Shown in pieces: positions 1 through 64,000 of a DNA stretch of 64,000 bases. The stretch's first letter is position 1; every line of letters starts with the position of its first letter. Source of the DNA: a virus; IMG/VR virus record IMGVR_UViG_3300038415_000014, positions 119,534 through 183,533 of that record. The stretch is one strand, 5' to 3'. The notes beneath the pieces are model-generated. The model saw only the letters and a list, made by a program, of their open reading frames with translations. It was not told the DNA's origin and ran no database searches. The position numbers and the translations under genes are program-made.

Positions 1-1012
1 GGTGACGAATAGACTCACCATTAACAACGGCCACCTCAATCGTAGAAGCCCCACCCCCAAAAAAACACTCAATTCTAGCTGGCAGGTCACATTGGATTGC
101 TAGAAGATGAAGCTGACAAATCAGGTCGTAAGAGGTCGTAGTACCAGCTACTGAACCACTTACCTGGAGACCGCCATCACCATTCAACCAAGCCCCTAGT
201 ATATTTCTGTGGGACTCCGCTGACCACTGCATAGCCTCTGAACTCAGATGCTTCCGATGACTATACTCACCACCATGCTTTTTGAACCAGGATACTAGAT
301 TCTTCCCAGTGACATGAACAACACAGGTACATCGATCAACTCTGTCCTGAACCCATGGGATACAGCCAGGGAAAGATTCTTTGAGTAGCTGAACTGTCTC
401 TTCAACTAGGGTCAACCTCTCAGTCAGGGAGAAGTTGAACTGAACCTCTACAGGATTACCTCTCTTCTTTAGAAAAGAACCCTCAGCCAAAAAGTACCCG
501 AGAAGTCTCGCCCGAGCTACCCCAGGGTCCCCAACCACCTCTGTAGAGAGCTTTGGGAATACAACGTAATCCCCAACCTGGAGTTCATCTGATCTAAGCT
601 TTTCAATCTTTAGCGAGGATATCTCTTCAAGCTGACGTTTTCGATCCCTGGCCTCTTCAATAGAGTAGCTACCGTTAGGATTCAGGACACGAAGCTGATG
701 CCCAACCCTAAACCTCTTAGTCATTCTACGAACTGGGTCACGGTCACTCACTTCCAAAGTCTGACCACAACCACAAGCACAAGTCCTAGATGGACGTACT
801 ACGTAGAACGGGTGGTTATCTGTAGTGGGTATTGCATCTGGTATCCCAACTACTTTGATACGACGCATCCCCCACTTACCGATGTGTATCTGCTGATTCA
901 GGACTTCACGGGATCTACCCTTGTGAGTCAGAACCATCTCCCCAGGCATAACATCTTTGATTGAAACCCGCCGACCATCTGCCAAAGTAACGGGGGCTTC
1001 TGGTAAGAAGCA
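1..1012 (-). mobile_element. Intein with DOD (LAGLIDADG) homing endonuclease, N-terminal part
   Basis: The first intein residue is the Cys encoded at 1012-1010. About 337 intein residues lie in the window; the second Hint half (His-Asn-Cys/Ser end) is beyond base 1. A Cys/Gly-rich insertion with CACGCGQT follows the splicing block, and the two dodecapeptide helices lie about 110 residues apart, as in monomeric LAGLIDADG enzymes. Acidic residues in both helices (AEGS and GDGG) suggest an active nuclease. The insertion falls right after SMG in the host protein, a conserved motif, which is where inteins usually settle. Confidence 0.9.
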
Positions 1013-1555
1013 ACCCATACTCAAAGTACTGAGCTGGCCACTCGTGATAGCTTCAATGAGAGACTTGTGCTTGCGGTCGGTCGCAATGAGAATGTCAACG
1101 TAGACGGACTCCCCGATGTCCCGAGCGGCGGCGTCAATGATCTTGCCCTTGGACAGCTCTGGGATCTGGATGTGCTCGACGTAGTTCTCACCACCTATGA
1201 AGGTACGGAAGGACGCGAGTAGTAGCTTGCGCTCCCAACAGTCCTGGTTGTTGTTAACATACTTGGCTGTACCCGTAGTTACATAGAAATCCGGGAACTG
1301 CCTATTAATCTGAAGTCCATCAAACATCTGGTTACCAGTAGGCAACCCAGGCTTCTCGGTATCCACCGAGGCAATGATGGTACAATGACTTAGGAGGTAC
1401 TGGGCAGGGTCATACTGTTGAAGTATGATCTGAGACGCTCTCCGTACCTCGAAGGTAGGGGCAGGGGCGAAAGCCTTCGAACGAACATCGTCCCACCCAG
1501 CTTGAGTGATAACTGGGTTCGTAAATGTAGCTTTGGCGTACTTGGAGAAACCCAT
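1..1555 (-). CDS. Prohead-protease-like capsid maturation protein interrupted by an intein (partial, runs off the window)
   Basis: An open frame starts with ATG at 1555 and stays open to base 1, so the C-terminus is outside the window. Residues 1-181 are the N-extein. They end in an ISTLSMG-like stretch (TSGQLSTLSMG), and the next residue is Cys. From memory, large-phage prohead proteases carry a conserved SMGC motif at this point; I infer that identity also from gene order, shortly downstream of the portal. From that Cys on, the frame reads as an intein. There is an N-terminal Hint block (Cys, then TLADGRRV and GEMVLTHKG), a TxxH block (TTDNHPF), and two LAGLIDADG-type helices (LLGYFLAEGSF and ILGAWLNGDGGLQ). 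The start overlaps the stop of the preceding gene by one base (TAATG). The protease identity is moderate; the intein is near certain. Confidence 0.75.
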   Translation of the reverse strand, partial: MGFSKYAKATFTNPVITQAGWDDVRSKAFAPAPTFEVRRASQIILQQYDPAQYLLSHCTIIASVDTEKPGLPTGNQMFDGLQINRQFPDFYVTTGTAKYVNNNQDCWERKLLLASFRTFIGGENYVEHIQIPELSKGKIIDAAARDIGESVYVDILIATDRKHKSLIEAITSGQLSTLSMGCFLPEAPVTLADGRRVSIKDVMPGEMVLTHKGRSREVLNQQIHIGKWGMRRIKVVGIPDAIPTTDNHPFYVVRPSRTCACGCGQTLEVSDRDPVRRMTKRFRVGHQLRVLNPNGSYSIEEARDRKRQLEEISSLKIEKLRSDELQVGDYVVFPKLSTEVVGDPGVARARLLGYFLAEGSFLKKRGNPVEVQFNFSLTERLTLVEETVQLLKESFPGCIPWVQDRVDRCTCVVHVTGKNLVSWFKKHGGEYSHRKHLSSEAMQWSAESHRNILGAWLNGDGGLQVSGSVAGTTTSYDLICQLHLLAIQCDLPARIECFFGGGASTIEVAVVNGESIRH

Positions 1556-2286
1556 TAGGTGGCCCCTACTCCAAACCATTGATGAGGTTCACCACTGGGT
1601 CCCAGCACAGAGACAGGATCAATGATGTACAAGCATTTGGGACAAGCGAAGACCTTATGGCGAGCGCCCTCCTGCATTCTGTAGGTAGAACGTCTCATCC
1701 GGTTCGAGCACTTGGGACATGAGGGGCGACCCGCCTTGATGTCCTGAGTCGTAGCTCGATACTGCCTGTTCTGGGATATCCAGTAAGCGGCAGACTTCTG
1801 AAGGTGACCTTGGATTCGAAGCTCACCCGCATTATGTGCAAACGAATAGAACTTGGCTACCTCTGTTCGGAGGGCATCATCATCCACGTTGGGGTAAAGA
1901 GCGCGATAGAGGTTATCATATGCGATGACCTCGCTCGCGCCCTTATGCCAATGTTTGGCCAGATCTACATAGATCGAGGGCTGGAACTGCTTACTCCAGA
2001 GGGAATTTGAGGAAGCTTCCTTCCTAGCCCTCTCGATTTCTACAGTCATGTAGCTTTGATCAAACTGAGGAGGCAAGTACTTGATGAACTTAGGTGACAC
2101 CCTAACAATGTCATCCGGAAACACGCGCTCGTTACCGAATGGCCATTGGACATCGAGTACGCCAAGACCCTTGTGGACGGCGGTGACCGTACCAACATAG
2201 GGAGAGAGATCCCCATCGATGACGTCGATCTTTTGGACCACATCACCTTGGTTGAACTCTTTTGTTAGCTTCCAATAGTCGATCAT
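1555..2286 (-). CDS. Zinc-ribbon protein with KOW/SH3-like N-terminus, unknown function
   Basis: About 243 residues. I chose the ATG at 2286 because it forms an ATGA overlap with the stop of the upstream nuclease gene; an in-frame GTG at 2304 is the alternative. Residues about 12-60 look like a small beta-barrel (GDVV, VGTVTAVHKGLGVLDVQW). The C-terminal third has two CPKC pairs about 25 residues apart (CPKCSNRM and ACPKC), a treble-clef or zinc-ribbon signature. It lies between the endonuclease VII-like gene and the prohead-protease-like gene, so a head-assembly or DNA-binding role is possible. I do not recognise the family. Confidence 0.7.
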   Translation of the reverse strand: MIDYWKLTKEFNQGDVVQKIDVIDGDLSPYVGTVTAVHKGLGVLDVQWPFGNERVFPDDIVRVSPKFIKYLPPQFDQSYMTVEIERARKEASSNSLWSKQFQPSIYVDLAKHWHKGASEVIAYDNLYRALYPNVDDDALRTEVAKFYSFAHNAGELRIQGHLQKSAAYWISQNRQYRATTQDIKAGRPSCPKCSNRMRRSTYRMQEGARHKVFACPKCLYIIDPVSVLGPSGEPHQWFGVGAT

Positions 2287-2762
2287 TGAAACCCGTCCCG
2301 CCACCTATTCAAGTAGGTGATAGCTGAGGTCAACAGCTCAACATCATCCTTGGCGTTACCAAGCACTCGATTACAACGGTTATGAATCAATCCTCTAACG
2401 CACTTCCCGCAAGACCCGTATCCAGGGCAACAGTTCTGATCATGGTCAATAGTGACGGACATCGGCTTCTGACCCCTTGGAAGCATTGGTTTTCCGCACA
2501 TAAGGCATAAACCACCTTGTTTCTCCCAAAGGGCATTGAAGTCGACATTGTAGTTAGTATTGCGCTTGATCCGTAGATACTTGGTAGGGTCTGCCGACTG
2601 CCAATTACAAACACGCTTGGACTCACACGATTTGCAGGCGGCTACTAAACCATCCTTGTTCCTGGAGTCCCTTGTGAAGTCATCCGGGACGACCTTATCC
2701 AAACCACAGACGGAACACGCCTTGGTTGGTTTCTGGTCTGCTCCAAGATGGGTATCCATCAC
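2283..2762 (-). CDS. Endonuclease VII-like (HNH/treble-clef) nuclease
   Basis: 159 residues. The C-terminal half matches the recombination endonuclease VII family: CLMCGKPM, then TIDHDQNCCPG, CGKCVRGL and HNRCN, a zinc-bound treble clef with the His/Asp pair of the catalytic motif. The N-terminus carries another CSVCG...CKSC pair. Family members resolve branched DNA during packaging or act as homing nucleases. Its place between portal and prohead-protease genes fits either a packa­ging-linked resolvase or an inserted homing gene. The start is 8 bp downstream of the previous gene's stop and its end overlaps the next start by 4 bp, so it is part of the same transcript. Confidence 0.85.
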   Translation of the reverse strand: MMDTHLGADQKPTKACSVCGLDKVVPDDFTRDSRNKDGLVAACKSCESKRVCNWQSADPTKYLRIKRNTNYNVDFNALWEKQGGLCLMCGKPMLPRGQKPMSVTIDHDQNCCPGYGSCGKCVRGLIHNRCNRVLGNAKDDVELLTSAITYLNRWRDGFQ

Positions 2763-2770
2763 TTAGGTCC

Positions 2771-3850
2771 TTACGGAGCGAGAGGGCGACCGGTGGTGGA
2801 CTTGCCAGTTTCTACCGCCTGGCTCTGATCATCCTTGAACAAGCTCATGTACTGGTTCTCGTCGGCATCCGTCTGGATGGGAGCCATCGGAGCATTGAAG
2901 GTATCCATGTAGCTCTCATCTGAGTCCTTCTGGAGAACCTTGGCTTGCTTGAGAACATGGACCTGGCGCTTGAACATACTTTCGGGTCCGTAAGCATGGA
3001 ACTCGACCTCGTCAGCAACCTTGTCGATCTCATTGACGACAGCTCGGGCCGCTTCAAAGTTCATCCCCCACTTTTCATGGTTATCCTGGATGACCTGAGC
3101 AATACGGTCTAGACGAGCAAGAACTTTGCTGGCTTCTTCCTGAGCAAACTTAGCAGTCATGTCATTTCCCTCTGGGGTTCTAGTTGAGGATTCGTGTACC
3201 GTTAGTAGGGGATTTGTTTGAGTTTCCCCCGCTAACTTAGCTAAAAGCATGTTGTATAGGTCTGCATTCACTACAGCGCTGTAACGACCGTCCCCTGCAG
3301 ATCGAATGGCTAGATCTAAGGCAGCTCGAAATCGAGCATCGGGGACCATTCCCTCAATCGCCTTTGATAGGACTGATTGCTTTAGCCACTCTCGCGCGGA
3401 GGCAAGAAGAAGATCATAGTCCTTTGCAGTCAAGTCCCGAACAGCACCTTGTTCCCACCCAACATAAGGTGCGAACCCTTCATGACCTGCGGGATATGGC
3501 TCAATACCGTGATACATTGAGGTCCTTTGGGGTTGTTGGTCAGAGTCGTTTATCAGCATGGATGCATCCACCTGTGCTTTGACCAAGGGATAAGAAGAAT
3601 AGGGGTTGGTTTCCTGAGCCCTGACGGCTTGCTGAACCAGCCTACGAAAGTTCTTCGCTGACCCACCAATTTCCCTTCGATTCTTTGATAGATCCTTGTC
3701 GCTCTTGCTCAAGTCTGGATCTCGTTCAGCATCCATCTGCTCTCGACGTCGGTCGTGACGAGGAGGCTTGTCCTTTGGCAAGGGATGGACGAGGCGTTCA
3801 ACCTCTTCATCCTCACGCTCGTGGAGCTCCTTGGTGCTTGTAACTTCCAT
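2771..3850 (-). CDS. Unknown protein downstream of portal, possible scaffold or prohead core component
   Basis: 359 residues, highly charged. The N-terminal 80 residues are rich in Glu, Asp, Lys and Arg and likely disordered; the middle is predicted mostly helical (for example residues about 230-300, EEASKVLARLDRIAQV). The C-terminus is polar with FNAPMAPIQTDADENQ. No motif identifies a family. The position right after the portal and before the protease-like gene is where scaffolding proteins are usually encoded, but this is inference from order only. Confidence 0.6.
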   Translation of the reverse strand: MEVTSTKELHEREDEEVERLVHPLPKDKPPRHDRRREQMDAERDPDLSKSDKDLSKNRREIGGSAKNFRRLVQQAVRAQETNPYSSYPLVKAQVDASMLINDSDQQPQRTSMYHGIEPYPAGHEGFAPYVGWEQGAVRDLTAKDYDLLLASAREWLKQSVLSKAIEGMVPDARFRAALDLAIRSAGDGRYSAVVNADLYNMLLAKLAGETQTNPLLTVHESSTRTPEGNDMTAKFAQEEASKVLARLDRIAQVIQDNHEKWGMNFEAARAVVNEIDKVADEVEFHAYGPESMFKRQVHVLKQAKVLQKDSDESYMDTFNAPMAPIQTDADENQYMSLFKDDQSQAVETGKSTTGRPLAP

Positions 3851-3903
3851 AACCTGTTTTGGTCAGACCCTATCTAGTCCGAACCCAAAAGGACTATTGG
3901 AGG

Positions 3904-5709
3904 TTAGAACCTAGACTCAGGTTCCTGAGGTGCTTCAGTCTTCTTCAGGTGAAGGTAATCAGCAATCTTCTTTGATACGTCAGTTTCTTCTACCAGTTTA
4001 CGACCTACCTCACCGTAGATGCCTCTCATCACCTCATTGAACGTTGCATCGTTCACGGTGAACATGTCCCTCTCAAGCTTTTCCTTGGTATCCATTGGAT
4101 CAATATTGAAAAGCTCAAGGATCACATCAATACTGATGCTCCCCTTCTGATAGAGATTGAACAGAGCATCAAAGGTATCCTGCGAATCACGGAGAGCCAA
4201 TCGAGTGAAGCTGAGACGTGGGTATAAGACAACCTCGTTGCCCCATTCATCCTCTTCAACGAAACCCTTTCTACGGGCGACTGGTTTGAATAGGTACTTC
4301 TCAACATATTCCTGAATCATCTCTCTGAAGAGCAAGTACCTAGTGTTGAGAACTTCGAGTTTTACACGGTCACCAGAGAACGTTGACTCACCATTGAGTA
4401 GTGACTCTGTCACCCCAAGACCAGCAAACATTTGCTTGTCTGTGATCTCGTATTCGGTAGACAAGTCCAAAAGACGGTCACGCGCTCCGATATCCTCCCA
4501 GTGGACCTCGTAGTTCGTGATGATGCTGTAGTCAGGATCAACCAGAGACAAGTCAACTTGCTCACGTAGGTCCTCGACGTCCAACTCAGACAACCCCTCA
4601 CCCCAGATGAGGCGCTTGGGGGTCATTGCACGGGTAGCAATAAGAGTCTGGGCCTGACGGAGCTTCTCTCTATAGTAGAGGGTCCGGAGACACCTATCGA
4701 GGATGCTGGCGCCCAAGTCCTCCCCAGCACCCCTTCGAGCTGCTAGGTGGTAACAGAATGAACCCTCATCAGGGTCAGTACCTAAGGGGATCAACTTGCC
4801 GGATTCGATGTATTCACGTACCTCGGCCGGTATCTCTTCGACCATCTCCTGGGCGCGCTCATCACCGGCCTTGGCCTGAGTGAATAGAACCTTGTCCCGG
4901 TCACTAGGGATCAACTCGATTCGAGTCTTGTCCGTGAACGAGAAAGTTGTAAGCTTTACCTGGTCAACGGGGAGGATGACCAGCTTGGACCACCCCTTGT
5001 AGTGCTTCTGGTAGTAAGCCAGGTCGCGCTCTTCATGGTCATCATAGGGCGAGACAACCTCTTCATCGGTTTCCGTACCTGAGCCGTCCTCATTAAGGAC
5101 AGCCTTCGGGCGCCTCTCAACTCGGTTCCCGATATCGACCGGGATGTCAACGGATGAATCCTCAGCGAACAAGAACACGTTACCATCCAGCCAATAGTGG
5201 TGAACAGCCGTGATTAGTCGCTTGAAAAGATCAACCTTGTCACACATCCGCTCGAAGTAATCGAGGATGTATTTTCCGTAGTTGTCCGCGCTCTTGAAAC
5301 CCTGCGGACAAGTCCGAGGACGGGGGGTTGCCAACCTGACCTTTGATAGCGGCAACTCAGTGTGAATGTCGATAGCTTGACCAACAAGTGGATCTGAGTT
5401 GTAAAAGTGGCGGTAAATCTCCCTCTTCTCTCGGAGGGACTGGGGTAGCTCAAGAAAGTCAGTGGATAGCTGAGGAGAGAAGAACGAGCTTACTCCAGAG
5501 AGAGCAGTATTGGTTCCGGCGCCCGTGGGTACTGGGCCTCCATAGTTGCCCATCCCGCTCATATTCGAGGTACGAATACGCCGAGCTAGACGTTCCTTCT
5601 CGGTCAAGTTGGTGAACTTACCCTTTGCGGCGTAGGGGGCATACTGCCTACTGGTAGAGCTCCACGGAGGGGTGAACCCGCTCGGAGGAACATTGGTAAA
5701 TCTAGCCAT
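3904..5709 (-). CDS. Portal protein
   Basis: 601 residues, the usual size for myovirus portals. It has the typical helical pattern of a portal: FLELPQSLREKREIYRHFYNSDPLVGQAIDIHTELPL near residues 85-120, a wing region with VVSPYDDHEE, and a long crown helix near the C-terminus. The family forms the dodecameric ring at the capsid vertex through which DNA is pumped and to which the neck attaches. It shares a one-base stop/start overlap with the upstream 164-residue gene and lies in the packaging block with TerL. Identification rests on sequence pattern and context and is strong. Confidence 0.88.
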   Translation of the reverse strand: MARFTNVPPSGFTPPWSSTSRQYAPYAAKGKFTNLTEKERLARRIRTSNMSGMGNYGGPVPTGAGTNTALSGVSSFFSPQLSTDFLELPQSLREKREIYRHFYNSDPLVGQAIDIHTELPLSKVRLATPRPRTCPQGFKSADNYGKYILDYFERMCDKVDLFKRLITAVHHYWLDGNVFLFAEDSSVDIPVDIGNRVERRPKAVLNEDGSGTETDEEVVSPYDDHEERDLAYYQKHYKGWSKLVILPVDQVKLTTFSFTDKTRIELIPSDRDKVLFTQAKAGDERAQEMVEEIPAEVREYIESGKLIPLGTDPDEGSFCYHLAARRGAGEDLGASILDRCLRTLYYREKLRQAQTLIATRAMTPKRLIWGEGLSELDVEDLREQVDLSLVDPDYSIITNYEVHWEDIGARDRLLDLSTEYEITDKQMFAGLGVTESLLNGESTFSGDRVKLEVLNTRYLLFREMIQEYVEKYLFKPVARRKGFVEEDEWGNEVVLYPRLSFTRLALRDSQDTFDALFNLYQKGSISIDVILELFNIDPMDTKEKLERDMFTVNDATFNEVMRGIYGEVGRKLVEETDVSKKIADYLHLKKTEAPQEPESRF

Positions 5710-6203
5710 TAGGGTAACTCCTCGCCATACAAGTCATCAATATCCGAAGTCGTTGTCTCCACTAGGCCCTGACTCACTAGGTCAACTTCCTCACTAGACA
5801 TTGGTGGTATCCCATAAAGGGCTTCCAAAGGGTCTTTTCTGGCTTCGTGGGCTTTCTGCTTATCAGCCTCAACTCTAGCCAAACGTTGACTTTCTAACTG
5901 CCTTTGTCGGTTCCTATCCTCTGCATCACGAGAGACCACTGTCAGGATTCTATTTTCAACCCCAGCAGTTCGACGAGCAGCCTGGAATACCATCCCGGAG
6001 AAGCGCTTTCCTGAGTTGGCAATCGAGATGTACGAATAAGACGACTCATCCGCCATCCGCCTAGCCTTAGCGTAAAGGGTGGCATAGACCTCATTCAACT
6101 GTGCAGAATGATCCACCATCAGGTCACGAATACTGACAGCCTCTTCGCAAAGCTCTTCGATGCTCATCTGAGCTGCTGGTTTTGAGGGCTGGTTAGAGGG
6201 CAT
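5709..6203 (-). CDS. Unknown small helical protein upstream of portal
   Basis: 164 residues, predicted mostly alpha-helical, with a basic coiled region (residues about 95-125, RNRQRQLESQRLARVEADKQK) and an acidic C-terminus (SDIDDLYGEELP). Its stop and the portal start overlap by one base, suggesting coupled translation with portal. No family recognised. Could be a head-assembly accessory protein. Confidence 0.65.
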   Translation of the reverse strand: MPSNQPSKPAAQMSIEELCEEAVSIRDLMVDHSAQLNEVYATLYAKARRMADESSYSYISIANSGKRFSGMVFQAARRTAGVENRILTVVSRDAEDRNRQRQLESQRLARVEADKQKAHEARKDPLEALYGIPPMSSEEVDLVSQGLVETTTSDIDDLYGEELP

Positions 6204-6206
6204 GGT

Positions 6207-6725
6207 CTAGATTGACGTTTGAAGACCTAAGTAATAACTGTTCAATACCTTGGGGATCTGAGCTACAAAGCCAACGAAGAAACCTGGTGCTAAAGGGTCA
6301 TGAGTAATGGTCAATTCGTCTTCGTTAGTGAAGAAACCTCTCTTCGAGAAGTAAACAAGATCACCGCAGTGGTAAACTATAGGGACTAGAGGTCCTCCAC
6401 CAGTACGTGACGCATAAGTATATTGTTCATAGGTGCTAGTGGACATGAGAGCCCTACCGCTCATCATAACCCCGTACTTGTAAGTCGTAGGTTGGTTAGT
6501 CATGGAAGTATACTGATCTGCAGACTCATCACTCCCCCAAAGCATGAATCCGCCGTACAATCCAGTTGAGAACGTTACGACGTTGTACTGAAGCGATGAG
6601 GATACCCATTGAACCCCTTGTCCTCCAGGCCATCCCAGGTCCACCATAGCCTGGTCCACGATAACAGTCTGTCGATCCCCAGCTATGAAGATGACGACGT
6701 CACGATTCCTAACGATCTCAGTCAT
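6207..6725 (-). CDS. Tandem paralogue 3 of a virion-operon family
   Basis: 172 residues, last of three consecutive paralogues (with 6732-7259 and 7256-7792). Shared features are a GWPGGQGVQW-type turn near residue 32, YGGFMLWGSDES near residue 60, then DQYTSMT, a PLVPIVYHCGD segment and a C-terminal QTSI. The fold is probably all beta. It ends with TAG six bases before the next start. Function unknown; a head or tail decoration role fits the neighbourhood. It is the most diverged of the three (D instead of N in the GS(N/D)ES motif). Confidence 0.7.
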   Translation of the reverse strand: MTEIVRNRDVVIFIAGDRQTVIVDQAMVDLGWPGGQGVQWVSSSLQYNVVTFSTGLYGGFMLWGSDESADQYTSMTNQPTTYKYGVMMSGRALMSTSTYEQYTYASRTGGGPLVPIVYHCGDLVYFSKRGFFTNEDELTITHDPLAPGFFVGFVAQIPKVLNSYYLGLQTSI

Positions 6726-6731
6726 AGGTGC

Positions 6732-7259
6732 TCAGATTGAGGTTTGGAGGACTATGTAGTTGTTATTCTCAGAAGAGGGGGTCTGAACAATATTCCCAAT
6801 ATAATAAGTGTTCGGAGCCCTTGGGTCCCCAGAAGGAGTCCATTCATCTTCTGTAGTAAAAAGACCTCTAAGGGAAAAGAGAACCCTAGCCCCTACTGGA
6901 TAGACCAAGGGTACCAATGGCCCTACTTGGCGTGATTCCCAAGTGTATACCTCGAAGGTCCTTGTGGCGATCAACCAACTACCTCCGCAAAATACTGCAT
7001 TCCCATAGGCCTGTTGATTGCCAGTTATTGCAGTGAATTGGTCAGAAGACTCATTACTCCCCCAAAGGAGAAAACCACCGTAGGTACCATCTGAATAGTC
7101 AACAAGAAACTCATCAATATCCGAATCTATCCAGCGTACGCCTTGCCCGCCTTGCCAACCCTTATTGATCATGTTCTGAGAGATCGAAGTTGGATAGGCA
7201 TCTCCCTTCTCTAAGACATAGACGTCTCTATCACGTGGGAATTCAAGGGTAAATGTCAT
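6732..7259 (-). CDS. Tandem paralogue 2 of a virion-operon family
   Basis: 175 residues, paralogous over its full length to both neighbours: GWQGGQGVRW, YGGFLLWGSNESSDQFTA, then PLVPLVYPVGARVLFSLRG and the closing QTSI. Start overlaps the stop of paralogue 1 by 4 bp. There is no signal peptide or membrane segment. The conserved Trp, Gly and aromatic positions suggest one compact beta domain per protein. Confidence 0.7.
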   Translation of the reverse strand: MTFTLEFPRDRDVYVLEKGDAYPTSISQNMINKGWQGGQGVRWIDSDIDEFLVDYSDGTYGGFLLWGSNESSDQFTAITGNQQAYGNAVFCGGSWLIATRTFEVYTWESRQVGPLVPLVYPVGARVLFSLRGLFTTEDEWTPSGDPRAPNTYYIGNIVQTPSSENNNYIVLQTSI

Positions 7260-7792
7260 ATACTCACCTGGATCCCCATGTAATACTCAGTAGTTGCAGT
7301 TGGAACCTGAGATACATACCCAAGGTAGTATGTGTTCAACCCTCTGGCAATGAGCGCTGGATCTCCAGAGTCAACCCACTCGGTAATCTCTTTGGTCCAG
7401 TAACCCCTGGTTGAGAACACTAATCTGTCACTCGCGTTGTAGACAAGAGGTACGAGTGGCCCTCCAGACTTCCTAGAGAGGTAGGTGTATTGCTCGTAGG
7501 TCCTAGTCAGGATCATCCACCCACCACAACCAACCGTAGCGAACTTGTAGTAGGGCTGGTTCTCAGTCATCGCAGTGAATTGGTCTGCTGACTCATTACT
7601 CCCCCACAACATGAATCCAGCATAGTAACCGTCTGATGTAGTTACCAGGAACTCATCCGTAGTAGAGGGTGTCCACATAACCCCCTGACCCCCAACCCAT
7701 CCGGTAAGAACCAAGGACTCAGAAACTGTAACTGGAAACGCTGAACCCTTCTTCTGGATGATACAGTCTCGGTCATAGAGCACTTGGGTCAT
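7256..7792 (-). CDS. Tandem paralogue 1 of a virion-operon family
   Basis: 178 residues, first of three consecutive paralogues in transcription order. Shows GWVGGQGVMW, YYAGFMLWGSNESADQFTA, PLVPLVYNASDRLVFSTRG and ends in QVSI. It is translationally coupled to the topoisomerase gene upstream (TAATG overlap). The three genes arose by local duplication. I cannot name the family. Confidence 0.7.
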   Translation of the reverse strand: MTQVLYDRDCIIQKKGSAFPVTVSESLVLTGWVGGQGVMWTPSTTDEFLVTTSDGYYAGFMLWGSNESADQFTAMTENQPYYKFATVGCGGWMILTRTYEQYTYLSRKSGGPLVPLVYNASDRLVFSTRGYWTKEITEWVDSGDPALIARGLNTYYLGYVSQVPTATTEYYMGIQVSI

Positions 7793-8841
7793 TAGAGGGT
7801 CTCCTGCTTCTTCTTACGCCCAGGTAGCTGAGCCCAAGCAGAGACGATGTCCTCAAGCAGCTGGTTCTGTTTGATGTCACCGTTCATAAATCCCTCCCAA
7901 GAACCACCCTTTTGCCTAAACACCAAACGGATTGACTCGAAGTCTAGGTCCTCTGTAACGAAATCCTCACCTAACAAGTGGTCCACTAACTGTCGGATGA
8001 TTCGATGAGAGAAAATCAGAGGTGGATTTACCTCAGGGTCTAACCCAGCCGCCTTCTCATTGAACTTCTCGATTACAGTACCATCCTTCAAGTAGGCATC
8101 CTCAAGAGCTGGAACCAAGTATTGGCTCCTCAGCGTGGAAGCTTCGTGGCCCACAGCTTCAGCAGCTCCCTCAAGCGCCTTCTTGAACTCAGACTTCAGA
8201 ATCTTGTCTTTCCCAGATCTGTCGCTAGGAAGCTTGGGACCCTTGGATCTGATAGCCCGAAGCCTCTCTTGCATCTCCCGATTAGCGTGTAGCCCTCGAA
8301 GGTCCTTCGCTGTAATATTGAATGAGCTCAAGTACTCATTGACTTCCTTTGAGCCAACGCCTTCGAAGAGCCCTCCAGTATCCTTCTCGACAGAGTCATA
8401 GGCAGCTTTGAGGGCGGGTAGGATCTTGGCATCGTCAACTACCTTCTCATGCTTGACACCGGACTTGCCCGTGTACTTGATGGTAGCCCTTCCCTTACCC
8501 AGCGACACATGCTGCTTCTGCCAACCTGTGACCCCGAAGTGTCCACGTTCTTCGGCTGAGTCGTCGTTGCCAACCCTCTCGTAAGTGTGATCAATCAAGG
8601 CTACCACAAGAGCGGTCAACTTGGTCTTAGTGTCCTTGGACTTAAGATCCTTCTCGACTTTACTGCGCAGTTTCCCAAGAGAGGTCCTGAACTTCTCGAT
8701 TCGATCCGCCTTTTCGTTGTTGCGACGAGCCACCTGACGAGGACTATAGACATATACCGTGTTCCCGCTCTCCAACTTCTTCTTTTCCTGGTATCTAGCG
8801 GCGATACGAAGTGACATCTCATCGAGGATCGCGTGTTTCAA
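7792..8841 (-). CDS. Type IB DNA topoisomerase
   Basis: 349 residues. Relaxes supercoiled DNA through a 3'-phosphotyrosyl intermediate. The catalytic core is visible: LIDHTYERVGNDDSAEERGHFGVTGW-type segment near residues 87-112, the KYTGKSGV beta-hairpin lysine region, DLRGLHANRE carrying a catalytic Arg, and STLRSQYLVP where the Tyr matches the nucleophile of the RxxxY(I/L)xP motif. A C-terminal extension of about 80 residues follows the tyrosine region, unlike short bacterial members. Near the N-terminus it carries LRIAARYQ, a motif repeated in several unrelated proteins of this phage. It sits between TerL and the tandem paralogues; a role in packaging-linked DNA topology is inference. Confidence 0.85.
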   Translation of the reverse strand: MKHAILDEMSLRIAARYQEKKKLESGNTVYVYSPRQVARRNNEKADRIEKFRTSLGKLRSKVEKDLKSKDTKTKLTALVVALIDHTYERVGNDDSAEERGHFGVTGWQKQHVSLGKGRATIKYTGKSGVKHEKVVDDAKILPALKAAYDSVEKDTGGLFEGVGSKEVNEYLSSFNITAKDLRGLHANREMQERLRAIRSKGPKLPSDRSGKDKILKSEFKKALEGAAEAVGHEASTLRSQYLVPALEDAYLKDGTVIEKFNEKAAGLDPEVNPPLIFSHRIIRQLVDHLLGEDFVTEDLDFESIRLVFRQKGGSWEGFMNGDIKQNQLLEDIVSAWAQLPGRKKKQETL

Positions 8842-10832
8842 GGTACCCTCCTAGACATAGATCTTGGAACCATGCGGTCCAAAACGACCCCATGCTTACG
8901 CATACGCGCCATTCTGTAGTTATGAGGGGTGGTCTCCCTTTGAAGTGGGCTACGGTCGTTGTCGAGGCTATTCTTGGATACCAACTTGATGTTAGCTATC
9001 CTCGACAGGGTCAACCATGCAGCTCTAACGAAGGCATCTGATACATCATCGTGGAACCCCTTGACCTTCGGGGCCTCAACGAGGATCTGATTCTTTGCTC
9101 GTTGGGTTGCTTGGAGCGCCAGCACCTCATTAATGAAGGGTGAGTGCTTGCCACCCTCAGCCGACGTGGGTATCGGGTAGTCGTACAGATCAAGCTTTCT
9201 ATCGAACATTAAGAGCTTGACCGCTTGGAACATGCGGCTTTTCTCGTCTTGAGTGAAGAACTCACTCCTAAATTGCTTCAACCCTTTCTTGTGGAGGGAC
9301 TGCTCTAAGGGCAATCCATTCCATCGGTCAAATAGACCCTCAGTGATATAGAACTTCTTGCAGAGTGCGTAGATCCAATCCGCAATCATGTCGAAGTCCA
9401 ATCGCTCAACGGTCTCAAGAACCTTCGCGTAGTCAATAAACGGATTGACTAAGTGCGGATTGGACTCCTTCCACGGGATACCTGCATACCAAGACTCATG
9501 GTAGTCTTGAACAATCCGGTCACCCTCAGCATGCGTGATGAAGACGGAAGTACCGTCACCAATGAGGCCAACGTCGATCCCCATCTGATGTGGGCTCCTA
9601 GGGCGGCCAGCAAAGATTGGTCTGCGCGCGGGTTGGATACAAGCCAAGAGGTCTTCCTCTCGCTCAACCCAACCACGTACACGATCCGAGAATTGAGCCC
9701 CATACTCCGTCATGAAGACAGTTGGGTCCTCGTGGAACTTCTCCCTCAAGAAAGTGGGCTCTACGTCCTTGTAGACTTCCCAGGTCGGAGCTTGAATCGC
9801 GAGCATGTTCTCGGAGCCTTCAGCCTTTGACATGGCGAAGTAGAACAATTCGTAGAACTTGCCTCCTCGATTCAAGGGTGACGAGATTGAGATGATTCGA
9901 CTCTCGACAGGCCCAACAGGGTCATTTGTATCTGGGTTTTTCGGGGAGAAGGCCAAGGCTGACGGAGTGATGGCGTCATATATGTCCTTGGCTGAACTGA
10001 CACCCTTGTCCTGAAAGTGAGCCAACTCGTCCAAGATGATGACGATGTTACCCGAGCCACGAAGGCCTTTGGACACAGACGCTTTGAAAGTGACCCTCAG
10101 CGAGGCCTTACCATTAAAGGAGGTGAACTTTCCGTTCTCATGCCTGACCGTGGGTCCAAACCTTTCGATGTCGTAGGGGGTTCGAAACTGGACATAACTA
10201 AGTGTGTTGTTCGCGATATATGGCTGAAAGAACTCACACTTTGACATGTGAGAAGTCACATCACTGAAGAGGAGTCCCGCTTGGTCCTTGTCGGTAGCAA
10301 CCGAGATGATCTGAATCCTATTACCATTCGGGAGCCCGTAGTACTCTTGGGGGTTGCCCAGAGAGATCAGACGGTAGAGCTCGTAGCTGGCAAAGATAGC
10401 CGATAGAGTAGTCTTGCCCGAACGACGCCCGATAGCTAGGATCAACTGCCTTCGAACATGATCCTGCTCACCAATGTTACAACGTCCCTCACTGAAGAGG
10501 TAGTGCAAGTACTCAACCTCAGTGAATCGATAGAGGACCTTCGTCTTGAACATGTCATGGATGACAATGGTCTTCTCAGTATCATCCAGAGGGATGTGGT
10601 AGTACATCTTGACGATGAACCGCTGTACTGGGTACAGCTTCATCCCGAGACCCCAAGAGGACTCTGCATACTGCAAGACGTTGAAGATCTTGACCCGACG
10701 CCCATCAGTAGCGGTCTCACAAAGAGTCCCGTCTAGGGCTTGATTGGTGTTTTCTAGGATGCTCTTAGCCTGGTGTCCGGCGCTACGGATCAGGTGTGAG
10801 ATACCTAAAGATTTGGTATCCTTGGTAGCCAC
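8838..10832 (-). CDS. terL: Terminase large subunit (ATPase and nuclease)
   Basis: 664 residues. Motor that packages DNA into the prohead and cuts concatemers. Walker A is AIGRRSGKTT near residue 130, Walker B is NIVIILDELAH near residue 260, followed by a coupling motif (ISISSP). The RNase H-like nuclease domain shows GIDVGLIGDGTS with a catalytic Asp and FHDDVSDAFVRA near the C-terminus with the other acidic residues. Length and order fit a T4/large-myovirus TerL. It overlaps the topoisomerase start by 4 bp and follows the AT-hook gene by 3 bp. Confidence 0.95.
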   Translation of the reverse strand: MATKDTKSLGISHLIRSAGHQAKSILENTNQALDGTLCETATDGRRVKIFNVLQYAESSWGLGMKLYPVQRFIVKMYYHIPLDDTEKTIVIHDMFKTKVLYRFTEVEYLHYLFSEGRCNIGEQDHVRRQLILAIGRRSGKTTLSAIFASYELYRLISLGNPQEYYGLPNGNRIQIISVATDKDQAGLLFSDVTSHMSKCEFFQPYIANNTLSYVQFRTPYDIERFGPTVRHENGKFTSFNGKASLRVTFKASVSKGLRGSGNIVIILDELAHFQDKGVSSAKDIYDAITPSALAFSPKNPDTNDPVGPVESRIISISSPLNRGGKFYELFYFAMSKAEGSENMLAIQAPTWEVYKDVEPTFLREKFHEDPTVFMTEYGAQFSDRVRGWVEREEDLLACIQPARRPIFAGRPRSPHQMGIDVGLIGDGTSVFITHAEGDRIVQDYHESWYAGIPWKESNPHLVNPFIDYAKVLETVERLDFDMIADWIYALCKKFYITEGLFDRWNGLPLEQSLHKKGLKQFRSEFFTQDEKSRMFQAVKLLMFDRKLDLYDYPIPTSAEGGKHSPFINEVLALQATQRAKNQILVEAPKVKGFHDDVSDAFVRAAWLTLSRIANIKLVSKNSLDNDRSPLQRETTPHNYRMARMRKHGVVLDRMVPRSMSRRVP

Positions 10833-10835
10833 AAT

Positions 10836-11453
10836 TTACCTCAAACTGTTCTGAGCACTCTCTTCCCAGTCCTGCATCTCGGTAGCAAACCGATTGAAGA
10901 ACATGGTCAGGATCTCTGAGGGTAATACTTCTAGGGCTACCTCACGCATTTTCTCTACCCACATCGAGAAGAGCTTCTGCATCTTTTCGCTGTGGAGGTT
11001 GATTGAGTCTTGATCCACCTGTCGAAGTTTGAGTTCAATCTTGGCAATTTCTTCTAGGGCCTTGACCCTCTTAGTAGAGATCGCTGATGTATCCTTACCG
11101 TACTTCTCGGTTTCAATTCTCTGGAATTGAAGGGATGCTGCCTCGCGAGCTACTTCTAGTTTAATCCGATGTAGCAACGCCATCGTGTCATTGGGGTTGC
11201 TTCCTATAAGGCCAACAAGCGGATCAGTATCAATGAACTTCTGTCTTTCGACAGACATCTTGGCGTGGTATTCAAGATCCAAACGCCCTGGACGTTTTTC
11301 AATCTTCTTGGGCCTACCTGGCCCCCTCTTAACGATCCCAGTCTCCTCTTCGAACGGACCCACATCATGCAACGGAAGGATAGAAGTAGCAGCTTCTAGT
11401 ATCTCCTCGTGCGAAAGGTTCTCTACATTCAGGTCTAGTTCTTCATCTGGCAT
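10836..11453 (-). CDS. AT-hook-containing protein, candidate small terminase subunit
   Basis: 205 residues, directly upstream of terL. Residues about 42-58 hold an AT-hook (KRGPGRPKK) followed by RPGRLD, a minor-groove DNA-binding element. The rest is a long amphipathic helical region (residues 90-180, ALEEIAKIELKLRQVDQ). Small terminases bind DNA, oligomerise through helices and are usually encoded just upstream of terL, so this is the best candidate. There is no direct family match, so the call is inference. Confidence 0.6.
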   Translation of the reverse strand: MPDEELDLNVENLSHEEILEAATSILPLHDVGPFEEETGIVKRGPGRPKKIEKRPGRLDLEYHAKMSVERQKFIDTDPLVGLIGSNPNDTMALLHRIKLEVAREAASLQFQRIETEKYGKDTSAISTKRVKALEEIAKIELKLRQVDQDSINLHSEKMQKLFSMWVEKMREVALEVLPSEILTMFFNRFATEMQDWEESAQNSLR

Positions 11454-11466
11454 AGAAGTACCCTAT

Positions 11467-11874
11467 TTATTGGACCGACTTGGCCCCGCCGCCGCCATCA
11501 GTTCTAACGAGGTATTGGGACAGGTTGTGAACAACATCGTATCCCTTATCCTTTGGGACCTGAGTTCGTATGGCCTTACTCATATCCTTCCCGGTCTCAG
11601 CTACGTTCAAAACCCCAATCTGGTCTGGCTTGGGGTGAAAGACATCCTCTGGTCGAATGTCCTTACGTTGAGGCTTGACCGTATCATCACTACCTGGGTC
11701 CATTGCCTCCCCGTGCTCACGAGCGAGCTGCCGGTCAATACCCTTGAGACGGTTGACAGGTTCAGTCATCTCTTTGACATCTCTGCGCATACCAGGGGCT
11801 TGGTCAGCTCGAATAAAACGAGCAGCCACCCGTAGGGTCAGGGTATCAATGGTGGTTTGGTCTTGGCTGGTCAT
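11467..11874 (-). CDS. Unknown protein with N-terminal LRVAARF motif
   Basis: 135 residues, polar and probably largely disordered, with LRVAARFIRA at residues 13-22. The same short motif is found near the ends of other proteins here (topoisomerase IB, and several in the tRNA cluster). Start overlaps the upstream Cys-repeat gene by 4 bp. No enzymatic motif seen. Confidence 0.6.
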   Translation of the reverse strand: MTSQDQTTIDTLTLRVAARFIRADQAPGMRRDVKEMTEPVNRLKGIDRQLAREHGEAMDPGSDDTVKPQRKDIRPEDVFHPKPDQIGVLNVAETGKDMSKAIRTQVPKDKGYDVVHNLSQYLVRTDGGGGAKSVQ

Positions 11875-13901
11875 AGGTCAATAGTAGCCCCACCCAACTC
11901 CACAGAAATCGTTGCCGACTTCTCAGGAAGTGGGTTCAAATTGATCTTCATCCCAGACTTGAGTTGCACCAGGTCTGCAACTGACGATGGGTTGCTGATC
12001 ATGAGGCTCCCCAATGAGATCTCATCAGCTGGGCCAGAAGCAAGGATCTCCCTCTGTTGAGCTGCCTTGTCCGTGTAGGGCGGATCAATCACAAGGTGCT
12101 TAGCATACTTCGAGCAGAACCCTGGATGGGGCTGTAGGACGCAAGTAGCACACTTGGACCCTTGCTTTATGTAGGGAACCTGTCGAGCACGATGAAGTCT
12201 TGCCCCTTCATCACAACCCTTGGCATAGTCGTTGTATATTGTTGGGTCAACATAGTAGATACCTTGCAGACCTTGCTCAGCCATGGCCGTCTTGAGCTCC
12301 TCTTGGGAAGCCAAGATATCCCGAGCATCAAATCGAACCTGCAGGGCTTGAAGTAACCGAGACCCGTACAAACCCTCATTCAAGTAACGAGAAGCTGTCT
12401 TAACTACCTCACGCTTGGTCAAGCCCGAGGTAGTGTATCCGGTGACTTCACCGCGGAATGCTTGCTCAACATAAGCACGCATCGGGATGTGAGCCTGAGG
12501 GTTCGAGATTGAGGCGGTTCGGTAGATTGCCTTGAGTGACTCAGCCGGGGTCGTACCCCAAGCAAAGGATTCAGCACCTGATCCCAAGCGGCCTGCTTGC
12601 TTGTTGTCCCACAATGACTGCTTGACAGTCTCTTCTGTGTATAGGTCCTCTGCTTTGGCCACAAGTGGCTTGCCGTAGACCAAACAACGGCTCAACTTGC
12701 TGTAAATGCAAGTTGCACACTTCTGACTAGCGACAATACCTTTGATCTGGTGGTTGTGCTTGGCAATGAAGTCGGCTCCCTCGTGACAATTGTCAAACGA
12801 TTCCTGGGTTGAGAACACAGTACCATACAACCCGGCTTCCTTGTAGAGGGGCTCCCAAGAGTTACGAGTCGCGCGCAGCTCATCCAATGAGAATGATAGC
12901 CTCAGGGCGTGAAGCAGTTCCTTCTCGCTACGACCCTTGAGCATCTCACGCTGGAGGAACGAGCAAACATCAAACGCCTTTTTGCTAGAGGCGTCCTTGG
13001 ACATTGAGGCAACCTTGCCGGAGGTCGGTGGGACCCAGGCAAGTTGTTCAGCCAAGTTCTGTTGAGCTTGAGTAGCAAGAACCGGTAAGTGGACCTTGGT
13101 TGGATCCACAGTGGCCTTGAGTTGATGCACTGGGTTTACGACAGGCTTGGGTGTCTCGACATGACTAGTTACCTGCACGTTCCTAGCTAGATAGGCCGCC
13201 TTGATCCTCTCACGCGGGTCTTGAATCGAGGCCTGGACCGCTTGTTTCCCACAAGCGCACTGACTTCGTTCTACAGCACCAGCTAGTTCAGGCGAGTACG
13301 GAACCTCAAGTACTAGTTCCTTGTGAAATACTGAGCAAGTGGCCTTCGCATTGTGAACACAGTCAACACATTGGTCCTTGGCCAGAAGAAACCGTGCACT
13401 ACCGGCGTTCTTCTTTACAAACTCGACCTCACTCCTACTGGCTTTCTTGGAACAGCTAGGGAAGTCGTTGGCATCAATGTAGTAGCGACCTAAAAGTCCA
13501 CGTTCTTGTACTATGCTGGTAATCAATGGTCGAGCTGCTTGAAGGGTCCACGGATCAAATCGAGTCTTCAGGGCGTCAACAAACTTACCAGAGTCAGTTG
13601 ATTGCATGAGAGCCAATCGAGCTACCTTGGCTACTCGCTGAAGAATCTCGTCAGAAGCCAACTTACCGTGGACTTCACTCAGATCCCCCATCGTCCTTGG
13701 TACATCCTTGTTGGGTATCAAGTAAGTCGACGGAGCTTGATCCTTGTGATCCCAAGCAGCTTCCAAGTCAGGAGCAAAGTCTAGGTTCTGCTTCGGGAGG
13801 TCAGCCAACTCTCGATAGGCCTTGTCATCCACGTCGAGCCAATCAAGATTGTTGACTGCGCATTCCTTGAGAAAACCAGTGAGATCGCCTAAATCAGCCA
13901 T
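11871..13901 (-). CDS. Large protein with three Cys-rich repeats, probable virion protein
   Basis: 676 residues. Three copies of a repeat of about 150-200 residues each end in a Cys cluster: DQCVDCVHNAKATCSVF (near residue 180), QKCATCIYSKLSRCLVYGK (near 410) and SKCATCVLQPHPGFCSKYAKHL (near 610). Each is preceded by a LYG/QGIYY-like turn and a lone Cys (NDFPSCSKKA, FDNCHEGAD, YAKGCDEGA). The CxxC-x6-10-C pattern suggests a metal or iron-sulfur site per repeat. No known family recognised. It lies with packaging and structural genes. Confidence 0.65.
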   Translation of the reverse strand: MADLGDLTGFLKECAVNNLDWLDVDDKAYRELADLPKQNLDFAPDLEAAWDHKDQAPSTYLIPNKDVPRTMGDLSEVHGKLASDEILQRVAKVARLALMQSTDSGKFVDALKTRFDPWTLQAARPLITSIVQERGLLGRYYIDANDFPSCSKKASRSEVEFVKKNAGSARFLLAKDQCVDCVHNAKATCSVFHKELVLEVPYSPELAGAVERSQCACGKQAVQASIQDPRERIKAAYLARNVQVTSHVETPKPVVNPVHQLKATVDPTKVHLPVLATQAQQNLAEQLAWVPPTSGKVASMSKDASSKKAFDVCSFLQREMLKGRSEKELLHALRLSFSLDELRATRNSWEPLYKEAGLYGTVFSTQESFDNCHEGADFIAKHNHQIKGIVASQKCATCIYSKLSRCLVYGKPLVAKAEDLYTEETVKQSLWDNKQAGRLGSGAESFAWGTTPAESLKAIYRTASISNPQAHIPMRAYVEQAFRGEVTGYTTSGLTKREVVKTASRYLNEGLYGSRLLQALQVRFDARDILASQEELKTAMAEQGLQGIYYVDPTIYNDYAKGCDEGARLHRARQVPYIKQGSKCATCVLQPHPGFCSKYAKHLVIDPPYTDKAAQQREILASGPADEISLGSLMISNPSSVADLVQLKSGMKINLNPLPEKSATISVELGGATIDL

Positions 13902-13912
13902 TTCGATATCCT

Positions 13913-15409
13913 TCAGTGATAGTCTTCTCGGTACAAGTCTTGTTGGTCGTTGCGATAGTCGTGAGCATCAGATTTCCACTTGACGTATGGTACATCTTGC
14001 TGTTCGAAGTTCTGACCCACGTTAGGAGTCACATCCCTATCATGGTCAAAAGTCACCCCACCCCCATTGTCTCCGGGCAACTCAGAGTCAGCAAACATGT
14101 GCTCCTGGTTGTGTGAGGGCCTGGGTGTTATAGGGGCTTGAGGAGATGGAAAGTTCATCTCCGGGAGGCCAGAGGTACCGTGGTGGTGCACGTTGAATTG
14201 ATTGCCCTTATTGCCATCGTAGTAATCGCTACGGGCAGCAGGGTCGGGGCCGTCAAAAGGGAGGCCAGACTCCGCTATTGATGCCCACACATCACTCGGG
14301 GACAACCTGTCATCGAAGGGGGTTGATCCGCTCTCGGGGTCATGCATGACTCCCTTTGGATCACTAGGTAGCCCACTCTGAGGGCCATAGACTCCACGCC
14401 CATCAGGCGCTGTAGTCCCATAGCCCTCTGAGCCCTCACCCTTGGCGCCATACCCGAGACCAAAGTCGTTGGCCTCTCCGTGGGTATCATCATCCGAGGG
14501 GAGAGATGAACCGCCCCAAACAAGGGACGACCCTGCAGATCGACTTGTGTCGTTCTCCCAGGGGGTTGTATAGATGTACTCGTCGCCTACGCCTTCAGAC
14601 TTGCCCCACTCATCATCGACGGTTGGCTCATCCTTGTTGTAGGACCCCTCTGGACCCGTCTGCTCCCCGCGGTCAAGATGGTCAACACGTGGACCAGGCA
14701 GGGTATTTACAGGTAGGGATGAGTTGGCTACTCTCTGGATGAAAGGCGCCTTCCAGTCCCTTGCTTGCTTTACTTTGAATACATCACCCGCGGGGGTTGG
14801 CTCGCTTGTCTCTTGCGCTCCCCCACCAGGCATCTTTGAGGCATCAGAATCCTTGGACTTCTCATCCCGAATACGATCAACCATATTCTTGGTTTTAGGA
14901 GACTTCTCAACCTCTTCGACTTCCTTGTCGCCAAAGTCCTCTGGATTCTGTAGTACCTCGTCTGACTCCTCGATGAGGCCCTCAATTTCTCCGGCCTCTT
15001 CAGGGTCAAGGATAGAGACCTCTGGTTGCCAATGCGGGGCATGGATCTCGTCGTGTAGGGTATCAGTGATCGCTGACAGTAGCTCACAGGCTTGCTGCAG
15101 CTGATTACGAACCTCCTTAACCTTGAGTACATAACCCTTGCCGCCAAGCATCCCATCAGGGGAGATACTCGCAGACTTGATGCGTGCAAACTCTCTATAC
15201 GCTGTTAGTGAGTGACCGAGAGCAACCGAGGCTGCAAACAAGGTGCGAGCCAGAGGCTTCAAAGCGGTCTGGTCATACTGATGCCCTTTGGGGATATCTC
15301 GCTTGCCACCCTCACCAAAACCATCAGGTTTTTGATTTGGTTGGGGCGGGGGAAGAGGTAAACCCTCTTCCCTAGCAATGATTACCCTGACCTTTTCACG
15401 ATTGTTCAA
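13913..15409 (-). CDS. Long disordered acidic protein with SxLP repeats
   Basis: 498 residues. A helical segment (about residues 45-110) is followed by about 380 residues of low-complexity Gly/Asp/Ser/Pro-rich sequence. Within it the short motif S-(S/G/E)-L-P recurs six times: SSLPVN, SSLPSD, SGLPSD, SGLPFD, SGLPEM and SELPGD, mostly followed by an acidic residue. Regular spacing of a short linear motif in a disordered chain suggests multivalent binding to one partner. Function unknown. The region lies in the virion gene block. Confidence 0.6.
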   Translation of the reverse strand: MNNREKVRVIIAREEGLPLPPPQPNQKPDGFGEGGKRDIPKGHQYDQTALKPLARTLFAASVALGHSLTAYREFARIKSASISPDGMLGGKGYVLKVKEVRNQLQQACELLSAITDTLHDEIHAPHWQPEVSILDPEEAGEIEGLIEESDEVLQNPEDFGDKEVEEVEKSPKTKNMVDRIRDEKSKDSDASKMPGGGAQETSEPTPAGDVFKVKQARDWKAPFIQRVANSSLPVNTLPGPRVDHLDRGEQTGPEGSYNKDEPTVDDEWGKSEGVGDEYIYTTPWENDTSRSAGSSLVWGGSSLPSDDDTHGEANDFGLGYGAKGEGSEGYGTTAPDGRGVYGPQSGLPSDPKGVMHDPESGSTPFDDRLSPSDVWASIAESGLPFDGPDPAARSDYYDGNKGNQFNVHHHGTSGLPEMNFPSPQAPITPRPSHNQEHMFADSELPGDNGGGVTFDHDRDVTPNVGQNFEQQDVPYVKWKSDAHDYRNDQQDLYREDYH

Positions 15410-15420
15410 GGTTCCTCCAA

Positions 15421-15687
15421 TTAGGCCTTAAGAGGCGCCCCGGTATCGTCAAAGGTTCTTTCAACAAATAAGCCGCCGTCACCTTGCCTCCGAATAGTCC
15501 ACAAGTCCCGAGTAGACTTGTGAATTAGCTCGTCAGCAGAGAGACGAATGAATGAACTGAGGTCTTGAATGGATGCCACCCTCTGTCGAAAAGGGGTCAC
15601 CATATGGGCATTGCGCGCCAGGAAGCAATCCAATCCGGTTGAGGGCTGCACCTCGAAACTGCTAATATCAAAATCTCGGTCTGACAT
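15421..15687 (-). CDS. Small conserved phage protein
   Basis: 88 residues from the ATG at 15687, chosen because GAGGGTAGA lies just upstream and the start falls 7 bp after the preceding stop; a longer frame back to 15720 overlaps that gene. The C-terminal half (HKSTRDLWTIRRQGDG, then ERTFDDTGAPLK) resembles a small protein found in many tailed phages, function unknown to me. Confidence 0.65.
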   Translation of the reverse strand: MSDRDFDISSFEVQPSTGLDCFLARNAHMVTPFRQRVASIQDLSSFIRLSADELIHKSTRDLWTIRRQGDGGLFVERTFDDTGAPLKA

Positions 15688-15694
15688 TCTACCC

Positions 15695-16600
15695 TCACGT
15701 AATAACAAGTTGAATCTCAACGTCTACATAGTTGTTGGAGCTATAGCCAATAATGCGCAGCTTTTCTGAGTAAGTCCCCTGCAACATCCCATTAGGAGGT
15801 TGGACGGAGACTGTGATAGCCTCGCTTTCACCTGACTGAAGGGTACCCTCAGATGGTAGCCAGCTACGTAACCAGTTCCCACAGAGGCCTGTGAGAGCCC
15901 TGATGTCATAGCCTAGAACTGAGCCCAATGGGCCTGCGTTGCTGACATTGAAGGTCTGAGTTGGGATTGCTGGGTATTGCCCATTGAGGGGGCGAACCAC
16001 ATTGAAGGTGACCAGAGCTATACTTGATGCAATGACCGCCTTTGGACGAACGTTGACAAGGACTGGGATTGTCTGCGGGTTGTTCGTGGCCATTGGGTCC
16101 TGAACCACCACTGACTCAGGGTATGGGCTGCTGGCTGCCAACAACCCAGTAGAGTCCACCTCAACTATGAAGTCACCACTCTCATTGACAGCCAACCCGC
16201 CAACCGTGGAGGGGCTGACCTTGACGAAGGCGGCCGATGAGGTGAGGCTAGCGCCAAGGATTGATCCAAAGACCCCACTGTTAGTGACGATGACTGACTG
16301 AGGGTCTGAGTACCCACGACCTTCGTCGACCTCGAACACGAGCGAGTTTGGAGGTCCAATGAGTATAGCCGGAGAAAAGTTGGACTTCAGCTCTACGATG
16401 CTATCAGACATCGCCTGAACGACCTCACCCGGGATCGGAATCGAGTCCCTCAAAAGGCCATAAGGCGACTTGATATCCCGAACCTGATAGGCAGGGATTG
16501 ATTGAGAGACGTCCATTCGAGTAGTCCAGAACCACTTTCCAGCTGGAACTAGATACTCAAATTGGTAGTCGTGAAATCGGAGGTTCTGTACGAGTGGCAA
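15695..16600 (-). CDS. Virion protein with two Ig-like (ASH/BACON-type) domains
   Basis: 301 residues. Two beta-sandwich repeats of about 100 residues with the pattern xxVFEV...QSVIVTNSGVFGSILGASL and xxVTFNVV...TQTFNVSNAGPLGSVLGYDI, followed by VSVQPPNG and ending in a beta strand. This 'NSG/NAG-x-G-S-x-L' signature is typical of bacterial Ig-like folds used as phage surface decorations. No transmembrane segment. Likely a capsid or tail surface protein that binds carbohydrate or host surface weakly; this role is inference. Confidence 0.65.
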   Translation of the reverse strand: MPLVQNLRFHDYQFEYLVPAGKWFWTTRMDVSQSIPAYQVRDIKSPYGLLRDSIPIPGEVVQAMSDSIVELKSNFSPAILIGPPNSLVFEVDEGRGYSDPQSVIVTNSGVFGSILGASLTSSAAFVKVSPSTVGGLAVNESGDFIVEVDSTGLLAASSPYPESVVVQDPMATNNPQTIPVLVNVRPKAVIASSIALVTFNVVRPLNGQYPAIPTQTFNVSNAGPLGSVLGYDIRALTGLCGNWLRSWLPSEGTLQSGESEAITVSVQPPNGMLQGTYSEKLRIIGYSSNNYVDVEIQLVIT

Positions 16601-16645
16601 GGCAGTCCTCTAACTGCCTGGCGTACAAGTAAAAGCTCAACAGGG

Positions 16646-17287
16646 TCACATCCCTGACAACTCGTCACCACCACGATTTTCCCATTGAGGAAGTTTAACG
16701 GCTCGGAGGATGTTGAAGTTCTTGCTGGCTATAGAGGAAAACACCTTGAAAAGTGGTTCAAAGCTTATGTCCTCAGTGGCTTTCTTCTCAAGTAGCTTTA
16801 CTGCCCCGAAGAATCGATGTCTCACCCGACCCTGAGTGAGCCCTAGCTGCATTGCTACCTCACTTTGGCAAGTGGTCTTCCACATACCAACAAGTATATC
16901 AACGTCAATCTGTTTCAGAGGTACGAAAGGCAGGTTGTACCGCATCTCTACTTCGGTAATCTGTGGTATGGACAATAAGAACTTGATCCTCTGAAGTCCA
17001 CGATCCAATCGATAGCTTATTGCCGCCTGTGTGACATCGAAGATCTCAGCTATGTCAGCTTGGCGCTTCTTTTGGATGTAGTACAGCTCGATAAGGTCAG
17101 CTTCTCTCTCAGGTATCCTGTCTAGTAGTGGCTTGACCTGAGTTTCAAAGTGCATCGAGGAGAGGATTGACGCAACTCGCTCTTCGTCCACCTCTTCAAT
17201 GGGCTCGTCAAATAGTGGCTCTGGAGATGCGAAGCGGTTTGCCAACTCTGCCGGGTCAACCGAGATCGTAAAACCAGTGCTACCCAT
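16646..17287 (-). CDS. Sigma-factor-like transcription regulator with two HTH segments
   Basis: 213 residues. Residues about 55-105 (IPEREADLIELYYIQ then QADIAEIFDVTQAAISYRL) match sigma-70 region 4: helix-turn-helix with the characteristic A-x-I-F-x-V-T-Q-x-x-I-S turn. A second HTH-like stretch lies near residue 140 (SEVAMQLGLTQGRVRHRF). Region 2, needed for -10 recognition, is not evident, so it may act as an adaptor or a divergent sigma factor. It is encoded exactly at the border between replication genes and virion genes, which suits a late-gene switch. That role is inferred. Confidence 0.75.
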   Translation of the reverse strand: MGSTGFTISVDPAELANRFASPEPLFDEPIEEVDEERVASILSSMHFETQVKPLLDRIPEREADLIELYYIQKKRQADIAEIFDVTQAAISYRLDRGLQRIKFLLSIPQITEVEMRYNLPFVPLKQIDVDILVGMWKTTCQSEVAMQLGLTQGRVRHRFFGAVKLLEKKATEDISFEPLFKVFSSIASKNFNILRAVKLPQWENRGGDELSGM

Positions 17288-17293
17288 AATACC

Positions 17294-19147
17294 TCAACTA
17301 GTCTTAGTGAATCCAGCCCCCGCGGGGGTATTGAAGAAAGTGGAGATCAAGGTCTCAGGTTGAATAGAACACTGCTTTAGAGCTTCAAAAGCACCATCAA
17401 AGTCAAGAGCTGCCTCCGTAGTTTGGTAGTCCAGGTCCGATCGAAGAGCCATTAGGTCCACGTTTAACCGAGCTTGTTTCTCGAAGCTTCTAATTTTCTC
17501 GTATTGTGTCTTGGTAACCCCAGCTAAGCTTGAAGAGTAGACGCCGCTAATAGACCCGTGGGTCATCAATAGAGCTGCAAGGATCTTCCGGGGTACCCTT
17601 GGTACCCCTGGCAGGTTATCTGAGGTGTCCCCCGAGAGAGCTCGAAGGTGAACCATCAACCTAGGTGGGACCCCGTACTCTGACACAACTCTATCGGGGT
17701 CGTAAAGGGTCTCAGGTCGACTTCCTTGCTTGGGTACCAAAAGTAAGTCAGTATAGGTAACCAACTGTAAGAAGTCTCGGTCTGTAGAGACTATGATGTT
17801 GTGTCTACCTTCTAGCTTATTCTTCAGTAGACAAGCTATTATGTCGTCTGTTTCCTCATCAGGGTTATGGACTTGTGTGATTCCAAACATTGGAAGTATT
17901 GACTGTAGTCGAGACATCTCATCATGAGTACTCTGGCTATGCTCTGGTCTACCAGCCTTGTACTCCGGGTACATGACAACCCTACGTTGCTTTGAGCCGT
18001 CCCACACCACATATAGGTTGGCCCTATCAAAACGCTTCTTGAAGGCGGCTAGGCTGCGCAAAAAGCCAAATACAAGAGCAGTCGAGCGACCCTCACTATC
18101 AGTTAGTTGGTCAGGAATGTTTCTGAGTGCGTTGATAACCCTGTACGCTAGATTGTGGCCGTCGAATACGATGTTGTTAGCCATATCTGGATTCCAATCT
18201 GGTATGTATCTCTCAAGCCTGTCGCACTCAGCTTGGATCTGAGAGAATCTGGATAGAAAGCTATCAAGCAACCCTAATGAAGCTGATTTCCCAGTCAGCA
18301 ACCTCACATCGGGTACTCGAATCAGGGGTAAGTAAAAGAAGAACCCTGATCTGTCTATATACGAGTTCATTTGCTGAACTCTGGTGAACTTGCCTAGTAT
18401 GGACTCACCATCGTGATTGCAGAAAACTCCTGGTGATTGTGGGTCCACCAACAACTTCTTGCCCCTCCGGAAGACCCCGAGCCATGAGTTGATCAGACCG
18501 TACTTGTGATGCAGCCCTCTAATAGGTTCAATTGGATCAAGTAGGTGCTGGGACGGAATCCGAGCCCGATCAATGTATTGACGAATACGGTTCAATTTAG
18601 TGAGGAACGGTGAGTTGTATTGTTGGTCCTCGCTCACAGTGGACACGTACTTCAGAAAACTCCTGGGTAGAGTGATCAGGGCCTGCTTTGATCTGAGCTT
18701 GATGTATACCTGGACGGCATTGTTCTCCGGGATATTCTCGACTACCTTACCGACAATCCCACTATAGGCGCCACTCATCACCAATACATCATCGTCAACT
18801 TCGATCCCTTGTTCAGTCTCCACATGAAGCTGAAGGCGCATCTGATCGATAGAGTTGTCAGGTACAGCTGATATTTTGCGCACCCTATGGTCAAAGACAG
18901 TTAGAACCGATGCAATGTACTTCGATCCCTCCAACTTGAAGTACACTTGGTCTGACTGAGTGCGACGAACGAAGATGTAGTTCTCGATTAGCTTGTAGAC
19001 TGACCGAGTATGGCCGCGCGTAATGATAGAAGCCGGAACGAACACGTCCTTCAAGCTCTTGATGGACTTCCCAATGGACTTTCTCAGTACCTCTGGGTCT
19101 TCATCCTCACCTTGAGGGCTAAGTTCTAGTACAACCCACTCAGCCAT
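17294..19147 (-). CDS. NusG-like (NGN-KOW) domain fused to a 5'-3' exonuclease / flap endonuclease
   Basis: 617 residues from the ATG at 19147, preceded by GAGGGGGAA; an in-frame ATG at 19174 is the alternative. Residues 1-100 read as a NusG N-terminal domain (AEWVVLELSP, VFVPASI, YKLIENYIFVRR). A KOW motif follows near 130-175 (VDDDVLVMSGAYSGIVGKVV). After a linker of about 140 residues comes a T5/T7-type flap nuclease (residues about 325-600): IVFDGHNLAYRV, VVWDGSKQRR, ETDDIIACLL, STDRDFLQLV and LSGDTSDNLPGVP, supplying the metal-binding acidic residues and the H3TH. NusG binds RNA polymerase; FEN removes RNA primers or flaps. I know of no standard protein with this fusion. Confidence 0.85.
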   Translation of the reverse strand: MAEWVVLELSPQGEDEDPEVLRKSIGKSIKSLKDVFVPASIITRGHTRSVYKLIENYIFVRRTQSDQVYFKLEGSKYIASVLTVFDHRVRKISAVPDNSIDQMRLQLHVETEQGIEVDDDVLVMSGAYSGIVGKVVENIPENNAVQVYIKLRSKQALITLPRSFLKYVSTVSEDQQYNSPFLTKLNRIRQYIDRARIPSQHLLDPIEPIRGLHHKYGLINSWLGVFRRGKKLLVDPQSPGVFCNHDGESILGKFTRVQQMNSYIDRSGFFFYLPLIRVPDVRLLTGKSASLGLLDSFLSRFSQIQAECDRLERYIPDWNPDMANNIVFDGHNLAYRVINALRNIPDQLTDSEGRSTALVFGFLRSLAAFKKRFDRANLYVVWDGSKQRRVVMYPEYKAGRPEHSQSTHDEMSRLQSILPMFGITQVHNPDEETDDIIACLLKNKLEGRHNIIVSTDRDFLQLVTYTDLLLVPKQGSRPETLYDPDRVVSEYGVPPRLMVHLRALSGDTSDNLPGVPRVPRKILAALLMTHGSISGVYSSSLAGVTKTQYEKIRSFEKQARLNVDLMALRSDLDYQTTEAALDFDGAFEALKQCSIQPETLISTFFNTPAGAGFTKTS

Positions 19148-20552
19148 TTCCCCCTCTACTCCAGAGTTCTGCAAACCCTCGTCGCCAAGCTTCGTGAGTT
19201 ATCAGTTCTCTTTCATTCGAGGTGGATCCATTGTGTATGAGGCTAAACTTCTTCCTTTTACCAGGGTTAGCCTCTGATATGACATGGGTATCATAGATGG
19301 TCATCGCCCGCGGGTCGTCCGAGCCTAAGTTACCAATAGCTAGGCTGTCACTACTGGGAGGCTCCTCAGTCTCGACTACCGGAGATGGTTTGACTTCCAC
19401 GGGCTTGCTAGGGGGCGAGGGTGAGGCAGCCAACGGTACCTGAGCTGCCACCGGTGCAGGTGATACCTGCGGGACCGAAGCTAGAACTACCGGTTGATGA
19501 GCAACAGTTGGTACCCTAACCCCAGAAAAAGCCAGGGTGGTTAGGTCACAAATCAAGCTGACCTGAGTGACGTACCTAGATCTTAGAAAATAGCCGGAAA
19601 TCTCAATGAGCTTCAACCCATGCAGCTCGTAGGCCTTCTTCGCTAGCTCCCTATCAGTAAACGAAAAGTCTACCCCTAGCCCATTAGCCAGCCTGAATGC
19701 ATTCATCGCGGCTTCAGATAGCCCCGAGGCTACCTCTTCGGCAGTAACCCGCTCACAGGCTTGGTCAGTAAGCTGCAAGGCATTCTTGAGGTCAGTCGAC
19801 AGACTGATGAGGATTTGATAGTAAGTAGAAACAACCGACAGATTGAGGTGCTCCCGGACATTGTCCAAGGTAACTGGACCAATCTGAGCGATCATCTCAA
19901 GCCGACTCACTACGTCTCGGACATGACCCCCAGCGTAGTCGATGATCGTTAGAACCCCATCATCTTCGTATTCAACCTTCTCAGCTTCAAGGATGTGTTT
20001 CATCCTTACCAGAATGTCATCACGGGTGACCTTCCGGATACCATACTCCTCGCACCGGGATCTGATGGCCCCACGGACCTTCTCGGGCTCCGTAGTGCAA
20101 AACATTCCGATCATCTTGCGCTCTTCCAGAGGCTTTAGTAGGACGTCCTGAGCATCCTTGCTCATCCGATGGCATTCATCGAACAAGAATATCCGCTTGT
20201 CCGCCCCCACAATAGTGAAAGGAAGACTGTCCACAATCCTTCGAATCTGGTCGATACCACCTTGGCTAGCAGCATCCTTCTCGGAGAAGGCCACTGAAGA
20301 GTCATTCAGGATGGATCTGCAACTCTCACACTGGTTGCAGGGCTCCGGATTGCTCTTGTCCAGATTCTCGCAAAGCATCGCCCGAGCATAGATTCGAGCT
20401 AAGGTAGTCTTACCCTGACCACTACCACCGCTGAAAATGTAGCTGGTGTCAAGCGCAGTCCCATTCCTGAGCCGAGCTTTCAGTAGTTGAACAGTACCCT
20501 CTTGACCTAGGACATCAGCGAAGGTCAATGGACGATAAGTGGTATCCCACAC
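19140..20552 (-). CDS. dnaX: DNA polymerase III gamma/tau-like clamp loader ATPase
   Basis: 470 residues, GTG start preceded by AAAGG. Hydrolyses ATP to open and load the sliding clamp. N-terminal YRPLTFADVLGQE is the family signature; Walker A GGSGQGKTT near residue 43; the zinc module CNQCESCRSI near 75; Walker B LFDECHRMS (DEC instead of DEAH); sensor-1 region CTTEPEKV; SRC arginine finger in AIRSRCEEYG. A Pro/Ala-rich linker (residues about 360-410) leads to a short C-terminal domain. It overlaps the NusG-FEN start by 8 bp. Together with delta, delta' and a beta clamp elsewhere in the window, it forms a complete bacterial-type loader. Confidence 0.9.
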   Translation of the reverse strand: MWDTTYRPLTFADVLGQEGTVQLLKARLRNGTALDTSYIFSGGSGQGKTTLARIYARAMLCENLDKSNPEPCNQCESCRSILNDSSVAFSEKDAASQGGIDQIRRIVDSLPFTIVGADKRIFLFDECHRMSKDAQDVLLKPLEERKMIGMFCTTEPEKVRGAIRSRCEEYGIRKVTRDDILVRMKHILEAEKVEYEDDGVLTIIDYAGGHVRDVVSRLEMIAQIGPVTLDNVREHLNLSVVSTYYQILISLSTDLKNALQLTDQACERVTAEEVASGLSEAAMNAFRLANGLGVDFSFTDRELAKKAYELHGLKLIEISGYFLRSRYVTQVSLICDLTTLAFSGVRVPTVAHQPVVLASVPQVSPAPVAAQVPLAASPSPPSKPVEVKPSPVVETEEPPSSDSLAIGNLGSDDPRAMTIYDTHVISEANPGKRKKFSLIHNGSTSNERELITHEAWRRGFAELWSRGGNG

Positions 20553-20564
20553 TTTTACGACCTT

Positions 20565-21056
20565 TTATTCGTTGGCTGCCGCTTGAAGCTCGTTCTCTTC
20601 GGTTTCGTCAGTCATGAAGCTCAGGTCCAGAGATTGCGCAACATGCGTGAAGTTGGAGAGGTCCTCTGTCCAAGCACCATGGCGCCGAAGTATCGAGCTG
20701 AATTCGTACACATCAGGCTCTCGGGTCTTCCACTTCATCTCCGCCGTCTGTTCATCCTCTTCACCAGTGCAGCGTTCGAGCAAGTGATCAACTAGGGCTG
20801 TCCTACGAGGGGCATCCAGCTCGTTCCAGATGTCGAGTGGGATGTCCATCAAGAAGTCCGGGTTGCCCTCCATGAGGAACTTCTGAAGATCACTCATCTT
20901 TTTCACGGTACCCAGTACCGACTTGCCACCACGTTTGGTGTGTTGTTCCCTGAAGATGTATCGGAACTTGGCCTCAGCCAACTCCGGATGATGGGTACCA
21001 ATAAGGCTGTTGGCGATCGTCTCAACAGCCTGAGCTTCTTCATAGGTCTGCGCCAT
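20565..21056 (-). CDS. Phage putative-metallopeptidase-like protein with an altered active site
   Basis: 163 residues. Similar in layout to a widespread phage family annotated as putative metallopeptidase: DFLMDIPLDIWNEL, then ALVDHLLERC, then WKTREPDVYEFSSILRRHGAW. In that family the middle segment normally reads DHELCH with a zinc-binding HExxH. Here it is DHLLER, so the catalytic Glu and second His are missing. It may be a non-catalytic paralogue. It sits between primase and dnaX, which suggests a replication-linked role. Family recall is from memory. Confidence 0.6.
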   Translation of the reverse strand: MAQTYEEAQAVETIANSLIGTHHPELAEAKFRYIFREQHTKRGGKSVLGTVKKMSDLQKFLMEGNPDFLMDIPLDIWNELDAPRRTALVDHLLERCTGEEDEQTAEMKWKTREPDVYEFSSILRRHGAWTEDLSNFTHVAQSLDLSFMTDETEENELQAAANE

Positions 21057-21058
21057 AG

Positions 21059-21766
21059 CTACTCCCTAATCTGATTCATGAGATACAACTTGAGTTGGTC
21101 ATCACCCCAAGCTTCCCAAAGGTTACCTGGGTCTTTCACAGGCTTCCCATTGGGTAGGATGACACCACGCGGGTAGTCCAAAGTTTGAAGGTGTTCGAAG
21201 TCCGAACGATACTCTCCGGTGAATTCTCTGCAGGCAGATCTTCCAGTTGAATCCGCATCGTAGAACAAGTACACCTTATGGACAAGTCTGAACAACCAGC
21301 GTAATAAAGACTCAGTAATTCTAGCGGTCATTGTACTAATTGTGTATGGGAATACCCTTTGAACTGGGAACAAGTCAAAAGCACCTTCCACAATACACAC
21401 AGATCCCGTACTCCACAGATGAGGGATGGCTTGGCTCAACCCAAAAAGTACTGGCTCGTCCCGTACCAAGAAGTAATCCAAGTACCCCTTGTTGGACTGG
21501 TCAACAGACCTAAATTGGAAACCCATGACCATCCCGAGCGGGTTGGTCAACGGGAGTACAAATGAGTCCTTCAGCTTCTTCCCACCATGCGCCCAGTCGC
21601 TAAAGGCAGGGTCAACCCCAGCCGGCAAAGTACCGTTCAAGTACCCAAGCTTGAACTCTTTGATTTGATCTGGTTCGGAAGAAACACCTCGGGACCAAAG
21701 AGCCTCGTACACCCTGTCGTCGAGGTTACCCTGCGCATACGAAACTAGATCATCAGCCCAACTCAT
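21059..21766 (-). CDS. DnaG-type primase (TOPRIM) lacking the zinc domain
   Basis: 235 residues. The TOPRIM core is clear: VCIVEGAFDLFPVQ carries the catalytic Glu, VYLFYDADSTGRSA carries the DxD metal site, and VKDPGNLWEAWG follows the usual 'KDPxD' position. Before it is the primase core (LGYLNGTLP, FVLPLTNPLGMVMGFQFRSV). The N-terminal zinc-binding domain of bacterial DnaG is absent, so template recognition may be supplied by another protein. It makes RNA primers for lagging-strand synthesis. Overlaps the upstream gene by 14 bp. Confidence 0.85.
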   Translation of the reverse strand: MSWADDLVSYAQGNLDDRVYEALWSRGVSSEPDQIKEFKLGYLNGTLPAGVDPAFSDWAHGGKKLKDSFVLPLTNPLGMVMGFQFRSVDQSNKGYLDYFLVRDEPVLFGLSQAIPHLWSTGSVCIVEGAFDLFPVQRVFPYTISTMTARITESLLRWLFRLVHKVYLFYDADSTGRSACREFTGEYRSDFEHLQTLDYPRGVILPNGKPVKDPGNLWEAWGDDQLKLYLMNQIRE

Positions 21767-22334
21767 GTGACTCGATTACCGCTAAAGTCTTGTCTACGTT
21801 GTAAAGTTGGAGGCCAACATAGTCTCCAACCCTTACATAGACACCTAAAGCCGGTGCATCGGTAACTAAGATCGCACATTTATCTGGCAGGTCAGTTGAC
21901 ATGAGTTGCAAGCCTTCGACCCTGCCATGTTGAACCCCCTCTTCATCTGTGAACCGACTGATGACTCCCCTTGGGAGAACCAAGCTCCTCGGCTTGAATC
22001 GAGAGGCTCTCATGGATTCAATAGCATCCCCTACAGAATCAAACCGATTACCCCACCCGCGTTCGATAGTTAAAATCAAGGTCTGACGAACCAAGGTAGT
22101 CAGTAAGGATGGCTCCTCCTCCAAGGTGCAAGGAGAAAAACCGAATCTAGCCATCCCCTCCTTGTTCTTGTGAGTCGTAACAAACTGACCGCGCGCATTG
22201 GTAACAAGGATTGGATCAAGTCCGTCAGCTACCCCTCGCTCTGACATCGCCGGGACAGAAAATCCTGCCCCAGGGTTGCTCCTGGGACGAATCCGTTCCG
22301 TGGCTAATAGGTACGGGAATATCGAGAAGTTCAT
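21753..22334 (-). CDS. Unknown protein between primase and split Rad50 genes
   Basis: 193 residues, mixed alpha/beta, no recognised motif. Starts with ATG overlapping the upstream stop by 4 bp and ends 14 bp inside the primase gene. Features include FGFSPCTLEEEPS and a C-terminal beta-rich part (ALGVYVRVGDYVGLQLYN). Replication neighbourhood only; function not inferred. Confidence 0.6.
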   Translation of the reverse strand: MNFSIFPYLLATERIRPRSNPGAGFSVPAMSERGVADGLDPILVTNARGQFVTTHKNKEGMARFGFSPCTLEEEPSLLTTLVRQTLILTIERGWGNRFDSVGDAIESMRASRFKPRSLVLPRGVISRFTDEEGVQHGRVEGLQLMSTDLPDKCAILVTDAPALGVYVRVGDYVGLQLYNVDKTLAVIESHELG

Positions 22335-22873
22335 GGCTCTGTTGAAGGTGGGAGCAACTTCGAGGTATCAATCTTTGGGGCAACTGGTTCCAGATCAATT
22401 CTCCGAACCCAAAACCAAATCAATTTCCACCACGGGAGTTTGAACTCCGGAACTACCCCGAGAACCCATAGAAGGGAGAACAACTCGGGGTGGTTCTCAT
22501 TCACCCAAGCAGAGCTCTTCAGGTCCTGTGAGAGCTCGGGGAGAATGTCCGCCTTGGTCTTCATCGGTTTGAAGTCAGCACACTTCCTGGCGTCAATAGG
22601 CTCTTCGCAGATGGTACCTTCCCAGTTCTCTGGATCGTTGCACCCGAGCATGCAGAAGCCAATCGTCTGAATAACTGGTAATCCAAGCTTGTTCGTGATT
22701 CGGTTGTACTCTGGGTTTGACTCGCCTTCGAGCTGCTTTCGGGTATCCAATGGGTGGCGGTAGTTGTTGACACATCGAGTAGGGAGCCGCTCAGAAGCCA
22801 TGGCCACCCTACGGTCAAGCTCCGCACAGACCAACTCATTGACCCGCGCCTGTATCTCAGACTTGGTTTTCAT
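22331..22873 (-). CDS. Unknown Cys-containing protein
   Basis: 180 residues. A central cluster of Cys residues (RCVNNYRHPL, GFCMLGCNDP, GTICEEP, RKCADF) could bind a metal or an iron-sulfur cluster. The C-terminal part has a hydrophobic Trp-rich helix (PWWKLIWFWVRRI) that could be amphipathic or membrane-associated. Coupled by overlaps to the Rad50 C-half upstream and the next gene downstream. Confidence 0.6.
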   Translation of the reverse strand: MKTKSEIQARVNELVCAELDRRVAMASERLPTRCVNNYRHPLDTRKQLEGESNPEYNRITNKLGLPVIQTIGFCMLGCNDPENWEGTICEEPIDARKCADFKPMKTKADILPELSQDLKSSAWVNENHPELFSLLWVLGVVPEFKLPWWKLIWFWVRRIDLEPVAPKIDTSKLLPPSTEP

Positions 22874-23564
22874 GTTTGGAACCTCTAGCGCGCCGTAAAG
22901 TCAAGTGCTTACGACCCCCATCAATCTTTGTATCAGCTTGATAGGCCGTTGGCGCGTAATCGACGTAGGACAGGTGCTGAGTAACCAAGAATATGTCCAG
23001 ACCCATAGTCTCGGCCAGACCTTTGAGGAACAAGCTGGTGTTTTCCACATATACATCTGACACCGCAGAAAGAGTCTCGTCGAGCAGAAGGAACTTTCGG
23101 CGCTTGAGCCGCAGAAGGGTCAGAATCCTCAGTACTAAACTTGCAATAGTCGCCGGACCTCCCCCATAAGACTCCATGGGGCTCCCACGCGTCCCACCAT
23201 TCTCGGGGTCGCCATCACACACGAGGAACTCTGCGCTGACTCGATTGTACTTCGAGGACAACTCAGTCTCAAACCTGAGGTCCTGATCAAAAAAGATGGT
23301 CTGGAACCCATGCGTGATCACCTCATCAATGGCTTTGACCTGGCTCTTCACCATCCGGTCCAGTAGCATCAAGTAGAGCTCAGAGACCTTGGCCAAGATA
23401 GCGAGACGAGAAGAGAGGGACTCTAATTCCCTCTCCTTCTCACTCAGTTCTGAGGTCAACTGATCCCGAAGCGCCGTAACCTTAGTGGATCTAAGTCGAA
23501 GCGCATCGAGTCTCTGTTTTCCTACTTCTTTTTCTGAGAGGGTGTGAATCTCGTCACTCGACAC
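22857..23564 (-). CDS. Rad50/SbcC C-terminal half (signature motif and Walker B)
   Basis: 235 residues. Begins with a coiled coil (residues 10-60), followed by the ABC signature region (SYGGGPATIASLVLRI), Walker B with catalytic Glu (KFLLLDETLSAVSD) and an H-loop (FLVTQH). There is no Walker A, which is on the separate gene at 27023-28375, so the ATPase is split. The GTG start at 23564 lies inside the clamp gene (43-bp overlap), as no start codon follows the clamp stop soon enough. Expected to pair with the N-half and Mre11 to process DNA ends. Confidence 0.85.
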   Translation of the reverse strand: MSSDEIHTLSEKEVGKQRLDALRLRSTKVTALRDQLTSELSEKERELESLSSRLAILAKVSELYLMLLDRMVKSQVKAIDEVITHGFQTIFFDQDLRFETELSSKYNRVSAEFLVCDGDPENGGTRGSPMESYGGGPATIASLVLRILTLLRLKRRKFLLLDETLSAVSDVYVENTSLFLKGLAETMGLDIFLVTQHLSYVDYAPTAYQADTKIDGGRKHLTLRRARGSKHENQV

Positions 23565-24778
23565 TGGATGCCGTCCTCTGCAGAGGGGTCTGGCTTACCA
23601 GACTTTTTGTTCAACTTTACATCATCAATGGTCCTGAATAAGCAGGTGGCTAGGGTACCATCATCCTTGGGCTTGCCCAAGTAACCTCGGAAGGTGACAT
23701 CGTAGCCTCTCATGGTCTGGAATAGCTCAGTGAACTGCTTGGCGCTCACTGGGACCGAGAAGCTATCTGCCTTGGATTGTTTGGTCCCTTCCTCTTCTTC
23801 TACCACCGGAGTAGCCTCGACCTTGATGGACTTAGCTTTAGCCGCCGGGACATCAAACCAGATCTTAGCGATCTTGGCATCATAGTTGAATATGAGGGTG
23901 TCATCTTCTTTTTTCAGAGCTCCCTTTGCACAGTCCAGAGCATTCAGTAGGCGACTTCTACTGACCCGGACCACCAAGGAGTCCATCTTGAGAGAGTGGT
24001 AGTTGAACTTGTCATGCAGTTCCCCTAACTTGCTCCAACCAAAGACGTCGCCCCTCTCACTCAAGGCGAAAGTCTTATCACTGCCAATCCTGAGAGTAAC
24101 TGTAGCGTCACACTTTGATAGGAAACTCAAGAAAGCTGAGATGAACCTATCGCTGATGGCCAACCTTTTACCAGAGAAGTGCTCGCTCTTGAAGAAGCAA
24201 GCCATATACTTGTCACTGGCGAATAGGTAGCCGTCACCTTTCTCGAATCGGCCCTTATCCATCACCTCGATCCCGCGGTACGCTTCTGAGTCGCTCTCAG
24301 CCTTGTCAGCCATAAATGGTCGAGCCAGGCTGATTGCCTCTCGAAGAACCCCAGCACTGAACTCGTAGGTTTCAGTAGCCGCCTCAAGGTCTTCATCATA
24401 TCGGGAGACACTGTCCGGAGATATGGTTCCGAACTCCGCCTTGGCTCCATCAGGACTAGTAACATACCTCACCACATGGCTTCCCTCTTCAGAGGTTGCC
24501 TCGATGATGCAAGTATCCTCCTCTTTCGCCAGAGGGCGCAATGAATTACTCAGGTTCTGGGCAGGGAACACGAAGGCCCCATCTCCACTTGACTCAATCA
24601 AATCAAACTTAGCCCGTGCTATGCAGTCAAGGCCACTGGAGTAGAGGTGACACTCCTTGCCCTTCACAGAGAAAAGATACCCTGCTGTACCATTTTCAGT
24701 CGCGTTGGGGTTCACAGCGGAGACCACATCAAGGGCCTCAATGATATCAGACAGGTTGAAATTTATGGTGATCTTCAT
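23522..24778 (-). CDS. dnaN: Beta-type DNA sliding clamp
   Basis: 418 residues. Ring-shaped processivity factor that tethers the polymerase. The N-terminal domain follows bacterial beta (MKITINFNLSDIIEALDVVSAVN, AGYLFSV, CIIEATSEEG), with a second domain (YEFSAGVLREAISLARPFMAD) and a third domain near 270-400. It is longer than E. coli beta (366), with an acidic insertion near residues 325-345. The last residues are Lys-rich. It sits between the coiled-coil gene and the Rad50 C-half. A beta clamp with three bacterial-type loader subunits in one phage is uncommon. Confidence 0.82.
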   Translation of the reverse strand: MKITINFNLSDIIEALDVVSAVNPNATENGTAGYLFSVKGKECHLYSSGLDCIARAKFDLIESSGDGAFVFPAQNLSNSLRPLAKEEDTCIIEATSEEGSHVVRYVTSPDGAKAEFGTISPDSVSRYDEDLEAATETYEFSAGVLREAISLARPFMADKAESDSEAYRGIEVMDKGRFEKGDGYLFASDKYMACFFKSEHFSGKRLAISDRFISAFLSFLSKCDATVTLRIGSDKTFALSERGDVFGWSKLGELHDKFNYHSLKMDSLVVRVSRSRLLNALDCAKGALKKEDDTLIFNYDAKIAKIWFDVPAAKAKSIKVEATPVVEEEEGTKQSKADSFSVPVSAKQFTELFQTMRGYDVTFRGYLGKPKDDGTLATCLFRTIDDVKLNKKSGKPDPSAEDGIQCRVTRFTPSQKKK

Positions 24779-24786
24779 CTAATTCC

Positions 24787-25071
24787 TCATTTCCGGTCAT
24801 ACTCTGCGAAGGTACTCTCTACCTCTGTTAGCTGCTTTTCGTAAGTTTCAATCAAGTCCTCAAGTTCCCTTTGAGTTTTGTTCCTCTCTTCGACAAGGGT
24901 CTTGGGGTTGTACCCAGAATCGCTGATCTCCCTCACTAGGGCAGCTAGCTCCTCCTTCTTGGACTTCAACTCCCCAGACAACTCGGACTTCCGACGAAGT
25001 ATCCGAGAGTGGCGCTGAACTATACTGGCCACCTTCTCCTGTAATTTATCTGGTGTTAAAAGCTGAGACAT
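24787..25071 (-). CDS. Small coiled-coil protein, possible Rad50 arm fragment
   Basis: 94 residues, almost entirely coiled coil (residues 10-90, with heptads through RILRRKSELSGELKSKKEEL and REISDSGYNP as the break). The pattern resembles the descending arm of Rad50/SbcC, and it lies between the N-half/Mre11 genes and the C-half gene. It may complete the second arm of the split Rad50. This is inference from shape and position. Confidence 0.6.
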   Translation of the reverse strand: MSQLLTPDKLQEKVASIVQRHSRILRRKSELSGELKSKKEELAALVREISDSGYNPKTLVEERNKTQRELEDLIETYEKQLTEVESTFAEYDRK

Positions 25072-25093
25072 CTAACCACCTCTCCATGAAGCT

Positions 25094-26059
25094 TCAATCG
25101 TCAATACCGAGGGCAAGTTCTGTTACACCTTCCGGTAGGTTTAGCCGGGGACGAGGGCGAGATTTCTGTACTTGTTTCTTACCATCTTCGCACACCGACG
25201 CGAATGCACACAAGTTACACCCATAACTGGGCTGAGATGGGAAAAGCTCTTGCCTCAGGTCATTATAGGCTTGAGAGCCCCTTCCAGCCTTGTCTAGACG
25301 GTCAGTTGCGACGTCTATACGAGTGAGTACTGATAGAACCTCGACTCTCAGATTGTAGAAATCAGTTTCAGAGAACTCCACCCACTCAATCGCTCTCTCA
25401 CCTTCGAACCTCCAGAAAATGAAGCCGAGACCATCTGGCATCTTCCCCGTGTGAGTCTTGTACAGCAGCCCATACCACTTCAACTGGGTACCTTCGATTT
25501 TATGCCCCTTGGCAAGCCTATGGCCATCAACATAGGTCTCCCGATGCGCGGATCCCTTGCCATCAAGGATGACGGTATCATTGAGTGGTTTTACTCGTTG
25601 GATGATGAAATCCGAGCGGCCACCCATGATGTACTTACCGAACTTGAAGTCGAGCTTGAACTCGGTATCCATGCGAGGACCGACTAAGCGATTTTCTCGA
25701 ATGGTCTGTACTCCAATAGGAATCGTCTTCTCTAAGTCGACAAGAATCTCCGCCCTATTATGGTAGTTGGCCTTCTCATCAGACCAATCAACGGCTCGTC
25801 CTTTCTCCTTGGACTCCTTGATGGCAGCAGCCAAGTGCAACGGAGCAAGAGATAGTAGGCGACCCGTGATATCTTGGTCACGCCAGATCTTCTGCTTGTA
25901 GAAGGTCTCGAAGATGGTACCAATGGTGGTACCATAGAGGGAGTTGACACTGTTCTCAAGTAACTTGAGCTTGGTTTTAACAACATACTTATGCCAGTAG
26001 GCATAGGGACACTTCTCGTATTCCTTGTACCCAGAGTACGAGATGTAATTTACGCTCAT
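25094..26059 (-). CDS. Cas4/RecB-type PD-(D/E)XK nuclease with a four-Cys iron-sulfur site
   Basis: 321 residues. Starts with SYSGYKEYEKCPYAYWHKY, the first cluster Cys. Catalytic residues: GTIFETFYK, GRSDFIIQ (Asp), ILDGKGS (DxK) and QLKWYGLLY (Q-x-x-x-Y motif IV). Three further Cys lie near the C-terminus (CNLCAFASVC), giving the 1+3 arrangement that pins a 4Fe-4S cluster in Cas4 and AddB nucleases. It likely resects single-stranded DNA ends. Overlaps Mre11 by 4 bp, suggesting joint action in end processing. Confidence 0.85.
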   Translation of the reverse strand: MSVNYISYSGYKEYEKCPYAYWHKYVVKTKLKLLENSVNSLYGTTIGTIFETFYKQKIWRDQDITGRLLSLAPLHLAAAIKESKEKGRAVDWSDEKANYHNRAEILVDLEKTIPIGVQTIRENRLVGPRMDTEFKLDFKFGKYIMGGRSDFIIQRVKPLNDTVILDGKGSAHRETYVDGHRLAKGHKIEGTQLKWYGLLYKTHTGKMPDGLGFIFWRFEGERAIEWVEFSETDFYNLRVEVLSVLTRIDVATDRLDKAGRGSQAYNDLRQELFPSQPSYGCNLCAFASVCEDGKKQVQKSRPRPRLNLPEGVTELALGIDD

Positions 26060-27030
26060 CCTACTTCAGCCATTTCTAGGTACCTGAGAGCTTCGCTACG
26101 AACATCATCGGCAAAGTCTAGATTCCTGATGTTTGCCTCGATGGTCTGATCCGGGTCCACTTCACCTTCAGACACCAAGCGTTGGATGAACTGGTTGATG
26201 TCTTGGCGCTCGCGTTCTTGTACCTCTTTCTTCTCAAGATCGAAGACATCCTCAGCTGGGGCAACCTCCAACTTGAAGGTTTCCACCCGTACCTCACTAC
26301 CATCAAACTCGACCAAAGCAACCTTGGGTACGCGTTCGAGATTCTCCCTAACTAAGGACCCACGAGATAGAGCCCCTTGATTAATGAAGTGTTTACCACC
26401 TACGACTTCAACACCTTGGTCTTTATGCCAATGACCAAACATGAAAACGTCAGGTCCATTGCGGCTGACAAGTGATTCATAGGAGAATACTGGCTCGTTC
26501 CAGAAGTCCTCCACAGAGGGAGGAGGCTTCAACGCGGCGAGGGCATGAATAACCGCTATCAGGTGGGTGTCCCCTTTTTTCTTCTGAATACCCATGAGTT
26601 CGTTGAGTGTCAGATTTGGGTTGTAGGGGACGCCAACAACACGTACCCGAAGGTCACCATCCTCAAAGACCCGCTCACCTAGCTGCTCGAACACCTTGCT
26701 AGTGTAGAGCGTCCCAAGGGGTTGTCGCTCCAGGGTATCCATGTTATTGTACCGAACATCATGATTACCGGTTGCAAACAAGATAGGGCATGGGTAACCC
26801 AAGTGGATTGAGGCAGTCTTTTGTACCAAGTAGTGTGAGTTCTTGGTGGGCGCCTTCACATGGAAGTAGTCGCCCCCGTCGAGCACAGCATTGACCTCAT
26901 GCCTACGAGCCAGAGTCCCAACTTGCTCCAAGCTATTCCAGATCTCTTCAGTATAATCAGCTTTCCAAGAGACCGGGCTGTTGTCAGATTGGTGGATATC
27001 GGTCCGAAAAAGGAATGATAGTCTAGGCAT
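26056..27030 (-). CDS. Mre11/SbcD-like DNA nuclease
   Basis: 324 residues. Calcineurin-like metallophosphoesterase motifs in order: RTDIHQSD (D-x-H), LDGGDYFH (GD), FATGNHDVRY (GNHD), AVIHALAA, and MFGHWHKDQ (GHxH). The C-terminal region with acidic helices is likely the Rad50-binding part. Nuclease partner of the split Rad50 encoded on both sides, used for DNA end processing and recombination. Overlaps the Rad50 N-half by 8 bp. Confidence 0.9.
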   Translation of the reverse strand: MPRLSFLFRTDIHQSDNSPVSWKADYTEEIWNSLEQVGTLARRHEVNAVLDGGDYFHVKAPTKNSHYLVQKTASIHLGYPCPILFATGNHDVRYNNMDTLERQPLGTLYTSKVFEQLGERVFEDGDLRVRVVGVPYNPNLTLNELMGIQKKKGDTHLIAVIHALAALKPPPSVEDFWNEPVFSYESLVSRNGPDVFMFGHWHKDQGVEVVGGKHFINQGALSRGSLVRENLERVPKVALVEFDGSEVRVETFKLEVAPAEDVFDLEKKEVQERERQDINQFIQRLVSEGEVDPDQTIEANIRNLDFADDVRSEALRYLEMAEVG

Positions 27031-28375
27031 GAGAGTGATCCAACGTTAGGGGGCGTACACACGTTGGACAGACCCCAAGGGTGCTAATCTCTCCTTCGAG
27101 ATTGGTCTCCTCGCTATCGACCTGCGCCAACTCACTTTCGAGAGAACTGATCGAACCCTGTAAGGATTTGGACTTACTGAGGAGTCGATCTAGGGTGACC
27201 AACTTACCTTGCAGCTGTTGCAGAACTTCTAGATCCGGGACTGGGGCTTTAGTTGCCTTGTCAACAGCCAGGTACTTCTCTTTGATCAGCATCAATCGAG
27301 TGATCCAAGAACTTAAGAGAGTGAGGGTGGCTGAAGAGTCCTTCAAACCCTTGATATCTGGTACCTTGTCCTCTAAGCCCTCAATCCACTCAAGCTTGGT
27401 AACCTCGACGAGGCGCCGAGCATGTTCGGTGGAGAACCTAGACAAGGTCCTGAGCTTGGAACTCAAGCTTGAAACAGGATCTATCTCAGGAACCTTGTCC
27501 TCTAAGCCCTCAATCCACTTCAACCCAGCCACACTAGCTTCTCGGCGGGAGTACTCCTCCGAGAACTTGGATAACTGATCTACCTTAGGGCCGAGCCGGT
27601 CAATCGCATCTATGGTAGGTACCTCGACAGCCTCTACACTCTTCAGATCTCGAACCAGTACCACCAGAGAGTGCAACTTGGAAATGTACCCTTTGATGGT
27701 ACCTAGCTTGCCCTCCTTAGCCTCGATAGCCTCGAACTGATGCCCAACATCATCAACCCTCTGAAGGGCGGTATCGAGCCCGTCGTAGCTGCAAAGACGG
27801 ATCCGAAGCTTGTCTACGTCAACCTCCCTGAGCTTCTTGGTGGCCTGAACATCACGACGGTCCTTCTCGACCAGCTTCGTCGCCTTGTTGATTCGCTCCA
27901 GCCTAGAGACATCGGAGATTGTTTCAGCTACAATCCCCCCAGACTGATCCAAGAGGAAGATTGGGTAAAACTGGTCAGCGATCTGGATGCTCTTGAGCGA
28001 GTCCCCTACCTTGACCGGGGCCAATCCGTTAGTGGTTAAAAACTCGGGGAGCCCCTTGCCAGGATGGTCATACTTTTCCCCATTGAGTAAGTAGAGGTTT
28101 ACAGCATCCCCTTTCTGCCAAAGCAAATCAAACCCCTCAGTAACAATGTGTACTGAGGTGAAACACTTACAAGTTTTCAACCCACGAAGGGTGCGAGCAC
28201 AATCGGGACCATGCCGGACAAAGCTCACCCCCTCAGCATTGGTGAGAGCGCACTTAAGCGCCCTCACCAATGCACTCTTTCCGATGTTGCTTCGGCCAAC
28301 AATAGCTGTGAACCCGTCGATAGAGAACTTGAGGTCCTCGGCGGATTGAAAGCCCTTGACCTCAATATTGATCAT
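27023..28375 (-). CDS. Rad50/SbcC N-terminal half (Walker A, coiled coil, zinc hook)
   Basis: 450 residues. Walker A VGRSNIGKSALVRAL near residue 28, then the lobe I strands, a long coiled coil from about 165, and a C-terminal zinc hook CPTC (VCPTCVRP) about 14 residues from the end. The protein stops right after the hook, so the returning arm and lobe II are encoded elsewhere (22857-23564, maybe 24787-25071). Inside the coil the segment WIEGLEDKVP(E/D)I appears twice about 43 residues apart, a tandem duplication also visible in DNA near 27361 and 27490. Confidence 0.87.
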   Translation of the reverse strand: MINIEVKGFQSAEDLKFSIDGFTAIVGRSNIGKSALVRALKCALTNAEGVSFVRHGPDCARTLRGLKTCKCFTSVHIVTEGFDLLWQKGDAVNLYLLNGEKYDHPGKGLPEFLTTNGLAPVKVGDSLKSIQIADQFYPIFLLDQSGGIVAETISDVSRLERINKATKLVEKDRRDVQATKKLREVDVDKLRIRLCSYDGLDTALQRVDDVGHQFEAIEAKEGKLGTIKGYISKLHSLVVLVRDLKSVEAVEVPTIDAIDRLGPKVDQLSKFSEEYSRREASVAGLKWIEGLEDKVPEIDPVSSLSSKLRTLSRFSTEHARRLVEVTKLEWIEGLEDKVPDIKGLKDSSATLTLLSSWITRLMLIKEKYLAVDKATKAPVPDLEVLQQLQGKLVTLDRLLSKSKSLQGSISSLESELAQVDSEETNLEGEISTLGVCPTCVRPLTLDHSHA

Positions 28376-29592
28376 GACCCCTCTGAGACTACTTCTTCCG
28401 GAACCGGATCAGCTGACTCGTCAAATAGGGTGTCATCATCGAGTTCTTGTCTCATATCAGAGACGATATCGTCGTCATTGACCTCGGCCACTGCAGTCGG
28501 GGACTCGGATAAGAGAGCTTGCATGACAGTGTCGCGCAACTTTTCGAATGCCTTTGGGTTGTTAACAAGGAAGCTGCGGAGCTTGTCCCTACCCTTGAAT
28601 GACTCGCCTTCGAAATCATATGCAGAACCTCTCTTAGTCACAAGCTTTCGTGGGACAGCAGCTTCGACCAGGGATAGGTACTCGTCAACACCAGAGCCGT
28701 ATCGAATGAAGATCTCACAAGTATGACCTTGTTTTCCATCCATTCGGTTCTTTACTGCTTTGACTTGTACTACGTTCCCGAACGGGATCTTCTTCTTTTG
28801 AAGGGTGATAGGGTCTACCTTCTCAATGAACTCAGACTTTATCCTTGTCAACTTGAGACGTAGGCTTGCATAGAACTTCACGGCCTTACCGCCAGCCGTG
28901 TTATCATCACCAGGACCATAGCTCGACTTCGAGATGTTGGCGCGTACCTGATTGATGAAGATGACGACCGCGGGTTGTTCTTTGAGCCACTGAGTCATCT
29001 TTGGTAGGACTGAACTCATAGCCCTCGCTAGGAACCCAATAGCAGCTGGGTCGTTGAGGTTCTTTTCCAACTCGGCTTTGGGTAGCATTGCAGCAACCGA
29101 GTCGATCACAACTAAGCCGATACCCTGCCTAATGGCGAGGTACATCATCTTCATGCCCTCTTCCAGAGTGGTGGGGGAGTATAAGCTCAGGTAAGACTCC
29201 TCGAAGTTCACACCAATGGACCTGGCATACCCGTGGTGAATGGCATTTTCATAGTCCAGGTACAACACCCCTTGGCGGGCGCGCTGAGCCTGGACCGCAG
29301 CAGCCAGAGCCAGAGTGGTCTTCCCGCTAGACTCAGCTCCGTAGATCTCCACGAGCCTCCCTCTAGGATACCCTGGACAGACTAGCCCACCACCATCGAT
29401 CAATGGGGTACCACCGATCAGACTATCAACCGCGATAGCCCCAGAAGGTAGATGAGGCCATGACCCAGACCTATTTCCAACAGGGTCCTGATCCGTAGCC
29501 TTCTTGATGAAGGCTCTCGTCTGAGCCATCATCTCTTTGCGCTTGGCGTCAACTTCATCAACAGGGGGTTGAGCATGTTTCTTTGCAGCCAT
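28372..29592 (-). CDS. recA: RecA-type recombinase
   Basis: About 406 residues from the ATG at 29592 (GGAG seven bases upstream); a GTG at 29598 is also in frame. Walker A GAESSGKTT near residue 85, Walker B LVVIDSVAAM near 165, the loop L1/L2 region with INQVRANIS and GGKAVKFYASLRL. Catalyses strand exchange. The acidic C-terminal tail (residues 360-406) is longer than in many bacterial RecAs. Closer to bacterial RecA than to T4 UvsX by these motifs. Confidence 0.93.
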   Translation of the reverse strand: MAAKKHAQPPVDEVDAKRKEMMAQTRAFIKKATDQDPVGNRSGSWPHLPSGAIAVDSLIGGTPLIDGGGLVCPGYPRGRLVEIYGAESSGKTTLALAAAVQAQRARQGVLYLDYENAIHHGYARSIGVNFEESYLSLYSPTTLEEGMKMMYLAIRQGIGLVVIDSVAAMLPKAELEKNLNDPAAIGFLARAMSSVLPKMTQWLKEQPAVVIFINQVRANISKSSYGPGDDNTAGGKAVKFYASLRLKLTRIKSEFIEKVDPITLQKKKIPFGNVVQVKAVKNRMDGKQGHTCEIFIRYGSGVDEYLSLVEAAVPRKLVTKRGSAYDFEGESFKGRDKLRSFLVNNPKAFEKLRDTVMQALLSESPTAVAEVNDDDIVSDMRQELDDDTLFDESADPVPEEVVSEGS

Positions 29593-29594
29593 AA

Positions 29595-30236
29595 TCACTC
29601 CAATTTAGAAAACCTGAAAAAGCGGTCGTCTTCCCTGAACAATGTTCCATACTTGTTGGTCTCTCCCGAGCGAGCCCCTTTGGAAAACGTGTGCTCACCA
29701 AGGAACGTGTGTTTCTCGGAAGGGATCAGTACATCTTCATCTATCTCACCCTCTAGCAGCAGCCAAAACCTGGCAGCAAATCTCGCAACGTTATAGGCAT
29801 CCGCCTCGTCATTGTTCCAATGAGAGATGCCGGTATCCGCTTTGGCCATCGTAACCATGTCGGCTTTGAACATCTTACCCTTACGTATGGAGGGGTCCTC
29901 CTTGGTAAGGGACTTCACTGTCAGGGGATCGAAGTACACCACATCCTTCCGGTGAGTATAAATCGCCTCATTTATATAGGTAAACAGTGCATAGAGCCCC
30001 TCAGACCAACCCTCACCAAAGGGAGGAGACTCTACTCCTACTATTCTCACCTCAGGAAAATCATCGAGTAAGTTGTTAACACACGAACGCAAACCCATGT
30101 ACCGGGCCACGAACACCATATCGGGAGGGCTGGAAAACCTACCCTTTTCTATCACACGCGCCTTGCCTCTTGCCCATGGATCATGTACACACCAACCCAT
30201 GTCAGACAATGACGGATCTAACCCAAGAGAGTACAT
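29595..30236 (-). CDS. RuvC-like Holliday junction resolvase
   Basis: 213 residues. RNase H-fold catalytic residues: LGLDPSLSDMGWCV (Asp), VGVESPPFG (Glu) and WNNDEADAYNVARF (Asp pair), which is the RuvC layout. Cuts four-way junctions. The C-terminal extension (residues 170-213) is polar. Overlaps recA by a few bases. A strong terminator lies just upstream in transcription order, so it may have its own promoter. Confidence 0.82.
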   Translation of the reverse strand: MYSLGLDPSLSDMGWCVHDPWARGKARVIEKGRFSSPPDMVFVARYMGLRSCVNNLLDDFPEVRIVGVESPPFGEGWSEGLYALFTYINEAIYTHRKDVVYFDPLTVKSLTKEDPSIRKGKMFKADMVTMAKADTGISHWNNDEADAYNVARFAARFWLLLEGEIDEDVLIPSEKHTFLGEHTFSKGARSGETNKYGTLFREDDRFFRFSKLE

Positions 30237-30248
30237 TGGGGGCTCCCC

Positions 30249-30283
30249 AAAAAAGTTAAGTAGGGGCGCATAAGCGCCCCTAC
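30249..30283 (-). terminator. Rho-independent terminator after the SSB candidate
   Basis: A perfect 10-bp inverted repeat (GTAGGGGCGC / GCGCCCCTAC) with a 4-nt loop, followed on the minus strand by TTAACTTTTTT. It ends the transcript of the 30300-31169 gene and separates it from the RuvC-recA block. Confidence 0.9.
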
Positions 30284-30299
30284 TCCAAACTATGACAGG

Positions 30300-31169
30300 T
30301 TAGACGTTACCTAGGACTCCAGTGAAGTCCTCTTCGGTGATATCTGCACCTGAGTTGCCACCACCGCCGCTACCAGGCATACCGAGCTTCTCACGAAGCT
30401 CATCCGTCGTGATTAGGCGGAATGGAGTCAACTTCGAATACAAGGTGTAGGCCTTCTCCAGAACCATCTTCTTGAAGTTTTCGTTCTTCAGGTAAATGGC
30501 GGTACCTGCCTGGGTGACAGTGTTCTTCTGGAAGTTGGTATCGCTGCAGGTCAGGTTCAGGTCAACCTGAGAGATCGATGACCCGTCGGCAACGAGACCC
30601 TTGTTCATCCGCTTGAAGGTGTTGTACATCTCGGGAGTCGTACGCCAGGGGAGGACCCTCCAATGCTTGGACAGACGGTCTCGATCAACGTCACCCTCAC
30701 GGTCAGTCGGGTACCACAGGACCACTGTGAGAGCATAGTCCTTGCGGTCACCAACCTTGGCCCACACTTTCTCTTCAGCCGCAGTGAGCCCCTTGGGATA
30801 GGCAAAGTATCCGAGCCCCTCCTTGTATACTGCTGAGGCCGGCTTGAACCGAGCCTCTCTGAGGTCTAGGAGGTCGACAGGCTCTAGTTGATCCACAGAC
30901 TTACCTAGCTTACCAGCTAGGCTGGAGCGGACCTTCTTGATGATTGCCCTCTGCTGATCCGTAGTCAGCTCGGGTTTCTCTTTGAGAGCGTTACGCAGCT
31001 GGATGGTCTCGTAGTTGTTGAAGTACACAAGAGCTATGCGATCAGTTCGACCCTTCTCGCCCTTATACCAGTCCAACTTGTTGGACTGGATTCTGCCCTT
31101 GTCCTCATCCCCAAGACCGATATCTTCGTTAACGTCAGGAACCTCAATATCCAGATCTTCTTCACTCAT
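30300..31169 (-). CDS. Candidate single-stranded DNA-binding protein
   Basis: 289 residues. The stretch NKLDWYKGEKGRTDRIALVYFN near residue 30 resembles phage SSB-like proteins, and the C-terminus is Gly-rich then acidic (DITEEDFTGVLGNV), as in SSBs that recruit partners through an acidic tip. It has its own strong terminator and a leader of about 118 bp, in line with high expression. The family match is by pattern only; it could be another abundant replication factor. Confidence 0.5.
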   Translation of the reverse strand: MSEEDLDIEVPDVNEDIGLGDEDKGRIQSNKLDWYKGEKGRTDRIALVYFNNYETIQLRNALKEKPELTTDQQRAIIKKVRSSLAGKLGKSVDQLEPVDLLDLREARFKPASAVYKEGLGYFAYPKGLTAAEEKVWAKVGDRKDYALTVVLWYPTDREGDVDRDRLSKHWRVLPWRTTPEMYNTFKRMNKGLVADGSSISQVDLNLTCSDTNFQKNTVTQAGTAIYLKNENFKKMVLEKAYTLYSKLTPFRLITTDELREKLGMPGSGGGGNSGADITEEDFTGVLGNV

Positions 31170-31287
31170 GATTGTGTGTTTTCCTTTAGCGCAAATGACA
31201 TGGCCCCAGATACAAATTTGGTGGGTAGAGCTGGGTAACCTGGTCGGTGCAGTTAGATCAGTACACCAATAGAAGTTGCACCCTGCC
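31170..31287 (-). promoter_or_regulatory. Intergenic leader upstream of the SSB candidate
   Basis: 118 bp without a gene, unusually long for this tightly packed block. AAAGGAAAA lies about 11 bases before the start codon and can serve as ribosome binding site. I see no clear sigma-70 promoter; a phage-specific promoter is possible. With the terminator at the far end, this gene may be an independent unit. Confidence 0.35.
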
Positions 31288-32202
31288 TCAGATGTTGTTC
31301 AGGATGTCACCGAAGTCGAAATCCATATCAGATGACGATACCTTTGAAGATGAGTCCTCTGTAGTCTTGGGTTTCTTCGATGCTGCCTTACCAGACGCTG
31401 GTTTATCCTCTAAGAAGCTAGCAAAGTCCTCTTCCCCTTCGACCTGAGAGTTGCCTATCGGCTCCGCCTCCTGAGGTACCACGCCCAAAACACTAGTAGT
31501 CTCGGGTGACTTTTCAGAAGTAGGCTCAGACTTTATGACTGCGACTTCAGAGGGTGACTCTTCATCCTGAATACCAGCCAAGGCCGCTATAAGATCAGGG
31601 TCTTCATCCTCCGGCGTAGTAACAGGGACAAGGGGGACAGAACCCTTCATCAAGTTTTCGAGTTCATTCTCGTTGATGTCAGCGTGCTCTTGGGCGGGTG
31701 GAGCACTGCTACTGGTGGGTGATTCATCCCCATAACCAGAGCCAGAGATACGATCTGAGAACAATAAGCTCCTCTGAACTTTGATCTCGGTAGCGGTTCG
31801 GATCAACTCGTCGTGTACTAGCTTGACAGCCTTGTCCACAGTCTCAACATCGAGCAGGTCCCTCTTCTTATTAGCTATACTCTGGACCTGCGCACGAAGC
31901 ATTGTGTTGACAACAGCCTCACGGTCACGAATGTTGGGCTGACGCTGTACCGTGTCATTCTCAGCCAGCAGATGGTCCTTCTCAATCGAGAGAGCGGTCT
32001 CTTCGCCAGCGATCTTAACCATCAGGTCTCGTCGTATCTTGCTCAGCAGCACTCGATGCTGCGATACCTTATTCAAGTAGTTACGACACTTTGAGGTTAC
32101 CTGTTGGATGTACCTGGCCCCCATCACCGTTGGATCAGGCTCCAACTCAACTCGAAGCGTACCAATCTCACGATATAGCTCGTCAACGTACTTTTGTTCC
32201 AC
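31288..32202 (-). CDS. Unknown replication-region protein with SSB-like acidic tip
   Basis: 304 residues. The N-terminal 150 residues are helical (RYIQQVTSKCRNYLNKVSQH, DRE­AVVNTMLRAQ). The rest is acidic and disordered, ending in SSSDMDFDFGDILNNI. That tail resembles both the bacterial SSB tip and the end of the neighbouring candidate SSB. It might be a recombination mediator or loader, a UvsY-like role, by position next to RecD2 and SSB. Not recognised by family. Confidence 0.55.
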   Translation of the reverse strand: MEQKYVDELYREIGTLRVELEPDPTVMGARYIQQVTSKCRNYLNKVSQHRVLLSKIRRDLMVKIAGEETALSIEKDHLLAENDTVQRQPNIRDREAVVNTMLRAQVQSIANKKRDLLDVETVDKAVKLVHDELIRTATEIKVQRSLLFSDRISGSGYGDESPTSSSAPPAQEHADINENELENLMKGSVPLVPVTTPEDEDPDLIAALAGIQDEESPSEVAVIKSEPTSEKSPETTSVLGVVPQEAEPIGNSQVEGEEDFASFLEDKPASGKAASKKPKTTEDSSSKVSSSDMDFDFGDILNNI

Positions 32203-34389
32203 TCACTCAGTTACACCAGACTTGATTGCTTCCAGAATAGCTTTTCCAAATCCAGTGTTTCTAGCCACAACCTTGTCATTATCGATTGCCCGTTGAACAG
32301 CTCCGCGATCCCCAAGAACCCAAACCCTCTTCTTTGCGCGAGTAACAGCAGTATAGAACAAGTTTCTCTGAAGCATGCGTCCATGCTCCCTCACCATAGG
32401 CAGTATTATGATGTCAAATTCGCTACCCTGACACTTGTGGACGGTTATCGCGTAGGCCAAACGAAGCTTCTGGATTACTTCATTGCGAGGGATCTCGACT
32501 ATGGCATCGAGCCCATCCTCACCCAAACCATGGATTCTAATCTTCAGGTGGTCGGAACGAATGTCCGCAAGCTTACCCATATCCCCGTTGTAGATCCCAC
32601 GCTTGTAGTCGTTCTTGACCACCATCAAGCGATCACCAACCCTGAACTGAAGCTTACCAAAAGCCACCTCCATCTTGCCAGGACCAGGTGGATTTAGTAC
32701 CTCGCGCAAGCGCTCATTCAAGTTCGTAACCCCCACGATACCATCGTACTTGGGGGACAAGATCTGGAAGTTAGCGTCCCGCCCCTTGAGCTTCACAGCC
32801 ATCTTTAGGACCAGATCTATTATTCTAGCGTCATCGAGAGAGACGAACCTGAAGTCTGAGTTATCATCTCCAGTCAGGATGCTCTCACCACGATTGATCC
32901 TGTGCGAGTTGACTACAATTTCACTCTTCTGAGCTTGCCGGAAGATCTGAGTCAACCTAACTGTAGGGATTGCCGGACACCGTACAAGGTCGCGCAGAAC
33001 ACTACCGGGGCCGACGGACGGGAGCTGCGCGTCGTCACCTACGAGAACCAGAATGGTACCCTCCTGCAGAGAGCTAACTACCCGGAAGAACAATTCCTGG
33101 TCCACCATCGACATTTCATCAATGATTACCGCGCCTACCGGGTACTTGTTCCACTCGTTGTAACCCCACTCCTCACCATTGTATTTGAAGGTACGATGGA
33201 TTGTAGCAGCCTCCTGCCCGGTAACCATAGCTACTCGCTTAGCGGCGATCCCCGTCGGCGCCATCAAGCTGAAACCAACCCCAGCTCTTTGAAACAACTC
33301 GACGAACGTCTTGATTACAGTGGTCTTTCCAGTACCTGGTCCTCCCGTTAGGACCAGAACTCGATTGCTGATCAGTTCATTGACAGCATTCTGCTGGGCT
33401 TCGGATAGCTTGATTTGATGAGTGTTTTCGTAGGTATCCAAGAACTCTTTGATATCAACGTCGATGGCGATAGGAGTCTTGAACCGAACCAGGTACTCTG
33501 CAGACCGGCGTTCGTAGTTATACAGGTCTGGGAGATAGACCCCAACATCAGGGTCGACGACCACTTTCCCTTTGGCCTCCAACCTAGCCGTTGCATCCAT
33601 CAGATCCTTCGATAGGTCCAAACTCTCGAAGGTATCAACCTCAGACTTGAGTGACTCTCGAAGACTCATCGAGAGGTCACCTCTGCGAACACACAAGTGA
33701 CCGGACTGGGACGCCTCCCGCAGAACCCACAAAACAGCCCCTTCAAACCGACGAGGATCATTCTTCGGAATCCCACGGGATTCAGCGATCTCGTCAACCT
33801 TGTCGAACTCAAAACCCTCAATCTCCATGAGGCTATAGGGGTTGTTAGAGATGATCTTGCGCGCCTCTGAGCCAAAAGCATTGAATAGTGCTTTCATTTG
33901 CTCCGATGACACATCGTGATCAGCGAGGAGGGAAGACAACTCAGAACTGGTGACGGCTTCGGTCCAAGAGCTGAGTAGTGATGAGGCCGCCTCTTGATCA
34001 AACCCCTCGACCTCCAACAAGCGATTCGGATCCTCTGAGAGGATCCGAAAGGCGTCCTTTCCAAAGGCATCCACCAAAGCACAGATCTTAGATTCTTCTA
34101 GGATACCGAGACTATAGCGAAGAAAGTTCTCGACACCGACGTCAGAACTAGCCCACGGCCCCCACCCATTGAAGTCGAATTGCTTGCCAAACTTCGGATG
34201 AGATACCCACTTTCCAAACAACTCAAGCGGAACCCCGGCCACCACCCCTTGAATTCCAAAGAACCTCCCCTTGCAGACTACCTTGCGGTCATGCGAATAA
34301 GGGTCGGCCGTCGAAGGCTCTACAGTGAGGATGTAAAAGTCATCAGCTTTATGGATGATACCAGTTACCAGAACTTTGAGTGAAATCAT
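32203..34389 (-). CDS. RecD2-like 5'-3' DNA helicase
   Basis: 728 residues, superfamily 1B. The N-terminal OB-like and helix-hairpin region (residues 1-200, with NNPYSLMEIEGFEFDKVDEIA) is typical of RecD2. Motif I LTGGPGTGKTT near 350, motif II VIIDEMSMVD near 425, motif III LVGDDAQLPSVGPG, and the C-terminal TVHKCQGSEFDIIILP with YTAVTRAKK as motifs V-VI. Unwinds DNA for replication or recombination. Overlaps the ligase gene by 4 bp. Confidence 0.92.
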   Translation of the reverse strand: MISLKVLVTGIIHKADDFYILTVEPSTADPYSHDRKVVCKGRFFGIQGVVAGVPLELFGKWVSHPKFGKQFDFNGWGPWASSDVGVENFLRYSLGILEESKICALVDAFGKDAFRILSEDPNRLLEVEGFDQEAASSLLSSWTEAVTSSELSSLLADHDVSSEQMKALFNAFGSEARKIISNNPYSLMEIEGFEFDKVDEIAESRGIPKNDPRRFEGAVLWVLREASQSGHLCVRRGDLSMSLRESLKSEVDTFESLDLSKDLMDATARLEAKGKVVVDPDVGVYLPDLYNYERRSAEYLVRFKTPIAIDVDIKEFLDTYENTHQIKLSEAQQNAVNELISNRVLVLTGGPGTGKTTVIKTFVELFQRAGVGFSLMAPTGIAAKRVAMVTGQEAATIHRTFKYNGEEWGYNEWNKYPVGAVIIDEMSMVDQELFFRVVSSLQEGTILVLVGDDAQLPSVGPGSVLRDLVRCPAIPTVRLTQIFRQAQKSEIVVNSHRINRGESILTGDDNSDFRFVSLDDARIIDLVLKMAVKLKGRDANFQILSPKYDGIVGVTNLNERLREVLNPPGPGKMEVAFGKLQFRVGDRLMVVKNDYKRGIYNGDMGKLADIRSDHLKIRIHGLGEDGLDAIVEIPRNEVIQKLRLAYAITVHKCQGSEFDIIILPMVREHGRMLQRNLFYTAVTRAKKRVWVLGDRGAVQRAIDNDKVVARNTGFGKAILEAIKSGVTE

Positions 34390-36275
34390 GAACTTATGAG
34401 AGAGATGAACTCCTCCTCAGAGATGCACTTGGTTCCGTACTTGCGCGCCGTAGCAGCCTTGGTCGTACCCGTATCTGCTAGGACTAGATAGGTTAGTTTC
34501 CTGGTGACAGAGTTCTTCACCTCCCCACCACGGTCCTTGACCATCTGCTCCAAGTCACCTCTCTTGTGTTCCATCTCCCCGGTAAAACAGAAGTACATCC
34601 CGGAGAACTTACCTCGAACTGGCTCCTGTACTCGGACTCCGATCTTGTCCAACTCGTCTACGACTTGGCTGTTTTCCCTGATCCACTTGCAGAGCACGGA
34701 GGCCTTAACCGGCCCTATGCCCTTGACTTTACTCAAGGTTTCTATACTCAACCCTCGCAACTTGTAGATGTCATCGTACCCGGAGTCCATCAAGAGCCGA
34801 ATCGTGGACTGGGCGATCCCAGGGATACAGAAGGACCCCAACATCAGGTCGAGGGGTAGGATCTTCTTCTCGTGGAGCAATCCCAGGACCTTGGCTGCAG
34901 AGGTTGACCCCATGCGCTCAAGGCCCGCTACCTGGTCCTCGGTGAGCCGGTACAGGTCGATAATCGACTTGACCAACCCTGTCGAAGTCAGCTTCTCCAA
35001 CAGGACATCACCCCACTCCAGGATACCAAGATTGGTGAGCCACTGAGACAGCCTACCGACGACTTGAGCCGAACAAACATCCCTATTGGGACAGATGTGG
35101 AACTCACCTTCCTGGACGACCCCAGCCCCACACGAAGGGCAAGTGGCTGGGGCGGCCGCGATAGTCCCAACCCCTTCTGTTACAGAGACCACGCGCGGAA
35201 TCACATCGTTGGCCCGAGCTACTAGAATCTTTGATCCCACGTCAAGCTTCAGAGTGTTGATGTATCTCCAGTTGTAGAGGCTAGCATTCACAACCTGAGC
35301 ACCTAGTAGATTGACGGTGTCAAAGTTGGCTACTGGAGTGATCCTACCGGTACCGCCCGTCTGCCAAGTGATACTACGAAGAACACTTTCACGAGTGACC
35401 GGTGCAAACTTGAAGGCTACTGCCCCGACGGGACGCATATCCTTCACACCCAAACCCTCTTGTTTGTCCAGGTTGTTGATGGATATTACCAAACCGTCAA
35501 TATCATAGTTCAATTGGTCGCGCTTGGATTGGTGGTATTCAACCCAAACATCGAGGGGTGTCCGAGATCCAGGCATCTTCGATAAGCCCCACCCAGGTGT
35601 GTGCAAGCCCATGGAATCGATGAACTTGAACTGGTCAGCTTCAGTTTCGAGCTTAGGGCCTCCCAGAACCTTGTAGAATAGCACTGTGAGGTGCTCGCAA
35701 CTCTGACCATCGTAGCGCTTTGCTATGCCACTGGCGGCATTTCGAGTGTTGGCATAGTTAGCCTTGAAGTACATCTCGAAGTCAGTCTTTCGAATGATGA
35801 TCTCGCCACGTACTAGACAGGTGGTTCTTCTTGGAATCTTGTCTGGAACCCCTTGCATCCTGGCCACATTGACCGTTATATCCTCCCCGATCTTCCCGTC
35901 ACCCCGCGTCAGTGCTTGGGTGAGTTTACCATTGACATAACGTACTGAGACCGAGATACCATCAAGCTTCTCGGACCAAAGAAGCTCCTCACCCGGAGCG
36001 TAAGCAGTAACCCACTCAGACATCTCCTCAAGAGTGTTGACCTTGTCCAGAGATCCCATCTGGACGGTATGTTTGACCTTGACCCACTCAGAAACAGGAG
36101 GAGAGCCCACCAGCTTCAAGTAGTGGCTTACTGCATTCAAGTCTGACAGCTCGTCTACCCAAGCATCATAGACCTCATCTTGGACTGTCGGAGTCTTGTT
36201 GTAGTAGTCATCTCGCGCTTTGGAGATCAACCCCTCAAGCTCCTTGATCCGATCTTCCTCTTGATAGGTAGTCAT
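34386..36275 (-). CDS. ligA: NAD-dependent DNA ligase
   Basis: 629 residues from the ATG at 36275 (AAGGG eight bases upstream); the longer frame overlaps the previous gene. Domain Ia helices, then adenylation motif SEKLDGISVSV with the nucleophilic Lys near residue 115, OB fold, a four-Cys zinc finger (CPSCGAG...CPNRDVC), helix-hairpin-helix repeats (LSKVKGIGPVKASVL) and a C-terminal BRCT domain (GMYFCFTGEM). All bacterial LigA domains are present, at slightly reduced length. Seals nicks during replication. Confidence 0.95.
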   Translation of the reverse strand: MTTYQEEDRIKELEGLISKARDDYYNKTPTVQDEVYDAWVDELSDLNAVSHYLKLVGSPPVSEWVKVKHTVQMGSLDKVNTLEEMSEWVTAYAPGEELLWSEKLDGISVSVRYVNGKLTQALTRGDGKIGEDITVNVARMQGVPDKIPRRTTCLVRGEIIIRKTDFEMYFKANYANTRNAASGIAKRYDGQSCEHLTVLFYKVLGGPKLETEADQFKFIDSMGLHTPGWGLSKMPGSRTPLDVWVEYHQSKRDQLNYDIDGLVISINNLDKQEGLGVKDMRPVGAVAFKFAPVTRESVLRSITWQTGGTGRITPVANFDTVNLLGAQVVNASLYNWRYINTLKLDVGSKILVARANDVIPRVVSVTEGVGTIAAAPATCPSCGAGVVQEGEFHICPNRDVCSAQVVGRLSQWLTNLGILEWGDVLLEKLTSTGLVKSIIDLYRLTEDQVAGLERMGSTSAAKVLGLLHEKKILPLDLMLGSFCIPGIAQSTIRLLMDSGYDDIYKLRGLSIETLSKVKGIGPVKASVLCKWIRENSQVVDELDKIGVRVQEPVRGKFSGMYFCFTGEMEHKRGDLEQMVKDRGGEVKNSVTRKLTYLVLADTGTTKAATARKYGTKCISEEEFISLISS

Positions 36276-36285
36276 AGGCGAACCC

Positions 36286-36570
36286 TTAGTTCGAACCTGG
36301 CTCTTCCGGGGTGTTACCTTCAAGGGCCTTCTTGTGCAATTCCTCAATGATTGAGACAGAGGCCATAGGAGTCAGAATGAATCGGACTTCTTTACCGTCC
36401 AATAGAGCCAGGGGAGGGATCGGGTCAAAAGAAAGAGGGTTGCCCGTCTTCGGATGCACTGTCCGAATGGTTACGTGCCCGTTCAACGGGTCGACCTCGA
36501 CGGTCCCTTCAACAATGTAGATCCCCAATTTTTCTGCATCGATTGGGGTACCTGGATTCGAGTCACTCAT
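36286..36570 (-). CDS. Small unknown protein upstream of ligase
   Basis: 94 residues with a beta-rich middle (IYIVEGTVEVDPLNGHVTIRTV) and an acidic end. Its ATG overlaps the stop of a possible upstream small ORF by 4 bp. No family recognised. Confidence 0.6.
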   Translation of the reverse strand: MSDSNPGTPIDAEKLGIYIVEGTVEVDPLNGHVTIRTVHPKTGNPLSFDPIPPLALLDGKEVRFILTPMASVSIIEELHKKALEGNTPEEPGSN

Positions 36571-36707
36571 GCGGACTGTTTACACCGAATGAACAGCAGG
36601 ATGAACAAGGTCCGGACCTTGAGCAGTCTCCTTACATTGAGCAGCCTGAATAGCCTCGTCAAGGTAATCTCTTCAATGAAGAGATTGAGCAGACTCGTGA
36701 CGGTCAC
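36567..36707 (-). CDS. Possible small Leu-rich hydrophobic peptide
   Basis: 46 codons from a GTG at 36707. The peptide is Leu/Arg-rich (TSLLNLFIEEI, LTRLFRLLNVRRLLKV, TLFILLFIR), suggesting a membrane or amphipathic helix. The stop forms ATGA with the start of the next gene, the same overlap used by real genes here. Against it: the ribosome site is weak, and the DNA repeats CTGCTCAA three times, so the frame might reflect repeated DNA. Confidence 0.35.
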   Translation of the reverse strand: MTVTSLLNLFIEEITLTRLFRLLNVRRLLKVRTLFILLFIRCKQSA

Positions 36708-36739
36708 TGAGTGATCTTCTTATAGGACCTTAAAGTAGT

Positions 36740-36770
36740 AAGAGCCGACAGTGTCCAACTACCGGCTCTT
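36740..36770 (-). terminator. Hairpin after small signal-peptide-like ORF
   Basis: 8-bp inverted repeat AAGAGCCG / CGGCTCTT with a 15-nt loop, followed on the minus strand by ACTACTTT. Weak U-run; it may be a terminator or RNA-stabilising hairpin. Confidence 0.4.
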
Positions 36771-36785
36771 GGGTTAGGGTTTTAG

Positions 36786-36902
36786 TCAGCGTTGAATACT
36801 AACCAAAACAGTCGTGTGAATGTTGATGGTGTGACTAGCCGAGTCCTGCGAAGACAAAGCTAGCCACCCCACCAACGCCAAGACGATAAATAATCGTCTC
36901 AC
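36786..36902 (-). CDS. Small secreted or membrane peptide
   Basis: 38 codons, GTG start at 36902, with AGGAGG eight bases upstream, the strongest ribosome site nearby. The product starts MRRLFIVLALVGWLALSS, a basic pair followed by a hydrophobic core, like a signal peptide or a single membrane span, then about 20 polar residues. The first codons overlap an inverted repeat (AGACGAT / ATCGTCT). Could be a holin-like, superinfection-exclusion or other envelope peptide; not determined. Confidence 0.5.
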   Translation of the reverse strand: MRRLFIVLALVGWLALSSQDSASHTINIHTTVLVSIQR

Positions 36903-36992
36903 GGGTGCTACCTCCTATGAGGTGCTAGATTACTGGGGGCATCCCCAGAAGAGCAGCACTATGCGCTCTCACATATAGCGACCAGACAAGTG

Positions 36993-37334
36993 CTATATTC
37001 TGTTTTGCTGGGGTACAACTACTTTTGATCCCTTCTTAGAATTACACGACCTGCAAGCTGGTTTAACGTTGGAGGCGGTATGTAACCCACCGTTTTTGAG
37101 TGATACAACGTGATCCATAGTCTTGGCATCTGGAACCCCACAGTACGCGCACTGATGGTCGTACTTTTCCAAGATCTCTTGCCACTGCTCGAACGTAAGG
37201 TCATCCCCTGGGCCGCGGAGGAGATGCTTGTAGTACATGTTGAAAGTCGACCTAGTTAGATTTCCAGGAACAAAAACCCCTTCTCTAGGTTTGCTCGTTC
37301 TTTTACCCATGGGAGTAGTGAAAGCTCTCTCCAC
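36993..37334 (-). CDS. HNH endonuclease fragment downstream of an in-frame amber codon
   Basis: 113 residues from a GTG at 37334. HNH motif: CAYCGVPDAKTMDHVVSLKNGG and CRSCNSKK, with two CxxC zinc pairs. Upstream codons remain open in the same frame to a TAG at 37416-37418 and encode LAEWARRLGK and KGWSVERAFTTP, the DNA-recognition helix normally found at the C-end of the homing-protein family encoded just before it. So this is the second half of a gene broken by one stop, or a fusion product translated by restart or readthrough. Confidence 0.65.
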   Translation of the reverse strand: MERAFTTPMGKRTSKPREGVFVPGNLTRSTFNMYYKHLLRGPGDDLTFEQWQEILEKYDHQCAYCGVPDAKTMDHVVSLKNGGLHTASNVKPACRSCNSKKGSKVVVPQQNRI

Positions 37335-37415
37335 AGACCACCCTTTATTGAGGCGTTTACCAAGAGCGGTTCTAGGCTTTCCAAGCCTACGAGCCCACTC
37401 AGCCAGGATGAGTGT

Positions 37416-37928
37416 CTAACCCATGTAAGTAATAAATTTGTTACTACCACGATTTCTAGCCTGTTCCAAGCTAGTAACCCAACGACAATTACCAGGTTTG
37501 TATCCTTCAAAGGATCTAGCCCTATCCAATGAGTAGCCAGGGGGCCTCTCACCCATATCTTTTAGAAACTCCTCGAAAGAGTTCCTCCACTTAGGGTCCA
37601 TTGTGATACCCAGCGCTCCATACTTACGATAGGAAACATGCTTTGGATCTTCACAACGAGCTATAGCACCCTTCCAAACTTTATAGGTCGGGGACTCCTT
37701 ACCACCACGCAGATGACCGTGTTTGGCCGCTGCTATACTCCTAGATACCAGTCGCTCCTTGTGTAAACACCCACAAGAACGAGTATAGCCCATACTAAGG
37801 TTGGTCCCACTCACTTCAACCATTGTTCCGCAAGAGCAAAGGCAAAGCCAAACTTTGCTGTGGGACCGTCTCTTAGGAGTCAACTCAATCACGGTCAGTC
37901 GCCCAATAACCTGCCCAAGCACTATCAT
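37416..37928 (-). CDS. Homing-type DNA-binding/nuclease protein, first part of an amber-split gene
   Basis: 170 residues, ending in FITYMG then TAG. It follows a phage family seen as free-standing homing genes: GQVIGRLTVIEL, WLCLCSCG, TRSCGCLHKE, YKVWKGAIARC, and PPGYSLDRARSFEGYKPGNCRW with EQARNRG. In intact relatives, as I recall them, the end reads Y-N-G-E-T-x-T-L-A-E-W-A; here the Glu codon position is TAG and the frame continues with TLILAEWARRLG. A single G-to-T change would explain it. It is inserted between ribonucleotide reductase and ligase-side genes. Confidence 0.7.
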   Translation of the reverse strand: MIVLGQVIGRLTVIELTPKRRSHSKVWLCLCSCGTMVEVSGTNLSMGYTRSCGCLHKERLVSRSIAAAKHGHLRGGKESPTYKVWKGAIARCEDPKHVSYRKYGALGITMDPKWRNSFEEFLKDMGERPPGYSLDRARSFEGYKPGNCRWVTSLEQARNRGSNKFITYMG

Positions 37929-37954
37929 GGCTATGAGCAGGTTCTATAGCAGCA

Positions 37955-39901
37955 TCACCGGATGGGGCAACTTCCGGTCGAGCATTCTTCAACTTCGAAA
38001 TCTCCGCCACGAACCAAAGGATGCTTGTGATCAATCATCGCGTAGAGTCGTTCGTACTCGTCCTTTGAGCACTGTTCGTATGGAGCTTGGGCATAACCAT
38101 GCGCTTTCGGAAGAGTAGAAGTACTTTTGAGAAACGGTACATACTCTTTCAGGCAGTCGGCCAGTTCCCCACGCTCACTCTCATCGAAGGACAGGGTAGC
38201 GGAGACAGCATTGTCGGCCCATGAACCCTGAACAGCCTTCTGCCGATCGAACTGATCACGAATAGCCTCGTTTTGAACAGTGACATGAGAGTTGAGGGAC
38301 TTCGTCGGGAAGGCAAACACCCAGGTATGCCCACTCTCATCGTAGACATCGTCTTCAAATGGGACCCCAGCTTCAGCCATGGCCAACGCCATGGGGTCGT
38401 TCTTGGCGATCCTGGTACGTCGTAGGTAGTAATCAGCATAGGGAGCATGGATGCCTGGGCTTGACCCGTTGAGCAAGGAGATAGTCCCCGAGGGCTTGAC
38501 CGTTGTTACCGCGATCGGGTCAGCTACCCCTAGCTCTCTTGAGTAAGAACTAGCTTCAGCGCGACACAAGTTATACCACCGGCTTAGCTGGGGCTGAGTC
38601 CAATCGAAGTCACAGAGGCCCCCAAGGCCTACTCCAACTCGCATGTTCTGCTTCTGGACATTGTCAGCTCGTTCGTCGAGGAGTGGTGTCAGCCTCTGAC
38701 GCAAGCAGTAGCGAGTGATGAGCTTAAAGACCAAATCTGGGTCAGTGTTGGACTCAAACTTGGCCGGGAACACCTCAGCCAAGTTGCATGCCTCACGGTC
38801 ATGGAGTGGTACCTCACCGCAAGGATTGACCCCTTTGGCTCCGGCATCCGTCTTCCACACTAGTGGTAGGTTGAGGATTCCTGGCTCCCCACTACCATTC
38901 TCGGCCATGTCTTGCACGAGAGAGTCCCAGTCGAAGTTCTGGAGTTGCTCCCATGAACGGAACGCAATTGTATTGTTGGACGTATGGCGGTGAGAGACCA
39001 CTTTGTCCATGTCCTTCTTTGCATCCCGGAAGGCTTGGTCATAGGCATCGCCGATAGCAATCAGAGCTGAACGACGTACGTTACCCGCCTTAACGCATAG
39101 ACCGATGTAGTTGGTGATATCTAGAGCCTCAACTGAGCTGAGACGACGACCAGCAGCTCCACGAACTATCAACCAGGAGTTGCGCAGTAGGTTGGTGAGG
39201 GGACCCGGGCCACAGGCAATACCCCCAAAGGTTCGAATCGGCATACCTCGGGCGCGAACCTCAGAGACATCGACAATCAGGTCTTTGGCATAGAAGGCTG
39301 AAGTGAGTACGATACGAAGCGCCTCTACCCAACCCTCACGTGAGTCAGGAACCTTGAAGATCGGAGTCTGCCCGTTGAGGTAGCTCTTGGCATTCGGATT
39401 GACGTCATTGACATCAGGATGAATCTCAGAGCACAGAACTGAGAATCTAGCCTGAGGCTCTCGCTGCACCACTGGAAGAGTATCAAGCTCCCCTAAACCA
39501 ACTCCCACACCACCACCGAGCATGAGCTGGTTGGCAGTCCAACACCAATCATCAATGCTATAGAGAGTAGTGTACCAGCAGTTGTAGCGAGCATCAGCCG
39601 GGATCCCCTCTACCCCACCCGTCCAGAGGCCTCGACCTGGAGGGAGTGCTTGACCTGTCCAAAACAGATGGAACAAGATCTTGGCTTCTTGCTCGTTGAT
39701 TGACGCAGCCATAGATAAGTTGGCCTCGACTACACGACGTATGGTATCAGTCCAAGTTTCCCTATCCCTGCAATACTTGTTGAGGTAAGTAGACCTCGCC
39801 AGCAAACTCTGAAAAGGATCGCCTTCTTTGTAGTATGGGGTTAAAAAGTCCTCAGAGAATCGAAAGCGCTTTGGTTTCAGAGTAGCATTGATGATCAACA
39901 T
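37955..39901 (-). CDS. Class II (adenosylcobalamin-dependent) ribonucleoside-triphosphate reductase
   Basis: 648 residues, monomeric RTPR type. It converts ribonucleotides to deoxyribonucleotides using B12. Key stretches: RYNCWYTTLYS near residue 107, NPCGEVPLHDREACNLAEV with the radical Cys near 360, VTTVKPSGTISLLNGSSPGIHAPYADYYLRR, and the C-terminal redox pair CSTGSCP. No partner R2 subunit is needed, which suits independence from oxygen. The phage therefore relies on host or environmental cobalamin. Confidence 0.93.
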   Translation of the reverse strand: MLIINATLKPKRFRFSEDFLTPYYKEGDPFQSLLARSTYLNKYCRDRETWTDTIRRVVEANLSMAASINEQEAKILFHLFWTGQALPPGRGLWTGGVEGIPADARYNCWYTTLYSIDDWCWTANQLMLGGGVGVGLGELDTLPVVQREPQARFSVLCSEIHPDVNDVNPNAKSYLNGQTPIFKVPDSREGWVEALRIVLTSAFYAKDLIVDVSEVRARGMPIRTFGGIACGPGPLTNLLRNSWLIVRGAAGRRLSSVEALDITNYIGLCVKAGNVRRSALIAIGDAYDQAFRDAKKDMDKVVSHRHTSNNTIAFRSWEQLQNFDWDSLVQDMAENGSGEPGILNLPLVWKTDAGAKGVNPCGEVPLHDREACNLAEVFPAKFESNTDPDLVFKLITRYCLRQRLTPLLDERADNVQKQNMRVGVGLGGLCDFDWTQPQLSRWYNLCRAEASSYSRELGVADPIAVTTVKPSGTISLLNGSSPGIHAPYADYYLRRTRIAKNDPMALAMAEAGVPFEDDVYDESGHTWVFAFPTKSLNSHVTVQNEAIRDQFDRQKAVQGSWADNAVSATLSFDESERGELADCLKEYVPFLKSTSTLPKAHGYAQAPYEQCSKDEYERLYAMIDHKHPLVRGGDFEVEECSTGSCPIR

Positions 39902-39916
39902 TTGAGGCCAACTCCT

Positions 39917-40894
39917 TTAGGTCGCAAGTTCGTACACAGCCAATTCAACGAGGGTTCTTCGGTGGCTAGTACGTTTCAGCTCTACATCTAATCTGGATAG
40001 CATCTTCATATTGCTGATTAGACCTGCGGTTGTCTGCCTCTCAGCTTGAGGCAGAACGGTCTTGCTGAAGCGATACGGGTGCATCCCCAAACGACCAGCT
40101 ATCTCGTCGTTAGGGACCCCCTTGTCCAGCATCGAACGGGCTACGAATAGCCTCTCTACACCTTTGATCAAAGCACCCAAAATCATGAGAGATGGGTCCT
40201 CTGGAGCATATTTGAAGACCTTGGCTACTTGGTTCAAGGCCCTCTTCCAATTCTTCAAAAATACTGAGTCAGCTATGTCCCAGGACGCTGTGTTGTCTGA
40301 GGGGGCCATGACTAGATCCAAGTGCTTTCGCGTGACTTCCCCGTTATTCACTAGTAGCTTGAGCTTGTGAAGCTCACTCGACAGACGATACAGGTCATCC
40401 CCCGCTACCTGGAACATGATCAGAGCGATGGATCGATCAACCTTCAATCCAATTCTAGCTGATTCACTTAGGACCCACTTCACAACCTCGTTGTCGCTCT
40501 CCCATGTCTTGAACTTCTTGTACTCTCGAAAGACAGCCTTCGGCCCGAGCTTTGCCCAAGCCCCAGTGACTGAAGCTGTTCGAAAGATCCCAACCAAGAT
40601 TGCAGATAAATCCTTGGCGTTCAGGTTATCCAAGTATGACTTGAGGGACTTGTCGAGCTTTACCTTCTGAGCATTATCAACAATGACTAGGTTGTTCGGC
40701 GAGTTGTCCAGGTCGTCGAAGTTGATCTGAGTTGATACACACACAGTCACAATCTTAGATCCACTTACCTCGGAACCATCCAAGTGAGTGATGGCATACC
40801 CGGGAGCCTTGCCAAACATCTTGAGATCTCGGTCTAGGAAGAATGGCTCTTCCCCAAAAGACACGACTACCGGGGTGGTGAATCGAAATGCCAT
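39917..40894 (-). CDS. holA: DNA polymerase III delta-like clamp loader subunit
   Basis: 325 residues. N-terminal VVSFGEEPFFLDRDL matches the start of delta subunits, which wrench the clamp open. The middle has the AAA+ sensor-like helices (LSSELHKLKLLVNNGEVTRKHLDLVM), and the C-terminal collar domain has LMILGALIKGVERL, LGMHPYRFSKTVLPQA and LSRLDVELKRTS, the classic delta C-terminal layout. No Walker A, as expected. It is 3 bp downstream of the delta' gene. Confidence 0.82.
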   Translation of the reverse strand: MAFRFTTPVVVSFGEEPFFLDRDLKMFGKAPGYAITHLDGSEVSGSKIVTVCVSTQINFDDLDNSPNNLVIVDNAQKVKLDKSLKSYLDNLNAKDLSAILVGIFRTASVTGAWAKLGPKAVFREYKKFKTWESDNEVVKWVLSESARIGLKVDRSIALIMFQVAGDDLYRLSSELHKLKLLVNNGEVTRKHLDLVMAPSDNTASWDIADSVFLKNWKRALNQVAKVFKYAPEDPSLMILGALIKGVERLFVARSMLDKGVPNDEIAGRLGMHPYRFSKTVLPQAERQTTAGLISNMKMLSRLDVELKRTSHRRTLVELAVYELAT

Positions 40895-40897
40895 AGT

Positions 40898-41893
40898 TCA
40901 CCCACCACAGAAGGCTAAAGCTAGCGCGGACTTCAACTGAAACCCAAGGTTAACGTATGCAGACTCATTCCGTTCGTTTACTATACGCAGGCCCTCCCAT
41001 AGGTTGTTCCAAACAGGGAGCTTTACGCGGGATCTCATAGAAGACAACTCTTCCTCGACGTCCTGGTTAACGACTCTGGACTGGTCGACACCGCCCACAA
41101 GAACATCATGCACTAGGAAGATCAGGAACTTGAGAGCAAGGTTCAGTTCCTTGCTCACCTCGTCAACTACTGCGAATGCAGATGATACGTCTCCCTTAGC
41201 GCTGGATTCCAACATGGTAAGCGCACGATCTCTTAATGTGAGGCGATTAGCGCCCCAATACTTTATGGCCCGGCCTACCGAACCTTCACTTAGGCGAGCG
41301 TAAACAAGTGCTTTAGATGGGTCCCTCTCGAACTCAGAGATCCGCTGTAAAACAAATGATTCTGGAAGCCGCCTAAAGTTTACCCGACCACATCTGGATC
41401 GAATGGTGGGTATAACCCTATCGTATGATTCTGCTAGAAGAAAGAACCTGGACAACGCAGGCGGCTCTTCTAATCTCTTCAAAATAGCGTTAGCTGCTGG
41501 GATGGTCATTCTATCCACACCGTCTATGACAAAGAACCTGTGTGGGGCAGAGATTGGGTAAATCACCGAGAGTGCTAGCATCTCGCGTACTGGGTCAATC
41601 CCAATTTCCTTGTCCTCTTGGGGGGTGATGGTCACCACATCAGGATGGGTACCATTCTTGACCTGAATAGCCTCGGGGCTACCAACCCCCCTCTTGGCCA
41701 TTACCATTTCTAGTATGACCTGGTTAACTGAGGACCGTCTACCAGTCCCCTCATCACCGATCAGTAGTAGTGGCTTGTCCACACTACCATCTACGAATCG
41801 ACGAAGGTACTTAACAGCGTCTTCTTGGCCGACTATATCATCTAACACTTTCCACCGAAGGCGGGAGGGATAGCTCGTATTTCTTAGGATCAA
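40898..41893 (-). CDS. holB: DNA polymerase III delta'-like clamp loader subunit
   Basis: 331 residues. KVLDDIVGQEDAVKYL near residue 15 is the family N-terminal motif. The P-loop is altered (GDEGTGRRSS, Arg-Arg for Gly-Lys), as in non-hydrolysing delta'. FFVIDGVDRMT replaces the DEAD box, LKRLEEPP is conserved, and IPTIRSRCGRVNF holds the SRC arginine finger. The start is uncertain: the TTG at 41893 overlaps the preceding zinc-ribbon gene by about 55 bp, and an internal GTG is possible but would remove a conserved stretch. Confidence 0.83.
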   Translation of the reverse strand: MILRNTSYPSRLRWKVLDDIVGQEDAVKYLRRFVDGSVDKPLLLIGDEGTGRRSSVNQVILEMVMAKRGVGSPEAIQVKNGTHPDVVTITPQEDKEIGIDPVREMLALSVIYPISAPHRFFVIDGVDRMTIPAANAILKRLEEPPALSRFFLLAESYDRVIPTIRSRCGRVNFRRLPESFVLQRISEFERDPSKALVYARLSEGSVGRAIKYWGANRLTLRDRALTMLESSAKGDVSSAFAVVDEVSKELNLALKFLIFLVHDVLVGGVDQSRVVNQDVEEELSSMRSRVKLPVWNNLWEGLRIVNERNESAYVNLGFQLKSALALAFCGG

Positions 41894-42035
41894 TTGGGTT
41901 TAAGAACACACAAACTCTGTAGTTCTGACCACACTTCACACAAACTAATCGTGTGACTTCCTGACCGCTTGATCCGAGATGGCCTCCGCAGCCTTCTTGG
42001 GTACACCGCATAACCCCTAGTACGGGATCGCTCAT
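41838..42035 (-). CDS. Small zinc-ribbon protein
   Basis: 65 residues, CTQEGCGG and CVKCGQ, a two-pair zinc ribbon with about 20 residues between. Unknown function, probably nucleic-acid or protein binding. Its 3' end overlaps the delta' gene. Confidence 0.6.
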   Translation of the reverse strand: MSDPVLGVMRCTQEGCGGHLGSSGQEVTRLVCVKCGQNYRVCVFLNPIDPKKYELSLPPSVESVR

Positions 42036-42060
42036 ATATTAGGGCCCATCTAGTGGTCTA

Positions 42061-42297
42061 CTAGAAAGATGCAAAACCACCAGTTGGAACTCCCCAAACA
42101 TGATTACACTCAACGCATTGATACATTCTGTTGTGAGGCGCTCCTTGAGTTTCATTCAGGGGTTGCTTGTTCAACTCAACAGCTCTGACTGATTTGCACC
42201 TTTGATTCTTGCACTTCAAGTGAATGATCTCGGGTTCGTTTGGCTTTCTGTTAGCCAAGCCTGGGGTTACGCCTGTTGCATCGAATCTATTTGGCAT
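42061..42297 (-). CDS. Small zinc-ribbon protein
   Basis: 78 residues, LKCKNQRCKS then YQCVECNHVWGV, a zinc ribbon of a type common in phages (CxxxxC and CxxC). Ends in PTGGFASF. Function unknown. Confidence 0.65.
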   Translation of the reverse strand: MPNRFDATGVTPGLANRKPNEPEIIHLKCKNQRCKSVRAVELNKQPLNETQGAPHNRMYQCVECNHVWGVPTGGFASF

Positions 42298-42305
42298 CTT
42301 GATAC

Positions 42306-42704
42306 CTAGGGTGCTTGAGGAAACTCTATAGTGAACAACTCGTTGAGGACGTTGAGGATCCGCTGATACAACTCACTGGTCTGATCGATGGTAGTAGCAT
42401 CAGACAAGACTGAGGATTGAGCCACGAACAGCGTTGGCTCAGGGTAGAGTGTAGAATCGAAGAACCCGTTCGTAACGTACGGGAGGATCTTGACCCAATC
42501 ATCCCCTCTGATGACAACGTCGAGGACTCCAGGGTTGAACAGCCGAACATAGGTGACCTCGTTTAGTACACCTGTTACGACTTGGGCCTGATGATGGTAG
42601 TAAGCCGCAAGGGCTCGCGCCACTTCCGGAGTATCAACCCTGGTGAGCTTTACTAGACGCTTACCCGCTACCTCAAACAGCCTTTGGTCCACAACTAGGA
42701 CCAA
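42306..42704 (-). CDS. Unknown protein between GroEL and zinc-ribbon genes
   Basis: 132 residues, mixed alpha/beta, with no recognised motif. It is directly downstream of groEL, where a co-chaperonin might be expected, but it lacks the GroES mobile loop and beta-barrel pattern. C-terminal helix SELYQRILNVLNELF. Confidence 0.6.
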   Translation of the reverse strand: MVLVVDQRLFEVAGKRLVKLTRVDTPEVARALAAYYHHQAQVVTGVLNEVTYVRLFNPGVLDVVIRGDDWVKILPYVTNGFFDSTLYPEPTLFVAQSSVLSDATTIDQTSELYQRILNVLNELFTIEFPQAP

Positions 42705-42722
42705 GGATAACTACTTCCTCAA

Positions 42723-44426
<1,704 letters not shown>

Positions 44427-44430
44427 TTAC

Positions 44431-44820
44431 TTACTGTTTTTCTGCTGACCTAACCACCGACTCAATCTCATTCGGGTCTAAATCTAGCGGATCTGACGGA
44501 CCAAATGACTTAGAGTATGCGATGTCGTGGACCCTCTGAGAGTTCAAATCTCCACTCCGACGAACCCATAGGCTTGCTTCCGATACCTTGTGGTGCTGAC
44601 TCTCTGCCCAACCCAAGGCGTCTAGGAGCACCAATTGGGCTGTAATTCTAGAACCAGACCAGACCTCTACCCCCTCAGGATTGAGGATTGAGGCCACCCA
44701 AGACATCTGGTCCTCGGCTGAACCAAACCGGAAAGTCCAGTTTGGTTTCAACCGAAGGATGACCTCATCCCTGATCCGCTCTTCATCCCAAGTAGCAGCT
44801 TCTTCAATATCAAGGCTCAT
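44431..44820 (-). CDS. Unknown small protein upstream of groEL
   Basis: 129 residues, acidic C-terminus, no clear motif; one Trp-rich segment (WVASILNPEGVEVWSG). Starts by an ATGA overlap with the methyltransferase gene, so it is co-transcribed with the RNA repair genes. Confidence 0.55.
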   Translation of the reverse strand: MSLDIEEAATWDEERIRDEVILRLKPNWTFRFGSAEDQMSWVASILNPEGVEVWSGSRITAQLVLLDALGWAESQHHKVSEASLWVRRSGDLNSQRVHDIAYSKSFGPSDPLDLDPNEIESVVRSAEKQ

Positions 44821-45425
44821 ACGCTCACCAGACCCAAGTCAGTGGCCAACTCGACATTCTCTGGAAAGTCGAACCGGCGCTCATTTAGGCAATCCCCAAT
44901 AGTGAGTTCGGGAGCCATCTTCACCTGCCGGTCATAGAGAACCAAGTAGACAGCAGCAGCTAAGTTCACGCAATGGCGAGTAGGGATAACCACGAATTGA
45001 TGGCAATTTCTAAGCATGACCTGCGGGATAGAGCCATCCTCAGGGCCAAAGATGTACAGAGCCTTTGCTGGGTGAACAAATGCTGGTAATGCCTCAGCAT
45101 TTGGGCGAAGCTCAATGGCTACCGGAACCGTGTCAGCTGGGAACTGATCGAAGAAGTGGTCAAACTGTATCAGATCAACGTCCTTGTAGCCCTTCATCCG
45201 CTCCTCGCGCGGGAGGCGCCTGCGTTTCTCAAGGTCCAAGGACATCCGATCCCCAGTGAACCAAACCTGGTTGACCCCAAAACAAGAGGAAGCCCTAACC
45301 GCGGCCCCAACGTTGTGAGGAAACCTTGGGTTTACAAGAGCTACGGCCGGAGTCCTACCGAGCTGCTTCGAGTTCTTGCCATAAATCTCAGGCTTGGTAC
45401 TCTTTGATGTACTTAGGGTCGACAT
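44817..45425 (-). CDS. SpoU/TrmH-family RNA 2'-O-methyltransferase
   Basis: 202 residues. Trefoil-knot methyltransferase motifs: NPRFPHNVGAAVRASSCFGV near residue 32 (motif 1), LYIFGPEDGSIP (motif 2) and VIPTRHCVNLAAAVYLVLYDR (motif 3). Methylates a ribose in tRNA or rRNA. It overlaps the KptA gene by 38 bp and lies next to RtcB and KptA. A tRNA target near the anticodon would fit protection against anticodon nucleases, but the substrate is not visible from sequence. Confidence 0.88.
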   Translation of the reverse strand: MSTLSTSKSTKPEIYGKNSKQLGRTPAVALVNPRFPHNVGAAVRASSCFGVNQVWFTGDRMSLDLEKRRRLPREERMKGYKDVDLIQFDHFFDQFPADTVPVAIELRPNAEALPAFVHPAKALYIFGPEDGSIPQVMLRNCHQFVVIPTRHCVNLAAAVYLVLYDRQVKMAPELTIGDCLNERRFDFPENVELATDLGLVSV

Positions 45426-45924
45426 AATCCGTCAACCATACACCATTTCCCGTCAGAAAAAACTTGATTCCAGAATCGGACATGACTTTCGAGTTCACAG
45501 TCAGGATCACCGGCTTAGGCCTTCGGCGCGCTACCGCCTCAGCGGTCTTCACATCCGGGGACATGTGCACATGATGCCGGAGCATCTTCTTGATCCCATC
45601 TCGGAGGATCACCGGTACCGTTTGGCGGGAGGTCCCGTGATACAGAATATCCGGTGGGAAAGCCTCAGGGTACCCAAGATCAACATCAACCGAATGTCCT
45701 TGGCGGGCTCGAATGAACATCCCGTCCACAGAATACTCGAACCGGTTCTTGTTGTTCTCAGCTACGACCTGGTCAAGCTCCTCCTTCGCGAGGTTCATCG
45801 ACAACAGCAGGGAGGATACTGAAGCCCAACCTGCCTCCGTTAGCGTGATGCCAGCCTTCTCCGGATGGTGTCGGAGGATACTGCTCAAGTGCTTGCTCTT
45901 ACGAACGAGTTGGTCGGGTGTCAT
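45388..45924 (-). CDS. kptA: RNA 2'-phosphotransferase (KptA/Tpt1)
   Basis: 178 residues. Removes an internal 2'-phosphate from spliced or repaired RNA, using NAD+. SKHLSSILRHHPEKAGI at residue 10 is the N-lobe hallmark with the catalytic Arg-His pair; LYHGTSRQTVPVILRDGI and RHHVHMSPD form the NAD site; VILTVNS follows. Full family length. Immediately downstream of rtcB (start within one base of the stop), so the two are certainly co-expressed. Confidence 0.92.
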   Translation of the reverse strand: MTPDQLVRKSKHLSSILRHHPEKAGITLTEAGWASVSSLLLSMNLAKEELDQVVAENNKNRFEYSVDGMFIRARQGHSVDVDLGYPEAFPPDILYHGTSRQTVPVILRDGIKKMLRHHVHMSPDVKTAEAVARRRPKPVILTVNSKVMSDSGIKFFLTGNGVWLTDYVDPKYIKEYQA

Positions 45925-47328
45925 TCAATCCAGTCCCTTGATATTTGCCACTGGGTACAATCGATGGGCAACCTTTGCCACATTGTTAATTTCGAGGACC
46001 CTTAGAACCTCGTCCAGGTCCTTATAGGCATGCCCGCACTCGTCGATAGGAGTATGCTCGTGATTTCCCACGATACCATCGATGGTAACCCCAGCGAACC
46101 TGCGTTGGATGGTTCTCATCTCCTCGTCAATTCCCAGCTGATTATGCTCTAACGCTCTCTTGGCCTCACTACGAGCCATCTTCCTACCAGATCCATGATT
46201 GACGGAGCAAGCAGTTTGATAGGCCCCTGGTTCGGCAAAGAGGATGGCTGCTCCCGCCAGCATCGATCCTGGGATCAAACAAGGGTGTCCCGTGGCCTCC
46301 CACTTAGTTCCAACCAGGTCAGGGTGTCCTGCCGGAAAGGCGCGGGTCGCCCCCTTACGATGGACGAACCCACGCTTCGTGGTCCCATCGGGGAGAACCA
46401 GTGTTTCACTCTGAACAAGGTTATGCGAGATCTCATAGTATACCTCGGAGTCCGCGTTAAATACCTCTTGGAGAGCTTCCTGAACCCCACGAACAATGAT
46501 GTGGCGGTTCGCTATGGCAAAGTTGGCCGCACTGTTGTGGTAGGCCCAATACTCTTTACCGAGAGGCTCGTCGATATAAAGCCAGGAATCCTCACGACAA
46601 TCCGAGGATAGCCCTCGAAGACGAGCCCCCTCGTAGAAGTAGTGATTGGCAGTCTGATGCCCATAACCACGAGATCCACAGTGGATCATCACGAAGACCT
46701 CGCCGGTGTCTCGGTCCACCTGCATCTCTACGAAGTGATTCCCTCCTCCCACTGAACCTAGCTGAGGAACTACCTTAGCATAGGCCACTTCAATCTTAGT
46801 GAAGTCAAGATCCTGAGGTACTGGAATAAACTGACGTTCGCAGAGATTAGCGGGAATACCAAGAGCCTTGGCCCCATATCGAAGTATCTCCTGAGCTTTC
46901 TTGTGATCAAAAACGGGCATTAACTTTGGACGAGCATACCCATTCCCAGTCGCAATTCGCTTCTCAACTTCCTGTACCCACTTCTCGCGCTTACTCCAAC
47001 TCATGACCTCATTTGCCGTGAGGTGGACCTTCATGTATAGGACCCCGCACGAGATGTCATACCCTGATCCAGCCTGAAGTATCGTATTCTCGGTCACAAG
47101 AACACAACCAACGGGGACCCCAAAACCAGGATGGCCGTCGGGCATCAAGTAGGCCCCAATAATACCATCGTAAGACGCACCACTGGCCAGTTGACCCCAG
47201 AGGTTTTCTTCACTGGCCTCGTACAAGTCTTCCGAGAAAAAGGCATGAGCATCCACCCTCATCGTCCCGCAGCGCGGAAGGACGTAGTGGGCCTCACCAA
47301 CCTTTTGGGCATGGTACTTGAATGACAT
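45925..47328 (-). CDS. rtcB: RtcB RNA ligase
   Basis: 467 residues. Joins 2',3'-cyclic phosphate or 3'-phosphate ends to 5'-OH ends, using GTP and Mn2+. Metal and active-site motifs: SGYDISCGV with the metal Cys, GGGNHFVEMQ, IHCGSRGYGHQ, ISHNLVQ, HRKGATRAFP, and NHGSGRKMAR carrying the guanylylated His region. All are intact. It is the exact chemistry needed to heal tRNAs cut by host anticodon nucleases. First gene of an RNA-repair string with kptA and the TrmH-like gene. Confidence 0.95.
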   Translation of the reverse strand: MSFKYHAQKVGEAHYVLPRCGTMRVDAHAFFSEDLYEASEENLWGQLASGASYDGIIGAYLMPDGHPGFGVPVGCVLVTENTILQAGSGYDISCGVLYMKVHLTANEVMSWSKREKWVQEVEKRIATGNGYARPKLMPVFDHKKAQEILRYGAKALGIPANLCERQFIPVPQDLDFTKIEVAYAKVVPQLGSVGGGNHFVEMQVDRDTGEVFVMIHCGSRGYGHQTANHYFYEGARLRGLSSDCREDSWLYIDEPLGKEYWAYHNSAANFAIANRHIIVRGVQEALQEVFNADSEVYYEISHNLVQSETLVLPDGTTKRGFVHRKGATRAFPAGHPDLVGTKWEATGHPCLIPGSMLAGAAILFAEPGAYQTACSVNHGSGRKMARSEAKRALEHNQLGIDEEMRTIQRRFAGVTIDGIVGNHEHTPIDECGHAYKDLDEVLRVLEINNVAKVAHRLYPVANIKGLD

Positions 47329-47345
47329 TTTAGTGACTACACCGG

Positions 47346-47906
47346 TTAGCGGTTCAGATTTTCCTGAAGAATGCGGCAGAAGAGAGCGCCCTGTTCGATT
47401 GCGTCGTCAACGGCCACATGCGTATGTTTCGGGAGACCCTGGAACCAACGTTTTGGCATGTTCCTCTTAGTACTCCCTCTGAAGGGGGTCTTGAGGACAG
47501 CCATGGCAAAGGACTTGATGTCCAACGCCGAGAATGAGAATGGGCTTGAACCAACGAATCTTATGAGGTACCAGTAGGTGAACAAAAAGTCGTAGGTAGC
47601 GGGGTATCCAACGAAGACAGGAGTACCTGGTATCTGCCCAACCCAACCAACAAAGGAGGTCATTGCCTTCTTGGGTGGTTGAGGATCCTTACGACACTCT
47701 GCCCATTGTTTGGGTCTCTCGGACCACCACTGCATAGTGTCAGGATCACCCTGAGCACCAGGGAGGGCTGCTAGGTTGACTGAGAAGGTACTAACCAACT
47801 TTTCATTGGGTAAGTATGCAGCAGCTCCAAGGCTGAGCATTGAATTTGGGCCCGGTATGGGGCCATCCGACTCTATGTCGGTTGATATGTAGACTTCGCT
47901 ATTCAC
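47346..47906 (-). CDS. DEDDh-type 3'-5' exonuclease
   Basis: 186 residues. [10 protein letters not shown] gives the first Asp-Glu pair, [13 protein letters not shown] the middle Asp, and [13 protein letters not shown] the final His and Asp. Similar to RNase T / oligoribonuclease-like phage exonucleases. Could trim RNA or DNA 3' ends. Lies directly before rtcB in transcription order with a 17-bp gap, so a role in tRNA end trimming is plausible. Confidence 0.82.
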
Positions 47907-47925
47907 TAGGGTGAGTTACACCAAT

Positions 47926-47955
47926 GAAAAGGGCCCGGGAGTTACCCGAGCCCCT
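47926..47955 (-). terminator. Rho-independent terminator after the vWA gene
   Basis: GGGCTCGGG / CCCGGGCCC stem of 9 bp with a 5-nt loop, followed by TTTTC on the minus strand. Separates the vWA gene from the exonuclease-rtcB-kptA group. Confidence 0.85.
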
Positions 47956-47975
47956 CTGTCACTCACCAGGAACGA

Positions 47976-49478
47976 TTACCACTGATTGCTTCGGCGCTTG
48001 GATAGTGTGGTCTTCACCGATTCCTCGACCTTTGGGGTGGCTAGCCCATCTGTACCAGGCGGATTGCCAAAGATGTTTCCCATAGAAGGGTTGATGACAA
48101 CCCCAGGCTGGACGTCGACGTCCCCAACATGAGGCTCTTCCATGAAGCTCCGCATCAGGGACTCTTGAGCATCAGTTGTGTCACTGATCCCAAGAGACGC
48201 TAGACACTTCACATCATCATCGGCAAGAGCGGAGGCCGCACGAGCCCGATTCAGACCCCGGTTCATGCCCATACGACTACCAGCACTCGCAGCATAGACA
48301 TGATGATCCGTGTACTTTGAGCGTAGACTACGAGAGGCTGCTGCTACCCCGACAACACCCCGTGTTGCGAAGTCTTGGCCAGCGCTATCAAACAACAAGG
48401 CTGCCCCAGCATAGTTACCCGCTTGAGCGGCTACCTCAGCTTGATTCTGAATCTGAAGCAACTGAGCCCGAGCTACTAACTCATCCACTTCCTTGGTGGG
48501 GGTGGTCTGCTCCTCGCCAGCCTTAACAAACTGGACCTTGGCGTTCCCCTCCACAGTTTCGAGCTTCATCTTTCCATCGGACCCGAGAACCTGGAATGAG
48601 AGCTTAGCGCCGATAGCATTGACCTGCCGAGGACCAGCATGCTTCTGGGCAGCGAGCTTAGCCTTGATGACGACGTCAATGGTCTCCTCGGACAAGATGT
48701 GGGGGATCTTTACTCTGGCCTCCCCAACAATCTCTTCAACATCGAAATCGGATACGATCTCAAGTACTTGATTACCATCATGGGGAGTCAGCTGGATGAT
48801 GAGATCCTGAGCGTAGGTGCTCAGGAGCCCGCCAAGTTCCTTGCCAAAGGCCCCGAGCGCCGAGTCTGGGTCCTGTATGAAGGCGTAGTTACCTTCACCC
48901 GCGGTTGCCAGGGCATTCAGCAGCTCCTGTTTGGCATCCGAGCCGTACCCAAAGGCCGAGATAGTGATCTTCCCGCGCTGCTTAGTAATGATACTGGAGA
49001 GCCCTTCGACCGTGGTGACTCCAACGTTGGGCTGCCCATCCGTGAAGAGGATGATACGAGTGATCGTGGTATCTCCCAGATCCAACCCGGAGACAGCCTC
49101 AAGTGCTTTGACGAGACCCCCAGAGAGGAAAGTGTTCCCGGTATCACTGTAGTTGCTGACAACCTTCTTGGCCCTCAACTTGGCCTCCGGAGTCATCTTC
49201 TCCGGCGGGAAGTCGATGGTCGAGTCGGTGGCAAAGCTCACCAGACCCAAGGTGTCGTCCGCCGTGAGGTGGTCGATCAACTTGAGTAAGGACCGCTTCG
49301 TGTACTCCATCTTCTGCCCTCGCATTGACCCAGAACGATCAACAGCGGGGATGATGCACAACGGTGGTCGGGATGTTTGCCAGTCGCTCTTGGGAGCGGT
49401 AACCGAGATGACCAGATGGAGATCAGTTGTTTGGTCAAAACGAACTTTTTCAAACGTAAATTGCGGCTTTAATAGCAT
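47976..49478 (-). CDS. von Willebrand factor A (vWA) domain protein
   Basis: 500 residues from the ATG at 49478; a longer frame has no better start. The vWA domain (about residues 45-225) has an intact metal-ion-dependent adhesion site: DRSGSM, a Thr in GNTFLSGG and LFTDGQPN. After it comes a beta-rich region and a helical, Ala-rich C-terminal region (residues 360-450). No TROVE/HEAT ring, so it is not a full Ro60. It is encoded next to the RtcB group; a scaffold role in RNA processing is a guess. Confidence 0.85.
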   Translation of the reverse strand: MLLKPQFTFEKVRFDQTTDLHLVISVTAPKSDWQTSRPPLCIIPAVDRSGSMRGQKMEYTKRSLLKLIDHLTADDTLGLVSFATDSTIDFPPEKMTPEAKLRAKKVVSNYSDTGNTFLSGGLVKALEAVSGLDLGDTTITRIILFTDGQPNVGVTTVEGLSSIITKQRGKITISAFGYGSDAKQELLNALATAGEGNYAFIQDPDSALGAFGKELGGLLSTYAQDLIIQLTPHDGNQVLEIVSDFDVEEIVGEARVKIPHILSEETIDVVIKAKLAAQKHAGPRQVNAIGAKLSFQVLGSDGKMKLETVEGNAKVQFVKAGEEQTTPTKEVDELVARAQLLQIQNQAEVAAQAGNYAGAALLFDSAGQDFATRGVVGVAAASRSLRSKYTDHHVYAASAGSRMGMNRGLNRARAASALADDDVKCLASLGISDTTDAQESLMRSFMEEPHVGDVDVQPGVVINPSMGNIFGNPPGTDGLATPKVEESVKTTLSKRRSNQW

Positions 49479-49587
49479 GGTACATACTCTCGCGTAACTT
49501 GAGGTGGTTGGACACTTCTCCCAAATCCAAACAGTTTCAGTTAGGTCCGAGACTTTGCCCAAGCTACTAGAGCGCGGCTACGTCTTT

Positions 49588-49615
49588 TAAGAGACCCAAG
49601 CGTTAGCGCGGTCTC
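49588..49615 (-). terminator. Possible hairpin overlapping the stop of the CxxC gene
   Basis: GAGACC / GGTCTC inverted repeat with an inner GCG/CGC pairing, followed by TTAAAAG. Weak U-run; low support. Confidence 0.3.
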
Positions 49616-49833
49616 GGTCTCTCGTTATACACCAGAGGGGGGTCGGGGAGTAGAAAAATAATCTCGGTCGAGTCCAAAAGAATTTGAACCAAGCACCGAA
49701 TACAGCAAGGTTCTACACTGTCAGTAGAAACCTGTAGCATGGCTATCTTTCGACCTCGAACCAAGCGCTCCTTGCATTGACAGCAAGTCACTTCCAGTTC
49801 GACAATTTCCAGTGTTGCTCGTCTAGTAAGCAA
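49603..49833 (-). CDS. Small Cys-pair protein
   Basis: 76 residues with CCQCKERL near residue 17 and CCIRCLVQ near residue 43, likely one zinc site. C-terminal basic tail. Unknown function. Confidence 0.5.
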   Translation of the reverse strand: MLTRRATLEIVELEVTCCQCKERLVRGRKIAMLQVSTDSVEPCCIRCLVQILLDSTEIIFLLPDPPLVYNERPRPR

Positions 49834-49855
49834 TGGAGCTATGCTAGAGCGATTT

Positions 49856-49893
49856 CAAAAGAAGAAAGGAGGCCTCTGACCCCAGAGGCCTCC
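49856..49893 (-). terminator. Rho-independent terminator after the HNH gene
   Basis: Perfect 11-bp stem GGAGGCCTCTG / CAGAGGCCTCC with a 4-nt loop, followed by TTTCTTCTTTT on the minus strand. Ends the 49902-50465 transcript. Confidence 0.92.
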
Positions 49894-49901
49894 CAACCAC
49901 C

Positions 49902-50465
49902 CTATGCAGCCGAGGATGCTACTAGGTAGTATCCCGTCCCGTGCTGCTGAGCACGGGACCAATCCAAATAAGGTTCCCACACAGAGGGTACCCTATTTGA
50001 ATCCAAGTAGACCGCATGTAACGGGAGTGAGTGTGGTTTGGCGGGTTTTCGGATCAACTTCATACCCGCTTGCTCAGGCGTACGACTCGCCTTTAACTCA
50101 TTGCATGGGTAACAACACGTGACGATGTTCTCCCAATTGGTTTTACCACCCTGCTTACGCGGGACAACATGGTCGTAGTTCAGATCACGCATCGAGTTCC
50201 GCTGACCACAATACTGACACCTGAACCCATCACGGGTGAAGACATTGATGCGGGAGAACTTGACACCCTTCTTAACTGTAGCCACTTGATGCTTGAGCTG
50301 AAGGACTGCCGGGATAAAGTACGCAATCGAGGGTGAACTAACTATCTCGTCGTATTCCTCCAGAACAGTTGCCTTATCCTGGTAAACCAGGCATATAGCT
50401 TCGTCCCATGGTATGATCGCATGGGGCATCGCCCAAGAATTAAGAAGTAATGTTCGAGTTTCCAT
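49902..50465 (-). CDS. HNH endonuclease (bacterial-type, McrA-like fold)
   Basis: 187 residues. RTLLLNSWAMPHAIIPWDEAICLVYQDKATVLEEY is the N-terminal region of a family spread among bacteria and phages; then FRCQYCGQ, LNYDHVVPRKQGGKTNWENIVTCCYPCN gives a complete HNH with two zinc pairs. Could nick or cut DNA during packaging or recombination. It is flanked by its own terminator downstream and the tmRNA upstream, so it is an independent unit. Confidence 0.82.
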   Translation of the reverse strand: METRTLLLNSWAMPHAIIPWDEAICLVYQDKATVLEEYDEIVSSPSIAYFIPAVLQLKHQVATVKKGVKFSRINVFTRDGFRCQYCGQRNSMRDLNYDHVVPRKQGGKTNWENIVTCCYPCNELKASRTPEQAGMKLIRKPAKPHSLPLHAVYLDSNRVPSVWEPYLDWSRAQQHGTGYYLVASSAA

Positions 50466-50538
50466 GGTGCACCTTTACCTACGCCTTCGCCTTTTCATGA
50501 TGTTTTCTCCAAAGTGATTACACACAAGAATTAAACAC

Positions 50539-50562
50539 CGAAGCCCCCGTGAGGAGGCTTCG
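50539..50562 (-). terminator. Terminator of the tmRNA gene
   Basis: CGAAGCC... / ...GGCTTCG hairpin starting at the tmRNA CCA end and followed by GTGTTTAAT. Positioned directly after the mature 3' end. Confidence 0.75.
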
Positions 50563-50563
50563 T

Positions 50564-50915
50564 TGGTGGAAGTGCGGGGAATCGAACCCCGGTCCGTCAG
50601 CTGTCTGGTATCTCTCTCATTCACGTGTGTAGTTGCCATGTCCCTGGCAACTGAGTTCGTGGATTCGGCCTACGACCTATCTCCCTGTTTCTCTCACCTC
50701 TGCCCCGGGAGCCCGGAACATCAGCCAGCCTTCGTGGTTTACAATCCTACCCACTACCAAGACAATCTTGCGGGGGACCGGCTACTGCTTATTAGGCAGC
50801 GGCAGCGAGAGCATTGTCGTTTGCAACTATGCTTTTCTCGATTGGTCAAAAAGCGGGTCGAGAGCCGCTTACACGCGAAAGATCCTTTCCTCCAACGTCG
50901 AAACCGATCACTCCC
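50564..50915 (-). ncRNA. ssrA: tmRNA (transfer-messenger RNA)
   Basis: 352 nt. The 5' end GGGAGTG pairs with CACTTCC before the encoded ACCA; the 5' part has the tmRNA-specific GGTTTCGACG; the 3' part has the T-arm CGGGG-TTCGATT-CCCCG. A tag frame opens at 50824 with GCA and reads ANDNALAAAA, then TAA TAA. The tag start matches the ANDE... pattern of bacterial tags, and the run ends in Ala residues that proteases recognise. tmRNA with SmpB frees stalled ribosomes and tags the products. A phage copy could sustain translation on cut mRNA late in infection. Confidence 0.93.
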
Positions 50916-51017
50916 ATGAGTCGATGACTGCTACGCATCCCAGCAAAGGGTAATCACAACCACCGACCTTTGGACCATACCCCAAATAGGGTCGGATGTC
51001 CAGGGGGTCTTAAAGGT

Positions 51018-51051
51018 CGAAGCACCCAGGCGGCCACCGAGGTGCTTCGAT
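51018..51051. other. Strong inverted repeat upstream of tmRNA
   Basis: Perfect 10-bp stem TCGAAGCACC / GGTGCTTCGA with a 14-nt loop. There is no U-run on either side, so it may be a processing signal or part of the upstream structured RNA rather than a terminator. Confidence 0.6.
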
Positions 51052-51054
51052 AAT

Positions 51055-51230
51055 GACGGAGAGAAACAGGAGCAAGAAGTGGCTTCGGTTCAAATCCAGT
51101 AGCCGTCTATTGGTATGCCCTTCAACGCGGGTAATTTACCCCTGATCTGGGTATGAGTTAGCAGTGTGCTCTGGGTATAGCCGATTCCGTACCGGCGCCT
51201 CTCAGCGCTAATGATGTAGGCCTCTCCGTC
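51055..51230 (-). ncRNA. Candidate structured noncoding RNA
   Basis: No gene between the tmRNA and 51263. The two ends form a perfect 9-bp closing stem (GACGGAGAG / CTCTCCGTC), 158 nt apart. Inside are several local hairpins (GGCGCC-type near 51198, GGGTAA/TTACCC near 51130, GGCT/AGCC near 51085). This fits a folded RNA domain. It lacks the AAUGC and CUUGU boxes of the Y-like RNAs listed below. The strand is assumed from its neighbours. Confidence 0.45.
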
Positions 51231-51262
51231 AACAGGGTCACGAGTACCCTGCCTGAGCCCAG

Positions 51263-51772
51263 CTACTCAAAGAGAGCTGGGTCCAAGTCTTTGAGATCCA
51301 CCTCTACCGTGTTGGCCGTCGCGATAGCCGCTCGAAGTCGACTAGCGTCCTTGGCTACCTTCGAAGCCAGCGCGGCCGCTTCAGAGGTGGTGATGGTGAA
51401 CCTTGCGTGCTCCCTTGCCGGGTCACGAGTATCTTCGTAGGGGCTAGAGTAGCGGTCCTTCTTTGGACTCGCCACCGAGCGCCACATCTTCTCCGAGCGC
51501 CCGAGACCCCCAATCAGCTTGATGGCCTGGGACAGAGTTATCGTAACGCCGTCAACGGTGACCGGGACGTTCAGATTGTACTCGGACTGCGCAGTCTGGA
51601 GCTTAGAGACGGCCATTTCAGCCGTCAGGTAACGATCCATTACCGACTGCGGGGTTTCCTTGGTCTCGTCCTTGAAGGCCTTCAGGGTCGTGTCGAAGAC
51701 CGAAGCGGCCTCGTCGGAGCGAAGCTTGTGGAATTTGATGGCTTCTCGAAGCCCGTATCCTGTGATTTTCAT
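51263..51772 (-). CDS. Unknown helical protein at the end of the tRNA cluster
   Basis: 169 residues from the ATG at 51772 (GGAG upstream); longer frames run into a tRNA gene. Helical, with KITGYGLREAIKFHKLRSDEA at the start and LSQAIKLIGGLGR in the middle; the end is acidic. Unknown family. Confidence 0.6.
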   Translation of the reverse strand: MKITGYGLREAIKFHKLRSDEAASVFDTTLKAFKDETKETPQSVMDRYLTAEMAVSKLQTAQSEYNLNVPVTVDGVTITLSQAIKLIGGLGRSEKMWRSVASPKKDRYSSPYEDTRDPAREHARFTITTSEAAALASKVAKDASRLRAAIATANTVEVDLKDLDPALFE

Positions 51773-51834
51773 CTGAATCTCCGATTTGGATTGGCGTGCT
51801 ACCACGGAAGTCCTTCCCGTGTCAACACTTTCAG

Positions 51835-51906
51835 TACTGGGCATGGGACTCGAACCCATCTAATCTAGCTCGTCGTGCTAGCGCCATCCCTGATGACAAG
51901 CCCAGC
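51835..51906 (-). tRNA. tRNA-like, anticodon GAC (Val) with unusual C33
   Basis: Complete cloverleaf with perfect acceptor (GCTGGGC/GCCCAGT), T-arm ATGGG-TTCGAGT-CCCAT and anticodon stem CTAGC/GCTAG. The loop ACGACGA has C at position 33 instead of the near-universal U, so decoding ability is uncertain. No CCA encoded; short D-loop. Confidence 0.55.
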
Positions 51907-51951
51907 GTGGAACTTGACCCTTGGGTCAAGTTGGCTAATTTAGTCAAGTTG

Positions 51952-52032
51952 TAGGCCATGGAGGAATCGAACCCCTACGCCACCTGTTAATAAGACAGGC
52001 GCCAGTACACCACCCGGCTTAGGCCACGGCCC
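51952..52032 (-). tRNA. tRNA-Ile (UAU)
   Basis: Acceptor GGGCCGT/ATGGCCT with two wobble pairs, anticodon arm CCTGT-CTTATTA-ACAGG (anticodon UAU, codon AUA), T-loop TTCGATT. The D region is longer than usual (81 nt total) and its stem is only partly convincing. No CCA encoded. Confidence 0.6.
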
Positions 52033-52095
52033 ATAATAAGGCGTGATCCAAGCCATCGTATCTTGACCTTTGACATAAAAGCCTACCTTTGCTGT

Positions 52096-52797
52096 CTATG
52101 GGATTGTGTGAGCGTTATGCCCCCACGCCCCACGACCTCTTGTTTGAATTCCAAGCTTAGAGCATCTTTTCTTAATAGCCTTATCGGACACTCCGAATCG
52201 AGAGGCTAAAGTAGATAGCGGGTTCATTTCAACGAGGGCCTGCAGGTCTTCGTTGGTGGGCCATTCAATTTTGGTAACCCTTACTTTTGCTGACTTGACT
52301 ACCTTTCGGCGATTTCTTGAACGAAAAGTATCAGTTTGAGAGTGGCAGTTTGGGCAAAGGAATCTTAGATTTACTGGTACATCATTGGAACCATCACCGT
52401 CTATATGGTCAACCTCTAATACAATAGGGAAACCCATCCATATTGGTTCAGAGCCACACTTACTGCACACATAAGGAACTCCGATAGAGGTCAAAGCTCT
52501 GCGCAGGCGATGTGCTGGAAGCCTTGTACCATCCTGGTGCTTCACTAAAACTTTCTCTGGGGGTAGAGAAAAACTAGGGATAGGTTTTTTGACCCCCTTT
52601 GACCAACCAGATCCGATGAAGTGCTTAGTGTCGATTCCAAAGTACCTGATACGAGATCGTATGTAAGTGGCCATACCCCCTGATCTTGTTGGGGAGCCTA
52701 TCTTGTCAAGAACCTCTCTAACGGTACGACTCCCCTCAACAGCTCGAAGGAGCACTTCTTTGGTGTACTTTACTTCAGTAGCCATACTTATACCCAT
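52096..52797 (-). CDS. HNH endonuclease with C-terminal HTH, probable homing gene
   Basis: 233 residues from the ATG at 52797 (AAAGGTG upstream); the longer frame reads through the tRNA-Leu gene. HNH region: CSKCGSEPIW, EVDHIDGDGSNDVPVNLRFLCPNCHSQTDTF. The C-terminal helix-turn-helix (LSTLASRFGVSDKAIKKRC) would recognise DNA. It sits between tRNA-Ile and tRNA-Leu, a common place for homing genes in phage tRNA clusters. Confidence 0.85.
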   Translation of the reverse strand: MGISMATEVKYTKEVLLRAVEGSRTVREVLDKIGSPTRSGGMATYIRSRIRYFGIDTKHFIGSGWSKGVKKPIPSFSLPPEKVLVKHQDGTRLPAHRLRRALTSIGVPYVCSKCGSEPIWMGFPIVLEVDHIDGDGSNDVPVNLRFLCPNCHSQTDTFRSRNRRKVVKSAKVRVTKIEWPTNEDLQALVEMNPLSTLASRFGVSDKAIKKRCSKLGIQTRGRGAWGHNAHTIP

Positions 52798-52829
52798 CAA
52801 TAACACCTTTAGTTGGGTACGGCAACAGT

Positions 52830-52917
52830 TGGTGCACGAGAGAGGAATTGAACCTCCACGGGAATTACCCCACGGGTTTCTAAAACCCGCGCGTCTGCCT
52901 AGTTCCGCCACTCGTGC
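52830..52917 (-). tRNA. tRNA-Leu (UAG)
   Basis: Class II tRNA with long variable arm. Acceptor GCACGAG/CTCGTGC, anticodon arm CGGGT-TTTAGAA-ACCCG (codon CUA), T-loop TTCAATT, ACCA encoded. Confidence 0.93.
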
Positions 52918-52919
52918 GT

Positions 52920-52997
52920 TGGTACCCCCGATACGAATTGAACGTACAACCTCCTGCTTGTAAGGCAGGCGCTTCTACCGGATTGAGCTACAGGGGC
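52920..52997 (-). tRNA. tRNA-Val (UAC)
   Basis: Acceptor GCCCCTG/CGGGGGT, anticodon arm CCTGC-CTTACAA-GCAGG, T-loop TTCAATT, ACCA encoded. Confidence 0.92.
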
Positions 52998-53003
52998 ATG
53001 AAT

Positions 53004-53079
53004 TGGTGCTGATGGCGGGACTCGAACCCACAACCTACGGCTTATGAAACCGCCGCGCTACCTGTTGCGCCACATCAGC
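53004..53079 (-). tRNA. tRNA-Met (CAU), elongator-like
   Basis: Acceptor GCTGATG/CATCAGC (paired first base, so not an initiator), loop TTCATAA, T-arm GTGGG-TTCGAGT-CCCGC, ACCA encoded. Could be tRNA-Ile2 if the C34 is lysidinylated. Confidence 0.9.
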
Positions 53080-53081
53080 AT

Positions 53082-53156
53082 TGGTACCCCTGAAAGGACT
53101 CGAACCTCCAACATTCGGCTTCGAAGGCCGCTACTCTTCCATTGAGTTACAGGGGC
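53082..53156 (-). tRNA. tRNA-Arg (UCG)
   Basis: Acceptor GCCCCTG/CAGGGGT, loop CTTCGAA, T-loop TTCGAGT, ACCA encoded. Confidence 0.9.
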
Positions 53157-53160
53157 ATAA

Positions 53161-53493
53161 CTAACGACGACTTCTACAGTTGACACTTCCGCCGGCATTG
53201 ACACTTCCGCCAATGTCATCAGCGTGAAGACTTCCACCAGCGGTAGCTGAACCCTGGATGTTTCCAGCATGAACACTCCCTCCAGCGGTCACGTTACCCG
53301 CTACGTCTCCACAGGTAACAGACCCTCTGTCAGCTCGAACGTTGATGAGGGGTCCTTCCCACTTGATCTCTACAACGCCTTGGAGCCCACCCTCTATGGT
53401 CACCCCATCAATAGAGACAACCCCGTCAACTATCGAAAGGTTGGACCCAGATGGGCTTTCTATGCGTTTACCGTTGATTATGATTACAGGCAT
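53161..53493 (-). CDS. Beta-solenoid (polymer-forming/bactofilin-like) small protein
   Basis: 110 residues from the ATG at 53493. The start VIIINGKRI and SIDGVTI is followed by a run of hexapeptide-type repeats (GSVTCGDVAGNVTAGG, GSVHAGN, GSATAGG, GSLHADD, GSVNAGG), which build a narrow right-handed beta-helix. Cys appears at two turns. Such proteins are often structural or scaffold modules; its role here is unknown. Its place inside the tRNA array suggests an accessory gene. Confidence 0.65.
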   Translation of the reverse strand: MPVIIINGKRIESPSGSNLSIVDGVVSIDGVTIEGGLQGVVEIKWEGPLINVRADRGSVTCGDVAGNVTAGGSVHAGNIQGSATAGGSLHADDIGGSVNAGGSVNCRSRR

Positions 53494-53515
53494 GGACTGA
53501 ACTACACCAATCATG

Positions 53516-53643
53516 AGCCCCCGGAGGGATTCGAACCCTCAACACACGGCTTCGAGGTAAACTACAGAGGGGTTGTGAATCCTCCGGATGAACTCAGTCC
53601 CTCACCTTTGAATCCGGAACTCTATCCGTTGAGTTACGGGGGC
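53516..53643 (-). tRNA. tRNA-like locus with a ~55-nt insertion in the anticodon region
   Basis: 5' part: acceptor GCCCCCG, D-arm ACTC-AACGGATA-GAGT. 3' part: T-arm GAGGG-TTCGAAT-CCCTC and acceptor CGGGGGC, which pair perfectly with the 5' part. The total is 128 nt instead of about 73. The extra sequence falls between the anticodon-stem halves, and a near-duplicate of GAGTTC..CCGGA..TTCA occurs inside it. The central anticodon-stem pairs (CGG/CCG) could still form. It is either a broken tRNA, a product of recombination, or a tRNA with a small intron-like insert. Discriminator base is U. Confidence 0.5.
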
Positions 53644-53647
53644 ATAG

Positions 53648-53720
53648 CGATCCTGGTGAGACTTGAACTCACAATCTCCAGCTTCGGAGGCTGTTGCTCT
53701 ATCCATTAAGCTACAGGACC
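53648..53720 (-). tRNA. tRNA-Arg (CCG)
   Basis: Acceptor GGTCCTG/CAGGATC, anticodon arm ACAGC-CTCCGAA-GCTGG, T-arm GTGAG-TTCAAGT-CTCAC. No CCA encoded. Confidence 0.9.
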
Positions 53721-53722
53721 AT

Positions 53723-53798
53723 TGGCGTCCGCGAGAGGACTCGAACCTCCATCCTCCAGCTTCGCAAGCTGTTGCTCCTCCAATCGAGCTGCGCGGAC
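53723..53798 (-). tRNA. tRNA-Arg (GCG)
   Basis: Acceptor GTCCGCG/CGCGGAC, loop TTGCGAA, T-loop TTCGAGT, GCCA at the 3' end. GCG is a rare anticodon in bacteria, where ACG (inosine) normally reads CGC. Confidence 0.88.
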
Positions 53799-53838
53799 AT
53801 TGGCTGGCTCAACCCACCCAAGGGTCGAGCCAGAGGAA

Positions 53839-54345
53839 TCAGAAACGATACAGTTGAGCCTCGAAGGCTACCGACTCCCGAGTGAGGTTCTCTTCGTCTT
53901 CACCAATCACGGCCACACTGGAGTCAGGGATCAGCTTTGATATGTGAACCACCGCATTCCAGATGACCCCTTGGATGTTTTGCTTCAAGTTCTCAATCTT
54001 GGTCTCAGCATCGAAGATATCCCTACAATGCTTACGGATATCACAGAAAGTGCTTGGATTCACCCAGATGTGGTCAACCTTTCTGTCCCGGCGCTCTACC
54101 GTATGAAAAGCATCGGCGATGATATCGGGTGTGATGAAGGTCCCTGTCGTCAAGGAACGCTCGAAGCAATGAAGGGCTTCCTTCAAGTGCTCGAACCCCT
54201 TCTCCTGCATCGGGTTTCGGTGAGTCTTCTCACTCACCTTGGTAGCCAGCAAGAGGAAGTCACTTCTCATCCGATTGATGACTTCGATCTGACTTTCTGT
54301 GAACAATCTCTTAGGTCCGAATGTAGCTTGAATGTCTAAAGGCAT
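53839..54345 (-). CDS. Conserved phage protein, unknown function
   Basis: 168 residues from the ATG at 54345 (GGAGG seven bases upstream). The pattern WVNPSTFCDIRKHCRDIFD and IQGVIWNAVVHISKLIPDSSVAVIGEDEE resembles a family seen in many large phages, where it is reminiscent of a capsid-protein domain; this likeness is from memory. N-terminus GPKRLFTESQIEVINRMRSDFL is helical. Lies between two tRNA-Arg genes. Confidence 0.6.
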   Translation of the reverse strand: MPLDIQATFGPKRLFTESQIEVINRMRSDFLLLATKVSEKTHRNPMQEKGFEHLKEALHCFERSLTTGTFITPDIIADAFHTVERRDRKVDHIWVNPSTFCDIRKHCRDIFDAETKIENLKQNIQGVIWNAVVHISKLIPDSSVAVIGEDEENLTRESVAFEAQLYRF

Positions 54346-54376
54346 GCTAACCTCCAAGACCCAAGTACACCGTAAT

Positions 54377-54452
54377 TGGTACCCCTGGCAGGATTCGAAC
54401 CTGCAACAAACGGTTTAGAAAACCGCTAGTCTATCCGTTGACCTACAGGGGC
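54377..54452 (-). tRNA. tRNA-Arg (UCU)
   Basis: Acceptor GCCCCTG/CAGGGGT, anticodon arm GCGGT-TTTCTAA-ACCGT, T-arm GCAGG-TTCGAAT-CCTGC, ACCA encoded. Confidence 0.93.
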
Positions 54453-54456
54453 AAAA

Positions 54457-55008
54457 CTAAACGGGCAGAGTTCCTATGTTGCCAGCCATCAGGGCTGCGT
54501 AGTCGAACTTCTTCCCGAGGCAATCGTGGATGCTGACAGTCCCCTTCCCGTATTCGAGGAACTTGTCGTTGTAGATGAGAATGCTTCGGGGAATCTTGAT
54601 CTCCCCCTTGACGAAGGAAACCCCCGTGGTGGTCATTCGATAGAACCCGGCGCGGTTGCTCCCATCCTTGCGCTTCTCTTCGGGCTTCTCCTCGATGACC
54701 CTCCAATATCTGAGCTTGGCCCAATCCCCACCGCGAACCGCTGGACCGATCGTTGCCATGCTTGAGAGATACTCGGGGACGTGGAGCCACCCTTCCCCAT
54801 CATTGTGCAAGAAATGTCGGTAGATCAAGATGGCTACGTAAGCCATGGACCCCGTGATCTCGCGCTCGTAGACCTTGACAAGCTGGCTACAACACGGACA
54901 GTAAACCCCGGAGCCACGAGACAGGCGCTTCATTTTGCCCTGAAGCTCGGCGATAACTTCCCGGGCTTCGGGCTCCAAGGTCATCTTGATGGGCTTCTTC
55001 GCTGACAT
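54457..55008 (-). CDS. Conserved phage protein with zinc pair and wHTH-like region
   Basis: 183 residues from the ATG at 55008. CPCCSQLVKVYEREI near residue 37 supplies one Cys cluster. WAKLRYWRVIEEKPE and GFYRMTTTGVSFVKG resemble a winged-helix region used by a phage family annotated as DNA-binding hypothetical proteins; that likeness is from memory. Could be a regulator. Located between tRNA-Arg and a Y-RNA-like element. Confidence 0.6.
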   Translation of the reverse strand: MSAKKPIKMTLEPEAREVIAELQGKMKRLSRGSGVYCPCCSQLVKVYEREITGSMAYVAILIYRHFLHNDGEGWLHVPEYLSSMATIGPAVRGGDWAKLRYWRVIEEKPEEKRKDGSNRAGFYRMTTTGVSFVKGEIKIPRSILIYNDKFLEYGKGTVSIHDCLGKKFDYAALMAGNIGTLPV

Positions 55009-55033
55009 ACCAAGCGAATACACCGAAAAACTG

Positions 55034-55137
55034 AGGGAGACAAGAGAAGCCGAAAGATGCCTCCGTAAGGCGATCCCCCATAGTGGCGGGGGATTTCAGA
55101 TTTGAACTAAATGTACTTCCGAGCAAGCATTCTCCCT
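55034..55137 (-). ncRNA. Y-RNA-like element (YrlA type) with permuted tRNA mimic, copy F
   Basis: Closing stem AGGGAG/CTCCCT; AATGC after the 5' strand; CTCTTGT before the 3' strand; second stem CGGAAG/CTTTCG. Inside, in order: a T-arm (TTTAG-TTCAAAT-CTGAA), a 7-bp stem ATCCCCC/GGGGGAT capped by an 8-nt loop in place of the acceptor ends, and a D-arm (GCC-TTACGGA-GGC with the GG pair). It starts at the CCA end of tRNA-Gly(UCC). The layout matches bacterial YrlA RNAs that bind Ro60/Rsr. Confidence 0.7.
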
Positions 55138-55212
55138 GGAGCGGACGAAGGGAATCGAACCCTCAACATTCAGCTTGGAAGGCTGACACTCTACCAATTG
55201 AGCTACGTCCGC
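55137..55212 (-). tRNA. tRNA-Gly (UCC)
   Basis: Acceptor GCGGACG/CGTCCGC, loop CTTCCAA, T-loop TTCGATT, TCCA encoded. Confidence 0.92.
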
Positions 55213-55219
55213 AAAACGT

Positions 55220-55297
55220 TGGAGTCGAGGGTGGGATTTGAACCCACGAATCGTCGGTTTTGCAAACCGCGCCCTTGAACCACTTGGGTACCTCGAC
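55220..55297 (-). tRNA. tRNA-Cys (GCA)
   Basis: Acceptor GTCGAGG/CCTCGAC, loop TTGCAAA, T-arm GTGGG-TTCAAAT-CCCAC, U73 as needed by CysRS, CCA encoded. Confidence 0.92.
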
Positions 55298-55321
55298 ATA
55301 ACTGAGGAACCCGATAACCTG

Positions 55322-55954
55322 CTACAGGCCGAGTTCCGTATCTACAAAGTCTGGGTAGCTAGCATGAAGCTTCTTGGCCAGCTTAGACCAAGTTTCAGCT
55401 TCAGCTCGATAGCGACCCTTGTCTGCATCACTAGTCTCTTGCTTCACATCGTTGATAGTGAAGTGAACCTTACCTGTTATGAACTTGTAGCAAAGCTCAA
55501 GCTTCATAACAGCCCATTTCCCGAGAAGCTTGAAGTCATACTTCGGGAAGTCATCCGCGAACTCTAGACACTTATCAGCAGTATCATAGGGGGTCAACGT
55601 TGCGAAGTGTACTTGGTCCTTTGAGTCTAGATACAAGCACCCTGCTACTCCAGCATAGGTCGTTGCCTTCGGCTTGTTCCAGACTTCACGATCCGCAATC
55701 TTTGGGTTCGTAGTCTGACTTACCATACGGTAGCCCTTCTTAGGGACATACTCGACCCAATAACGGATCTTGCATCGAAGACGGAAGCCGTAGGGATAGT
55801 CGTCGACTACGTAAGCATTGCTCATCGAGTCATGCCCGTAGAGTGGTTTCTGGACGCTTGCCGTCTTATGTGTCTTGATACTCGCCTCGATGAAACGAGA
55901 TGCAACATTTTGGGCCGTTAGGGCGTCTTGGAAGGCAACCAGCTCGCGAGTCAT
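55322..55954 (-). CDS. Conserved phage protein with N-terminal VASRF motif
   Basis: 210 residues from the ATG at 55954. NVASRFIEA near residue 18 is one of the recurring motifs. The middle (AYVVDDYPYGFRLRCKIRYWVEYV, VSQTTNPK, WNKPKATTY) follows a protein type found in many large phages; function unknown. Between tRNA-Cys and tRNA-Gly. Confidence 0.65.
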   Translation of the reverse strand: MTRELVAFQDALTAQNVASRFIEASIKTHKTASVQKPLYGHDSMSNAYVVDDYPYGFRLRCKIRYWVEYVPKKGYRMVSQTTNPKIADREVWNKPKATTYAGVAGCLYLDSKDQVHFATLTPYDTADKCLEFADDFPKYDFKLLGKWAVMKLELCYKFITGKVHFTINDVKQETSDADKGRYRAEAETWSKLAKKLHASYPDFVDTELGL

Positions 55955-55982
55955 ACTCTGGACCATAGCATAAGAGGTTTAG

Positions 55983-56055
55983 AGCGGGTAACCAGGATCG
56001 AACTGGCCGATTCCAACTTGGCAAGCTGGTTCCTCACCATTGAGGAGATACCCGC
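55983..56055 (-). tRNA. tRNA-Gly (GCC)
   Basis: Acceptor GCGGGTA/TACCCGC, anticodon arm CCAGC-TTGCCAA-GTTGG, T-loop TTCGATC. No CCA encoded. Confidence 0.9.
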
Positions 56056-56068
56056 ATAGAAACAGAGA

Positions 56069-56170
56069 AGCCCGACTCTCGCCGGGCTCTCAAGGGGGCG
56101 GCCGTTCCCGGCAACCCTCCACCACTACTCAATGATGGCCCACTGAGTAGGTGACCACCCTAGCATGAAG
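56069..56170 (-). ncRNA. Structured spacer with terminator-like hairpin
   Basis: Between tRNA-Gly(GCC) and the Y-like copy B there is no gene. The spacer holds CTACTCA/TGAGTAG (7 bp), a GCCG-GGAA-CGGC hairpin with a GNRA-like loop, and AGCCCG/CGGGCT at 56069-56088 followed by TCTCTGTTTC. May be a small RNA ending in a terminator. Low to moderate support. Confidence 0.4.
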
Positions 56171-56174
56171 ATTT

Positions 56175-56306
56175 CCCGAAGACAAGAGATCGTGAAGACG
56201 ACTAGGGCCTCCCATTAGCTGACGACCAGCTCGCGCCAATCGACGGGATTCGAACCCGCATTCCTTACTTTCGAGGTAAATGTAGTCCCCAACAGCATTC
56301 TTCGGG
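56175..56306 (-). ncRNA. Y-RNA-like element (YrlA type) with permuted tRNA mimic, copy B
   Basis: Closing stem CCCGAAG/CTTCGGG, AATGC box, second stem TGGGGAC/GTCTTCA, then ACGATCTCTTGT. Inside: a hairpin like an anticodon arm (TTTAC-CTCGAAA-GTAAG), T-arm GCGGG-TTCGAAT-CCCGT, an 8-bp acceptor-like stem CGATTGGC/GCTGGTCG capped by the GNRA loop GCGA, and a D-arm-like GCT-AATGGGA-GGC. It begins 3 nt after tRNA-Thr(GGU). Confidence 0.7.
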
Positions 56307-56309
56307 CGG

Positions 56310-56382
<73 letters not shown>

Positions 56383-56383
56383 A

Positions 56384-56692
56384 TTATTTGTTGTAGTACT
56401 CTGGATTAGATAACTCGAAACGGAGCAGAATCTTCCTAGAAGAATCAAAGACAGCCGTGATGTAACCAAGCTCTGAGTCAGGCATTACCCCCACAATCCC
56501 GTTAAGGATCCCAAGGAGTCCAACCACCGGAACCTTACCCTCAGTGTTGACTTGAACCGAAGAGTGGTCTGTGAGAGCTTGATTTGTAGGGGTCCTGAAC
56601 TCGACCAGATTATACATTGCTGATGGATCAAGAGCCAAGTACTCATTGAGGCTATTGATGACTCGATTGGCTAGAGCTTCCTCAGTTGACAT
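56384..56692 (-). CDS. Small conserved phage protein
   Basis: 102 residues from the ATG at 56692. NEYLALDPSAMYNLVEFRTPTN and VVGLLGILNGIVGVMPD recall a small protein common in large phages; function unknown. Ends one base before tRNA-Thr(GGU). Confidence 0.65.
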   Translation of the reverse strand: MSTEEALANRVINSLNEYLALDPSAMYNLVEFRTPTNQALTDHSSVQVNTEGKVPVVGLLGILNGIVGVMPDSELGYITAVFDSSRKILLRFELSNPEYYNK

Positions 56693-56713
56693 GACTCTCA
56701 AATACACCAAGAG

Positions 56714-56789
56714 TGGAGCGGGAGAAGGGAATCGAACCCTCGACAACGTGCTTGGGAAGCACGGACTCTACCAGCTGAGCTACTCCCGC
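56714..56789 (-). tRNA. tRNA-Gly (CCC)
   Basis: Acceptor GCGGGAG/CTCCCGC, anticodon arm CGTGC-TTCCCAA-GCACG, TCCA encoded. Confidence 0.92.
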
Positions 56790-56799
56790 ATTTGATTAG

Positions 56800-56871
56800 A
56801 GCTGGTGATGGGACTTGAACCCGCAACATCCTGCTTACAAAACAGGTGCTCTACCATTGAGCTACACCAGC
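56800..56871 (-). tRNA. tRNA-Thr (UGU)
   Basis: Acceptor GCTGGTG/CACCAGC, anticodon arm CCTGT-TTTGTAA-GCAGG, T-loop TTCAAGT. No CCA encoded. Confidence 0.92.
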
Positions 56872-56878
56872 GAAGTTG

Positions 56879-56951
56879 TGGAGCTGAGGAGAGTTGAACT
56901 CCCGATCTTTGCAGTGCGAGTGCAACGCTTTCCCAACTAAGCTACAGCCCC
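56879..56951 (-). tRNA. tRNA-Ala (CGC)
   Basis: Acceptor GGGGCTG/CAGCTCC with the G3:U70 alanine identity pair, anticodon arm TTGCA-CTCGCAC-TGCAA. No CCA encoded. Confidence 0.9.
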
Positions 56952-56955
56952 ATAG

Positions 56956-57027
56956 TGGAACCAGACGGAGTCGAACCGACGTACTTAGATTGCAGATCTA
57001 AGGTCCTCCCAATTAGACGATGGTCCC
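56956..57027 (-). tRNA. tRNA-Ala (UGC) with C33
   Basis: Acceptor GGGACCA/TGGTTCC includes G3:U70, supporting Ala. Anticodon arm TTAGA-TCTGCAA-TCTAA has C at position 33 and a possible extra T-A pair in the loop, which is unusual. The upstream HNH reading frame ends inside its D-arm. Confidence 0.7.
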
Positions 57028-57591
57028 ATAGTTACCTACCCATTTGTGTTCTGGTACACCTCTAGTTTTCAATGTGTGACACCAAACACATAAGACTTGC
57101 CAGTTTCTGATGCTATTGTTCTTTCGGTCAGAATCGATGTGGTGAACATCTAGCATCCTCGGGTCCTCCGAGTAGCCACAACTACCGCACCTAGCCCCGT
57201 AGATACGAAACGCTTGTTCTCGATAGTTGGTACCCTCCCCATTACCAGTACCATAATGTGGCGGGTGAAGTTCTATCAAACCTCCAATCCGTTGAGCTGT
57301 ATCTTTACAAGATCTAGTGCAGAAGTGTAGGTCTTTCCTTGACCTTTTTAGCTTACCAGGCGTAGTCTCAAATGGCTTACCGCACCAATTACAGACAACC
57401 ATAATTCTAGCTCGCGAACCCAATCGGGCACAGGAGCGACAACAGTACTTCTTGCTAACATGCTTTGGAGCATAGAAGGGAGTATTGCAAGACGAGATTG
57501 AACAGTATCGGAGCACCAAGACTCGCATTGACCCGTCGTAGGTGTCCGAGACGATCTCTAACAGAGGATTGGGTGTCATACAGACTTGCAT
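57013..57591 (-). CDS. HNH endonuclease with zinc knuckles, probable homing gene
   Basis: 192 residues. Two N-terminal Cys clusters (KYCCRSCARLG, VCNWCGKPF, HFCTRSC) and a C-terminal HNH: CGSCGYSEDPRMLDVHHIDSDRKNNSIRNWQVLCVWCHTLK. The last codons and the stop lie inside tRNA-Ala(UGC), so gene and tRNA share about 15 bases. That arrangement fits insertion at a tRNA by a homing gene. Confidence 0.85.
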   Translation of the reverse strand: MQVCMTPNPLLEIVSDTYDGSMRVLVLRYCSISSCNTPFYAPKHVSKKYCCRSCARLGSRARIMVVCNWCGKPFETTPGKLKRSRKDLHFCTRSCKDTAQRIGGLIELHPPHYGTGNGEGTNYREQAFRIYGARCGSCGYSEDPRMLDVHHIDSDRKNNSIRNWQVLCVWCHTLKTRGVPEHKWVGNYGTIV

Positions 57592-57631
57592 ACACCATGC
57601 GAGTCACGAACGCTCCTCAAGTATCAGTACA

Positions 57632-57778
57632 CTAATTGTGCTTATCAGGACGCTGACAATGAGTATCATGATGGAGATACTCGCCCTGATAACACCAGGA
57701 GTTGCAGTACCCACAGACTTGAACGTGGGGTTCCTTCTTGGACTCAACCTTAGGACCCTTCACGATTTCTGCTTCCAT
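57632..57778 (-). CDS. Small Cys/His peptide
   Basis: 48 residues from the ATG at 57778 with GAGG seven bases upstream; longer frames run into tRNA-Ala(GGC). CGYCNSWCYQGEYLHHDTHC could bind one or two zinc ions. Function unknown. Confidence 0.5.
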   Translation of the reverse strand: MEAEIVKGPKVESKKEPHVQVCGYCNSWCYQGEYLHHDTHCQRPDKHN

Positions 57779-57795
57779 AGAAACCTCGTTCTTAG

Positions 57796-57867
57796 TGGAG
57801 CTGAAGGGGATCGAACCCTCAACCTCTTGTCTGCCAGACAAACGCTCTCCCATTGAGCTACAGCCCC
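57796..57867 (-). tRNA. tRNA-Ala (GGC)
   Basis: Acceptor GGGGCTG/CAGCTCC with G3:U70, anticodon arm TTTGT-CTGGCAG-ACAAG, T-loop TTCGATC. No CCA encoded. Confidence 0.92.
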
Positions 57868-57868
57868 A

Positions 57869-58369
57869 TTACCTACGAATCTTAGCCATGATCTTCTTGA
57901 GCATACGCATCATGTGGAGTCCAGTCATCTCAGGGTCGTCGATTACTTCCCTGAGCTCCACAATCTTGGAGAGGTTAACCCCACCTCTGAGATCACGAGG
58001 TAGGTAACTGATATCGAGTTTCAACCTGCCACCGTGACAACCTATGTGCATTGCAACAGAGTCAACTGGTTGAGGTGGAGCAAAAAAGTAGAACAGATCA
58101 GTCGAGGTCTGACTCGAGTTCATCGAGTACCGGTCCCCAAGAGACCTCCTGAGGATCGAAAGGAAACTAGGAAGAAGAGCGCTGATTGAATCTCTACCTG
58201 TATCCAGTATCTCTGCATCTATTGCAGGATTACTCTGGAATGAAGTCTTGGTTGCGTACCGATCAAATACCCACTGGGGTATCTCCGGTCGATACCCAGA
58301 CATGGCAACCTTGAAGCCCCATCGAGCAGCAACTCTTCTTACTAGGCGGTCCATCCTAGTAAGTAACAC
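57869..58369 (-). CDS. Unknown protein with N-terminal RVAARW motif
   Basis: 166 residues. LVRRVAARWGFKVA lies at residues 9-22. The C-terminus is basic (MMRMLKKIMAKIRR). No enzymatic motif. Ends one base before tRNA-Ala(GGC). Confidence 0.6.
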   Translation of the reverse strand: MLLTRMDRLVRRVAARWGFKVAMSGYRPEIPQWVFDRYATKTSFQSNPAIDAEILDTGRDSISALLPSFLSILRRSLGDRYSMNSSQTSTDLFYFFAPPQPVDSVAMHIGCHGGRLKLDISYLPRDLRGGVNLSKIVELREVIDDPEMTGLHMMRMLKKIMAKIRR

Positions 58370-58382
58370 ATAGGTAAGTTAG

Positions 58383-58453
58383 TTGGGATACCAGGACTTG
58401 AACCTGGATAGACGGATTCAGAGTCCGCTGCCCTACCATTAGACGATATCCCA
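58383..58453 (-). tRNA. tRNA-Gln (CUG)
   Basis: Acceptor TGGGATA/TATCCCA, anticodon arm GCGGA-CTCTGAA-TCCGT, T-loop TTCAAGT. No CCA encoded. Confidence 0.92.
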
Positions 58454-58460
58454 ATGAGGC

Positions 58461-58652
58461 TCAACGAGTATGCTGAACCTTCTCAAACAAGTCAAGTTGA
58501 AGTGTACCCAACGGTTCAGGGGCTAGAACAATCTCTTGCACAGGCTCACCTTGAACCGCGCGCAATGAGTCAGCCCAACATTTGTAGCTACAGTACTCAG
58601 TACCTCGATAGACAACTGGATGTTGCCCGCACCAAGCACAGGGGTGTTTCAT
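58461..58652 (-). CDS. Small zinc-finger-like protein
   Basis: 63 residues, PCAWCGQHPV and YCSYKCWAD, a four-Cys zinc site of the kind found in MYND/Znf_ribbon peptides. Start codon has a weak ribosome site. Lies between tRNA-Trp and tRNA-Gln. Confidence 0.55.
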   Translation of the reverse strand: MKHPCAWCGQHPVVYRGTEYCSYKCWADSLRAVQGEPVQEIVLAPEPLGTLQLDLFEKVQHTR

Positions 58653-58662
58653 GGTTACTTTG

Positions 58663-58733
58663 CAGGGTCACTCCGACTTGAACGGAGATTAACGGTTTTG
58701 GAGACCGTCGTCCTACCATTGAACGATGACCCT
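58663..58733 (-). tRNA. tRNA-Trp (CCA)
   Basis: Acceptor AGGGTCA/TGACCCT, anticodon arm ACGGT-CTCCAAA-ACCGT, T-arm CTCCG-TTCAAGT-CGGAG, G73 as in tRNA-Trp. No CCA encoded. Confidence 0.92.
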
Positions 58734-58737
58734 ATAA

Positions 58738-59292
58738 TTACACCAAGGAAGCGTAGCGTGACGCCACTTTCTTGGTAAGAAACTCATCTTCAGTGCAAGG
58801 TGACTGGCGATCAGCCACATCAACCTTGTGAAGCTTGAACTCGATATCAGCCTCTTCGACAGTGGCTCGGTAGGGCCGAACCATATTGATCATGTCTTCC
58901 CACAAGTCAACCCGAGCGATGCTAGGATGCTCTCCAAGTATCCTTCGGATCTGTTCGACCTTGAAGGCTTGTGTGTCTGTACGGTCCGACAAGTGAACCT
59001 CGTCGAACTCAAGACCCCTCTGCCTCAGGAGCTCGTGGACCCTGCTGGTGAACCCCTCCGCGGGACGTCCAGTGAGAAGGACGACGTAGCTGTCACCCTC
59101 ACTCAGGGCCTTCCGAGCTGCATTGACTGTGGACCCGATCCACCAGTCCTCAGGCGGCTCTTTAGGAAGCATTGGTGGGTTCAACGAGACTGGGTCAAAC
59201 CACCAACCATCCTTATCCTTCCACCAGTCCGGCGGGGTAGGGCTGTTGAAGAGCGTCCCGTCGAAGTCAAGGATGTAAAGCCTGCGGAGCAT
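58738..59292 (-). CDS. HAD-superfamily phosphatase, RNA-repair (SAK-type) family
   Basis: 184 residues. RRLYILDFDGTLFNSPTPPDWW is the HAD motif I (DxD) with the extra WW segment characteristic of HAD domains found in 'Swiss Army Knife' RNA repair proteins (family recall from memory). VVLLTGRPAEGF is motif II (Thr), and FKVEQIRRIL and VDLWEDM supply motifs III and IV. Expected to remove phosphates from RNA ends or nucleotides. The C-terminus carries KKVASRYASLV, one of the recurring motifs. Sits in the tRNA cluster, in keeping with RtcB and KptA. Confidence 0.75.
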   Translation of the reverse strand: MLRRLYILDFDGTLFNSPTPPDWWKDKDGWWFDPVSLNPPMLPKEPPEDWWIGSTVNAARKALSEGDSYVVLLTGRPAEGFTSRVHELLRQRGLEFDEVHLSDRTDTQAFKVEQIRRILGEHPSIARVDLWEDMINMVRPYRATVEEADIEFKLHKVDVADRQSPCTEDEFLTKKVASRYASLV

Positions 59293-59366
59293 ACCCAGGT
59301 CCTAGCATTAAAAGATTGGTGCTTCTGCCAGTAACAACTAGTATGAATCTCACAGAATCAACGAAG

Positions 59367-59445
59367 TGGCGCAGCTAGCGGGATTTGAACCCGCGATCTA
59401 CTCCGTGACAGGGAGCTGGGGACGGCCGGACTCCCCTATAGCTGC
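59367..59445 (-). tRNA. tRNA-Asp (GUC)
   Basis: Acceptor GCAGCTA/TAGCTGC, anticodon arm GCTCC-CTGTCAC-GGAGT, T-arm GCGGG-TTCAAAT-CCCGC, GCCA encoded (G73 as in tRNA-Asp). Confidence 0.92.
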
Positions 59446-59452
59446 ATAAGTT

Positions 59453-59581
59453 GCGGAGACAAGAAGTCGCAAAGACATTGTTGTCGGCTGCTCTGCCAAC
59501 TGAGCTACGTTCGCCGAAGCGAACGGTGGGACTCGAACCCACGACCAGCTGAATGATTGTAGTCCTTACTGCATTCTCCGC
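59453..59581 (-). ncRNA. Y-RNA-like element (YrlA type) with permuted tRNA mimic, copy A
   Basis: The clearest copy. Closing stem GCGGAG/CTCCGC; AATGC box; perfect 8-bp second stem GTAAGGAC/GTCTTTGC; then GCGACTTCTTGT. Inside are, in order, one anticodon-stem strand (TCAGC), T-arm GTGGG-TTCGAGT-CCCAC, acceptor CGTTCGC joined by the tetraloop UUCG to GCGAACG, TA, D-arm GCTC-AGTTGGCA-GAGC, and the other anticodon-stem strand (GCCGA). It is a tRNA opened at the anticodon and closed at the acceptor. It begins 3 nt after the end of tRNA-Arg(CCU). Confidence 0.8.
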
Positions 59582-59583
59582 GG

Positions 59584-59656
59584 TACTCCAGACTGGATTC
59601 GAACCAGTGACCCCAGGTTTAGGAAACCTGTATTCTATCCGCTGAACTACTGGAGC
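59584..59656 (-). tRNA. tRNA-Arg (CCU)
   Basis: Acceptor GCTCCAG/CTGGAGT, anticodon arm CAGGT-TTCCTAA-ACCTG, T-arm ACTGG-TTCGAAT-CCAGT. No full CCA. The upstream gene stops inside its 5' part. Confidence 0.92.
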
Positions 59657-60000
59657 GTAACAGGCCAAATCCCCTCACCCTTGGTGAATGACTTGGCTAA
59701 GTTCTCTCGACCTTGGGCTGTCTTCAGATACTCACCGGTTAGATTGCGAACATCCTCCGGGACACCCTCGGCCCAAACTGATTCCTTCAAGTTGACAAGG
59801 CCAATCTCCCAAAACTCTTGAGGCTTGGAATGGGTACCCCGTTTGAAATTGATGCGGTCCCACAACTTGAGATACCATGGCCTAGGTTGTTCTAGATCGG
59901 GTGCGGTACAGTACCCTATAGTACGAGTATAAGGATCATCACAGCAAAGGATCTCGCATCCTGGGTTACTTCTCACATACTGCTTGATAGCTCCAACCAT
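59647..60000 (-). CDS. Unknown protein, ends inside tRNA-Arg
   Basis: 117 residues. GCEILCCDDPYTRTIGYC in the N-terminal half and LTGEYLKTAQGRENLAKSF in the C-terminal half. The latter resembles LTEYFQSALGRQLMARLL in the next gene, so the two may be distant paralogues. Stop codon lies in the first bases of tRNA-Arg(CCU). Confidence 0.55.
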   Translation of the reverse strand: MVGAIKQYVRSNPGCEILCCDDPYTRTIGYCTAPDLEQPRPWYLKLWDRINFKRGTHSKPQEFWEIGLVNLKESVWAEGVPEDVRNLTGEYLKTAQGRENLAKSFTKGEGIWPVTLQ

Positions 60001-60033
60001 CTAGAAGAAGTTTTCGTACCGCATACTCTGGTA

Positions 60034-60351
60034 CTACACCAAGCTACTCAACTCTGGTGATCGCATACCGTTGGTGAGGAGACGCGCCATCAATTGACGC
60101 CCGAGGGCCGATTGAAAGTACTCGGTCAAGATTTCACAAGCTCTCTCTGGGAGATTCTTGACTGACACACTGAAGCTCTTGCACTTGATCCGCCAAGTTG
60201 GTCGATTGAGCAAGAACGGATCGATGTCCTTTATGGTGAACCCATAGAGCAAGTCCTCCGGAACATCAGCGAAGACTATCACGCGCCATGGGTGCTCTTT
60301 CACATAGTACAGGATGGCGATTATCATCTCACGGATGTTTTCGAAATCCAT
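60034..60351 (-). CDS. Unknown protein, possible paralogue of its neighbour
   Basis: 105 residues, starting FENIREMIIAILYYVKEHPW, with a mixed alpha/beta pattern and a C-terminal helix similar to that of 59647-60000. Overlaps the upstream small basic gene by 28 bp. Function unknown. Confidence 0.5.
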   Translation of the reverse strand: MDFENIREMIIAILYYVKEHPWRVIVFADVPEDLLYGFTIKDIDPFLLNRPTWRIKCKSFSVSVKNLPERACEILTEYFQSALGRQLMARLLTNGMRSPELSSLV

Positions 60352-60524
60352 CCCCGTGATACACCGAGATCTCTGAGCTGCTCTCTCTCAGAGCACCTGC
60401 TTGCTAACTCTTGTTGGGTGAGTATCCTGTGGTTTCGTCGACCATCGGTCTTACGGAGCATGCACATCCCGCAACAACCCTTGATACCCGCTCGGCGCCG
60501 ATGCCGTCTTTTGAAGTTTGCCAT
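60324..60524 (-). CDS. Small basic conserved phage protein
   Basis: 66 residues with AAGGAGG five bases before the ATG. MANFKRRHRRRAGIKGCCGMCM followed by a polar tail is a small basic Cys-containing protein type that I recall from many tailed phages. Likely RNA or DNA binding. Function unknown. Confidence 0.7.
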   Translation of the reverse strand: MANFKRRHRRRAGIKGCCGMCMLRKTDGRRNHRILTQQELASRCSEREQLRDLGVSRGWISKTSVR

Positions 60525-60587
60525 GGTTCCTCCTTGCCGCCGTCAGCGGCTCGAACGTGAACCAAGGAATTCTTCGAGATGACACTT

Positions 60588-60884
60588 TCAGACCTTATCG
60601 ACAACCAAGGACCTGCGGAACCTGGGGTCCCCTTCGAGCTTGAACCTCTTGGACGTGTCCTGCCCGGGTGGGAGCTTCATCTCCCACCCCTCTGTCGCCC
60701 AACTATAGTGGTTGACCGTGACCCTGTCTCCGTTGACAGACTTCACCTCTAGCTGAACCCCTCGACGAATCTCAGACCACCAGTCACCGCTCTTCGTCCA
60801 GATCTTGAGGACATCCCCTTTGGACAAGGTTGATGCGACTACGAAGCGAGCAGACACTCTGGAGATAATAGTCAGGTCTTCCAC
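60588..60884 (-). CDS. Unknown protein with SH3-like region and RVSARF motif
   Basis: About 98 residues if the GTG at 60884 is the start; upstream in-frame sequence runs into tRNA-His. ISRVSARFVVAS near the N-terminus is one of the recurring motifs. The rest is beta-rich (KGDVLKIWTKSGDWWSEI, VTVNHYSWATEGWEM) and may form a small barrel. Start is uncertain. Confidence 0.5.
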   Translation of the reverse strand: MEDLTIISRVSARFVVASTLSKGDVLKIWTKSGDWWSEIRRGVQLEVKSVNGDRVTVNHYSWATEGWEMKLPPGQDTSKRFKLEGDPRFRRSLVVDKV

Positions 60885-60913
60885 ATCAAGCAAGCCACAT
60901 AAGTGAAAATTTG

Positions 60914-60986
60914 GGTGACCGACGGGACTCGAACCCGCACATATACGATTCACAGTCGTACGCCTTACCTTTTGGCTACGGTCACC
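60914..60986 (-). tRNA. tRNA-His (GUG)
   Basis: Acceptor GTGACCG/CGGTCAC with G at -1 opposite C73, the histidine identity feature. Anticodon arm TACGA-CTGTGAA-TCGTA. No CCA encoded. Confidence 0.92.
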
Positions 60987-61003
60987 ATAATGCTACTCTC
61001 CTG

Positions 61004-62023
61004 TTACCAAATGGGGAACAGTAGAAGGTTTCGTGGGTTACTGAACAACGGGCTAGGAATAGGAGCCCCAGGAGTCCACAAATGAGTACTACGCGAGTAG
61101 GTCAGAGGGATAACAGTATTTGATGCAAAGTCAGCAGCTAATGCGATATCACCAATGCCATCATTAGCCACAGCGACCTCTCCGATGTTTCCGTACCCAG
61201 TAAACACTTGACCTGCGCTGAAGGTTTCTGTCCCCGGATCATAGTTGATGGTGCGGATAATCCCACCCTCACCCTCACCATTACCACCAATTGCAGATAA
61301 ACCATCAGGTCTCCATGTCACACCATTTATGGGAACTGGTATCGAAACACGATTCCAAACGGATCCGTTCCAGATGAGACCATCTGAAGCTACTGCTGCA
61401 TTATTACTTCCAATGATCGCAGTTGAACCATCTACTGATATACCGATCGCGAAGAATCGCTCACCTGAAGTATTCAATCCAATCGGACTTCCAGATGGAG
61501 CCCAAATCCCTGTGATGGGATCACGCGCGAGCGGATAGGCAGTGTTCCCGAATTTTCCAACTGCTAGAGCACGACTACCATCCCGGGTCATGCGGACCGA
61601 ATCGAGATCAGTTGATCCAACACTGACACCAGTCTTCGTCTCCCATAGTCCCAATGAGAGGTTGAAGTCGTACGGTGTTACCAAGGACGAAAAGTCACCA
61701 CCGGAAAGCGAATGCAACCCATCAGCAGACATAGTAACAGCTGCTGCTGCCCCACCTCCTGAATTAGGAACCAGAGTTCCAGCGGTCCATGTAATACCGT
61801 TGTAGTCAAGAGGTACTATGCCACTGCCTGGATAATTAGCGAATATAAGGCGGGATCCTTGCATATTCGACGCAATGGAGTTTAGGTTGTTAGCACTCGG
61901 ACCCGCAACGATGTTCTCTACAACGGTCCACACACCTGAACTCGAATACAAAAGGTGTGTAATATTATTGGACGAATAGTTCGACACCAGGGCATGCATC
62001 GAGAAGAAGAACTTGCGGCTCAT
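61004..62023 (-). CDS. Seven-repeat beta-propeller-like protein
   Basis: 339 residues from the ATG at 62023; longer frames cross the tRNA-Ser gene. About seven repeats of about 45 residues, each with a (G/H)xWTxG or IWAPSG strand, a (S/T)xDG(S/L)xA(L/I) turn (MSADGLHSLSGG, MTRDGSRALAVG, VSVDGSTAIIGS, WRPDGLSAIGG, VANDGIGDIALA) and a final strand before the next Trp. Seven blades suggest a WD40-like propeller. There may be a short hydrophobic start (SRKFFFSMHALV). Could be a host-interaction or virion protein; it is unusual inside a tRNA array. Confidence 0.65.
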   Translation of the reverse strand: MSRKFFFSMHALVSNYSSNNITHLLYSSSGVWTVVENIVAGPSANNLNSIASNMQGSRLIFANYPGSGIVPLDYNGITWTAGTLVPNSGGGAAAAVTMSADGLHSLSGGDFSSLVTPYDFNLSLGLWETKTGVSVGSTDLDSVRMTRDGSRALAVGKFGNTAYPLARDPITGIWAPSGSPIGLNTSGERFFAIGISVDGSTAIIGSNNAAVASDGLIWNGSVWNRVSIPVPINGVTWRPDGLSAIGGNGEGEGGIIRTINYDPGTETFSAGQVFTGYGNIGEVAVANDGIGDIALAADFASNTVIPLTYSRSTHLWTPGAPIPSPLFSNPRNLLLFPIW

Positions 62024-62062
62024 ACATAGCCGCCATCCATAAGTGAAATTTGACACTAGTTG

Positions 62063-62145
62063 CGGAAGAGAGCAGAGTCGAACTGCGGTCCTTGCGGGCA
62101 TCCAGGTTTCCAAGCTGGCGGGCGACCACTCACCCCATCCCTTCC
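62063..62145 (-). tRNA. tRNA-Ser (GGA)
   Basis: Class II. Acceptor GGAAGGG/CTCTTCC, anticodon arm CCAGC-TTGGAAA-CCTGG (last pair C-C), long variable arm, T-loop TTCGACT, G73. No CCA encoded. Confidence 0.85.
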
Positions 62146-62239
62146 AAATAGACCTGCTCACCCGACGGGCCTAAACTTATTTTCACAAGGTCTACCCTCC
62201 CGGACTGTGCTTCCGAGACTGAGTAGCGGGCGAACACGG
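62146..62239 (-). other. Structured spacer between two tRNA-Ser genes
   Basis: 94 nt without a gene. TAGACC/GGTCTA closes a 40-nt region, and CCC-GTC-GGG forms an inner hairpin. It does not fit the Y-like consensus. May be processing-related; low support. Confidence 0.35.
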
Positions 62240-62324
62240 CGGAAGGTAGAGGATTCGAACCCCGATGACTTTCACCACCTAGGAAATTAGCAATCTCCCT
62301 CCAGTCCGAACTGGTATACCTTCC
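62240..62324 (-). tRNA. tRNA-Ser (GCU)
   Basis: Class II. Acceptor GGAAGGT/ACCTTCC, anticodon arm GGAGA-TTGCTAA-TTTCC, long variable arm, T-loop TTCGAAT, G73. Confidence 0.88.
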
Positions 62325-62334
62325 ATAAGTACTC

Positions 62335-62420
62335 TGGCGGAAGACGGCTGAGTCGAACAGCTTACCCTAAGGTACCCCGGGGTTCGAATCCGGTGGGCGA
62401 CCGCTCACCCTACGCCTTCC
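62335..62420 (-). tRNA. tRNA-Ser (CGA)
   Basis: Class II. Acceptor GGAAGGC/GTCTTCC, anticodon loop TTCGAAC, T-arm GCTG-TTCGACT-CAGC, GCCA encoded. The upstream gene stops inside its 5' part. Confidence 0.88.
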
Positions 62421-63196
62421 ATAGATTCCTCTAGATCTTCGATGAAGTTCTGGAGATCATCTTGGATATACTCAAAGATCGTCTTGGAAGCACCGAGACG
62501 TTTATTGAGACGCTTACCTACATCAGTATCAAAGATCCAAGAAACTAATTCGCCTCCATCAGTTGGTATTGAGTCTTCCCACTGGTCCCAATCCTTTGGT
62601 AAGTTATGAACCCAGTCTTCAAAGTAGTCGAAGCTACCCTCTTCGGTGCGACTAAATGGGAGGTCAGGAATAACTGAGATTATGCGGGTGATTGCTTGCT
62701 TCGCGGTATGGAAGTCGAATGCTTTCAGCCACTCAAGGTTAGCAGGGGTTGGACCCTCTTCAGGCATCTCTGAGAGCTCATCGATCAACTTATCTCGCCC
62801 CCATCCATTCAAAGCCCTGGTTGCAGGTGAGGACTCAATATCCTCAAGTACAGCATCCTCGTCGAATGTCTTACCTCGCCGAGTCAACTCCCTCAGCAGA
62901 GGGGCGACCGCCTTCTTAATCTCAGGCCCCAGTACTAGGGTCTCTGACAAGTCTGTCAGTTCCTTGAGTTTAGGTGTGAACTGACGATTCAGACTGGACA
63001 ATCTTTCGTCGATGGCCTCTACATACCTAGACTTATCAAGGATGGGTTTCGAATCCAAAGCTTGACTCAATGTGCTCAAGTCTTGAACGAGAGGGACCAA
63101 ATCCCAACTCATAAGTGTATGCCATGCCAACTGGAGACGCCTAGCGTCCATAGCCATCTTGTAACGAGCCGCCACTCTGCTGATAATCGAGGACAT
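62405..63196 (-). CDS. Unknown protein with N-terminal RVAARY motif
   Basis: 263 residues. MSSIISRVAARYKMAMDAR opens the protein. The body is helical with acidic stretches (ELSEMPEEGPTP, YFEDWVHNLPKDWDQWEDS). The stop lies inside tRNA-Ser(CGA). No recognised family. Confidence 0.6.
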   Translation of the reverse strand: MSSIISRVAARYKMAMDARRLQLAWHTLMSWDLVPLVQDLSTLSQALDSKPILDKSRYVEAIDERLSSLNRQFTPKLKELTDLSETLVLGPEIKKAVAPLLRELTRRGKTFDEDAVLEDIESSPATRALNGWGRDKLIDELSEMPEEGPTPANLEWLKAFDFHTAKQAITRIISVIPDLPFSRTEEGSFDYFEDWVHNLPKDWDQWEDSIPTDGGELVSWIFDTDVGKRLNKRLGASKTIFEYIQDDLQNFIEDLEESMEGVG

Positions 63197-63225
63197 CGAC
63201 TAGGAGTGAATGACCAAAAGAATAG

Positions 63226-63299
63226 TCGGGGTGACACGATTTGAACGTGCAACAACTCGGACCCAAACCGAGTCCTCTACCAAATTGAGGTACACCCCG
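63226..63299 (-). tRNA. tRNA-Pro (UGG)
   Basis: Acceptor CGGGGTG/CACCCCG with C1:G72 typical of Pro, anticodon arm CTCGG-TTTGGGT-CCGAG, T-loop TTCAAAT. No CCA encoded. Confidence 0.92.
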
Positions 63300-63302
63300 A
63301 TG

Positions 63303-63360
63303 AAGTCGAGACAAGGATCGAAAAGATGCAAGCCTTTCGGCTCCGGTGCATTCTCGACTT
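63303..63360 (-). ncRNA. Minimal Y-RNA-like element, copy D
   Basis: 58 nt. Closing stem AAGTCGAG/CTCGACTT (8 bp), AATGC box, hairpin AGCC-GAAA-GGCT with a GNRA tetraloop in place of the tRNA mimic, then TCGATCCTTGT. It begins directly after the 3' end of tRNA-Leu(GAG) and ends 4 nt before tRNA-Pro. The GNRA loop supports the minus strand. Confidence 0.6.
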
Positions 63361-63363
63361 TAG

Positions 63364-63446
63364 TACACGAGAGAGGACTCGAACCTCCACGGGATTTCTC
63401 CCAGTAGCACCTCAAGCTACCGCGGTTGCCTTTACGCCACTCGTGC
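63364..63446 (-). tRNA. tRNA-Leu (GAG)
   Basis: Class II. Acceptor GCACGAG/CTCGTGT, anticodon arm GTAGC-TTGAGGT-GCTAC, long variable arm, T-loop TTCGAGT. No CCA encoded. Confidence 0.9.
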
Positions 63447-63480
63447 GTGAGTAATTCACTTCTACACTAAGGTAAGTATC

Positions 63481-63792
63481 ATGGATCGGACACTTCAAGA
63501 CTTCGAGGACAGCGTCATCGCTTGCAACCTAGTAGCTAGGGTTGCTGAGCAGAGTACTGAAAGCGTTGTACTAGCCGGTGCTGATGACAGCAGGCAGCTT
63601 ATAGATCGCCTCGAAAGGTTAGTATCCTCAGTCGAGGATAAGACCCAAGAGCTACGAACCGCCTTTAACAAGTACCGACATGACCCGAGCAAGATGGCTC
63701 CTCAGTTGAGCAACATGATTTCGGCTGCATCAGAGATAAGCTCGAACCTACGAGTCATCAACCGTACCCTAGACGGTGTCAAGAAGGCTTAA
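63481..63792 (+). CDS. Small helical protein, the only plus-strand gene in the window
   Basis: 103 residues, with AAGG nine bases upstream of the ATG. Helical, coiled-coil-like (RLERLVSSVEDKTQEL, MISAASEISSNLRVINRTL). CNLVARVAEQ near residue 15 is a weak version of the recurring motif. It is divergent from the tRNA block, with a 34-bp gap that could hold promoters for both directions. Confidence 0.6.
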   Translation: MDRTLQDFEDSVIACNLVARVAEQSTESVVLAGADDSRQLIDRLERLVSSVEDKTQELRTAFNKYRHDPSKMAPQLSNMISAASEISSNLRVINRTLDGVKKA

Positions 63793-63804
63793 AAGTCCGG
63801 TGGT

Positions 63805-63878
63805 CGCCAGTGACAAGGGAACGTGCAGACGTCTATTGTTTTTGCGATAATGTAGTCTTACACAGCATTCAACTGGCG
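63805..63878 (-). ncRNA. Minimal Y-RNA-like element, copy C
   Basis: Closing stem CGCCAGT/ACTGGCG, possibly extended by TCCGG/CCGGA outside it; AATGC box; an 8-bp second stem GTGTA(A)GAC/GTCTGCAC with one bulge; ACGTTCCCTTGT; and the shared GACTACATT segment. No tRNA mimic inside. It lies antisense, just downstream of the plus-strand gene. Confidence 0.55.
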
Positions 63879-63936
63879 AAAACCGGAACTTAGAAACCTG
63901 TACACCGTCTTGCTTAGAGTTGCAAGGAAAAGTTTG

Positions 63937-63994
63937 ACCCTGACAAGGGAACGGCAAAGAATGGGTGTGGCCTACGCATTGATGTTCCCAGGGT
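63937..63994 (-). ncRNA. Divergent Y-RNA-like element, copy E
   Basis: Closing stem ACCCTG/CAGGGT, AATGC and CCGTTCCCTTGT boxes present, but eight extra bases lie between the stem and AATGC, and GGGAAC/GTTCCC gives an alternative pairing. It shares TGACAAGGGAACG (plus strand) with copy C 130 bp away. Weakest of the six. Confidence 0.4.
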
Positions 63995-64000
63995 TCCTTG

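What the first reader, a model, noticed from the sequence alone, without database searches (positions are those of the whole stretch)
55034..63994. Six-copy family of Y-RNA-like (YrlA-type) noncoding RNAs in a phage tRNA cluster
Seen: six minus-strand elements at 55034, 56175, 59453, 63303, 63805 and 63937. They share a closing stem of changing sequence but kept pairing, an AATGC box, a second stem, and a 3' box CG(A/T)(C/T)..CTTGT. The closing stems covary completely between copies (GCGGAG, CCCGAAG, CGCCAGT, AGTCGAG, AGGGAG, each with its own complement), which argues for selected RNA structure. UUCG and GNRA loops appear only when read on the minus strand. Known: bacterial Y RNAs close their two ends into a stem holding the Ro60 site, and YrlA RNAs carry a tRNA mimic. 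Inference: these are phage Y RNAs, multiplied and diversified.
Basis: partly seen in the sequence, partly recalled or inferred. Interest (0 to 1): 0.93.

Follow-up and report, generated by a model that had tools for sequence, protein, structure and literature searches.

The report
Phage Y RNAs in tRNA array
A large uncultured phage carries at least five different Y RNAs, the small RNAs that normally partner the ring-shaped Ro60 protein, placed between its tRNA genes and close to RNA-repair genes, which suggests that phages keep a set of Y RNAs to manage tRNAs during infection.

Summary
One (e3) is a full-length YrlA with its tRNA-like domain: Rfam RF02553, 55.5 bits, below the curated cut-off of 69. 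e1, e2 and e5 are found by a covariance model built only from other phages. e4 fits a strict descriptor (8-bp stem), and e6 is not supported. The closing stem covaries strongly across 61 distinct relatives. The same core (stem, AAUGC, second stem, UACAU, variable insert, CUUGU, stem) lies beside Ro60/TROVE genes, on the same strand, in many phages and bacteria. Two corrections apply. No TROVE gene is present in this 183.5-kb contig, although the contig ends 121 nt beyond e5, where relatives would place it. Multi-copy Y arrays are also common beside bacterial rsr genes, so multiplication is not phage-specific. What looks new here is the layout: four of the five start -1 to +2 nt after a tRNA's 3' end, and an RtcB, KptA, 3'-5' exoribonuclease and SpoU methylase gene block lies about 8 kb away. 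Most likely they are excised from the tRNA-array transcript, bind a Ro60 ring, and act in tRNA repair, decay or decoying. Function is inferred.

The parts
55034..55137 (-). Y RNA e1: closing stem AGGGAG/CTCCCT, GAATGC, stem 2, TACAT, T-arm-like hairpin (TTCAAAT loop), two further hairpins, CTTGT
   Evidence: R1 32.6 bits, E 2.7e-5 in 184 kb; descriptor; z -2.60; starts at the 3' end of tRNA-Gly. No Rfam YrlA match
56175..56306 (-). Y RNA e2: stem CCCGAAG/CTTCGGG, core, T arm GCGGGTTCGAATCCCGT, hairpin with GCGA loop, decayed D arm
   Evidence: R1 35.5 bits, E 5.2e-6; weak YrlA 18.7 bits; 1 nt after tRNA-Thr
59453..59581 (-). Y RNA e3: full YrlA with tRNA-like domain (T arm, acceptor-like hairpin with UUCG loop, D arm)
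   Evidence: RF02553 55.5 bits, positions 1-114 of 114, E 1.7e-10; z -3.50; 0 nt after tRNA-Arg, 7 nt before tRNA-Asp
63303..63360 (-). Y RNA e4: minimal 58-nt form, 8-bp stem, AATGC, GAAA hairpin, CTTGT, no tRNA domain and no TACAT
   Evidence: descriptor; R1 9.7 bits, E 0.84 only, filters off; z -2.55; fills the gap between tRNA-Leu (2 nt) and tRNA-Pro (3 nt)
63804..63879 (-). Y RNA e5: minimal 76-nt form, stem TCGCCAGT/ACTGGCGA with a bulge, GAATGC, GACTACAT, CTTGTC
   Evidence: R1 23.7 bits, E 0.0041 in 184 kb; lies 121 nt from the contig end
63938..63995 (-). doubtful e6: stem ACCCTG/CAGGGT and GGAAC/GTTCC with a 3' CTTGT bulge; AATGC not at the stem; shares CGTTCCCTTGTCA with e5
   Evidence: not found by R1 or Rfam; z -0.74
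51834..63446 (-). tRNA array (27 tRNAs by ARAGORN) in which the Y RNAs lie
50564..50915 (-). tmRNA downstream of the array
   Evidence: RF00023 113.7 bits
45925..47328 (-). RtcB RNA ligase gene
   Evidence: PF01139 E 2.5e-85
45388..45924 (-). KptA/Tpt1 RNA 2'-phosphotransferase gene
   Evidence: PF01885 E 6.2e-45
47346..47906 (-). possible 3'-5' exoribonuclease (Rv2179c-like)
   Evidence: PF16473 E 1.2e-4, 22.2 bits, below its cut-off of 27
44817..45425 (-). SpoU-family RNA methylase; about 60% identical to a gene inside the Y RNA/tRNA region of phage contig G009
   Evidence: PF00588 E 5e-16; tblastn
58738..59292 (-). HAD domain of the 'Swiss army knife' RNA-repair type, inside the tRNA array
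   Evidence: PF10307 E 1.1e-16

Best explanation
The elements are bacterial-type (YrlA-core) Y RNAs carried by a large phage. Each is transcribed with the tRNA array; its 5' end is set by 3'-end processing of the tRNA in front and, for e3 and e4, its 3' end by 5' processing of the tRNA behind. The paired ends and the AAUGC/CUUGU internal loop form the binding site for a Ro60 (TROVE) ring protein. The middle differs from copy to copy: a full tRNA mimic in e3, partial ones in e1 and e2, almost nothing in e4 and e5. One Ro60 ring can thus be fitted with different adaptors or gates, some of which look like tRNA to tRNA-handling enzymes. With the phage's RtcB, KptA and possible exoribonuclease, the particle most likely handles broken or misfolded tRNAs during infection, or lures tRNA-cutting host defences. 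Shown: sequence, structure, covariation, TROVE linkage in relatives, placement at tRNA ends, and the repair genes. Inferred: transcription, processing, Ro60 binding and function.
For: e3 matches YrlA over its full length. A model built without window sequences finds e1, e2 and e5 as its only hits below E = 1 in 184 kb. Sites chosen by AATGC-N6-12-TACAT and CTTGT, without asking for a stem, pair at 5.22 of 6 stem positions against 3.18 when the 3' halves are shuffled; all six pair in 25 of 41 against 1.6, maximum 7. In 61 distinct sequences 96.1% of stem cells pair, covariation score 1.018 against 0.07-0.17 when slid by 1-3 columns. Stem 2 also exceeds shuffles in phages and bacteria. In loci fetched by TROVE protein homology alone, Y cores sit beside TROVE: 17 phage loci, every hit on the TROVE strand; in 80 bacterial TROVE loci, 190 hits, all on the rsr strand. 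Four of five window copies start -1 to +2 nt from a tRNA 3' end (random placement mean 0.19 of 5); the same happens in other phage contigs. RtcB, KptA and SpoU genes lie near the array. In Salmonella, Rsr, Y RNAs and RtcBA share an RNA-repair operon (PMC7790460).
Against: No TROVE gene in the 183.5-kb contig by Pfam, by a four-phage profile or by a 96-sequence clade profile at full sensitivity. e3 is below the YrlA curated cut-off; e2 is a weak YrlA match, e1 has none, and e4 and e5 were not listed. e4 lacks TACAT and scores only 9.7 bits with R1. e2 and e5 do not fold clearly better than shuffles (z -1.03 and -1.58). No expression data.
Confidence: 0.8

Rival explanations
1. The RNAs are Y RNAs but serve as free-standing tRNA mimics or sponges (decoys for anticodon nucleases or tRNA-modifying enzymes) without a Ro60 partner, the core being a stability device.
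For: No TROVE gene in the contig; e1-e3 keep tRNA-like arms; decoying of an anticodon nuclease by YrlA has been proposed (PMC7790460); RtcB and KptA nearby suggest tRNA breakage matters.
Against: e4 and e5 have no tRNA mimic, yet keep the stem with AAUGC and CUUGU; in relatives this core is tightly linked to TROVE genes; the contig ends where a TROVE gene would be expected.
Confidence: 0.15
2. Host-supplied partner: the phage lost or never had TROVE and loads its own Y RNAs onto the host's Rsr ring, taking it over.
For: Y RNAs without TROVE in a 183.5-kb contig; G018 and G016 also carry many Y cores with no TROVE in the fragment; the same core occurs in many bacteria with rsr.
Against: Host unknown; G018 and G016 are short fragments; in most relatives the phage has its own TROVE gene.
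Confidence: 0.3
3. They are relics: broken Y RNA and tRNA pieces left by recombination in a fast-changing tRNA array, without present function.
For: e2 and e6 look decayed; e6 keeps only half the core; copies differ greatly.
Against: Stems keep pairing despite complete sequence change; e3 is intact; spacing to tRNAs is exact.
Confidence: 0.06
4. They are chance hairpins or intergenic processing signals between tRNA genes.
For: Four of five abut tRNA genes.
Against: 0.05 sites with 6 or more stem pairs expected by chance in 183 kb against 4 seen; the same core lies beside TROVE genes far from tRNAs.
Confidence: 0.02

Closest known systems
YrlA, Rfam RF02553 (bacterial Y RNA; Salmonella, Mycobacterium and others)
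   Same: Closing stem, GAAUGC, second stem, ACUAC, T arm, hairpin, D arm, CUUGUC; e3 aligns end to end.
   Different: e3 is below the curated cut-off; e2 has a worn D arm; e1 is unmatched by Rfam; e4 and e5 have no tRNA domain and are shorter than the 90-150 nt given for YrlA (PMC8394870).
Y RNA arrays beside rsr in bacteria (this study's 80 GTDB loci; rsr-yrlBA-rtcBA of Salmonella, PMC7790460)
   Same: Same core, several different copies on one strand, sometimes minimal; RtcB in the neighbourhood in Salmonella.
   Different: There the array adjoins rsr; here the copies are spread over 9 kb between tRNA genes and no TROVE gene is seen.
Ro-like protein and YrlA in cultured phages (Gordonia phage GMA2, Microbacterium phage A3Wally)
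   Same: YrlA-like RNA close to tRNAs (and to a tmRNA in GMA2); unannotated in those records.
   Different: One YrlA match found, next to a strong TROVE gene.
Phage contig G009 (IMGVR_UViG_3300034782_000062)
   Same: About 183 kb, tmRNA, some 30 tRNAs, ten R1 hits, two Y RNAs starting exactly at tRNA 3' ends.
   Different: Has a TROVE gene just before its first tandem Y RNA; only four genes shared with this phage.
Putative Y RNAs of Listeria phage CKA15 (PMC12282133)
   Same: Highly transcribed RNAs near an Rsr-like gene, suggested to be Y RNAs.
   Different: Not tested as Y RNAs there; not compared in sequence here.

Membership tests
YrlA (RF02553) | score at or above the curated cut-off of 69 bits | tested here: not met
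   best copy e3 55.5 bits, e2 18.7; e1 no match; e4 and e5 not listed. The phage relatives also stay below it
YrlA (RF02553) | tRNA-like domain (T arm, acceptor-like hairpin, D arm) inside the Y stem | tested here: met
   met for e3, partly for e2 and e1 (sequence); absent in e4 and e5
bacterial Y RNA (core) | paired 5' and 3' ends with AAUGC/CUUGU internal loop, supported by covariation | tested here: met
   e1-e5, not e6
bacterial Y RNA (core) | encoded near a Ro60/TROVE gene | tested here: not met
   no TROVE in this contig, but the contig ends 121 nt from e5; met in relatives
bacterial Y RNA (core) | binds Ro60/Rsr | not testable with these tools
   needs binding or pull-down experiments
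RNA-repair operon (rsr-yrl-rtcBA type) | RtcB together with Y RNAs | tested here: inconclusive
   RtcB and KptA lie about 8 kb downstream on the same strand, not shown to be one operon; no RtcA seen among the families listed
tRNA | cloverleaf recognised by ARAGORN or Rfam tRNA above cut-off | tested here: not met
   no tRNA call at e1-e5; e2 gives 21.2 bits, below 29

The most novel reading that the evidence does not exclude
The phage keeps a repertoire of interchangeable Y RNA adaptors, made as by-products of tRNA maturation, that load one Ro60 ring (its own, or the host's taken over) with different effector arms, so that one particle can be aimed at several RNA substrates or defence enzymes during infection.
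Probability: 0.3. Interest if true: 0.8.

Novelty: new variant of a known kind. Interest (0 to 1): 0.62.

Why it matters
What phage Ro60 proteins do is unknown, although 222 phage records carry a relative. A short, cheap signature (AAUGC ... UACAU ... CUUGU within a covarying stem) now finds their likely RNA partners, including 58-76-nt forms that the YrlA model misses, in uncultured phages and in bacteria. The placement of Y RNAs directly after tRNAs gives a testable biogenesis route, and the neighbouring RtcB and KptA genes tie them to tRNA breakage, a main battleground between phages and bacteria.

Tried and rejected
TROVE in this contig by four profile searches: none. DUF2828, a vWA-containing family found near the YrlA-like tRNA-mimic match of phage phiM12, searched as a stand-in: none. 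The VWA protein beside RtcB (47976-49562) as a permuted Ro60: its sequence relatives in the PDB are inter-alpha-trypsin-inhibitor-type VWA domains, and the single-sequence fold is useless (pLDDT 35), so dropped. A closer relative of this phage reaching beyond the contig end: only two DNA-polymerase relatives in IMG/VR, neither with Y or TROVE hits; a protein near the end has no relatives. BLAST of the tRNA mimic against known phages also hits junctions of two neighbouring tRNA genes, so those hits were not counted as Y RNAs without other evidence. e6 rejected as a copy. Several known phages with Ro-like proteins (Mx1, Neville, phiLo, SRILMA, McWolfish, Navo) gave no R1 hit near the gene, so R1 covers one lineage of Y RNAs. 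Chen 2014 and Sim and Wolin 2018 are not in the library.
Full report
WHAT WAS CHECKED. The window is the last 64 kb of a 183,533-bp uncultured virus contig. Bases 50,564-63,446 hold a tmRNA and 27 tRNAs, all on the minus strand.

ARE THEY MORE THAN CHANCE? A descriptor asking for AATGC and CTTGT, 25-150 nt apart, closed by at least five Watson-Crick pairs, finds exactly four places in the whole contig: e1, e2, e3 and e4. All are in the tRNA cluster, with stems of 6, 7, 6 and 8 pairs; random sequence of the same dinucleotide content gives 0.05 with six or more. The descriptor was taken from the finding, so an outside test was needed. A covariance model (R1) was built from 18 short elements of other phage contigs, with no window sequence in it. 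It finds e2, e1 and e5 as its only matches below E = 1 in 184 kb. With filters off, e3 and e4 come next in the cluster, but at insignificant scores. e3 stands on the Rfam YrlA model (55.5 bits, full length, E 1.7e-10; curated cut-off 69). e6 is not found by anything and folds no better than shuffles.

IS THE STRUCTURE SELECTED? To avoid choosing sequences by the stem that is to be tested, sites were chosen only by AATGC-N6-12-TACAT followed by CTTGT. The six flanking positions pair at 5.22 of 6 on average against 3.18 when 3' halves are swapped between sites, and all six pair in 25 of 41 sites against a mean of 1.6 and a maximum of 7 in 2,000 shuffles. The best CTTGT was picked where several existed, which favours the observed value slightly. 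In the 61 distinct matches of R1, 96.1% of stem cells are standard pairs, with changes on both sides at all six pairs, and the covariation score drops from 1.018 to 0.07-0.17 when the partners are slid (that alignment is fitted to the stem). The second stem is supported as well: mean longest helix 8.0 against 5.2 in phages and 7.8 against 5.4 in bacteria.

WHAT THEY ARE. A pattern search of IMG/VR and an independent search by TROVE protein homology lead to the same kind of locus. Of 79 phage TROVE loci, 17 carry R1 matches close to the TROVE gene, always on its strand, often as tandem arrays: contig G009 has ten matches and G018 nine over the whole record. Among 80 bacterial TROVE loci, R1 gives 190 matches, all on the strand of rsr, with up to seven in a row. 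With the strict pattern, 40 of 160 bacterial elements are 75 nt or shorter and about half carry a T-arm motif. So minimal Y RNAs and multi-copy arrays are a general feature of this Ro60 lineage, not special to phages. The window elements share this core, and e1-e3 also keep a tRNA-like domain in decreasing likeness: e3 full, e2 with a worn D arm, e1 with a T-arm-like hairpin but no Rfam match (sequence). e4 and e5 are minimal.

WHAT IS SPECIAL HERE. First, four of the five copies begin -1 to +2 nt from the 3' end of a tRNA gene, where random placement in the free space gives 0.19 of five, and e3 and e4 end 7 and 3 nt before the next tRNA. The same abutment recurs in G009, G018 and G016. Y RNAs therefore occupy tRNA slots in the array and are probably cut out by the tRNA-processing enzymes; this is inference. 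Second, no TROVE gene is detectable in the contig. The contig stops 121 nt beyond e5, on the upstream side, and in relatives TROVE lies within a few kb of the Y RNAs, so absence cannot be claimed. Third, a short run of minus-strand genes some 8 kb downstream encodes a possible 3'-5' exoribonuclease, RtcB, KptA/Tpt1 and a SpoU methylase, and a HAD domain of the RNA-repair type lies inside the array. The SpoU gene has a 60% identical counterpart inside the Y RNA/tRNA region of G009.

HOW IT MOST LIKELY WORKS. From established work on Rsr and YrlA (summarised in PMC8394870; operon context in PMC7790460), the closing stem holds the Ro60 ring and the tRNA-like arm is recognised by tRNA enzymes or tethers PNPase. 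The most likely reading is that the phage's Y RNAs do the same with its own or the host's Ro60, with arms of different kinds for different clients, in the service of tRNA repair, decay or decoying during infection. Identity as Y RNAs is strongly supported for e1, e2, e3 and e5 and well supported for e4. Ro60 binding is likely, the repair or decoy role is a guess with context, and transcription is untested.

NOVELTY. Phage Ro-like genes are widely annotated (222 records with a relative). YrlA has been listed in a mycobacterial prophage (PMC8190616), RO60 homologues are known in mycobacteriophages (PMC12363180) and jumbo phages (PMC7824862, PMC7765460), and Listeria phage CKA15 has suspected Y RNAs (PMC12282133). 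From memory, Chen et al. 2014 reported Y RNAs near Ro60 in more than 250 bacterial and phage species; that paper was not available here. So this is a known kind of RNA. The dispersal through a tRNA array with tRNA-abutting ends, the five-copy set without a visible TROVE, and the RtcB/KptA neighbourhood make it a variant worth an experiment.

Noticed in passing
window 53516-53643 (-): A 128-nt tRNA-like match (47.1 bits) with long insertions in the anticodon and variable regions, missed by ARAGORN.
   Followed up: partly
window 47976-49562 (-): 528-aa VWA-domain protein between the tmRNA and the exoribonuclease/RtcB genes; unlike Ro60 in sequence.
   Followed up: partly
window 42723-44417 (-): Phage-encoded chaperonin of the TCP-1/cpn60 family (PF00118 E 4.6e-57).
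   Followed up: no
window 52096-52911, 57013-57591 and 49902-50465 (-): Three HNH endonuclease genes in or next to the tRNA array.
   Followed up: no
L065 10267-10323 (Gordonia phage GMA2): Pistol ribozyme (56.8 bits) inside the tRNA array, next to an unannotated YrlA match and tmRNA.
   Followed up: no
L068 3216-3749 (Rhodobacter phage RcXuper): Alphaproteobacterial-type (permuted) tmRNA directly followed by an unannotated YrlA-like tRNA mimic.
   Followed up: no
L080 4093-4911: Seven or more tandem Y RNAs, several with T-arm motifs, directly in front of a phage TROVE gene.
   Followed up: partly
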